DNA of 35,272 nucleotides, taken from Sharpea azabuensis DSM 18934 (GTDB taxonomy: Bacteria > Bacillota_I > Bacilli_A > Erysipelotrichales > Coprobacillaceae). Below the pieces are notes generated by a model, which was given only the letters and a program-made list of their open reading frames with translations, had not been told where the DNA came from and searched no databases. The stretch is from positions 1-35,272 of the forward strand of contig NZ_JNKU01000031.1 in assembly GCF_000702165.1 (NCBI RefSeq), written 5' to 3'. Both the position numbers and the translations under genes were made by a program. This document shows positions 1 through 35,272 of this stretch, piece by piece. Each line of letters opens with the position of its first letter. The first letter of the stretch is position 1.

Positions 1-150
1 TTTTAGAAACTCGCCTTCTGCAAAGTAATACTGGCGCACATTATAGATAGCTTCATTGGCAAGATTCTTTGCTATATGGCACAGTTCTTTTATAGTTTTG
101 TAGTCTTCCTTTGAAAGATGCTTTACTTGTTGTTTTACGGTAAGATGCAT
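1..150 (-). CDS. tnpB: TnpB-type RNA-guided endonuclease (IS200/IS605 family), N-terminal fragment
   Basis: The first 50 codons of a gene running off the left edge. The start is ATG at 150-148 behind a good ribosome site (AGAAAGGAG). The peptide begins MHLTVKQQVKHL and contains KELCHIAKNLANEA and YNVRQYYF, the usual N-terminus of IS605 OrfB/TnpB proteins with their helix-turn-helix region. TnpB is a RuvC-like nuclease guided by an RNA from the transposon end. The catalytic RuvC and zinc-finger parts lie outside the window, so intactness cannot be judged. The upstream flank carries a hairpin at 229-251 that may belong to the transposon end. The family call is firm; activity is unknown. Confidence 0.85.
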   Translation of the reverse strand, partial: MHLTVKQQVKHLSKEDYKTIKELCHIAKNLANEAIYNVRQYYFAEGEFLK

Positions 151-228
151 ACGGTTTTCTCCTTTCTAAAGACTCGGAAACAGGATTTCCTGTATGCATA
201 TTATATCATATCCCTAACCGCCATTCAT

Positions 229-251
229 CCCACGGCCTAAAGGCGCGTGGG
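229..251. repeat. Imperfect hairpin upstream of tnpB, possible IS200/IS605 end structure
   Basis: CCCACG (229-234) pairs with CGTGGG (246-251). An inner GCC/GGC stem closes a TAAA loop, with one bulged G. Subterminal imperfect hairpins are typical of IS200/IS605 ends, where TnpA recognises them. The element boundary itself cannot be placed from one copy. Confidence 0.45.
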
Positions 252-294
252 TTTTCTGTCGGGAACTTTATAAAATACGTCTCTTCTACTATTA

Positions 295-320
295 ATATAT
301 ATATATATATATATATATAT
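295..320. repeat. (AT)13 dinucleotide repeat
   Basis: Thirteen uninterrupted AT units between the tnpB flank and the hydrogenase terminator. No promoter or gene was assigned. The 298-bp stretch 151-448 otherwise holds the hairpin at 229-251, this repeat and the terminator at 410-429. Confidence 0.9.
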
Positions 321-409
321 AAAGCCTGTCAATATCAGGTAAATTTTCTCTAAAACTCATTGAATTCAATAATAAAGCTATTTAGTGTTATGACAATTTA
401 AGGCAATAA

Positions 410-429
410 AGGACGGATTTCTCCGTCCT
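410..429 (-). terminator. Intrinsic terminator of the monomeric hydrogenase gene
   Basis: A perfect 8-bp stem AGGACGGA/TCCGTCCT with a 4-nt loop lies 20 bp after the stop codon at 449. On the minus strand it is followed by a short T-rich tail (TTTATT). Confidence 0.75.
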
Positions 430-448
430 CTTCATTAATCATTTTGTA

Positions 449-1984
449 TTATTCATCATCGACAACATCATTGTTGAAGTTTTCTAGATCAGTAATAAGA
501 TTCTTATAAACGGAATCGATGGATTCACTAAAGGCTGCATCCTTCATATTATTCTTAAGGGCACGACTTGATTTCATTGTATCCTGCAAAGTACCTGCAC
601 CACCAATACAGCCACCTGGACAAGCCATGCCTTCCAATAAGTAACCATCATATTTACCACGTGTAGCATCACGCATCATACGTTTACATTCTGCCAAGCC
701 TTCTGCTTTCACGACTTTTACTTCACGCTCTGGATCAAGATGCTTAACGGCATTGACAACAGCCTGGGCTACCCCACCGCTACCGGCAAAGCCACGGCCA
801 TCACTTGAGCCTTGGACAAGCTTGAAGCCATCTGGGATTTCATCAAAATCAACATTCTTTGCTTCAAACATGCCAGCCACTTCTTCAAATGTCAATGTAA
901 AGTCGACATATGACTTAATAGAATTACGAGCTGCTTCTTTCTTCTTTGCAAGACATGGACCAATGAAACAGATCTTCGCATCTGGTTCATTTTGTTTAAG
1001 AAGACGTGCTGTTAAGACCATTGGTGTTAAGGCCATGGAAATATTGTCAGCATAATCAGGGAAATCCTGTTTAGCCATCTTTGACCATGCTGGACAACAT
1101 GATGTACCCATGAATTTCAGCTTTGATGGTACTTCATCGAGAAAGTCCTGAGCTTCTTCAATCGTACATAAGTCTGCTCCCATCGCTACTTCAAGAACAT
1201 CAGTAAAGCCTAGCGCCTGGAAAGCACCACGCATTTTCTCCGGTGTTAAGTTTGGTCCAAACTGACCGGCAATAGCTGGTGCAACAATCGCATAGACATT
1301 TTCTTTATTTGTAATAGCTTTGATAGTCTGATAAATCTGACCCTTATCGACAATAGCCGCAAATGGACAGCTTACCAAGCACATTCCACAAGCCACACAT
1401 TTACTCTGATCAATATCGGCACGACCATATTCATCTTTGCCAATCGCATTAACACCACATGCTGCCACACATGGACGTTCCTGTTTAATAATGGCATTAT
1501 ATGGGCAAGCTTTCATACAAAGACCACATTTAATACATTTAGACTGATCGATATAGGACTTTCCATCAACCATGGAAATAGCCCCTTTTGGACAGACTTC
1601 CTGACATGGATGTTCAAGACATCCCTGACAACAATCAGTGACAATGACACGTTTCTCTGGACATTTATGACAGGCAAACTTAATGATATCGATGAGTGGT
1701 GGTTCATAGTATTTTTCATCAATCATACTTTCATCCACACCATCACTGATTGATTTATATTCACTAATAGGACGAAGTGAGAGTCCCATTGCAACACGTA
1801 AACGTTCAGAAACAATTGCTCTTTCGACAAAGATACTATCACGATATGTTTCTATTTCCCCGGGAATAATCTTATAGGGAAGTTCTTCAAGCTTTTCAGG
1901 TCCTCCACCTTCATAAGCTAAACGCGCGATTTCTGTAAAAATCATATGACGAATCTTGGATTTTGGGGTTGGTACACCTTTCAT
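449..1984 (-). CDS. Monomeric [FeFe]-hydrogenase (group B-like)
   Basis: Iron-only hydrogenase of 511 residues that reduces protons or oxidises H2 with ferredoxin-type electrons in the cytoplasm. The H-cluster motifs are TSCCPAW (Cys296/297), GPCLAKK (Cys344) and MACPGGCIGG (Cys455/459). Ahead of them are a cysteine-rich N-terminal block (Cys105-Cys131) and two ferredoxin-like [4Fe-4S] motifs near residues 150-160 and 196-206. There is no NuoG-like [2Fe-2S] domain, unlike the larger enzyme at 14333. PAW instead of PGW in the first motif and the N-terminal block resemble group B enzymes. I chose ATG 1984 over GTG 1990 because it lies about 10 nt after GGAGG, while the GTG is too close. It has its own extended -10 promoter and terminator, so it is not simply the last gene of the maturation operon. 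It would be a client of hydE/hydF next door. Confidence 0.93.
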   Translation of the reverse strand: MKGVPTPKSKIRHMIFTEIARLAYEGGGPEKLEELPYKIIPGEIETYRDSIFVERAIVSERLRVAMGLSLRPISEYKSISDGVDESMIDEKYYEPPLIDIIKFACHKCPEKRVIVTDCCQGCLEHPCQEVCPKGAISMVDGKSYIDQSKCIKCGLCMKACPYNAIIKQERPCVAACGVNAIGKDEYGRADIDQSKCVACGMCLVSCPFAAIVDKGQIYQTIKAITNKENVYAIVAPAIAGQFGPNLTPEKMRGAFQALGFTDVLEVAMGADLCTIEEAQDFLDEVPSKLKFMGTSCCPAWSKMAKQDFPDYADNISMALTPMVLTARLLKQNEPDAKICFIGPCLAKKKEAARNSIKSYVDFTLTFEEVAGMFEAKNVDFDEIPDGFKLVQGSSDGRGFAGSGGVAQAVVNAVKHLDPEREVKVVKAEGLAECKRMMRDATRGKYDGYLLEGMACPGGCIGGAGTLQDTMKSSRALKNNMKDAAFSESIDSVYKNLITDLENFNNDVVDDE

Positions 1985-2032
1985 ACACACATTTCCTCCT
2001 CAACTTGTAACCCTTTTCTTTTAGTCAAAGAC

Positions 2033-2041
2033 ATTATATCA
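2033..2041 (-). promoter_or_regulatory. Extended -10 promoter of the monomeric hydrogenase
   Basis: On the minus strand TGATATAAT carries a consensus -10 (TATAAT, 2038-2033) with a TGN extension. It lies about 50 bp upstream of ATG 1984. No good -35 is visible. Confidence 0.6.
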
Positions 2042-2080
2042 CAAGTCATAAAATTGGCACGACTTTCTCTTGCGAATATC

Positions 2081-2105
2081 AAAAAAGAAGTGATGATTCA
2101 CTTCT
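2081..2105 (-). terminator. Terminator at the end of the nifH-like...hydE operon
   Basis: Stem AGAAGTGA/TCACTTCT (2086-2093 with 2098-2105), loop of 4 nt, then six T on the minus strand directly after the hydE stop. It separates hydE from the downstream hydrogenase gene. Confidence 0.88.
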
Positions 2106-2106
2106 T

Positions 2107-3150
2107 CTAACGATAATCTCCTCGCGCTTCGACAACTTCATAACCCGTGCGCTTAATTCTTCTTTCCATACAGGCATGACATTCAGCCGCTTCCTCACCT
2201 GTACAGATCTTGCCATCATAAAGCATATACTTGCTTCTTACACCGCGTGGTGACAAATTGGGCATGACAACATTTGCCCCGGCAAGAAGGCCCTTTTCCC
2301 TGCCTTGGGGATCAATTGTGCCTAATGCTGTAGTAGCTGGAAGGAGGCAATGGGGCAACATGAGACGAATGATGCCAAGTAAATGCAAGGTATCTTCAAG
2401 TGTGCCTCGCGGTTCATTTTTGAATGGTGTATCGGCATGAGGAATAAATGGTCCAATGCCTACCATATGGGGATTGAAGTCTTTCATATAGATGAGATCT
2501 TCAATAATATGATTATAGGTCTGTCCCGGTGTACCGACCATGATCCCACAGCCCACCTGATAGCCAATATCCTTTAAGTCTTTCAGGCACTGTTTACGAT
2601 GAGCAATCGATAATTCTTTAGGATGAAGCTGACGATAGTGCTCGGGATTGCTTGTTTCCTGGCGTAAGAGATAGCGTTCAGCCCCAGCTTGATAGTATTT
2701 GAGATAGGAGGATTTCTCTTTCTCACCAATCGATAGTGTAATAGCCATATCGGGATGAAGAGCCTTAATAGCTTTCACAATCTCACAAATCATCTCATCA
2801 CTAAACCACATATCTTCACCACTCTGTAAGACAACAGTACGAAAACCGAGCTGATAGCCCTTTTGGGCACAGGCAACGACATCTCCAGGAGACAAGCGAT
2901 AACGCTCAGCCTTTAGGTTATCTTTACGTATTCCACAATAGAAACAATTATTCTTACAGTAATTGCTGAACTCAATCAGCCCGCGTAAATAAACATCCTT
3001 GCCATAAATCTCCTCACGCACAGCGCAGGCATTCTTATAAAGATAGTCTTCATCTTCCTTTGTCATAGAAGTCAATAATTGCTTATAGCCATCATGATCT
3101 AATTGCTGGTGCTGTCTTAAGTGATCAATAAGTTCCTTATTATTCATCAT
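2107..3150 (-). CDS. hydE: HydE, radical SAM [FeFe]-hydrogenase maturase
   Basis: Radical SAM enzyme of about 347 residues. In the known pathway HydE acts on the organometallic iron-cysteine product of HydG during assembly of the diiron subcluster. The radical SAM motif is CKNNCFYC followed by GIR, as in HydE. The C-terminal triad C-x7-C-x2-C (CTGEEAAECHAC) matches the second iron-sulfur site of Thermotoga HydE. The start is ATG 3150 (or 3147), behind GGAT inside the end of hydF, giving an 11-bp overlap. A further upstream start encoded within hydF is unlikely. PylB and BioB are relatives, but the adjacency to hydF and two [FeFe]-hydrogenases decides for HydE. No hydG is present in the window, which is odd for a hydEF locus. 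Confidence 0.92.
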   Translation of the reverse strand: MMNNKELIDHLRQHQQLDHDGYKQLLTSMTKEDEDYLYKNACAVREEIYGKDVYLRGLIEFSNYCKNNCFYCGIRKDNLKAERYRLSPGDVVACAQKGYQLGFRTVVLQSGEDMWFSDEMICEIVKAIKALHPDMAITLSIGEKEKSSYLKYYQAGAERYLLRQETSNPEHYRQLHPKELSIAHRKQCLKDLKDIGYQVGCGIMVGTPGQTYNHIIEDLIYMKDFNPHMVGIGPFIPHADTPFKNEPRGTLEDTLHLLGIIRLMLPHCLLPATTALGTIDPQGREKGLLAGANVVMPNLSPRGVRSKYMLYDGKICTGEEAAECHACMERRIKRTGYEVVEARGDYR

Positions 3151-4330
3151 TGTCTTTATCCTTAATAATCTGCATTGAACGATCAAGAATCCCATTCATA
3201 TAGGCAATGGCCATACCATAATTCGTGATGGGCACCCCCTGCTTAACAGCCTCTTGCATGCGATGGACAACTTCTCTTTCATTCAACATGCAGCCACCAC
3301 AATGAATAATCATTTTATAGGCTGATAAGTCACTTGGAAAGCCAAAGCCGGAGCTTGTTTCAATAATGAGATGCTTACCCGTGTAGTTTTTCAGCCAGTT
3401 CGGGATTTTCACTGTTCCAATATCCTTACATGTACGATGATGTGTACAGCCTTCACTGATCAGGATGTGATCTCCATCCTGTAGTTCATCAATGGATTTG
3501 ATGCCATGATATGTGACATGTAAAGCCCCTTTATAACGTGCCATAAGAATGGAAAAAGATGTCAATGGGATATCATCTGGAACGATTTTAGAAACATAGG
3601 CAAAAGCTTGTGAATCGGTAATGACAAGGGCTGGCTTTTCTATTTTATGCAATGTTTCCGCCAGTTCGCTTTCCCGACAAACAACTGGAATATTCCCATA
3701 ATCAAGTAAAGCACGAATAACTTGTTGCTGGGGTAGAATTAGACGGCCTTTAGGTGCGGAGGCATCAATAGGAATCACTAATATGACAAGTGAGCCAGAT
3801 GGCACTAGATCATGAACAAGTGCTCGTTGATCTTTTTCTGGTTTGAGTAAAGCGATTTTATCTTTGAGTTCCTTAATGTTCTCTTTTGTCTTTGAAGAGA
3901 CATAAATTGTATCCTTTGTCTCTTTGTCAAAGTGACTGAGATCACATTTATTATAGACAACAAGATAAGGAATATGGAGACTCTTAATTAGTGCTAGGAC
4001 TTCTTCATCGAGTTCATCCATCCCTTCCCTGCTATCAATGACAAGTAAGGCGATATCTGTCTTATGGAGCATTTTCTTGGCTTTTTCCACACGCTTTTCA
4101 CCAAGTTCACCCGTATCATCAAGACCCGGTGTATCAATAAAGACAACAGGTCCTAAAGGCAAGAGCTCCATCACTTTCATAACAGGATCGGTTGTTGTGC
4201 CTTTCTGATTGGAGACAATGGCTAAATCCTGATTGGTAATGGCATTAATCAAGGATGACTTCCCGGCATTACGCTTACCAAAAAGACCAATGTGAATACG
4301 TTCACTTGAAGGTGTGCTATTTAAACTCAT
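3140..4330 (-). CDS. hydF: HydF, GTPase scaffold for the H-cluster diiron subcluster
   Basis: GTPase and iron-sulfur protein that carries the assembled diiron subcluster to apo-hydrogenase. The N-terminal G domain shows GKRNAGKSS (P-loop), DTPG and NKCD. The middle is the dimerisation domain. The C-terminal cluster domain has C-T-H near residue 311 and HCGGC about 50 residues later, the HydF CxH...HCxxC signature. I start at ATG 4330 behind a GGGGGG run; the in-frame TTG one codon upstream is less likely. It overlaps the preceding nitrogenase-like gene by 14 bp and hydE by 11 bp, so translation is probably coupled. Length (396 aa) is normal for the family. Confidence 0.94.
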   Translation of the reverse strand: MSLNSTPSSERIHIGLFGKRNAGKSSLINAITNQDLAIVSNQKGTTTDPVMKVMELLPLGPVVFIDTPGLDDTGELGEKRVEKAKKMLHKTDIALLVIDSREGMDELDEEVLALIKSLHIPYLVVYNKCDLSHFDKETKDTIYVSSKTKENIKELKDKIALLKPEKDQRALVHDLVPSGSLVILVIPIDASAPKGRLILPQQQVIRALLDYGNIPVVCRESELAETLHKIEKPALVITDSQAFAYVSKIVPDDIPLTSFSILMARYKGALHVTYHGIKSIDELQDGDHILISEGCTHHRTCKDIGTVKIPNWLKNYTGKHLIIETSSGFGFPSDLSAYKMIIHCGGCMLNEREVVHRMQEAVKQGVPITNYGMAIAYMNGILDRSMQIIKDKDNDE

Positions 4331-5426
4331 CAAGAATCCCCCCTTTTAAGATATTGGGCATGCTTTTCAAATAAAGACGGCCACTAAAAGCTAAATGTGG
4401 AAGTGGTGTAATAGGTGTTGAAGTGAGAACTTGATACATCGGATCACCAATAATTGTTTGTGCCTCACTTAATGCCTGTTCCATTTCTTCTTCATCTTTA
4501 CTTACAAGATCCCCTGTTCTTATTATACGCTTAGATTCTTCTAAAGGAGTAATCATTTTATACGATGTGTATAGAGCATTGCCTAAAGAATGACTGATAA
4601 TGGCATCACCAATAATAATATGTTCATCACTCACTTCTTTATGAAGAAGAGGATTTTGTGACTTTCCTGTAGAAATAGCTTCTTCAATCGCTTTAAAGAT
4701 CTTATACTTAAAATCACCTATTGGACTCCCTAGGACATAGGGAATATGATATGTTCTTTCAAAGTATTGGGCTAAGCGTAATCCTGATGAAGAGACAACG
4801 ATATTAACATTGGCTGACGTAGATCTTTGAAGCTCTTTTAAGCTCGTATCCCTTGCCCAGATAGAGAGCACTTCATAATCATGAAAGATATCTTTAAAAA
4901 GGGCTGTTGTATCACTTGGGGTATAGTCCAAAGGTGTTACACCTAGAATATTGATAGCTTTCTTTGTAGGAACATAATCTTCAAATGATAAATGAGAAGC
5001 AAGAGCTTTAAAAGCCAAGGCAATCCCATGGGTATAATCATGCATGGCATTGGTTGGAATATAGAAAGCTGGTATATCAAGTGTTTCTTCAAGCTTCTTA
5101 CAGATGGCACTAAAGTCTGTTGCGTTGAGGTAAGGAATGGGTGAATTGGCCAAGGCAATAAACTTGGGATGCTGGTCTAATGCGACCTGGACAATGTCAT
5201 CAATGAACTTGCCATCATTGCCCATAATGGCATCGGATTCCTTTAAGCCGGATATATAAATACGTGATGCTTCTTGATACCAGCGTACTTCATCATGGGT
5301 ATTGTAGGTAGAATTGCACCCACTTGGATCATGAATGACAATAAGTCCCCCTAACTCATAAAGGGCTGAGGCCACACCGGAGATATCACCAGTATAAACA
5401 GGCAGGCGGTTATAAACACATCTCAT
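4317..5426 (-). CDS. Nitrogenase component 1-like protein, K/N-type subunit of pair 2
   Basis: Oxidoreductase/nitrogenase component 1 family, 369 residues. The N-terminal part has TGDISGVASALYELGG, then DPSGCNST, matching the NifK/NifN opening motifs (P-x-x-SG-x-x..L and P-x-GC). Cys37 is the only candidate cluster ligand there. The place where NifK has its third P-cluster cysteine reads ALANSPIP, with no cysteine. No FeMo-cofactor ligands are recognisable. It overlaps the preceding D/E-type gene by 4 bp (ATGA), so the two probably form a heterodimer, and it overlaps hydF by 14 bp. ATG 5426 is preferred to the upstream in-frame GTG. The substrate is unknown; position in a hydrogenase maturation operon suggests cofactor assembly. 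Confidence 0.8.
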   Translation of the reverse strand: MRCVYNRLPVYTGDISGVASALYELGGLIVIHDPSGCNSTYNTHDEVRWYQEASRIYISGLKESDAIMGNDGKFIDDIVQVALDQHPKFIALANSPIPYLNATDFSAICKKLEETLDIPAFYIPTNAMHDYTHGIALAFKALASHLSFEDYVPTKKAINILGVTPLDYTPSDTTALFKDIFHDYEVLSIWARDTSLKELQRSTSANVNIVVSSSGLRLAQYFERTYHIPYVLGSPIGDFKYKIFKAIEEAISTGKSQNPLLHKEVSDEHIIIGDAIISHSLGNALYTSYKMITPLEESKRIIRTGDLVSKDEEEMEQALSEAQTIIGDPMYQVLTSTPITPLPHLAFSGRLYLKSMPNILKGGILDEFK

Positions 5427-6709
5427 AATAAGCACTCACATCCTAATCCTTTTTGGGGCACAATAAGAGCAGGATCTTTTGATGCATAATAAGCTTCTTC
5501 AATCGCTTTCAGCATACTTATAAGGCCACGATAGCCAAAGAACCCTCCACCCTCAATGATATTCACAAAATGTCTGGTATTTTCAAAGTATGCTGCTTTA
5601 GGCCCAATAGCAAGACACTCTCCCTCCCCCATTTCAAAACGCATATTCGCATGAATAGTGGGGATGAGCTTTAAGGCTGGAAATTGTTTTTGAAGAAAGA
5701 GAAAATCTTCTTTTTCTTCAGGAAAGATCGTATCAAGATAGACGCTTGTCACGTTAAAACCATGTTCTAAAAGAACGCGGGCAAGGTTTAATGGCCGTGG
5801 TGTTGCCACAAAGTCAATCGCAATAGCTTTTTGTCCAATAATATCTTTTAAATGACTAAAGGCTTCATCACATGCCTCCTCTCTTGCCTGATGATCAAGA
5901 TGGGAAATATGAAGCTTGTCACAGAAAAGATCAAGTTCTTCTTGAATCGACTTGTAGTCAAAGCAAGGTGAAAGATAGAGATAGCTGGCATGTAATCTTT
6001 TTGATAAGGCCTGAATGCCATAATCACCAGCTGGATATGTACAAATATGCATTTGTGCACGACCTAGATTCAAGAAATCCTGATAGTCCATATCTTTTAG
6101 CTGACGTACTTTCAAATGGTGATCTATAGCCATTGCAACTAGGTCACTTGTTTCATATGTATGTGTGACTTCAGAGCCAAGCAAGGCGATTGAATCATCC
6201 TGTGCTAAAGGCTGAATGCTGTCATACATAACCTTACGCAGTCTTTGATCAGGAGCAAGACCTTCTTTTTGCGAGAGTGGATCCATAAAAGCTTCGACAA
6301 AGACCACAGTTGGAAAAGTCGCTCTAAGCTTCTTATAGACATAATCTAAGTCAACCGAAAGAAATTTATGAAGACAGACTGGAAAGATGATGGCTACTGG
6401 TGGTAATGAGGAACGCTTGTTGAGGGCATAGGTGATGGTTTCAATCATCTGTTCTTCTAAATGCCCATCGAAAATATCGCGCTCTTCAATCGTGATGCCA
6501 ATAAAACGGTCCATCGCATTCATTTCCGCAGCCGTCATCACTACGCCACGTAAACAGTTATCCGCACAGATATAGATCTGGATGCTTTTTGGAACCTGCA
6601 TGCCAATATGGACGATATTCCATGTTTCATGGACAGGAGGATTAAACTCTAAGCCAATTGTAAAGGGATTAGGATAGTTGGCCTCTGAAATAGGTAAGGA
6701 CATCTTCAT
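5423..6709 (-). CDS. Nitrogenase component 1-like protein, D/E-type subunit of pair 2
   Basis: 428-residue member of the nitrogenase component 1 family and probable partner of the next gene. Candidate cluster ligands are Cys48 and Cys52 (YICADNCLRG) and Cys112 (FPVCLHKF). The partner has one more, Cys37, giving a 3+1 arrangement. The C-terminus is cysteine-rich (LGCECLL). There is no NifD-like FeMo-cofactor Cys/His pair that I can identify. I chose ATG 6709, 7 nt after GGGAG; the upstream ATG 6727 overlaps the hypE stop and lacks a ribosome site. It follows hypE after 11 bp. The sequence is more diverged from NifD than the pair-1 protein at 12199-13464. Family membership is fairly sure; the reaction is unknown. 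Confidence 0.75.
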   Translation of the reverse strand: MKMSLPISEANYPNPFTIGLEFNPPVHETWNIVHIGMQVPKSIQIYICADNCLRGVVMTAAEMNAMDRFIGITIEERDIFDGHLEEQMIETITYALNKRSSLPPVAIIFPVCLHKFLSVDLDYVYKKLRATFPTVVFVEAFMDPLSQKEGLAPDQRLRKVMYDSIQPLAQDDSIALLGSEVTHTYETSDLVAMAIDHHLKVRQLKDMDYQDFLNLGRAQMHICTYPAGDYGIQALSKRLHASYLYLSPCFDYKSIQEELDLFCDKLHISHLDHQAREEACDEAFSHLKDIIGQKAIAIDFVATPRPLNLARVLLEHGFNVTSVYLDTIFPEEKEDFLFLQKQFPALKLIPTIHANMRFEMGEGECLAIGPKAAYFENTRHFVNIIEGGGFFGYRGLISMLKAIEEAYYASKDPALIVPQKGLGCECLL

Positions 6710-6720
6710 AGAAGCACTCC

Positions 6721-7722
6721 CTAACATATTCTTGGCAAGAGTTCGTTGCCCGGTGGTGGCAAGAGTGTTTCGCTGCCAATTTCGGTTGTGATTGTGACAT
6801 GACCTGGATGTTCATCAGTGACATAGCCAATCAGTGCAGCATTTTCTGTATGCTTGCTTTGGTGGAGTATTTGAAGTGTTTGATCAGCTTCACAAGCAGG
6901 AACAACGATCACCATGCGTCCTTCACAAGCTAAATAGAGAGGATCAAGACCTAGCATGCCTGTGACACCCCTGACTTCTTCAGCAACAGGAATCTTCTTG
7001 TTTTCAAGCTTGATTCCAACATTGGCTTCTCTAGCGATTTCATAAAGCACTGTGCCAACACCACCTCTTGTGGCATCACGAATGACATGCACATCCTTGA
7101 CTTTATCTGTTAAGGCATCGACTGCATTCCATAATGGTGCACAATCACTGCTTACATTGGCTTCTATGCCATAATCATCACGCTCTAAAAGAATGCATGT
7201 GCCATGTCTTCCAATATCACCTGTGACAATAATGGCATCTCCCGCCTTAGCGTAGGCTCCTGATGTCTTAATGCCATCTTTAATCGCCCCAACACCTGTT
7301 GTCGTAATAAAGACCTGGTCAACCTGGCCTTTTCCAGCAACCTTTGTATCACCTGCTACAATCTTGACCCCAACTTCCTTAGCGCACTTTTCCATTGAAG
7401 CAACAATCTCTTCTAGTTGATCCATATCAAAGCCTTCTTCAATCACAAAGGCACATGTCATATAAAGTGGCTTAGCACCCATACAAGCCAAATCATTAAC
7501 TGTACCACATATCGATAGCTTGCCAATATTGCCCCCATTAAAGAAAGGCGGAGAAACAATAAAGCCATCCGTACTCATTGCCAATGTCGCCTGCGGATTG
7601 GGCAATACTGAGGCATCATCAGCTGTAAAGTATTCATTATTGAGATGATGCTTAAAAACCTTATCAATAAGCTCAGCAGTCGCCTGACCACCTGAACCAT
7701 GTGCTAATGTTACTTTTTCCAT
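6721..7722 (-). CDS. hypE: HypE, carbamoyl dehydratase (cyanide ligand synthesis)
   Basis: PurM/AIR-synthase-like ATPase, 333 residues. HypE dehydrates the carbamoyl group placed by HypF on its C-terminal cysteine, giving a thiocyanate that is passed as CN to iron on HypCD. The N-terminus has LAHGSGGQ, followed by GDTKVAGKG and RDATRGGVG motifs. The protein ends in PRIC, the conserved tail with the reactive cysteine, so it looks fully functional. The start is ATG 7722 behind GGAGGGTTAAAGGA, overlapping hypD by 13 bp. HypE normally serves [NiFe]-hydrogenases, but only [FeFe]-hydrogenase genes lie here. Confidence 0.95.
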   Translation of the reverse strand: MEKVTLAHGSGGQATAELIDKVFKHHLNNEYFTADDASVLPNPQATLAMSTDGFIVSPPFFNGGNIGKLSICGTVNDLACMGAKPLYMTCAFVIEEGFDMDQLEEIVASMEKCAKEVGVKIVAGDTKVAGKGQVDQVFITTTGVGAIKDGIKTSGAYAKAGDAIIVTGDIGRHGTCILLERDDYGIEANVSSDCAPLWNAVDALTDKVKDVHVIRDATRGGVGTVLYEIAREANVGIKLENKKIPVAEEVRGVTGMLGLDPLYLACEGRMVIVVPACEADQTLQILHQSKHTENAALIGYVTDEHPGHVTITTEIGSETLLPPPGNELLPRIC

Positions 7723-8759
7723 TCCTTTAACCCTCCATAGAGATAATATGCCGAACAAGTTCCTTCGCTAGAAACCATGCAGGCGCCAATAGGATGATCG
7801 GGTGTACAGCCCTTACCAAAGACTGGACAGTCATATGGCTTACATGCCCCACGCAGCACCTCACCGCAACGGCAGGCTGGATTGTCTTTGCCTTTGATGG
7901 CAGGTAAATCATAAACCTTACGGGCATCATAAGCTTTGTAGGCATCTTTGAGCTGTAAGCCTGAATGGGCAATTTTGCCAATCCCACGCCATGAAGCATC
8001 ACATGGTTCCATATAAGTATAAATAATATCCTGGGCTTTTAATGAACCTTCGCTTTTGACAACACGGGGATAGGCATTCACAAAGAAAGGCTGTCCCTGC
8101 TGCACTTTTTTGACAATAATCGCAATCGCCGTCAACAATTCACTGGCCGTAAATCCTGCCACAACACCGCTCACACCTTCCTGATCACGCAATTCTTCAC
8201 AGATCTTTGTCCCAATAATCGCATGCACATGACCAGGATAAAGAAAAGCATCACAGGAATCTTTCATCGCTTCATAAGCCATTGGCATTGTCTTATTGGC
8301 GGTTAATAATGAGAAGTTGGTGAGATCTTTTGCTTCCTTGATGGTCAGAACATCACTTGGAGTCGTTGTTTCAAAGCCAATGGACAAGAAAACAACCTGT
8401 TCATCCTGATGTTTTCTCGCATATTCAACGGCATCAAGAGGTGAGTAGACAACCTTAACCTTAGCGCCTCTAGCTCTAGCCTGGGCTAATGAAAGTTTTG
8501 TCCCTGGTACACGCACTAAGTCACCAAATGTCGTAATTGTACAGCCCTTCTCAAGTGCTAGCATCACCGCCTCATCAATAAAATCAATGGGTGTCACGCA
8601 GACAGGACAGCCTGGACCAGAAATAAGATCTATGGTATCTGGGAGAATATTGCGAATACCGAGCTTAAAGATTTCATGCGTATGTGTCCCACATACTTCC
8701 ATAATACGTATTTGCGGTCCTTGATAGCTTTGAATAATCTCTAATGCTTCCTTATTCAC
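7710..8759 (-). CDS. hypD: HypD, iron-sulfur scaffold for Fe(CN)2CO assembly
   Basis: 349-residue HypD, which with HypC holds the iron atom that receives CN and CO ligands. Conserved motifs are all present: CGTHTHEIF, GPGCPVCVTP with the catalytic cysteine pair, and the C-terminal [4Fe-4S] region CRCGEVLRG...CPVFGKGC. It overlaps hypC by 8 bp and hypE by 13 bp. All expected cysteines are kept, so the Hyp ligand chemistry is predicted to be intact despite the absence of [NiFe] genes nearby. Confidence 0.96.
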   Translation of the reverse strand: MNKEALEIIQSYQGPQIRIMEVCGTHTHEIFKLGIRNILPDTIDLISGPGCPVCVTPIDFIDEAVMLALEKGCTITTFGDLVRVPGTKLSLAQARARGAKVKVVYSPLDAVEYARKHQDEQVVFLSIGFETTTPSDVLTIKEAKDLTNFSLLTANKTMPMAYEAMKDSCDAFLYPGHVHAIIGTKICEELRDQEGVSGVVAGFTASELLTAIAIIVKKVQQGQPFFVNAYPRVVKSEGSLKAQDIIYTYMEPCDASWRGIGKIAHSGLQLKDAYKAYDARKVYDLPAIKGKDNPACRCGEVLRGACKPYDCPVFGKGCTPDHPIGACMVSSEGTCSAYYLYGGLKEWKK

Positions 8760-8967
8760 CTAACAGTTCCTCCATTAAATTCTTTGATTCATTTTCATCA
8801 TCATCGGTAATCTTGGCAATCGCTGCTCCAGCATGCACCATAACATAATCACCTGGCTTTAAATCATCCAAAAGTTCAGCCGAAACGGAACGTTTAGCTC
8901 CTGTTGCATCGACAATCGCAACATTACCTTTCATCTGAATAACTTTTGCGCTAATACCTACACACAT
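8752..8967 (-). CDS. hypC: HypC, maturation chaperone partner of HypD
   Basis: Small 71-residue HypC/HupF protein. It begins MCVGISAKV with the essential Cys2 that binds iron together with HypD. ATG 8967 is chosen because Cys must directly follow the initiator; an open frame continues upstream but runs into hypF. It lies 5 bp after hypF and overlaps hypD by 8 bp. The acidic tail (TDDDENESK) is unremarkable. In [NiFe] systems HypC also docks on the large subunit; here the acceptor is unclear. Confidence 0.95.
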   Translation of the reverse strand: MCVGISAKVIQMKGNVAIVDATGAKRSVSAELLDDLKPGDYVMVHAGAAIAKITDDDENESKNLMEELLGE

Positions 8968-8972
8968 ATTGA

Positions 8973-11246
8973 TTACCTCTTTTCCTTTTCTAAAAGACGA
9001 CTCGCATAGAGAGCCTGTCCTACACATAAGCCACCATCATTAGGTGGAATCAAGTGATGTCTGATCACTTGAAGATTCTTTTCTTTTAAGCCTTTTTCAC
9101 ATAGCTCAAGTAATAATTTATTTTGGAAAACACCACCACTTAAGGCAACTATCTTGATTCCTGTTTCTTGATGAATGCTGTCAACACTTGTAACAATCAT
9201 ATGGGCTAGTTCCTGGTGGAAATAATAAGCCAGATCAGCAACATCTTCATGATTGAGTCTTCTTTCAACGATATCTTTGACAAGCTGATTGGTTGGGAGG
9301 ATATGGGATTGTGAACAAGGCCATTCTTTGGAATCGATGATATGTTTTGCTTGATAAGCTTTTGCTTGTAAACGCATTGCTCCTTCCCCTTCAAAAGAAG
9401 ATGTCAGCGTTAAATTCAAAATAGCACTGACAGCATCAAATAAGCGTCCTGCACTTGTCGATTTGATAGCATTCAGCTTTTTATCATGCATGACTTTAAG
9501 AACATGGGCATTTTGTTTATCACAAAGAGCTAACTTGTCAATCACATTTTCACCATCATCAAAAAGATCATAGATCATTGAAGCGGCAATACGCCAGCCC
9601 TCTTTCGCTGACAGATCGCCACCGATCTGCAAGAAAGGCGCAATATGTGCTTCACGCGTGAAGTCATCCAAGTCACAGACAAGAATCTCGCCACCCCAGA
9701 TTGATCCATCTAGGCCATACCCTGTCCCATCAAAGGACACCCCAATGACTTGATCATGCCAGTCATTTTCCGCCATGCAGGAAAGAATATGGGCATAGTG
9801 ATGTTGAATGCCAACACTTCTGATTCCTAACTCCTTGGCCACCATCGTCGCATTATAGCGGGGATGAAGATCATGACAGACAATTTGTGGCTCCACTTCT
9901 AAAAGTGAAGACATCAGCTTCAATGATTCCTTGAGCGCTTCAACACTACGTATATCCCCTAAATCACCAATATAGGCTGATGGATAGAATAAGTTATCAC
10001 GCCCAATACAGAATGTATTCTTCAATTCCCCACCAATACCAATCACATGTCCCTGATAGGGATGGGTTGTCATAATAGGTAATGGAGCATAGCCTCTTGA
10101 TCGCCTGATCATATAAGGTTCTCCCTGATAGAAATCCACAACACTATCATCACAGCGTACACGTATCTTACGATTATGCGAAAGAATGGCATCACATAGA
10201 CCAGCTAACTCTTTGCGAGCGCCCTCCTCATCACGGGTAATAGGTGCACCAGAGTCATTGGCACTTGTCATCACAAGGACATCGGGCATTTTTATGCCAT
10301 CATCATAATCAAAAAGCAACATTTGTAATGGTGCATAAGGCAACATGATGCCAATATTGGGATTGTCAGGAGCAACGCTTAATGCGATAAGACCTTGCTT
10401 CTTTGGCAAAAGAATGATGGGTTTCTGATGTCCCGTCAGTAAATCTCTCACTGTCTCATTTTCCACTACACATTCCCGTTCGACAACAGTGATATCTTTT
10501 GCCATAACCGCAAAGGGCTTAAAAGGACGATGCTTGCGCTCACGCAGTCTTTTGACAGCTTCTTCATTTGTCGCATCAACGGCAAGATGATAACCACCAA
10601 TTCCTTTGATAGCCACAATCTTGCCATCATGAAGCAATTGACGAGCATGACTGATGGCTTCATGTCCTTTCATGTTTTCATCTAATAGATAGACTTCAGG
10701 ACCACATTCATTGCAGCATACCGGTTGTGCATCATAACGTCTGCTTGTAGGATCATGATATTCCTTTTCGCATGTTGGACACATGGGGAATACTTTCATG
10801 CTTGTGCGTTCACGATCATAGGGCAAACCTTCAAGAATCGTTAAACGGGGACCACATGATGTACAGTTAATGAAAGGATGAAGATAGCGACGATTACTTG
10901 GATCATAGAGTTCTTGACGGCATGTCTCACATGTCGCAATATCAGGAGATATAAAGATTTCTCCCTTTGTCTTTTCGCTTTGAATGATTTGAAAATCTTC
11001 AAAGACTGGAGCAATCACTTTCTGACTTGTAATCTTGAGGATTGTTGAACGTTGTGGGGGCTTTTTTTCTAAGAGTTCCTTGAAATGAGCTACCTGCTCT
11101 TCACTCCCCTGAGCATAGATTTCGACATAAGGGCCTTTATTGGAAACAGTGCCTTTAATATTGCAAGTTGAAGCATGTCTAGCGACCGTAGGACGAAAGC
11201 CAACGCCCTGTACGATACCAAAGACACGAAGACATTCTGTTGTCAT
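8973..11246 (-). CDS. hypF: HypF, carbamoyltransferase (cyanide precursor)
   Basis: 757-residue HypF that uses carbamoyl phosphate and ATP to carbamoylate HypE. Domains in order: acylphosphatase-like (GIVQGVGFRP near residues 10-19), paired zinc-finger motifs (CETCRQELY, CTSCGPR, CPTCEKEY, CNECGPE), a YrdC-like adenylation domain, and a Kae1-like carbamoyltransferase domain with HHYAH and SFDGTGYG. The length is normal. It overlaps the preceding nitrogenase-like gene by 4 bp. Gene order F-C-D-E is contiguous, as in ordinary hyp operons, but hypA and hypB are missing. Confidence 0.96.
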   Translation of the reverse strand: MTTECLRVFGIVQGVGFRPTVARHASTCNIKGTVSNKGPYVEIYAQGSEEQVAHFKELLEKKPPQRSTILKITSQKVIAPVFEDFQIIQSEKTKGEIFISPDIATCETCRQELYDPSNRRYLHPFINCTSCGPRLTILEGLPYDRERTSMKVFPMCPTCEKEYHDPTSRRYDAQPVCCNECGPEVYLLDENMKGHEAISHARQLLHDGKIVAIKGIGGYHLAVDATNEEAVKRLRERKHRPFKPFAVMAKDITVVERECVVENETVRDLLTGHQKPIILLPKKQGLIALSVAPDNPNIGIMLPYAPLQMLLFDYDDGIKMPDVLVMTSANDSGAPITRDEEGARKELAGLCDAILSHNRKIRVRCDDSVVDFYQGEPYMIRRSRGYAPLPIMTTHPYQGHVIGIGGELKNTFCIGRDNLFYPSAYIGDLGDIRSVEALKESLKLMSSLLEVEPQIVCHDLHPRYNATMVAKELGIRSVGIQHHYAHILSCMAENDWHDQVIGVSFDGTGYGLDGSIWGGEILVCDLDDFTREAHIAPFLQIGGDLSAKEGWRIAASMIYDLFDDGENVIDKLALCDKQNAHVLKVMHDKKLNAIKSTSAGRLFDAVSAILNLTLTSSFEGEGAMRLQAKAYQAKHIIDSKEWPCSQSHILPTNQLVKDIVERRLNHEDVADLAYYFHQELAHMIVTSVDSIHQETGIKIVALSGGVFQNKLLLELCEKGLKEKNLQVIRHHLIPPNDGGLCVGQALYASRLLEKEKR

Positions 11247-12202
11247 GAAAAATCACGCCTTCCCGATACGGCAAAATGAATCAGTTCAAGATATTGCCCT
11301 TGGTAATCCTGAAGCATGTCTTTAAAGATAGGATCACCAATAATCATGTCATAATCATTCTTTTTCACAAGTTCAATTAAATCATCTTCCTCAATAAGAT
11401 GTACATCACCCTTTTCTCTTAATGTTGGTTTCATCATAAAGAAGGAAGCAATATCAAAAGGAATGGCAAGCTGTTGTCTTAATGTATGACCAATAACCTG
11501 CTGGCCAATAAAAAGAATATGATGGACATCATGTATATCGAGAGACAAGCCCGGTATTCTCACTTCATAATCTATTCCATAACGATTATGTAGTCGTTTG
11601 GCGGCTTTTAAAGCGGCCGGTGAAGCGACATAGAGCTTTTTTAAAGAACCTACACAACCAAAATCTTCAAAGTTATTGAATGTTGGTAAAGAAAATGCAT
11701 GCGTAAAATCTAAAGGTGTCACACCAAGAATAGCTTCTGTCTGTGAGGTAGGTTTGTTGTTGGCAAATTTCTCAAATAAGGCTAAGTAAGCCATCTCCAT
11801 ACCTTCATCATATAAGCCAACACCTGTTGTAGGGACATAGATGACCGGTTTATGAATCTTCTTCTCAAGAATATGACAAATCCCCTGATAGTCCGTTGCG
11901 ATCACAGCTGGTACCGGTGTGCCCACTAAGGCGATGAAGTTTGCATCAAAGGCATCACTGATATCAACAATCTTTTGAATCAAGGCATCATCCCTACCAA
12001 GAATCGCATCCATATCACGCAGTCCTGCTGAAAAGATAGCCGAACGCTTGTCAAACCAGCGCGGTTCATCAAAGCCACAGACATTGCCCGTACAGCCTCC
12101 AGCATCAATAATAACAGTCAGGCCACCAAGTTCATAAAGGACACTGACGGCACCTGACTGGTCGGGGGCAAAGGGCGTCAGATATTTTCTCAGTCCTTTC
12201 AT
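11243..12202 (-). CDS. Nitrogenase component 1-like protein, K/N-type subunit of pair 1
   Basis: 319-residue nitrogenase component 1-like protein. It has PDQSGAVSVLYELGG and then DAGGCTGNVCG, so Cys37 (and possibly Cys42) could ligate a cluster. The later motif reads ALVGTPVPAV, where NifK would have a cysteine. It resembles the pair-2 protein at 4317-5426 closely in layout, so the two pairs look like an ancient duplication. ATG 12202 sits 6 nt after GGAGG and overlaps the previous stop (ATGA). It is short against NifK (about 520 aa). Partner: the gene at 12199-13464. Function unknown. Confidence 0.8.
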   Translation of the reverse strand: MKGLRKYLTPFAPDQSGAVSVLYELGGLTVIIDAGGCTGNVCGFDEPRWFDKRSAIFSAGLRDMDAILGRDDALIQKIVDISDAFDANFIALVGTPVPAVIATDYQGICHILEKKIHKPVIYVPTTGVGLYDEGMEMAYLALFEKFANNKPTSQTEAILGVTPLDFTHAFSLPTFNNFEDFGCVGSLKKLYVASPAALKAAKRLHNRYGIDYEVRIPGLSLDIHDVHHILFIGQQVIGHTLRQQLAIPFDIASFFMMKPTLREKGDVHLIEEDDLIELVKKNDYDMIIGDPIFKDMLQDYQGQYLELIHFAVSGRRDFS

Positions 12203-13464
12203 AGTACGCCTCCAATCTTTGTACATAAGTCGATCACACCCTGATAGCCATAGGGCTGAATATCTTCATTAAAGAAGACATGTCTGGCATGTGGATGATA
12301 GTAGGCAGCATCTTTGCCTAGTGTGATGTCAACAGTGATATTCGACATATCATAATAAAGCATGCTTGGTTCATTATTACAGTAGATTCTTGTGTCCGGT
12401 GACATTTTCGCAATCTCTTTGACATAATAGGCTGCATGTTGGCCATATGTGGCATAGATTGCTGAGACATGAAAGCCCTGTTTCAACAAAGCGTAGGCTA
12501 ATTCAAAGCTATCGGCATTCAGAGTTTCACCAATCGCAAAATGCAAGGTATGGGGTAAGCTTTCATAAGCTTTAAGGGCGTTCTGGTAGTCCTGCTGGTC
12601 ATCAATTGTTTTTTGAAAGACTTGAAAGAAAGCTTGATATTGATGATGAATACTTTCTAAGTCGTAAAAACGTGAAAGCTCAATTGAACCAATGCCTAAG
12701 CGCTTTTCTAAGTCGCTTGCGGCTGCGCGTGCTTCGGGATGGAGAATGAGATTGAAATTGGCACAAGCCATTTCTTCAAATTCTTCATACGTCTTCATTC
12801 GCGAAATCTCATTGATTTTTGTGATACCGAGTTGTCCTAAATAACAATAAAGCTCACTTTGATCATTTAATGGGGCAAAGAAACCAAGTAAATTCACATG
12901 ACGGGCATGACGCTTTTTCTTTTCTAATAAAGAATAGATGGACTCTCTGACATGGACCATTGGTGGTTTTCTGCCTTCCCTCGTCAATGCATACATATAA
13001 CAAGGCTTGACTTTCACGCCAGGTACCAGCGCTTCACATTTCCGGCAAACTCTTTCCATATCCGTCCCAAGCAATGCATCAACGCAGGTAATACAAATCA
13101 TCACAACTTTGGGCTTCACTTCAAGACTTTCGACAACTTCCTTAACAGCCTGAGGAATATGGGCAAGATGACGTCCTGTCACAATATCTGTCTCATCCAT
13201 AAGATAGTAGAAATAGCGATGCTTATAGTCATCATTTGTCGTAATGGCGGAAGTATTGCGTCCGCAGCATCCTGGGGAAACAATCAACATGACACTTTCT
13301 GGGACGCTTAAGCCAGCACGTTTCACGCCAAAGCCCTGCGCCCCTGGGGAATTATAGGCTAATGTGGCTGGTGAAGAATAAATGAGATGGTTATTGGTCT
13401 GAAAGATATCGGGGATGTCTTGTCGCTTCGCAAGCTCACTCGCCTTAAAATATTTAGCTTTCAT
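12199..13464 (-). CDS. Nitrogenase component 1-like protein, D/E-type subunit of pair 1
   Basis: 421-residue nitrogenase component 1-like protein. Motifs equivalent to the NifD cluster region are NSPGAQGFG (first site, no cysteine), SPGCCGRN (Cys66/67) and [14 protein letters not shown] (Cys124, Cys127). The last resembles the NifD/NifE TC-x-x-x-LIGDD motif. I see no FeMo-cofactor cysteine or histidine in NifD-like context. The first 11 bp overlap the Fe-protein gene and the end overlaps the K-like gene by 4 bp, so expression is coupled. With its partner it should accept electrons from the Fe protein at 13454. The substrate is unknown; nitrogen fixation is unlikely. Confidence 0.83.
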
Positions 13465-14206
13465 CTTCCAACAACTTCTTTGCCAGTTCTATAAACTTCT
13501 GGCTGACTTCAAGATTGATATCCCCTTCAATCGTTGTCATGCCCATCTCTTCATAACGATTGATATCATTGCTGCGAGGAATTTCCCCAATAATCTTCAA
13601 ATCATTCTCTTGTGCAAATGCTTCAACCTTCTCAGTCTCATTTTCCACATTACGGTGGTTCAACAAGATTCCCTTAACCTGGGCATAGCCACGATCAGCA
13701 AAGTTCTTCACCGCACTCTGAATATTATTAGCGGCATAAAGAGCCATCTTTTCACCACTTGTGACAATAATGACATCCTTGGCATAGCCTTCTCTAATAG
13801 GTGCCGCAAAACCACCACAGACAACATCTCCCAAGACGTCATACATCACCACATCGGGTTGATATTCTTCAAATAAATCCAAGTCTTCTAATAAATTAAA
13901 GGTCGCAATAATACCTCTACCAGCACAACCAAGTCCTGGTGTTGGTCCCCCTGTTTCAATACATAATATATTGCCAAATCCCACTTTCGAGATTTCTTCA
14001 ATTGATTGTGGTTCCTGATCTTCACGCAAATATTCCATCACCGGTTTTAATGGTTCGCCATGAAGCAGACTGATGGTTGAATCGGCTTTAGGATCACAGC
14101 CAATCTGAATCACCCTTTTGCCTAGCGTTGCGAAAGCCGCAGACAAATGACTTGTCATGGTTGATTTACCAATACCACCCTTGCCATAGACAGCAATTTT
14201 CAACAT
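13454..14206 (-). CDS. NifH-like Fe protein (nitrogenase-like reductase component)
   Basis: 250-residue ATP-dependent reductase of the NifH/BchL/CfbC family. It shows the P-loop GKGGIGKST (residues 9-17), CDPKADST, Cys94 in GLGCAGRG and Cys130 in VVCGGFA. The two cysteines bridge a [4Fe-4S] cluster between two monomers. It lacks the C-terminal extension of true NifH (about 290 aa). It is the first gene of the operon, behind AAAGGAG and an extended -10 promoter. It is the only Fe protein here, so it probably drives both D/K-like pairs. The family is certain; the subgroup and partner reaction are inferred. Confidence 0.93.
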
Positions 14207-14247
14207 AATGACAGCTCCTTTCTCATGCCTTTTTTGTAAGCTTTTTC

Positions 14248-14256
14248 ATTATACCA
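14248..14256 (-). promoter_or_regulatory. Promoter of the nifH-like...hydE operon
   Basis: On the minus strand TGGTATAAT is a perfect -10 with a TGN extension, about 42 bp ahead of ATG 14206. The -35 (GTGTTA at 17 bp) is weak. With the terminator just upstream at 14291-14320, this marks the maturation operon as a unit separate from hydA/hydB. Confidence 0.65.
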
Positions 14257-14290
14257 TACTCTTTCCCCATTAACACGCCTAACACCCCAA

Positions 14291-14320
14291 AAGAAAAGCC
14301 AAAGAAGCTTTCCTTCTTTG
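14291..14320 (-). terminator. Terminator after the multi-domain hydrogenase
   Basis: Perfect 8-bp stem CAAAGAAG/CTTCTTTG (14300-14307 with 14313-14320) with a 5-nt loop. On the minus strand a T-rich tail (GCTTTTCTTTT) follows, 13 bp after the hydA stop. Confidence 0.8.
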
Positions 14321-14332
14321 ACTTAGAAATCA

Positions 14333-16075
14333 TTATTTCTCACCAGGCATTTTCCAGGCATGATGATCAGTATGTAATAAGTGATGGGCTCTTTCACTAT
14401 TAGGCTGGCCTAAGAATTCCTGATAGACTTCTTTGATGGATGGATTTTCATGGGAGAAGCGAATGACATTCTTGGCATCCTGACGATAGAGGACACCAGC
14501 ACGTTCTAGCGCTTCAAACTTGCCATCATGAATAGGCTGACCGCCACCACCGACACAACCGCCAGGACAAGCCATGACTTCAACAAAGTCATAACTTACT
14601 TTGCCAGCCTTAAGAGCATCAAGCAGTCTTGAAGCATTGCCTAAGCCATTGGCAACGGCAACCTTGACACTTGTTCCGTCCATATCAAAGACTTTCTCTT
14701 TCCAGCCTTCCATCCCTCGTACTTCCCTAAAAGCATCGGGATCAGGATTATGACCAGTCGCAAAATGATAGGCTGTACGCAAAGCTGCTTCCATAACACC
14801 ACCCGTAGCCCCAAAGATATTACCAGCACCTGAGCCAAGACCTAAAGGCATGTCAAGAGCACGTTCTTTGATTTCACTAGGAATGATATAAGCACGACGA
14901 ATCATGCGGTTCACTTCTCTTGTCGTTAAGACAACATCCACATCAGGATCCCCACAAGCATCATTCATAACTGGAATATCACATTCTTGTTTTTTGGCGA
15001 GACAAGGCATGATGGAAACACTATAGATATTCTCAGGTTCCACCTGCAACAACTTCGCATAGTAGGACTTCGCAATCGCCCCAAACATCTGCTGTGGCGA
15101 TTTAGAAGTCGAAAGCTGGTCGACAAATTCTGGATAATGGGCTTTCACAAAGCGTACCCAGCCAGGACAACATGATGTAAACATTGGGAATTTATGATCA
15201 GTAGGATGTTGTAAGTGATCTAAGAATTCACTGGCTTCTTCCATGATTGTCAGATCGGCAGAAAAGTCCGTATCGAGAATAAAATCAAAACCAATCATAT
15301 GGAGTGCTTCTGCTAAACGTTCCACTGTCGCAACATCGGGCGATAAGCCAAATTCTTCACCCCAGGCTGTACGAATGGATGGAGCAATCTGAGCAATGAC
15401 AACTTTCTTTGGGTCATCAATAGCTTCATAAACACTATCTGTATCATCACGTTCATGCAAGGCATTAACAGGACAATGGGTAATACACTGACCGCATAAT
15501 GCACATTTGGAATCTTCAAGCGAATAGACATCACGCACATCAACCGTTGTACGTGAGCCTGTATTGACAACATCCCAGATATGAGAATTCTGAATCTTAT
15601 CACAAACCTGAATACAACGCATACATTTGATACATTTTGTATAATCACGAATGAGTGGGAAATTAGGATTGCCCTTTTGCGCAGGAATATCTTTTTTATA
15701 AGGACTATCCATAATGCCTAAATCATTGGCAACTTTCTGGAGCGAGCAGTTGCCTGAACGTGTGCACATTGTACAGTTGGCATTATGCTGGGAAAGTATG
15801 AGCTGCACATTGACAATACGTGCTTCTCTGACCTTTTTCGAATTCGTCCAGATGACCATCCCTTCATCAACGGTATTATTGCAGGCGGTAAAGAGACGTT
15901 CATAGCCTTCTACCTCAACCACACAGACACGGCATGCGCCGATTTCATTGAGCCCCTTCCAATAACAAAGAGTAGGTATCTGAATACCTGCCATCTTGGC
16001 AGCATCTAAAATTGTCGTTCTTTCTGGCACATGATAACTATGGCCATCAATCCATATTCTTACATTATTTACCAT
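14333..16075 (-). CDS. hydA: Multi-cluster [FeFe]-hydrogenase catalytic subunit
   Basis: 580-residue cytoplasmic iron-only hydrogenase. Domains: NuoG-like [2Fe-2S] (Cys37, 48, 51, 65), His-Cys [4Fe-4S] segment (H97...CTMCTRSGNC), two ferredoxin [4Fe-4S] motifs (CIKCMRCIQVC, CALCGQCITHC), H-domain with TSCCPGW (Cys302/303), MPCLAKK (Cys358) and MACPGGCVGG (Cys503/507), then a small-subunit-like tail (YQEFLGQPNSERAHHLL). This is the group A form that pairs with a flavoprotein. Its start overlaps the end of the flavoprotein gene (7 bp), so the two form a complex. A GltD-like rather than NuoEF-like partner suggests the glutamate-synthase-linked A2 type. It would depend on hydE/hydF and whatever supplies CO/CN ligands. 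Confidence 0.95.
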   Translation of the reverse strand: MVNNVRIWIDGHSYHVPERTTILDAAKMAGIQIPTLCYWKGLNEIGACRVCVVEVEGYERLFTACNNTVDEGMVIWTNSKKVREARIVNVQLILSQHNANCTMCTRSGNCSLQKVANDLGIMDSPYKKDIPAQKGNPNFPLIRDYTKCIKCMRCIQVCDKIQNSHIWDVVNTGSRTTVDVRDVYSLEDSKCALCGQCITHCPVNALHERDDTDSVYEAIDDPKKVVIAQIAPSIRTAWGEEFGLSPDVATVERLAEALHMIGFDFILDTDFSADLTIMEEASEFLDHLQHPTDHKFPMFTSCCPGWVRFVKAHYPEFVDQLSTSKSPQQMFGAIAKSYYAKLLQVEPENIYSVSIMPCLAKKQECDIPVMNDACGDPDVDVVLTTREVNRMIRRAYIIPSEIKERALDMPLGLGSGAGNIFGATGGVMEAALRTAYHFATGHNPDPDAFREVRGMEGWKEKVFDMDGTSVKVAVANGLGNASRLLDALKAGKVSYDFVEVMACPGGCVGGGGQPIHDGKFEALERAGVLYRQDAKNVIRFSHENPSIKEVYQEFLGQPNSERAHHLLHTDHHAWKMPGEK

Positions 16076-17901
16076 TTGGCCTCACGTCCCCCTTTAAAAA
16101 TTCCGTACCCGAAGTGGTCACAATGAAGACAGCGGCTTGATTCCTGTAATGCCTCTTCTTCAGTCATACCACATTCCATGAGCTTGAAGTCATGAATACG
16201 CTCTGAGGCTGGACGTTCTTTCATATTGACTCGACCGCATGGCTGATGATCATCAAAGCGAATACGAGGAATATCAACTGAAGAATTGATTTCATGTTCA
16301 TAGCCTAAATATTCATCGATATTGGCAGCAGCCACCTTACCTGCCGCAATCGCTCTAATAACTGTTGCTGGACCAGTTACACAATCCCCACCGGCAAAAA
16401 TACCAGCCTTGTTTTTGACTTCACTTGTATCAAAGGCCTGCAAACGTCCTCTTTCAATAGGAATACCAAAATCACCAAAGCTTTGTGAATCAATACCCTG
16501 ACCAATTGCGACAATGACTTTATCGCAAGGAATACGCAATTCTTCCTGATTGGCTTTTACTGGTGTTGGACGTCCCCATTTAATAGCACCGACAATCTGT
16601 GGCACGGCAATAAAGGCTGTGACATTATTATTGGCATCTTTCTCAATACGTCCAGGCGCATAAAGTTCCATGATTTCACAACCATCGGCAATCGCACCTT
16701 CAACTTCTTCTGGCAAAGCTGTCATATCTGTCTGCCTACGACGATAAATAATCTGGACGGATTTAGCGCCTAAACGAATTGATGAACGAGCAACGTCCAT
16801 GGCGACATTACCACCGCCAATGACACAAATACGCTGGGAAGAAAAATCAGGCATATGATCATCACCAATTTCTCTCAGCATTTCAACGGCACTCATGACA
16901 CCGTTGGCATCTTCACCCTCAATACCAATTTTACGATCATTATGGGCACCAATCGAAACATAGAGCGCATCAAAGTCTTTTTCAAGTTCTGCCAAAGAGA
17001 TATCCTTGCCAATAGAAACATCCGTCTTTGTCTTAAAGCCCGTTGTTTTAAGGACATCGATTTCATGATCCAAAGCTTCACGAGGTAAACGGTAGGCTGG
17101 TATGCCATAACGCAACATCCCGCCTAAACGATGACGCTGTTCGAACACAGTGACATCATGCCCCATGATGCTTAAATAGAAGGCAGCAGATAAACCACTA
17201 GGTCCACCACCAATAATGCCGACCTTCTTATGTGTCGCATCATATTTCTTGAAAGTAGGAAGATGATCTTCATGATCACAGGCAAAACGCTTTAAGCCAC
17301 GAATATTAATAGGATCATCAACCATCGTACGACGACAACGTACTTCACATGGATGTTCACAAATGAGACCACATACTGATGGGAATGGATTATCTTTACG
17401 AATAAGCATAACCGCATCATTATAACGACCATCATGAACTAATGAAATATAACCCGGAATATCAACATGGGCTGGACATTGGGCTACACATGGCACAGGC
17501 TGATTCTGGACATTCAGACAACGACCATGATGAATATGTTCCAGATAGTCATCCCTAAAGCCACGAACCCCCTTTAAAACCATTCGAGCGGCTTCTGAAC
17601 CAATCGCACAGTCAGCTGTTGTATAAATAGATTGTGCTGTAGTTTCAATAAGTTTGAGTGTTGTTTCACTAGCATCACCATCAAGGACTTGATGAATGAG
17701 TGATTCAAGCTGTCCCAAGCCAACACGACATGGCGTACATTTCCCACATGACTGGGCATGGCACATATTGAGAAATGAAGCCGCTAAATCAACAGGACAA
17801 AGACCTGGTTGCGAGGCCTGAATACGTCGCTCAAGATCTTTGTAGAGCTCTTCGACCGTTTCTTCAGCACGGTCTTTTGTCACAATAGAAAGTCTACTCA
17901 T
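16069..17901 (-). CDS. NuoF C-terminal domain / GltD-like NAD(P)H flavoprotein, hydrogenase partner
   Basis: 610-residue fusion. Residues 1-120 match the C-terminal iron-sulfur domain of NuoF/HydB (SCGKCTPCRVG, Cys52/55/58, and TTADCAIG), without the FMN/NADH-binding half. Then come a GltD-type double [4Fe-4S] domain (CVAQCPAHVDIPGY, CGLICEHPCEVRC), an FAD site (GIIGGGPSGLSA) and an NAD(P)H site (VIGGGNVAMDVARS, then YRRR). A late cysteine pair (CLHCDHFGYG) closes it. It should pass electrons between NAD(P)H and the hydrogenase encoded directly downstream. No NuoE-like third subunit is present. The start is ATG 17901 behind GGAAGG. Electron bifurcation is possible but not shown by sequence alone. 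Confidence 0.9.
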   Translation of the reverse strand: MSRLSIVTKDRAEETVEELYKDLERRIQASQPGLCPVDLAASFLNMCHAQSCGKCTPCRVGLGQLESLIHQVLDGDASETTLKLIETTAQSIYTTADCAIGSEAARMVLKGVRGFRDDYLEHIHHGRCLNVQNQPVPCVAQCPAHVDIPGYISLVHDGRYNDAVMLIRKDNPFPSVCGLICEHPCEVRCRRTMVDDPINIRGLKRFACDHEDHLPTFKKYDATHKKVGIIGGGPSGLSAAFYLSIMGHDVTVFEQRHRLGGMLRYGIPAYRLPREALDHEIDVLKTTGFKTKTDVSIGKDISLAELEKDFDALYVSIGAHNDRKIGIEGEDANGVMSAVEMLREIGDDHMPDFSSQRICVIGGGNVAMDVARSSIRLGAKSVQIIYRRRQTDMTALPEEVEGAIADGCEIMELYAPGRIEKDANNNVTAFIAVPQIVGAIKWGRPTPVKANQEELRIPCDKVIVAIGQGIDSQSFGDFGIPIERGRLQAFDTSEVKNKAGIFAGGDCVTGPATVIRAIAAGKVAAANIDEYLGYEHEINSSVDIPRIRFDDHQPCGRVNMKERPASERIHDFKLMECGMTEEEALQESSRCLHCDHFGYGIFKGGREAKW

Positions 17902-18051
17902 ATTATTACCCTTCCTTTAATTTACTTTATGCCCATTTTATCATACTTATTTGTGCTATGCGAAAGTTTTCACATTTATGATAAAAATTTCCTTAATCCT
18001 TACAAATAAGCAATAAAGAAGAAAAACATAGTTCATTACATCTATTTATGT

Positions 18052-18057
18052 TATGAT
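18052..18057 (+). promoter_or_regulatory. -10 element of the ABC-F gene
   Basis: TATGAT lies 18 bp upstream of ATG 18076, implying a very short leader. The -35 is poor. The facing hydrogenase operon has a similar TATGAT on the minus strand near 17940. The 174-bp divergent intergenic stretch shows nothing else clear. Confidence 0.4.
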
Positions 18058-18075
18058 AACTGACGGTGATGAGAA

Positions 18076-19932
18076 ATGATTATAAGTTGTTCTTCTCTTA
18101 CAAAGACCTTTGATGGTAAGGATGTTTTAAAGGATATTACCTTTATGATGGATGACCATGACAAGATGGCTATCATTGGCGTCAATGGAGCTGGTAAATC
18201 CACACTTTTACGTATTATTCAAAATAATGAGTCTTATGATAGTGGGACTTTAAGCATTCCCAATGATGTCAAAATTGGTTACTTATCCCAGGAACATCGC
18301 TTTGACCTCGATAAAGGTATCTATGAAACTTTAGAAGAGCCTTTTAAAAACTTAATACAAATAGAAAAACGCATGCGTGAACTCGAAATGCAGATGGGTG
18401 ATAGTGAGCATTTTGAAGCTGTCATGAATGAATATGACAAGCTGCAAGCACGCTTCAATGATGAAGGTGGCTATGCCATGGAATCCAATATCAAAGGGAT
18501 TCTCAATGGCTTAGGCTTTGAGGAAAACATGTGGCATAAGCCAATGGGCATATTATCAGGTGGCCAGAAAACAAGAATTGCCCTTGGACAACTCCTTCTA
18601 AGTGAGCCTGACTTATTATTGTTGGATGAGCCAACAAACCATCTCGATCTTGAAAGCATTGAATGGCTAGAAGGCTATCTCAAAAACTACAGCAAGGCCG
18701 TCATTGTCGTATCGCATGACCGTTACTTTATTGATCAGGTTACAACAAGTATTATGGAGATTGAGAATGGCCGTTCAACCATCTATAAATGTCATTATGA
18801 GGAATATGCCCGCATTAAGAAGCATAATCGTGATGTTGAACTGAAGCATTACCTCAACAACCAGAAAGAAATCAAGCGCATGCAGGAATCCATCGATACC
18901 TTAAAAGCCTTCAACCGCGAAAAGAGTATCAAACGTGCTGAAAGCAAAGAGAAAGCACTTGCAAAAATGGAACATCTCCAACGTCCTGATGCCCTTCCTG
19001 CCAATATCCGCTTACAATTCTCTCCAGAAGTCGAAAGTGGGTTTGATGTCCTTAAAGTCACTGATCTAGCGATGGCTTTTGATCATCCTTTATTTGATCA
19101 TATTTCTTTCGATATCAAAAAGAATGAACGTGTTGGCTTACTTGGTCCTAATGGCATTGGCAAGACGACCCTCTTCCATCTTATTCTCAATGACTACCAT
19201 CCGACAGCTGGTAAGATTAAGATTGGTGTAAAAGTGATGATTGGTTACTATGATCAGGAACAAATGTCCCTTAATCCAGCTAATACCATCTTTGATGAAA
19301 TCCATGATAGCTATCCCCAGATGAATAATACCGAAATCAGAAATATCTGTGCCACATTCCTCTTTAGAGGGGATGATGTCTTTAAGACCATCGATGTCTT
19401 ATCCGGTGGCGAAAAGGGACGTATTGTCCTTATGAAGCTCTTACTTCATAAAGATAACTTCCTCATTCTTGATGAACCGACAAACCACCTCGACATCCAA
19501 TCCAAGGAAGTGTTAGAAGATGCACTATTGGATTTTCCAGGCACAATTCTCTTTATTTCCCACGACCGTTATTTCATCAATAAAATCGCAACCCGTATTC
19601 TCGATATGTCTACGCATGGTATTAAAGAATATAAAGGCGATTATGCCTACTATCTTGAACATCGTATTGATCATCAGGAAACAGTCAAGAATAATCAAAC
19701 CACACAAGTCAAGACTGAGCTAGCGATGGACCGTAAAACCAAGAATAAAATCAAATCTCTGGAAAGAGATATTTCCCAACTTGAAGAAGACATCAACAAT
19801 AAGACTGAACTTCTTAACAATGAAGATGTCCTAAATGACTATCAGCGTTACAACGATCTCACCAATGAAATCGAAGAATGCAATCAAAAACTAGAAGCTC
19901 TGATGGAAGAATGGGAAGAGCTGAATTCTTAG
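18076..19932 (+). CDS. ABC-F family translation factor (YdiF/Uup-like)
   Basis: 618-residue protein with two ABC ATPase domains and no membrane segments. Walker A: GVNGAGKSTLL and GPNGIGKTTLF; signatures LSGGQKTR and LSGGEKGR; Walker B LLLLDEPTNHLD and FLILDEPTNHLD. The charged interdomain linker (about residues 240-300) is the ribosome-interacting P-site tether of this family. A C-terminal coiled coil (about 555-618) is typical of Uup/YdiF types. ABC-F proteins act on stalled or drug-bound ribosomes; housekeeping rescue is more likely than resistance here, though that is inference. The ribosome site is weak (GGTGATGAG). A terminator follows directly. Confidence 0.92.
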   Translation: MIISCSSLTKTFDGKDVLKDITFMMDDHDKMAIIGVNGAGKSTLLRIIQNNESYDSGTLSIPNDVKIGYLSQEHRFDLDKGIYETLEEPFKNLIQIEKRMRELEMQMGDSEHFEAVMNEYDKLQARFNDEGGYAMESNIKGILNGLGFEENMWHKPMGILSGGQKTRIALGQLLLSEPDLLLLDEPTNHLDLESIEWLEGYLKNYSKAVIVVSHDRYFIDQVTTSIMEIENGRSTIYKCHYEEYARIKKHNRDVELKHYLNNQKEIKRMQESIDTLKAFNREKSIKRAESKEKALAKMEHLQRPDALPANIRLQFSPEVESGFDVLKVTDLAMAFDHPLFDHISFDIKKNERVGLLGPNGIGKTTLFHLILNDYHPTAGKIKIGVKVMIGYYDQEQMSLNPANTIFDEIHDSYPQMNNTEIRNICATFLFRGDDVFKTIDVLSGGEKGRIVLMKLLLHKDNFLILDEPTNHLDIQSKEVLEDALLDFPGTILFISHDRYFINKIATRILDMSTHGIKEYKGDYAYYLEHRIDHQETVKNNQTTQVKTELAMDRKTKNKIKSLERDISQLEEDINNKTELLNNEDVLNDYQRYNDLTNEIEECNQKLEALMEEWEELNS

Positions 19933-19955
19933 GCCTGTATCAGCAGGTCTTTTTT
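19932..19955 (+). terminator. Terminator of the ABC-F gene
   Basis: Stem GGCCTG/CAGGTC (one G-U pair) with loop TATCAG, followed by six T. Confidence 0.85.
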
Positions 19956-20014
19956 CATATTCTAAAACAAAACAATGGACATCAAAACCTCTTTCGTATA
20001 AGATATGCATATAG

Positions 20015-20031
20015 TATAATTGTATACAATT
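20015..20031 (+). promoter_or_regulatory. -10 element and 14-bp palindromic operator of the hydratase gene
   Basis: TATAAT at 20015-20020 overlaps the perfect palindrome AATTGTATACAATT (20018-20031), just ahead of the ribosome site TTGGAGG. A bound protein would block initiation. The core TTGTATACAA recurs at the glutamine synthetase promoter (25438-25451). Confidence 0.7.
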
Positions 20032-20044
20032 TGGAGGTGTCAAA

Positions 20045-22309
20045 ATGAAGCTATATGATCAAGGTGTTTTTATTGTCGATGGCAAGACAATTATAAGTGA
20101 AGATGAAGCTGTAAATTATCAGCAGCCTCTTAATAAAGAAGAAGCACGCAAAGGAACCATTGCCTACTCCATTTTATCGAAGCATAATACGAGTGGTGAT
20201 GACAAGAACTTAAAGATTAAGTTTGATGCGATGGCTTCACATGATATTACCTATGTCGGTATTATTCAGACAGCTCATGCATCAGGAATGGAAAAATTCC
20301 CTCTTCCTTATGTCATGACATGTTGTCATAACTCTTTATGTGCTGTTGGTGGCACAATTAATGATGATGACCATCTCTTTGGCTTAAGTGCGGCTAAGAA
20401 ATATGGTGGTATTTATGTACCTCCGCATATTGCCGTTATTCACCAGTATATGCGTGAAAACTTTGCCGGTTGTGGCAAGATGATTCTTGGTTCTGATTCC
20501 CATACCCGTTATGGTGCATTAGGCACAATGGCTATTGGTGAAGGTGGTGGTGAGCTTGTCAAACAGTTACTAGAAGATACCTATGATGTTGCTTATCCTG
20601 GTGTTGTAGCCATCTATCTAGATGGTGCCCCTAAGCCATGGGTAGGTCCACATGATGTTGCCTTAGCTATTATTCGTGAAGTCTTCAAGAATGGCTATGT
20701 GAAAAACAAGGTGATGGAATTTATTGGTCCTGGTGTCTCTTCTATGACAACGGATTATCGTAATGGCGTTGATGTTATGACCACTGAAACAACATGTCTC
20801 TCTTCTATATGGCGTACTGATGAAGATACAAAGAGCTTCTTAAAAAAGCACCATCGTGAAGATGATTATCAGGAATTAAACCCTGCTCATATTGCTTATT
20901 ATGATGGTTGTGTTGTTGTGCATCTTGATGAAATCAAGCCAATGATTGCATTGCCTTTCCATCCATCAAATGCCTATACGATTGATGAACTTTATGAAAA
21001 TCTCGAAGAAATTCTTGATCAGACAGAAAAAGAAGCAGCGCGTATTTCCGGTGGCCGTGCACACTTCACCCTCAAGGACAAGATTACGCCTGATGGCAAG
21101 CTTCAGGTCCAGCAAGGTGTGATTGCCGGATGTGCTGGTGGGAATTATACAAATGTCGTTGAAGCAGCTCATGCCTTAAAGGGTAAGAGTATTGGCAATG
21201 ATGAATTCTATTTATCTGTCTATCCATCAAGCCAGCCAGTCTATACGGACTTAGACCGTAAAGGGCTTCTTGCCGATCTTATGGATACGGGCGCTATTAT
21301 TCGTAGTGCTTTCTGTGGGCCATGTTTTGGTGCCGGTGATACCCCTGCCAACAATGCCCTTTCCATCCGTCATACAACACGTAACTTCCCAAACCGTGAA
21401 GGCAGTAAGCCTGGTGCCGGCCAGATGAGTGCAGTTGCCTTAATGGATGCAAGAAGCATTGCCGCAACAGCAGCCAATGGTGGTATTCTGACAAGTGCAG
21501 AACACCTGGATTGTTGGGGAGATGTTCCAGAATATAATTATGATGATCGTTCATACAAGGCACGTGTCTACAATGGCTTTAAAAAAGCCCACGAAGAGAC
21601 ACCACTACGTTTTGGTCCCAATATCAAAGACTGGCCAGAACAGGAAGCTTTAAGTGAGAATATTCTTCTTAAGGTTGCCAGCAAGATTGAAGACGATGTC
21701 ACTACAACCGATGAACTTATTCCTAGTGGTGAAACATCTTCCTATCGTTCTAACCCACTTGGCTTAGCCGAATTCACATTAAGCCGTCGTGATCCAGAAT
21801 ATGTCCCACATGCCAAAGCTATTCGTGATCTTGAAGACTTACGTAAAAAAGGTGAAATCGCCCCTGAACTTAAAGATGTCTTTGATGTCATCAAGACGAT
21901 TGATGATGTCAATCCATTGGATGTCGAAATTGGTTCTGTCCTTTATGCCAACAAGCCAGGAGATGGCAGTGCGCGAGAACAGGCCGCAAGCTGTCAGCGT
22001 GTTCTTGGTGGACTTGCGAATATTACACAAGAATATGCCACAAAGCGCTATCGCTCTAACTGTATGAACTGGGGTATGATTCCTTTCCATCTTGATGGAT
22101 CAGCTGATGTATTAGATGTCGATGATTATATCTACGTCCCTCATATCAGAACAATCCTTGATGGTGACTTAAGCCATATTAAAGCCTATGTCATCAAGAA
22201 TGGTAAAGCTCAAGAAATCAAGCTTTATATTCAGGATATGACCCATGATGAACGTGAAATTGTGAAAGCTGGCTGCTTAATCAACTTCAATAAAAATAAA
22301 CGTCATTAA
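20045..22309 (+). CDS. Aconitase-family hydratase (YbhJ-like)
   Basis: 754-residue [4Fe-4S] hydro-lyase family protein. The cluster cysteines appear as GCAGGNYTN (near residue 365) and FCGPCFGAG (near 424-427). The N-terminal half has [20 protein letters not shown], the aconitase substrate/cluster loop. Layout and length match the hydratase group of E. coli YbhJ rather than AcnA/AcnB or LeuC, so the substrate is not established. No citrate synthase or isocitrate dehydrogenase lies nearby. The start is ATG 20045 behind GGAGG. It ends in a bidirectional terminator shared with the facing VanZ gene. Probable regulation is by a factor binding TTGTATACAA. Confidence 0.87.
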
Positions 22310-22345
22310 AAAAGGATCGAGCTCATTAAGAGTTCGATCCTTTTT
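22308..22345. terminator. Bidirectional terminator between hydratase and VanZ-like genes
   Basis: Arms AAAAGGATCGAGCTC and GAGTTCGATCCTTTT pair with one mismatch-like position, with A runs on one side and T runs on the other. The right arm also encodes the last residues and stop of the VanZ-like gene. Confidence 0.88.
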
Positions 22346-22751
22346 GATATCTGATCAATTGTAAAAGGGATAAAAAGAGCAATCCACCCGTAGTATCAAT
22401 AAGAACATCTCTAAATTGTCCTGCCCTTCCGGCAATAAAGAGCTGATGAAATTCATCCGTGCAGGCAAAGACAAATGTCAATAAGAGCGCTTTAACGAAT
22501 AGCTTGGTATGGCCATTCTTAGCCATGCCATAATAGAGTGATAAAGCCAGTAAGCCAAACTCCGTCATATGAGCACACTTACGGATTACAAAGACCATGC
22601 TGTCTTTAGAAAATGGCAATGTGATCAAGGCATTCAGGCTATAATAGATGGCATCTGACAATGAACCGGATTGATGGCCATTCTGGCTAGAAAAGCCAAA
22701 AATCATCACCAATATACAAATTGATGGTAAATAATATCGTAATTTCTTCAT
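22326..22751 (-). CDS. VanZ-like membrane protein
   Basis: 141-residue integral membrane protein with about four hydrophobic segments (about residues 5-22, 36-50, 66-82, 85-100 and a C-terminal one near 118-132). Family signs are FGFSSQNG near the N-terminus, RKCAHMTEFGLLAL in the middle and DEFHQLFIAGRAGQFRDV. VanZ proteins are linked to low-level teicoplanin resistance, but this broad family mostly has unknown roles. It starts right after the GNAT terminator hairpin; the gene is probably expressed from a nearby promoter I could not place. Confidence 0.85.
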   Translation of the reverse strand: MKKLRYYLPSICILVMIFGFSSQNGHQSGSLSDAIYYSLNALITLPFSKDSMVFVIRKCAHMTEFGLLALSLYYGMAKNGHTKLFVKALLLTFVFACTDEFHQLFIAGRAGQFRDVLIDTTGGLLFLSLLQLIRYQKGSNS

Positions 22752-22757
22752 AACATT

Positions 22758-22781
22758 TAAAAAGAAGCTTAGAGCTTCTTT
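22758..22781 (-). terminator. Terminator of the GNAT gene
   Basis: Stem AAAGAAGCT/AGCTTCTTT with loop TAG, containing the GNAT stop codon and followed on the minus strand by a T run. Confidence 0.75.
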
Positions 22782-23233
22782 TCCATTGCATACCCCACAA
22801 TTCTTTCCCCTCTTAGTTCACTAATATCTTCACTAAGAGTCTTATATCCTAACTTCTTAAAGAAGTCTTCTGATGAAATCGTTGAGATCGTATCAATAAT
22901 ATTGTTGCCATTGACCTTTGCATAATTTTCTAGATGCTTCACAAGTGCACTTGCCACACCTTGATGCAGATAGTCCTTATCAACATATAAACGATCTAAG
23001 AAACCTGTCTGCCCAATATTTCCAAAGCCAATAATCTCATCTTCATCATTAACAGCCACAATCGTATGGTTCTTTTCTAAGGATGTTTCCCAATGATAGA
23101 TATTGGGCTTCTCTGGTGCCATGGCATCAAGTTCTTCAAGAGAATAATCCTGCGCACAGACAGAATGAACTGTATCATAATATAACTTTAAGACATCATC
23201 TAAATCCATTCGATTATATAACCTGATTCTCAT
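22769..23233 (-). CDS. GNAT-family N-acetyltransferase
   Basis: About 154 residues with one GNAT fold. The acetyl-CoA motif A is LDRLYVDKDYLHQGVAS, with the Q-G-V-A loop, preceded by the beta-strand IIGFGNIGQ. The late FFKKLGYKTL motif is typical. The substrate cannot be inferred. I prefer ATG 23233 to ATG 23239 because it sits 8 nt after the GGGGG ribosome site, while 23239 is only 3 nt away. It lies alone between two terminators, so it is a monocistronic unit. Confidence 0.88.
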   Translation of the reverse strand: MRIRLYNRMDLDDVLKLYYDTVHSVCAQDYSLEELDAMAPEKPNIYHWETSLEKNHTIVAVNDEDEIIGFGNIGQTGFLDRLYVDKDYLHQGVASALVKHLENYAKVNGNNIIDTISTISSEDFFKKLGYKTLSEDISELRGERIVGYAMEKKL

Positions 23234-23278
23234 ACGCATTACCCCCTAACGTATTACTAATTATATCAAACTCACACC

Positions 23279-23305
23279 TAAAAAAAAAGGAGACATGCTC
23301 CTTTT
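23279..23305 (-). terminator. Terminator of glutamine synthetase gene
   Basis: Stem AAAGGAG/CTCCTTT with loop ACATG, followed by eight T on the minus strand. Confidence 0.88.
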
Positions 23306-23311
23306 TCTATT

Positions 23312-25393
23312 TTAGATACCAAATAATAAATCAGTATATGTTGGAATTGGCCAGTTCCCATCAGCAACCATTGTTTCAAGATGATCAGTTGTCGCACGTA
23401 AAGCATTCATGGCAGGGAGAACTTCATCACGCCATGCCACTGCTTCTTCCATCTTTTCACGATTAACAAGACTCTGTGCTTTTACAATTGCCTGATCTAA
23501 AGTCTGCATTTCTTCTTTCATCTTTCTTGCGCCATCCGCAAGATTTCTCAGATCATCAACTAAGAAGTCATTATCAATACCATTATTCTTTAAGCCACTG
23601 CAATCTTCACTGATCTGACCAATATAACGTAATACAGCTGGATAAAGCTGATTCTGCGCCATACGTTTAGCAGTTAATGCTTCGACCTGAATGGTTTTCA
23701 CATAATTATCCAAACGAATATCATAGCGCGAAGCAATTTCTGTACGTGTATAGACACCCTGCTTTTCAAAGAGCTGGATATAGCGTTCTTCGTTTAAACA
23801 TCTTACGGCATCAACTGTATTGCGATTGTTTGGTAAGCCTCTACGCATAGCTTCTTCTTGCCATGCTTCTGAATAACCATCACCATTGAAGATAATACGC
23901 TGGTGTTCTTTAAAGAATGAACGAATGACATCCATGATATCTTCCCCAGCTTCAATACGATTACACATTTCATCCATTTCCTGAGCCATCATTGTATTAA
24001 GAACAGTGTTGGCACTTGAGATTGATTGGGCACTGCCGACTGCACGGAATTCAAACTTATTACCTGTAAAGGCAAATGGGGATGTTCTATTACGATCAGT
24101 TGTATCTTTTGAGAATGTTGGAATGACAGAGACACCTGTCTGGAATCTTTCATGGCTTTCTTCTTTCGCATCTTCATGACGAATGATGTGGTTGACAACC
24201 GCATCCAGGTCATCTCCTAAGAACATCGAAACGATGGCAGGTGGAGCTTCATCAGCACCTAGACGATGGTCATTACCAGCACTTGCTGCCGAAAGTCTTA
24301 ATAATTCCGCATATTCATCAACACCTTTAATCGTACATGCCAATGTAGCGAGGAATGGTAAGTTATGTAATGGATCCTTTCCTGGATTAAAGAGATTGAC
24401 ACCTGTATCCGTCGTAATGGACCAGTTGTTGTGCTTACCTGAGCCATTGACACCATCAAATGGTTTTTCATGCAATAAGCATCTTAAGCCATGCTTCTTA
24501 GCAATATCCTGGGCTAACTGCATCAAGAGATGGTTATTGTCAGCAGTAATATTACATGCCGCATAAACACAAGCAACCTCATGCTGGGCAGGTGCGACTT
24601 CGTTATGCTTAGTCTTTGAGGGAATGCCATACTTCCATAACTCCTGGTCTAATTCCTTCATAAAGGCACCAACTTTACGTTTAATAGAACCAAAATAATG
24701 ATCCCCTAATTCCTGTCCCTTAGGTGCCATTGCACCGTAGAGCGTACGACCTGTGAGCTTTAAGTCAATACGTTTCTGATAATATTCATCAGGGACGAGG
24801 AAATATTCCTGTTCTGCCCCGACTGATGCATTGACATGTTTCACATCATCCAGGCCAAGCGCTGGCATGAGACGTAATGCTGAACGATTCAATGCTTCTA
24901 ATGATCTTAAGAGTGGCGTTTTTTCATCAAGCGCCTCACCTGTATAGGAACAAAAGAGGGTTGGAATATATAGTGACCCATTCTTCACAAAAGCTGGTGA
25001 TGTACAATCCCATGACGTATAGCCTCTTGCTTCAAATGTTGCACGTAAGCCCCCACTAGGGAAACTTGATGCGTCAGGTTCACCTTTACGTAGTGTCTTC
25101 CCACTAAATTCAAGCACCGCATGTTCACCATCAGGTTCTAAGAAAGCATCATGTTTCTCAGCTGTAAGACCTGTCATTGGCGTAAACCAATGTGTGAAAT
25201 GAGTTGCCCCATGTTCAACAGCCCAGATCTTCATTGCATTGGCAATGACTGTTGCCGTTTCCTTTGAGAGTGGCTCATCCTTCGCTAATGACTCATGAAA
25301 AGCCTTATAAGTAGACTTGGGAATACGGCCCTTTAAGACCTCATCCGAGAATGTTAAAGAACCATATTGTTCAAGTAAAGAATCCATATCCAT
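23312..25393 (-). CDS. glnN: Glutamine synthetase type III (GlnN)
   Basis: 693-residue GSIII making glutamine from glutamate, ammonia and ATP. Type III is recognised by its length (against about 450 for GSI), the N-terminal GSIII segment (HFTHWFTPMTGLTAEKHDAF), VGAEQEYFLV, KTKHNEVAPAQHEVA and GSGKHNNWS motifs, and the helical C-terminal extension. It forms a soluble dodecamer. ATG 25393 lies behind AAAGGAG. A consensus -10 and a 14-bp palindrome matching that of the hydratase gene lie upstream, so nitrogen and 2-oxoacid metabolism may be co-regulated. No GlnR box was recognised. Confidence 0.95.
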   Translation of the reverse strand: MDMDSLLEQYGSLTFSDEVLKGRIPKSTYKAFHESLAKDEPLSKETATVIANAMKIWAVEHGATHFTHWFTPMTGLTAEKHDAFLEPDGEHAVLEFSGKTLRKGEPDASSFPSGGLRATFEARGYTSWDCTSPAFVKNGSLYIPTLFCSYTGEALDEKTPLLRSLEALNRSALRLMPALGLDDVKHVNASVGAEQEYFLVPDEYYQKRIDLKLTGRTLYGAMAPKGQELGDHYFGSIKRKVGAFMKELDQELWKYGIPSKTKHNEVAPAQHEVACVYAACNITADNNHLLMQLAQDIAKKHGLRCLLHEKPFDGVNGSGKHNNWSITTDTGVNLFNPGKDPLHNLPFLATLACTIKGVDEYAELLRLSAASAGNDHRLGADEAPPAIVSMFLGDDLDAVVNHIIRHEDAKEESHERFQTGVSVIPTFSKDTTDRNRTSPFAFTGNKFEFRAVGSAQSISSANTVLNTMMAQEMDEMCNRIEAGEDIMDVIRSFFKEHQRIIFNGDGYSEAWQEEAMRRGLPNNRNTVDAVRCLNEERYIQLFEKQGVYTRTEIASRYDIRLDNYVKTIQVEALTAKRMAQNQLYPAVLRYIGQISEDCSGLKNNGIDNDFLVDDLRNLADGARKMKEEMQTLDQAIVKAQSLVNREKMEEAVAWRDEVLPAMNALRATTDHLETMVADGNWPIPTYTDLLFGI

Positions 25394-25418
25394 TTTTCTT
25401 ATTCTCCTTTTGTCCCCT

Positions 25419-25451
25419 ATTATAATGATAAAATATATTTTGTATACAAAA
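25419..25451 (-). promoter_or_regulatory. Promoter and 14-bp palindromic operator of glnN
   Basis: Minus-strand TATAAT lies near 25419-25424. Upstream the perfect palindrome TTTTGTATACAAAA (25438-25451) covers the -35 zone. Its 10-bp core TTGTATACAA is identical to that at 20020-20029. Confidence 0.68.
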
Positions 25452-25470
25452 ATCCAAAGTTTTCATAAAT

Positions 25471-25500
25471 CAAAAAAAGAAGAGTGAAAATTCACTCTTC
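25471..25500 (-). terminator. Terminator of the PTS EIIC gene
   Basis: Perfect 10-bp stem GAAGAGTGAA/TTCACTCTTC with a 2-nt loop and a seven-T tail on the minus strand. Confidence 0.9.
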
Positions 25501-25511
25501 CAATAAGCATA

Positions 25512-26972
25512 CTATTCAGCAGCTGACTGCTTGTTCTGTGTACGTTCGTAAGCTAATAAGAATGGAATGTACACTAATGTAGAAACAGCAATAACGATCA
25601 ACTGTGAAACGGCACCCCTAATCTTACCACCTGTTGCGACGAACATGAAGATAACTGGTGGCATTGTCCATGGAACTTCAAGGACAACTTTAGGACAGAA
25701 TCCAGAAATTGTTAAGATATAACCAATAATTAATGTGATAACTGGAGCGAAGATGAATGGGATGTCTAAGATTGGGTTTAATACTAATGGTAAACCGAAT
25801 GTCATAGTTTCGTTGATATTGAATAAACCTGGAACTAATGAGATACCAGCGATTGTTCTGTTATCTTCACGTCTAGAGAAAATCAAGATAGCGAATACTA
25901 AGCCAAGAGTTACACCAGAACCGCCCCATTCAGCGAAGCCCTGACACATTGTTAAGTTGAATACATTAGGTGGTTCTTTACCAGCTGTATAAGCAGCAGT
26001 ATTCTCGTAAAGTAATGGTCTTAAGATAGGTTCCTTGATAGCAGCTAACATGTTGTTACCATGAATACCTACGCACCAGAATAACATGATGATGATGTAC
26101 ATGAAGCTTAATGCAACAATGTTACCACCGATAATGCTACCTAATGGTTTCTGTACTAAGTTATAGATTAATGCGTTTAATTCAGCGCCAGTCGCTAACT
26201 GAACAACTAAGCCAACAGCACCAACAACAATTGCAGTTAATGTAGTAGGAATTAAGACTTCGAATGCCTTAGCAACTCCAGGTGGAACCTGTTCAGGCAT
26301 CTTGATCTTTAATGCATCATTCTTACGGAATGCATTATAGATTTCCATACCAACAATGGCAACAATTAAACCAGTGAATAAACCAGTTGCAGCAGTGTAG
26401 TTAGAAAGGATACCTTGATAACCAAAGCTATCAACTGTAATACCCTTAGCAGCACCAGCTTTTAACTTATCACCTGCAGGCAATGTTGCTTTTGCAGCTT
26501 TGGCAAGAGCAGCAGCTACACCTTTAGAATTAAATAAGTCAGCTAAGCTTACTGAAACTGTATTACCACCAGCAGATGTAACTGAAGTTGATAATGAACC
26601 AGCAGTGAATGAAGTTGGAGTGACCATCATCCAAAGGATGAATCCAAGAACAGCTGGATAAGAACCAGTTTCACCGTTAGCCTCAGCAATTTCCGATGCG
26701 ATTAACATTGTTACACCAATAGTGATACATGAGATAGTTGCATACTGCATAGCAGAAAAGATAGGGTTTAGTACTTCTAAGGCCATGATAGGAGACCAAA
26801 GTTTACCTAAACCTGTGCTGGAGTTGACTAAGACGTTAGTCCATAGTACACCAACAGCGCCAGTAATAGTCGCTGGCATGAAGTTTTGGAATGCGTTCTT
26901 GATGGCAGATAAATATTTATTCTGACCGAACCAAGCACCAACGCGACCCAAAGTGTCAGCAAATGCGTCCAT
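25512..26972 (-). CDS. PTS EIIC permease, lactose/cellobiose family
   Basis: 486-residue polytopic membrane protein, the sugar channel of a phosphotransferase system. Features are ten or so hydrophobic segments, the N-terminal FMPATITGAVGVLW, the family motif CVGIHGNNMLAAI with its substrate-contacting His, and NINETMTFGLPLVLNP. There is an Ala/Lys-rich insert around residues 150-180. No EIIA or EIIB gene is adjacent, so these must be encoded elsewhere. The ribosome site GGGAGG and a near-consensus promoter suggest strong expression. The GntR regulator at 27876 probably controls it. The sugar cannot be named from sequence (beta-glucoside or lactose-type disaccharide likely). Confidence 0.92.
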   Translation of the reverse strand: MDAFADTLGRVGAWFGQNKYLSAIKNAFQNFMPATITGAVGVLWTNVLVNSSTGLGKLWSPIMALEVLNPIFSAMQYATISCITIGVTMLIASEIAEANGETGSYPAVLGFILWMMVTPTSFTAGSLSTSVTSAGGNTVSVSLADLFNSKGVAAALAKAAKATLPAGDKLKAGAAKGITVDSFGYQGILSNYTAATGLFTGLIVAIVGMEIYNAFRKNDALKIKMPEQVPPGVAKAFEVLIPTTLTAIVVGAVGLVVQLATGAELNALIYNLVQKPLGSIIGGNIVALSFMYIIIMLFWCVGIHGNNMLAAIKEPILRPLLYENTAAYTAGKEPPNVFNLTMCQGFAEWGGSGVTLGLVFAILIFSRREDNRTIAGISLVPGLFNINETMTFGLPLVLNPILDIPFIFAPVITLIIGYILTISGFCPKVVLEVPWTMPPVIFMFVATGGKIRGAVSQLIVIAVSTLVYIPFLLAYERTQNKQSAAE

Positions 26973-27008
26973 AAATTTTCCTCCCTTTGAAATATTTTCG
27001 ACAACAAT

Positions 27009-27037
27009 ATTGTAAGGTAAGCCCTTTCAATTGTCAA
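27009..27037 (-). promoter_or_regulatory. Promoter of the PTS EIIC gene
   Basis: Minus-strand TTGACA (27037-27032), a 17-bp spacer, then TACAAT (27014-27009), about 37 bp before ATG 26972. This is the best sigma-A promoter in the window. Confidence 0.85.
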
Positions 27038-27050
27038 TGAGTTTTAACTT

Positions 27051-27068
27051 AAAAATACCATACTTTTA
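27051..27068. promoter_or_regulatory. Putative GntR-regulator site upstream of EIIC
   Basis: AAAAATACCATACTTTTA is identical over 18 bp to 28604-28621 ahead of the gntR gene. Here it sits 13 bp upstream of the -35. The rest of the 327-bp intergenic region 26973-27299 is AT-rich, with the EIIC promoter, the terminator at 27290-27319 and no gene. Confidence 0.65.
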
Positions 27069-27289
27069 TTACTCACAACATGATTATTCTTAAAAATATA
27101 TAAATATTTCATGATATTTTATGAATTTTAATATAAAAAGTTTTTTATACGTATTATTCCAATCATGTCACAAAAGAGATTTCTAAGCCTTAAATCTTTA
27201 AAACTGATAGCATAGAATAGTGTTATAAATAAGATGCAATCCTAATTATGTGGTATAGCCACAATGCCTCTTTAATACTAGAAGTCTAA

Positions 27290-27319
27290 AAAAAGAAGCC
27301 TATTCTTCAATATGGCTTC
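27290..27319 (-). terminator. Terminator of the membrane PH-like gene
   Basis: Stem GAAGCC (27295-27300) with GGCTTC (27314-27319), with seven T on the minus strand. It overlaps the end of the coding region. Confidence 0.75.
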
Positions 27320-27821
27320 TTCTTCTGCGTTCTTCTTTACGACGTTGTTTACGTTCACGTTTTTCAATCTTACGATGCATATCTGTATAAGCTTTTACAG
27401 TACAATGGATACGCTTGTTTTCCCCTAAAATTGCACCCGTGAATGCTGCTGCATCCATCGGGAAGAACTTAATGCATGCCTTATCATCCATATAAAGTTC
27501 TATGGCATGAGGTCTTGTTACGATATCGCTCATTTTTGAAACGGGATCGGCAATGACTTCTGCATGAATTAAATCGACCTTTTTATCAGGAATCAGTCTT
27601 CTATGCATAATGACTTCTTTATCTTTTACGGTATATTTTACTGGACGACAGCCCACAAAATAGAAAGTCAAGACTGCCGTAAAGACAACATAGAACATAA
27701 ATGATGCTAGTGTAAGCTGTCCATTAATAAAGCTTGAAAGATTAAAGATAAGCATGATGACAACTGCTGCATTAAAGACTCCAACCGCATAGTTAGGTCT
27801 TACCTTAAATTCCTTCTCCAT
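27300..27821 (-). CDS. Small membrane protein with PH-like soluble domain
   Basis: 173 residues. Two hydrophobic helices (about residues 12-32 and 39-57) are followed by a beta-rich segment starting YTVKDKEVIMHRR, like bacterial PH (YdbT/YyaB-type) domains. A very basic tail (RERKQRRKEERRRR) closes it. No catalytic motif is visible and no function is known. I chose ATG 27821, 8 nt after AAGGAG; the GTG at 27830 touches the ribosome site. It follows gntR after 54 bp on the same strand, so the two may be co-transcribed. The PH assignment is tentative. Confidence 0.75.
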   Translation of the reverse strand: MEKEFKVRPNYAVGVFNAAVVIMLIFNLSSFINGQLTLASFMFYVVFTAVLTFYFVGCRPVKYTVKDKEVIMHRRLIPDKKVDLIHAEVIADPVSKMSDIVTRPHAIELYMDDKACIKFFPMDAAAFTGAILGENKRIHCTVKAYTDMHRKIEKRERKQRRKEERRRRSHIEE

Positions 27822-27875
27822 AAATTCCACTCCTTATATTTTTTGAATCACAACGTTTATATTCTAACAAACACT

Positions 27876-28583
27876 TTAATGATTGACAAGAATCGTTGAA
27901 AATTCATATTGCGCATAATGATAGCGGGAAAGACAATACTCTAAGATAGCCCCAGTTGTCAGATATGTTGTCTGTTCTTCCTGAATATAGGGTTCTCCCT
28001 TGCTAAGGCCTAAGAAATCTCTTTCCATTGATGATGAAAGAGAAGAGGTAATATTGAGATGACAGCTTTGTATGCGTAAATGTAAGTCCTGGGTAATATA
28101 ATCATATAAGGAATGATTCAGTATGTTGACTTTAAGATGAGGAACAATATTTAAAGGAAGATAGGTGATTCCTTCTACGTAAGGTTCTCCATCAAGTGAG
28201 CGATCACGAATAATATGATAGACGAAATCTCCCTCTTCAATCTGCAATTTTTCAGCAAGAAAATGATCTGCCGGCACCACCTCAAAGACAATGACTTGGC
28301 TTGAGACTGTCTTTCTACCTAGAAAGCGTCTTGTCAGACTGCGCTCAAACTGTTTATTGATGCCATCCTGGAGTGTTGTTTCCTTGACAAATGTACCCGC
28401 TCCCCGACGACGAATAATCAATCCTTCTTTGACAAGAATATCCAGTGCTTTTTTCATCGTTTCTTTATTACAACGATAATTCACACATAAAATATATTCA
28501 TAAGGGAGCTTCATGCCAACGGTATACTCTCCGTTTATGATCTTGCTGCGAATCTGATCAGCAATATCACGATACTTAGTCAT
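27876..28583 (-). CDS. GntR-family regulator with UTRA domain
   Basis: 235-residue transcription factor. The winged helix-turn-helix spans residues 1-70 (ADQIRSKIINGEYTVGMKLP, then IIRRRGAGTFV). The UTRA effector domain follows (about 90-230; DRSLDGEPYVEGITYLP). HutC/TreR-type members sense sugars or sugar phosphates and often repress PTS genes. One helix-turn-helix position is unusual (EYILCVNYRCNKETMKKAL, with two cysteines where S-R-x-T-V-R is usual). An 18-bp sequence at 28604-28621 upstream of its own start recurs at the EIIC gene, supporting autoregulation and control of EIIC. Confidence 0.9.
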   Translation of the reverse strand: MTKYRDIADQIRSKIINGEYTVGMKLPYEYILCVNYRCNKETMKKALDILVKEGLIIRRRGAGTFVKETTLQDGINKQFERSLTRRFLGRKTVSSQVIVFEVVPADHFLAEKLQIEEGDFVYHIIRDRSLDGEPYVEGITYLPLNIVPHLKVNILNHSLYDYITQDLHLRIQSCHLNITSSLSSSMERDFLGLSKGEPYIQEEQTTYLTTGAILEYCLSRYHYAQYEFSTILVNH

Positions 28584-28603
28584 AGCGTATACCTCCCTTA
28601 TTC

Positions 28604-28632
28604 AAAAATACCATACTTTTAAAGCGTTTTCA
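28604..28632. promoter_or_regulatory. Shared 18-bp GntR site and adjacent cre-like box ahead of gntR
   Basis: AAAAATACCATACTTTTA (28604-28621) is identical to the site near EIIC. Overlapping it by 3 bp, minus-strand TGAAAACGCTTTAA (28632-28619) fits the CcpA cre consensus TGWNANCGNTNWCA except for one base. Glucose repression and specific control could both act here. Confidence 0.55.
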
Positions 28633-28640
28633 CGGGATTT

Positions 28641-29189
28641 TTAATTTCCAGCAATATTTAATGTATCCAACAATTCATTCTCTAGGCTATAGAGTTTAAA
28701 TGTTTCATCTTCATATACAATAAAGGACTGGATTCCTTTTTTAGGCAAGGATATCGAATTAGGATTCACTTTAAAATAATCACTTTCTTTTTCTAGAACA
28801 GGTATATGAAAATGACCATAACAATAGACATCACCAGCATTTAAGTGTGGGAAGTTTGTTTCATTATAAAGATGTCCATGGGTTAAATAGAAGCGATGTC
28901 CATCAACATACATTTCCAAGTAATCTGCACGCATTGGGAATTCTAGCACCATCTGATCGACTTCTGCATCACAATTCCCTCTAACAGCGAGAATATCATG
29001 CTTATGTGCATTGAGTAATGGAATGCATTTCTTTGGCGCATAGCCTTCTGGTAAATCATTTCTTGGGCCATGGTAGAGAATATCGCCTAAAATGACAAGC
29101 TTGTCAAAATCACCCTGGTCATAGACATCCATGACTTTCTTAAGTGAGCTGTAATCACCATGAATATCAGATATCATCATCAATTTCAT
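28641..29189 (-). CDS. YfcE-like metallophosphoesterase
   Basis: 182-residue calcineurin-like phosphodiesterase. Metal-binding motifs in order: SDIHGDYSS, GDILYHGPRND, GNCD, THGH and YGHFHIP, the full set of the YfcE family. It hydrolyses phosphodiesters in vitro; the natural substrate is unclear. ATG 29189 follows GGAGG and shares a base with the exonuclease stop codon (TGATG), so the two genes are translationally coupled. The longer in-frame start lies inside exonuclease III coding sequence and is rejected. Confidence 0.9.
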   Translation of the reverse strand: MKLMMISDIHGDYSSLKKVMDVYDQGDFDKLVILGDILYHGPRNDLPEGYAPKKCIPLLNAHKHDILAVRGNCDAEVDQMVLEFPMRADYLEMYVDGHRFYLTHGHLYNETNFPHLNAGDVYCYGHFHIPVLEKESDYFKVNPNSISLPKKGIQSFIVYEDETFKLYSLENELLDTLNIAGN

Positions 29190-29944
29190 CACAAATTTAC
29201 CTCCAAGCCAACTGGGCAATGATCACTGCCCATAATATCCGTATAAATATAAGCATCCACAAGCTGATCCTTTAAATCATCAGAGACAATAAAATAATCA
29301 ATACGCCATCCTGCATTCTTCTCTCTAGCCTTAAACATATAGCTCCACCAAGAATAAACACCTTCCTGATCAGGATAGAAATAACGATATGTATCAATAT
29401 AACCATGAGATAACAGCTGTGTCATTTTCGCTCTCTCTTCATCACTAAAGCCTGCATTCTTATGATTTGTTTTTGGATTCTTTAAGTCAATTTCTTCATG
29501 AGCGACATTGAGATCACCACATAGAATGACTGATTTCTTTAGCTTGAGATGATCAAGATAAGCTAAAAAAGCATCTTCCCATTCCATTCGATAATCCAGT
29601 CTAGCTAATTCACGTTTACTATTTGGTGTATAACAAGCTACAAAATAGAAATCAGGATATTCAAGCGTTAGAACACGTCCTTCCTGATCATGTTCTTCTA
29701 TGCCAATCCCCTTTGTAACAGCGAGAGGTTCTTCTTTCGCAAAGACAGCTACCCCGCTATAGCCCTTCTTCTTAGCGCTATTGACATATTTATGATAGCC
29801 TTCAAACTCTAGTTCGATCTGTTCGGGTTGCGCTTTTGTCTCCTGCAGGGCAAAGATATCCGCATTAAGCTTATGAAAGCTTTCTTCAAAACCTTTATTT
29901 AAACATGCACGAATGCCATTGACATTCCATGATACTAATTTCAT
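29189..29944 (-). CDS. xth: Exodeoxyribonuclease III / AP endonuclease
   Basis: 251-residue enzyme for base excision repair that cuts 5' of abasic sites and degrades 3' ends. Family motifs are WNVNGIRA (residues 5-12), LQETKAQ with the metal-binding Glu, YSGVAVF, GDLNVAHEEIDL, GWRIDYF and SDHCPVGL with the catalytic His. The length is normal. It is coupled to the phosphoesterase gene downstream. No clear promoter was found in the roughly 60 bp upstream. Confidence 0.95.
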   Translation of the reverse strand: MKLVSWNVNGIRACLNKGFEESFHKLNADIFALQETKAQPEQIELEFEGYHKYVNSAKKKGYSGVAVFAKEEPLAVTKGIGIEEHDQEGRVLTLEYPDFYFVACYTPNSKRELARLDYRMEWEDAFLAYLDHLKLKKSVILCGDLNVAHEEIDLKNPKTNHKNAGFSDEERAKMTQLLSHGYIDTYRYFYPDQEGVYSWWSYMFKAREKNAGWRIDYFIVSDDLKDQLVDAYIYTDIMGSDHCPVGLEVNL

Positions 29945-29989
29945 CTAACCAACTCCTTTTGTATCATCTTACCATAAAACCTCTACAAA

Positions 29990-30019
29990 AACATAAAAGG
30001 ATGCCCTTAAACAGCATCC
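29990..30019 (-). terminator. Terminator of the GyrI-like gene
   Basis: Stem GGATGC/GCATCC with a 9-nt loop. The minus-strand tail TTTTATGTTTTT lies just after the stop at 30007. Confidence 0.7.
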
Positions 30020-30621
30020 TCCTCAATTGCATAACGAACAATTGTTTTCAGTTTTTCTTCAACAATCTTATTAGGATCATTGAGATAGATTTCATGATGG
30101 AATCCCGTTAATTTCATATTCTGAACAGTAATGAATTCCATGATCTGTTTGGTTGTATCAATTTCTGTATTATAGGCACCTTTATGTAACATCTGTACAC
30201 ATTCGCCTTCTTCAAACTTCTTGAGATAAATATCGATGATATAAGGATTGTCTTTCTTGTTGGCAACTGATTGTTTAATGATTTCAAACGTTGTCTGATC
30301 AAGTAATTTAGGTTGTGCCATCATTAATGTAAACTTAATCATCTTTTTACGTGTCACATCAAAACGTGAGTTATCATATGTATCCCACAGGCCTTCTAAT
30401 GGTGATAAAAGATAAAGTAAGTCTTTTTCTTTCTTGAAATATTCTCTGATTTCCTGACTCATGATACGTAAGGCTTCACTCTTTAATTTAAATTCTTCCA
30501 CCTTCGGATTACCAATGCCATCAACCATAATAAAATTAAATTCAGGCACATTCACAATATCTATTTTCTTTGTAGAGGCGTCATACTGCTTCTTGTATTC
30601 ACGTCTAATTCCTTCTTTCAC
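30007..30621 (-). CDS. GyrI-like small-molecule-binding domain protein
   Basis: 204-residue protein with the GyrI-like (SOUL/SHS2) fold. Visible family landmarks are FNFIMVDGIGNP near the N-terminus, PLEGLWDT, VQMLHKGAYNTEI and GFHHEIYLNDPNKI at the end. Related proteins bind or hydrolyse hydrophobic cyclopropanoid or drug-like ligands, or serve as regulator effector domains; here the domain stands alone without a DNA-binding part. The ribosome site is GAAGGTGG. The gene is monocistronic. The 276 bp upstream (30622-30897) are very AT-rich, with only the galE terminator recognised. Confidence 0.85.
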   Translation of the reverse strand: MKEGIRREYKKQYDASTKKIDIVNVPEFNFIMVDGIGNPKVEEFKLKSEALRIMSQEIREYFKKEKDLLYLLSPLEGLWDTYDNSRFDVTRKKMIKFTLMMAQPKLLDQTTFEIIKQSVANKKDNPYIIDIYLKKFEEGECVQMLHKGAYNTEIDTTKQIMEFITVQNMKLTGFHHEIYLNDPNKIVEEKLKTIVRYAIEEDAV

Positions 30622-30871
30622 AATTGCACCACCTTCTAAACACTTCCATATTATAACAAAAACACAAAATTATTTCATTATATTTTTAGGATATCAAAGA
30701 ATTATTCATATCTATTCATCTTTTTGCTAAATTTAATACATATATTACATATATAAAATATAGATATCATATTCGCTTTTCAATCTACAGCAACTCAAAT
30801 ATTATATGCCTTTTATATACATCTTGCAACTACAAATAGTTCTAAAAAAAAGACAATTATTTGATTATATC

Positions 30872-30899
30872 AAAAAAAGAGAATGGATTGCTCCATTCT
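30872..30899 (-). terminator. Terminator of the galE operon
   Basis: Perfect 8-bp stem AGAATGGA/TCCATTCT with a 4-nt loop and seven T on the minus strand. Confidence 0.88.
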
Positions 30900-31914
30900 A
30901 CTTTTTATAACCATTTGGATTGTTTTTCTGCCAGTTCCAGCTATCACGACACATATCTTCAAGATTGCGTTTTGCTTCCCAGCCAAGGACTTCTTTAGCC
31001 TTATCCGCATTACTATAACATACGGCTAAATCACCTGCACGTCTTGGGCCAATTTCATATTTTAATTTTAAGTTGTTGGCTTTTTCAAAAGCATGAACGA
31101 TATCAAGGACTGAGTATGGTGTACCAGTACCAAGGTTAATAATATCCACACCCTTGCGTGTAGCAGCATATTCTACAGCCTTAACATGACCATCAGCTAA
31201 GTCCATAACATGGATATAGTCACGCTGACATGTTCCATCAGGAGTATCATAATCATCACCAAAGACTGTTAAATGATCACGAATGCCAACTGCTGTCTGT
31301 GTAACATATGGCATTAAGTTATTAGGAATACCTGTTGGATCTTCACCAATACGTCCACTTTCATGGGCACCAATTGGGTTGAAGTATCTAAGCAAGACTA
31401 CTGATAAGTTTTCATCTGCATGAGCTGCATCAGTTAGTATCTGTTCCATCATCCACTTTGTCCAGCCATATGGGTTAGTACATGTACCCTTCTTCATTGT
31501 TTCATAAAGTGGCGAGTCATTTTCTGCACCATAGACTGTAGCACTTGATGAGAAGACAAAGTTATGTACATCATTAGCGCGCATTGTTTCAAGTAATGAC
31601 AATGTTGTATCAATATTGTTACGATAGTATTCAATTGGCTTTACGACAGATTCGCCAACTGCCTTTAAGCCAGCAAAATGAATAACACAATCAATATCAT
31701 TTTCCTTAAAGATTTTATCTAAAGCCGCATTATCCTTAACATCAGCTTCATAATGTTTAATCTTCTTACCTACTAATTCTTCTACTCGTAATATAGCTTC
31801 TTCACAAGAGTTATCATAATTATCAACAATAATAACTTCATGACCAGCCTCAGTTAAAGTAAGTGCTGTATGTGAGCCGATATAACCAGCTCCACCTGCT
31901 AATAATACCTTCAT
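30898..31914 (-). CDS. galE: UDP-glucose 4-epimerase
   Basis: 338-residue short-chain dehydrogenase-type epimerase that interconverts UDP-glucose and UDP-galactose with bound NAD. The NAD motif GGAGYIGS is at residues 6-13. The catalytic SSSATVYG and YGWTK (Tyr-x-x-x-Lys) motifs and RYFNPIGAHESG follow. The start sits behind AGGAGG, 12 bp after the cyclophilin gene. No galK/galT are nearby, so it probably supplies UDP-galactose for surface polysaccharide as well as for sugar use. Confidence 0.96.
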   Translation of the reverse strand: MKVLLAGGAGYIGSHTALTLTEAGHEVIIVDNYDNSCEEAILRVEELVGKKIKHYEADVKDNAALDKIFKENDIDCVIHFAGLKAVGESVVKPIEYYRNNIDTTLSLLETMRANDVHNFVFSSSATVYGAENDSPLYETMKKGTCTNPYGWTKWMMEQILTDAAHADENLSVVLLRYFNPIGAHESGRIGEDPTGIPNNLMPYVTQTAVGIRDHLTVFGDDYDTPDGTCQRDYIHVMDLADGHVKAVEYAATRKGVDIINLGTGTPYSVLDIVHAFEKANNLKLKYEIGPRRAGDLAVCYSNADKAKEVLGWEAKRNLEDMCRDSWNWQKNNPNGYKK

Positions 31915-31926
31915 CTTCTTTTCCTC

Positions 31927-32409
31927 CTATAAAATACGAATATCCTTAATAACTTGTGCTTCATAAGGGCAATCTCTGAAATCTCTTCTGACATTGGCAA
32001 TCTTGTCAACTTCTTCCAAGCCTTCAAGTACCTTTCCAAAGGCAGCATATTCCCCATCAAGATGAGGAGCATCCTGGTGCATAATAAAGAATTGTGAACT
32101 TGCGCTATCAGGAATCATTGTTCTAGCCATAGAAATGACACCTCTTGTATGTTTGAGGTCATTTTTAACACCATTTGAAGCAAATTCTCCTTTAATGCTT
32201 TTCGCTTCTTTGCCTTTTAAGTTACGATCAACGCCACCACCCTGAATCATGAATCCAGGAATGACGCGGTGAAAAATAAGGCCCTGATAAAAATGTTCAT
32301 TACAAAGATTAACAAAGTTTTCCACAGTAATTGGAGCTATTTCAGGATAAAGTTCTCCTTTCATTATAGCGCCATCTTCCATTTCAATTTCAAAATTAAT
32401 TGTTTTCAT
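31927..32409 (-). CDS. Cyclophilin-type peptidyl-prolyl isomerase
   Basis: 160-residue cytoplasmic cyclophilin without signal peptide. The core motifs are FHRVIPGFMIQGGG with the catalytic Arg, SASSQFFIM, and YAAFGKVLEG. It helps protein folding by cis-trans proline isomerisation. It overlaps the upstream membrane protein gene by 14 bp and precedes galE by 12 bp; the three form one operon. Confidence 0.95.
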   Translation of the reverse strand: MKTINFEIEMEDGAIMKGELYPEIAPITVENFVNLCNEHFYQGLIFHRVIPGFMIQGGGVDRNLKGKEAKSIKGEFASNGVKNDLKHTRGVISMARTMIPDSASSQFFIMHQDAPHLDGEYAAFGKVLEGLEEVDKIANVRRDFRDCPYEAQVIKDIRIL

Positions 32410-32689
32410 CTTTTTCTCCTGTCTGAGTCTCTATTTTTGTTTTATTTGCCTTTCTTTTATGCAAGACAAATCTTAGTACAAAGAAAGCAATGGCAACAAT
32501 GACAAGCACAAGAAAGACTTTCATAATATCTTCCATTTGCTTGAAATTATAAGCTAAGGCTACAGTTAAACATAACGCAGCAATATTAAGAAAGCCAGCA
32601 CGCTTATATTTCTCATTATATATGAAATCAATCGCCAATGCATTTACGACAAATAAAGCTACTAATAATCCCATGCCAACAAAGTCCAT
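32396..32689 (-). CDS. Small three-helix membrane protein of unknown function
   Basis: 97 residues with hydrophobic segments at about 4-22, 34-47 and 55-73, then a lysine-rich, acidic cytoplasmic tail (HKRKANKTKIETQTGEKDENN minus its last few residues is highly charged). No known motif. It is the first gene of the galE operon, behind GGAGGT, with a 14-bp overlap to the cyclophilin gene that supports its reality. Confidence 0.75.
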   Translation of the reverse strand: MDFVGMGLLVALFVVNALAIDFIYNEKYKRAGFLNIAALCLTVALAYNFKQMEDIMKVFLVLVIVAIAFFVLRFVLHKRKANKTKIETQTGEKDENN

Positions 32690-32720
32690 AAGTCACCTCC
32701 TATACCAACATCATACCACT

Positions 32721-32726
32721 ATTATA
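32721..32726 (-). promoter_or_regulatory. -10 element of the galE operon
   Basis: Minus-strand TATAAT, about 32 bp before ATG 32689; the -35 is not evident. Confidence 0.5.
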
Positions 32727-32790
32727 CTTATTAATCACGCATGTATTCTCTTTGGTGCAATACTTACATGAAAAGTTTTTAAAAATTCAT

Positions 32791-32804
32791 TGTAAACGTT
32801 TTCA
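32791..32804 (+). promoter_or_regulatory. CcpA cre-like site upstream of the EF-G-like gene
   Basis: TGTAAACGTTTTCA fits the cre consensus TGWNANCGNTNWCA at every position. It lies 72 bp before ATG 32876, near the presumed promoter. Confidence 0.6.
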
Positions 32805-32830
32805 TATATATATTAGAAGTGGTATCATAT

Positions 32831-32862
32831 TTGTATAAAAGTCATTTCATTATTTTATACAA
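32831..32862 (+). repeat. Inverted repeat abutting the EF-G-like ribosome site
   Basis: TTGTATAAAA (32831-32840) and TTTTATACAA (32853-32862) form a perfect 10-bp stem with a 12-nt loop. The right arm runs into the ribosome site AAGGAGGG. It may act as an RNA hairpin or an operator. Confidence 0.65.
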
Positions 32863-32875
32863 GGAGGGATTACTA

Positions 32876-34945
32876 ATGAGAGACTATCACTCCGATGAAA
32901 TAGGCAATGTCGCAATCTTGGGCCACTCAGGAAGTGGGAAGACAAGCGTCATTGAGGCTATGGCTTACCGTAGTGGTAAGGTAAGCCAGATCGGAACAAT
33001 TAAACAAGGCAATACCATTTCTGATTTTGATGAAGAGGAAAAGAAAAGACAATCATCAATGTCACTTTCTGTTATTCCACTCGAATGGCAGAACTGCAAA
33101 ATCAATCTCTTGGATACACCTGGTGCCTATGACTTCCAAGGTGAAGTACAGGCTGCACTAGCTGTATCAGAAAGTGCTGTCATTGTCGTACCAGCCACAA
33201 AAGGTCTGACAACGGGCACAAAGCAGGCTATGTATAGAGCCCATGATAAAGCTAAAATCATATATATCAATAATATTGATTATCCAAATAATGATTATCA
33301 TGAAAAACTTAAAGAACTCCAGGAAGTCTATGGCCGTCAGGTCGCTCCTATCCAGGTTCCAATCATGGAAAACAACAAGATGGTGGGCTATGTCAACGTT
33401 GCCAAGATGGAAGGGCGTCGCTTTGAAGGCAAAGAAACAAAGCCTTGTCCTATTCCTGAAGGCATGGATGACCTCATTCAGCCAGTTAAGGACATGATTG
33501 ATGAGGCTGTCGCTAATACAAGCGATGATCTATTGGATAAGTATCTTGCTGAAGAACCATTCACAAAAGAAGAAATTTCTTTAGCTTTAAGAGAAGGTGT
33601 TATTAAACATTCACTGATTCCTGTTCTTTGTGGTACGGATGCAATTGGTATCCAGCAATTACTGAATTCCATTGTTGCTTTCTTCCCTGCTGCTGGTGAT
33701 ACTGTAAATTCCTTTATTATCACAAATAAGCAGAGCGGTGAAGAAGATATCGCTGGATATGATGAAGGAAGACCAACATCCATCCATGTGTTCAAGACTA
33801 TTGCTGATCCATTTGCCGGACATATTTCGATTTTTAAGGTCGTCACTGGACATGTCGAGGCAGGCATGAAACTCGTCAATATGCGCAATGGTCGTGAAGA
33901 GGACTTCTCAAAGATCTATATCATGACAGGTAAGAAAATGGAAGAAACGGGTGTTCTTTATGCCGGTGATATTGGGGCTGTGATGAAGCTAGATGATACA
34001 CATACCAATGATGTTCTGAATGTTTCAGGTTATCAATATGTTGATGAACCTATTAAATTCCCTCAGCCATATTATGGTAAAGCACTTAAACCTATTGGCA
34101 AGGCGAATGAAGATAAGATCTCGGCAGCTCTCAATCGCTTCCTCGAAGAAGATCCAACGCTTCGCTTTGAAACAAATGCTGAAACAGCAGAACAATGCCT
34201 CTATGGTTTAGGTGATATTCATTTGACTACGGTTGTGGATCGCTTAAAAGATAAATACAATGTTGAAGTAAAATTATCCGACATCACTTTATGTTTCAGA
34301 GAAACCATAAGAAACGAAGTGACACATCGTACAAAATATAAGAAGCAGACGGGCGGCCATGGTCAGTATGGTGATGTCGAAATCAAGTTTGAGCCAACCC
34401 ACGACTACGATACGCCTTATGTCTTTGCTGAAGAAGTCTTTGGTGGAGCTGTTCCAAAATCATACTTCCCTGCTGTTGAAAAAGGCTTAGCTGAAGCCGT
34501 CCAACATGGTGTGCTTGCTGGCTATCCAGTGCTTGGCATTAAAGCTACTTTACTTGATGGTTCATATCATCCAGTTGATTCTAGTGAACAAGCCTTCAAG
34601 ACTGCTACGCTCATGTGCTTCAAGTCCGCTTTACCAAAAGCGAATCCAATTCTTCTTGAACCATATGTAACAATAAATGCTGTATGTGAAGAATCTTACC
34701 TTGGTGATATCATGAGCTATTTCAATAAGCATCGTTCACGTGTTATCGGTCAGGAAATTCTTGATGATGGCCTGATGAAGATTACTGCTGAAGCACCACA
34801 GGCTGAAGTCATGAACTTTGCGATTGATCTTAAGAGTATGACGCAGGGTTCTGGTTACTTTACGGAAACTTTCCTTGATTATGAATATATGGATAAGTAT
34901 TTACAGGAACGCGTCATTGAAGCACGTAAAGATAAAGTTGAATAA
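32876..34945 (+). CDS. Elongation factor G-like GTPase
   Basis: 689-residue translational GTPase, shorter than and diverged from housekeeping EF-G. G domain: GHSGSGKTS (P-loop, residues 15-23), DTPGAYDF (G3) and NNIDYPN where canonical EF-G has NKMD (G4). Domains II to V follow, with GGHGQYGDVEI typical of domain IV and a C-terminal domain V ending at SMTQGSGYFTETF. The start is ATG 32876 behind AAGGAGGG; an in-frame GTG upstream lies inside the leader hairpin. It is probably an accessory EF-G (EF-G2 type) with a role in translation under particular conditions; TetM-type ribosome protection is less likely. Confidence 0.88.
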   Translation: MRDYHSDEIGNVAILGHSGSGKTSVIEAMAYRSGKVSQIGTIKQGNTISDFDEEEKKRQSSMSLSVIPLEWQNCKINLLDTPGAYDFQGEVQAALAVSESAVIVVPATKGLTTGTKQAMYRAHDKAKIIYINNIDYPNNDYHEKLKELQEVYGRQVAPIQVPIMENNKMVGYVNVAKMEGRRFEGKETKPCPIPEGMDDLIQPVKDMIDEAVANTSDDLLDKYLAEEPFTKEEISLALREGVIKHSLIPVLCGTDAIGIQQLLNSIVAFFPAAGDTVNSFIITNKQSGEEDIAGYDEGRPTSIHVFKTIADPFAGHISIFKVVTGHVEAGMKLVNMRNGREEDFSKIYIMTGKKMEETGVLYAGDIGAVMKLDDTHTNDVLNVSGYQYVDEPIKFPQPYYGKALKPIGKANEDKISAALNRFLEEDPTLRFETNAETAEQCLYGLGDIHLTTVVDRLKDKYNVEVKLSDITLCFRETIRNEVTHRTKYKKQTGGHGQYGDVEIKFEPTHDYDTPYVFAEEVFGGAVPKSYFPAVEKGLAEAVQHGVLAGYPVLGIKATLLDGSYHPVDSSEQAFKTATLMCFKSALPKANPILLEPYVTINAVCEESYLGDIMSYFNKHRSRVIGQEILDDGLMKITAEAPQAEVMNFAIDLKSMTQGSGYFTETFLDYEYMDKYLQERVIEARKDKVE

Positions 34946-34975
34946 ATGCATAAAAAGCTATCTCTCTGATACGAT

Positions 34976-35029
34976 CCCCTAAAGGTAGACAGTACAAATA
35001 CACAAAATGTACTGCCCTGCTTTTAGGGG
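34976..35029. repeat. Long imperfect inverted repeat at the IS3-element boundary
   Basis: Left arm CCCCTAAAGGTAGACAGTACA (34976-34996, 21 bases; ends CAGTACA) and right arm 35008-35029 starting TGTACTG and ending TTTTAGGGG are near-perfect inverse copies with an 11-nt spacer. TGTACTG at the right arm resembles the left end of IS150-type elements. The hairpin contains the GGGGG ribosome site region of the transposase and could also stop transcription from the EF-G-like gene. Confidence 0.65.
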
Positions 35030-35037
35030 GTTTTATT

Positions 35038-35272
35038 ATGGGAAGAAAAGCAAAATATACATTTGAACAGAAACTGAAGGCTGCACAGGATTATCAATCA
35101 GGAAAGAAATCAGCATCTGATATTGCCTTTGAATTAGGTATGGGGAAATATGGTGACAACAGAATACGTCAATGGGCGAGTCTCTATAAAGCCAATGGGC
35201 AAGAAGCTCTCAAGCCTAAAGAAAGAAATTCATCTTACTCAAAAGAGTTTAAGGAACAGGTAGTTCAGGATT
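35038..35272 (+). CDS. IS3-family (IS150-like) transposase OrfA, N-terminal part
   Basis: The first 78 codons of a gene cut by the window end. It begins MGRKAKYTFEQKLKAAQDY and continues GKYGDNRIRQWASLYKANG, the helix-turn-helix DNA-binding domain of IS3-family OrfA. The ribosome site is GGGGG, 8 nt before ATG 35038, inside the right arm of the inverted repeat. The rest of OrfA and OrfB (DDE integrase) would lie to the right. It marks a recent insertion point just after the EF-G-like gene. Confidence 0.88.
   Translation, partial: MGRKAKYTFEQKLKAAQDYQSGKKSASDIAFELGMGKYGDNRIRQWASLYKANGQEALKPKERNSSYSKEFKEQVVQD

Follow-up and report, generated by a model that had tools for sequence, protein, structure and literature searches.

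HypCDEF and two nitrogenase-like complexes appear to stand in for HydG in the [FeFe]-hydrogenase operon of Sharpea azabuensis and related rumen and gut bacteria

The CO and CN ligands of the H-cluster are all held to come from HydG. In the maturation of [NiFe]-hydrogenases, cyanide is made from carbamoyl phosphate by HypF and HypE, and the iron with its CN and CO ligands is carried by HypCD. In Sharpea azabuensis DSM 18934, the hypFCDE genes are located in the middle of an operon with [FeFe] hydA, nflH/A1/B1, nflA2/B2, hydF, and hydE (nfl, nitrogenase-like). Which enzyme receives the iron unit of these Hyp proteins, and where do the H-cluster ligands come from? In Sharpea and similar rumen and gut bacteria, the iron-cyanide-carbon monoxide core of [FeFe]-hydrogenase appears to be assembled without HydG, by means of HypCDEF and two nitrogenase-like complexes.

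The window, i.e., the whole stretch of DNA analyzed, comprised 35,272 nucleotides, and the operon is located on contig G000:C29 of the host genome (2.41 Mb, 91 contigs, estimated to be 100% complete). The features are listed in Table 1. From hydE (2107) through the NifH-like gene (14206), adjacent genes were overlapping or almost touching. The group A HydA contained the H-cluster motifs TSCCPGW, MPCLAKK, and ACPGGCVGGGG, and its NuoF/GltD-like partner fits the "group A2, glutamate-synthase-linked" hydrogenase type. HydE, HydF, the two [FeFe]-hydrogenases in the window, and the lack of HydG in the genome had been left unmentioned in the first-pass annotation.

Table 1. Genes of the operon in the order of transcription, with positions in the window.
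Feature	Position	Strand	Evidence
NuoF C-terminal Fe-S and GltD-like NAD(P)-binding partner of [FeFe]-hydrogenase	16069..17901	-	NF009410 596 bits; PF10589, PF14691, PF07992
HydA, [FeFe]-hydrogenase catalytic subunit, group A	14333..16075	-	TIGR02512 480.6 bits (cut-off 405.95)
NflH, NifH-like ATP-dependent reductase	13454..14206	-	PF00142 E=1.3e-87; TIGR01287 306 bits (nitrogenase cut-off 394)
NflA1, nitrogenase component-1-like subunit	12199..13464	-	PF00148 E=3.2e-30; AlphaFold fold
NflB1, short nitrogenase component-1-like subunit	11243..12226	-	PF00148 E=1.1e-12
HypF carbamoyltransferase	8973..11246	-	TIGR00143 773 bits (cut-off 466)
HypC chaperone	8752..8967 (ORF 8752-9027)	-	TIGR00074 65.5 bits (cut-off 48)
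HypD	7710..8759	-	TIGR00075 393 bits (cut-off 193)
HypE	6721..7758	-	TIGR02124 421 bits (cut-off 252); C-terminal PRIC
NflA2, second nitrogenase component-1-like subunit	5423..6727	-	AlphaFold/Foldseek fold
NflB2, partner of second nitrogenase component-1-like pair	4317..5435	-	PF00148 E=3.2e-23
HydF scaffold GTPase	3140..4333	-	TIGR03918 556 bits
HydE radical SAM maturase	2107..3195	-	TIGR03956 556 bits
Second [FeFe]-hydrogenase, group B, monomeric	449..1990	-	TIGR04105 621 bits (cut-off 450)

The full hypFCDE set that had been read at 6721-11246 on the minus strand was confirmed: HypF, HypD, and HypE scored far over the NCBIfam cut-offs, and HypC scored over its own. As judged from the sequence, the likely start of hypC is the ATG at 8967, preceded by the ribosome-binding site AGGAAAAGAGG, and that of hypE is likely the ATG at 7722. 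Residue conservation was computed over 62-78 homologues per protein. The catalytic residues pointed out in the first-pass annotation (HypC Cys2, HypD CGTHTHE and GPGCPVC, and HypE PRIC with the C-terminal Cys345) were all retained, with a conservation of 95% or more among relatives, and the same applied to further cysteines of HypD and to the zinc and catalytic residues of HypF. HypC Cys2 and the two HypD motifs were invariant.

The annotation had also described hypA, hypB, and any [NiFe] gene as missing, which holds inside the window but, for hypAB, not genome-wide: hypA was found at C2:65871 and two hypB genes at C2:68145 and C2:68803, outside the operon. Its argument that the absence of HypA and HypB suggests selection for the Fe-ligand step is wrong, because both are encoded elsewhere in the genome. 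It had named hypAB together with a [NiFe]-hydrogenase elsewhere in the genome as evidence against its reading; the former was found, and the latter was not, as the genome-wide search of the complete Sharpea genome yielded no [NiFe] large subunit (PF00374). HypC/D/E/F are present and HypA/HypB are present off the operon, and their usual [NiFe] client is absent. A hidden [NiFe] enzyme was rejected on the same search. The suggestion of an iron-only enzyme as the recipient of the iron unit from HypCDEF gained support from the [FeFe]/HydEF operon context, the absent [NiFe] enzyme, and the same arrangement in dozens of genomes. The telling absence is that of HydG rather than of HypA/HypB.

HydG is a radical SAM enzyme making the [Fe(Cys)(CO)2(CN)] synthon for HydE (PMC11736057). 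In the 100%-complete Sharpea genome, no HydG was found genome-wide, and the search matched the HydE paralogue only. The other two members of the canonical HydEFG set were present, HydE with its CX3CX2C motif (C80, C84, C87) and HydF with its Fe-S ligands (C296, H298, C345, C348), all invariant among homologues; only the tyrosine lyase HydG was lacking. The family survey covered 43 genomes, including the host (G000) and its congener Sharpea porci (G031). HydG was over the cut-off in 8 of these and HypD was found in 5, namely G000, G031, G019, G030, and, on an incomplete contig, G020. HypD and HydG were mutually exclusive (5 HypD+/HydG-, 8 HydG+/HypD-, n=43), and the first four HypD-bearing genomes, among them the congener and the one-contig genome G019, had a HydE-level match and no HydG. 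The gene order of the module was kept among the HypD-bearing genera of the family.

With NflA2 as a query on the genome collection, about 107 loci were obtained, and 80 were kept; many of the compared genomes were MAGs. The module loci spanned Bacillota and Actinomycetota and were mainly from rumen and mostly from Clostridia and Coriobacteriia, the hosts being Lachnospiraceae, Oscillospiraceae including Saccharofermentans, Erysipelotrichaceae, Coriobacteriaceae/Atopobiaceae, and Eubacterium uniforme. The block NflH-A1-B1-HypFCDE-(NflH)-A2-B2-HydF-(HydE) recurred at nearly all loci. HydG was over the cut-off in none of 50 module-bearing whole genomes; a HydE-level match and [FeFe] HydA were each found in 49/50. 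HydG was present in 175/397 Lachnospiraceae genomes, and NflA2 gave a strong match in 40, 30 of which also had HypD. These 30 were all devoid of HydG (Fisher p=1.5e-8, uncorrected for relatedness and therefore optimistic, since the genomes are not phylogenetically independent). NflA1 was found in 30/397 Lachnospiraceae, with HypD in 30/30 and HydG in 0/30.

Outside this pattern, NflH-A2-B2 was found with HydE/HydF and HydG, and no HypD, in three Lachnospiraceae (G315, G446, G482), and with HydE/HydF and neither HydG nor HypD in about six (G209, G226, G267, G317, G318, G372). A FecCD/SBP/ATPase importer adjoined these HypD-less loci where contigs permitted, as it did the distant stand-alone Nfl operons. 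NflA2/B2 is thus no strict substitute for HydG, and the model proposed below leaves these cases unexplained.

The NflA and NflB subunits were assigned to the component-1 family by PF00148 (A1, B1, B2) and by fold (A1, A2). The AlphaFold model of NflA1 (pLDDT 86) matched nitrogenase, NifEN, and methylthio-alkane reductase. That of NflA2 (pLDDT 88), a protein with no NCBIfam or Pfam match, matched an iron-nitrogenase chain (Foldseek E=3e-15) and, further, NifEN, DPOR, and methylthio-alkane reductase. No viral relatives of NflA2 were found. NflH had a P-loop and two cluster cysteines (Cys94 and Cys130), the latter invariant among homologues. Invariant cysteines were also found in NflA1 (C66, C67, C124, C127), NflB1 (C45, C50), NflA2 (C54, C58, C118), and NflB2 (C40), whereas in the C-terminal halves of NflA1 and NflA2 no Cys or His reached 95% conservation. 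By analogy, this set would resemble a NifEN/DPOR-type interface Fe-S cluster, unlike the FeMo-co site. A true N2-fixing nitrogenase was considered and rejected: the NifH-like protein was below the cut-off, there was no NifD/NifK-level match, and no FeMo-co ligands were conserved.

In the trees, module HypD formed one clade, split from the HypD of Nfl-less genomes (100/100). Module HydE was nested among HydE of HydG+ genomes, 30/31 copies in one starred clade and one Coriobacterial copy elsewhere, and the HydF tree required five switches between HydG and module contexts, two of them forced by starred branches. The nesting and the switches indicate that HydG was replaced; going by the trees, this probably happened more than once, or with transfer. 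Only a single position in module HydE had a group-specific residue change, and HydE retuned to a new substrate was rejected on this count. Being nearly unchanged, HydE probably acts on the same or a similar iron synthon.

We consider it likely that the locus is a HydG-less hybrid H-cluster assembly operon, in which the Hyp and Nfl proteins as a whole replace HydG. We also lean towards the view that it constitutes a second route to the H-cluster, where HydG gives way to two things combined: cyanide that a HypCDEF set of its own derives from carbamoyl phosphate, and reductive chemistry of the nitrogenase-like kind. The production of the H-cluster ligands by Hyp and Nfl, and the step assigned to each Nfl complex, are what we infer here. 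In the dedicated HypCDEF branch, CN would be derived from carbamoyl phosphate and the iron carried on HypC-HypD; together with NflH/A1/B1, this branch would assume the task of HydG and supply iron ligated by CO and CN. An Fe(CO)2(CN)-type synthon would probably be handed to HydE, since HydE is essentially unchanged. HydE would then dimerise the iron unit, after which HydF would complete the product and load it into both [FeFe]-hydrogenases encoded in the operon. The HypCD product is Fe(CN)2(CO), whereas in the H-cluster precursor each iron carries two CO and a single CN; its CN:CO ratio is wrong for direct transfer, and additional chemistry would be required. The favored role of A1/B1 would be either the supply of CO (by reduction of CO2 or a one-carbon compound) or the conversion of Fe(CN)2(CO) to a form with one CN and two CO. 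That NflH/A1/B1, as an ATP-driven low-potential nitrogenase-type reductase, is such a CO source or ligand editor is put forward tentatively. NflA2/B2, which shares NflH, is linked to HydE/HydF and probably performs a reductive step at that stage: it is found beside HydE/HydF even where HydG is present, and is therefore more likely to act later. Sharpea cultures reportedly release traces of H2, and hydrogenase-less Kandleria none.

Several other explanations were weighed. HypCDEF alone might replace HydG, the Nfl proteins performing some other H-cluster step (e.g., they might prime HydE/HydF, or make or reduce the dithiomethylamine bridge). The occurrence of NflA2/B2 alongside HydE/HydF even with HydG (loci L158-L160) fits this; however, the tracking of HypD and of HydG absence by NflA1 in Lachnospiraceae and the contiguity of its gene with hypFCDE argue that at least A1/B1 is part of the replacement unit, and we regard the explanation as unlikely. 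It is improbable that HypCDEF and Nfl instead make a new iron-cyanide cofactor for their own nitrogenase-like enzyme, that their co-location with [FeFe] genes reflects shared regulation, and that HydE/HydF, drawing on ambient CO/CN, mature HydA inefficiently. Such a scheme predicts neither the constant HydF/HydE neighbors nor the mutual exclusion with HydG seen in both families. In its favor, HydE and HydF without HydG gave about 1% HydA activation in vitro (PMC9431212), which makes HydG not absolutely essential, and the Nfl proteins retain a cysteine set of the Fe-S type. Stand-alone Nfl operons without Hyd or Hyp genes nearby also exist; yet HypCDEF is missing near these, so the Nfl complexes as such do not depend on HypCDEF.

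It is very improbable that the Hyp proteins work for a [NiFe]-hydrogenase or are remnants of one. The hypA and two hypB genes of the host would suit this idea, as would the PF00374 protein present in 7/50 module genomes (the two inspected were both Ech-type, in Ech-like gene clusters), but PF00374 is absent from Sharpea and from the other 43/50, and the separate HypD clade has fully conserved catalytic residues. In addition, six module-bearing Lachnospiraceae (G161, G321, G402, G403, G470, G471) have two HypD genes at separate places, as expected if the Hyp set of the module is specialized and unshared. We give hardly any credence to a HydG overlooked through strong divergence or a gap in the assembly, for all its 91 contigs: with the genome estimated to be complete, HydG was also absent from the congener, from the one-contig genome, and from 50/50 relatives, and the same search picked up the far more distant HydE paralogue in 49/50. 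It was rejected on the genome-wide searches in the own, family, and module genomes.

Compared with known systems, Sharpea resembles HydE/HydF/HydG maturation in that [FeFe] HydA lies beside HydE and HydF, both with their full active-site motifs, and differs in lacking HydG, with HypCDEF and two nitrogenase-like complexes in its place. It shares the full HypF/E/C/D with intact catalytic residues with the HypCDEF branch of [NiFe] maturation, but has no [NiFe] large subunit, and its HypD belongs to a separate clade confined to loci that also have nitrogenase-like and hydEF genes. A NifH-like reductase and A/B component-1 pairs of the same fold are common to the module and to nitrogenase, NifEN, DPOR, and methylthio-alkane reductase; in contrast to these, the module has two A/B pairs and one or two reductases, lacks the conserved C-terminal Cys/His of FeMo-co ligation, and is locked to hyp/hyd genes. 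Group A2 hydrogenases have been published from the same genera, Sharpea and Olsenella, and are of the same type with a glutamate-synthase-like partner, but they were described as "functionally unresolved", with maturation and HydG unmentioned. For clostridial acetogens without identified hydG or hypAB, a HydG-independent assembly of the H-cluster has been discussed as a possibility, as has HypCDEF lacking HypAB (PMC9431212); in the passages considered here, however, HypCDEF is discussed only for [NiFe]-hydrogenases, and Hyp or nitrogenase-like proteins are not linked to the H-cluster. No prior account of HydG-less, HypCDEF, or nitrogenase-like H-cluster assembly was identified in the open literature, which here largely excludes subscription papers and preprints.

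If the proposal is true, the module would be a natural, widespread replacement of HydG, with the same cofactor built by different logic. It would occur widely among the Bacillota and Coriobacteriia of the rumen and bring together, within one operon, the three organometallic cofactor machineries of NiFe, FeFe, and nitrogenase enzymes. It would also offer a tyrosine-independent route for hydrogenase engineering, and account for the maturation of the group A2 hydrogenases in Sharpea and Olsenella that are called "functionally unresolved" and are linked to low-methane sheep. Based on NifH, 23% of rumen genomes have been called nitrogenase-positive (PMC6776011); these counts may partly reflect the maturation reductase rather than nitrogen fixation.

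Against the nitrogenase NifH model, whose cut-off is 394 bits, the window NflH, a NifH-like reductase, reached 306 bits, so rumen bacteria of this kind could be mistaken for diazotrophs in surveys where NifH serves to mark nitrogen fixation. The nitrogenase component-1-like NflA1 and NflB1 were fused in Lachnospiraceae bacterium MA2020, resembling NifEN fusions. A further NflA1/B1-like pair with NflH (69–75% identical to the window NflH) was observed at locus L161 of a HydG-positive genome (G353), adjoining an amino-acid-type ABC transporter and a cystathionine lyase-like gene.

At eight loci, NflH-A2-B2 with HydE/HydF adjoined a FecCD-type importer, and both HydG and HypD were absent in six genomes of this set. 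Stand-alone NflH-A-B operons, nitrogenase-like but more distant, were seen at L162–L169; all contained FecCD and binding-protein genes, and none had hyd or hyp neighbours. They apparently represent a separate nitrogenase-like family with an imported compound as substrate.

No [NiFe]-hydrogenase was found in the Sharpea azabuensis genome, which carries the nickel-chaperone genes hypA and hypB on another contig (C2). Beside them lie genes for an oxidoreductase that fuses ferredoxin and GltD-like parts, for a GntR-type regulator, and for a membrane protein with several membrane spans.

Locations of the features described (L, gene stretch)
Feature	Location	Composition
NflH	window, 13454-14206	
NflA1-NflB1 fusion	L208:8037-10361	one protein, 774 residues
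FecCD-type importer	L158, L159, L200-L205	permease, ATPase, binding lipoprotein
hypA/hypB	C2, about 63.1-69.5 kb (L007:9059-12222, L008:3-3057)	hypA, two tandem hypB
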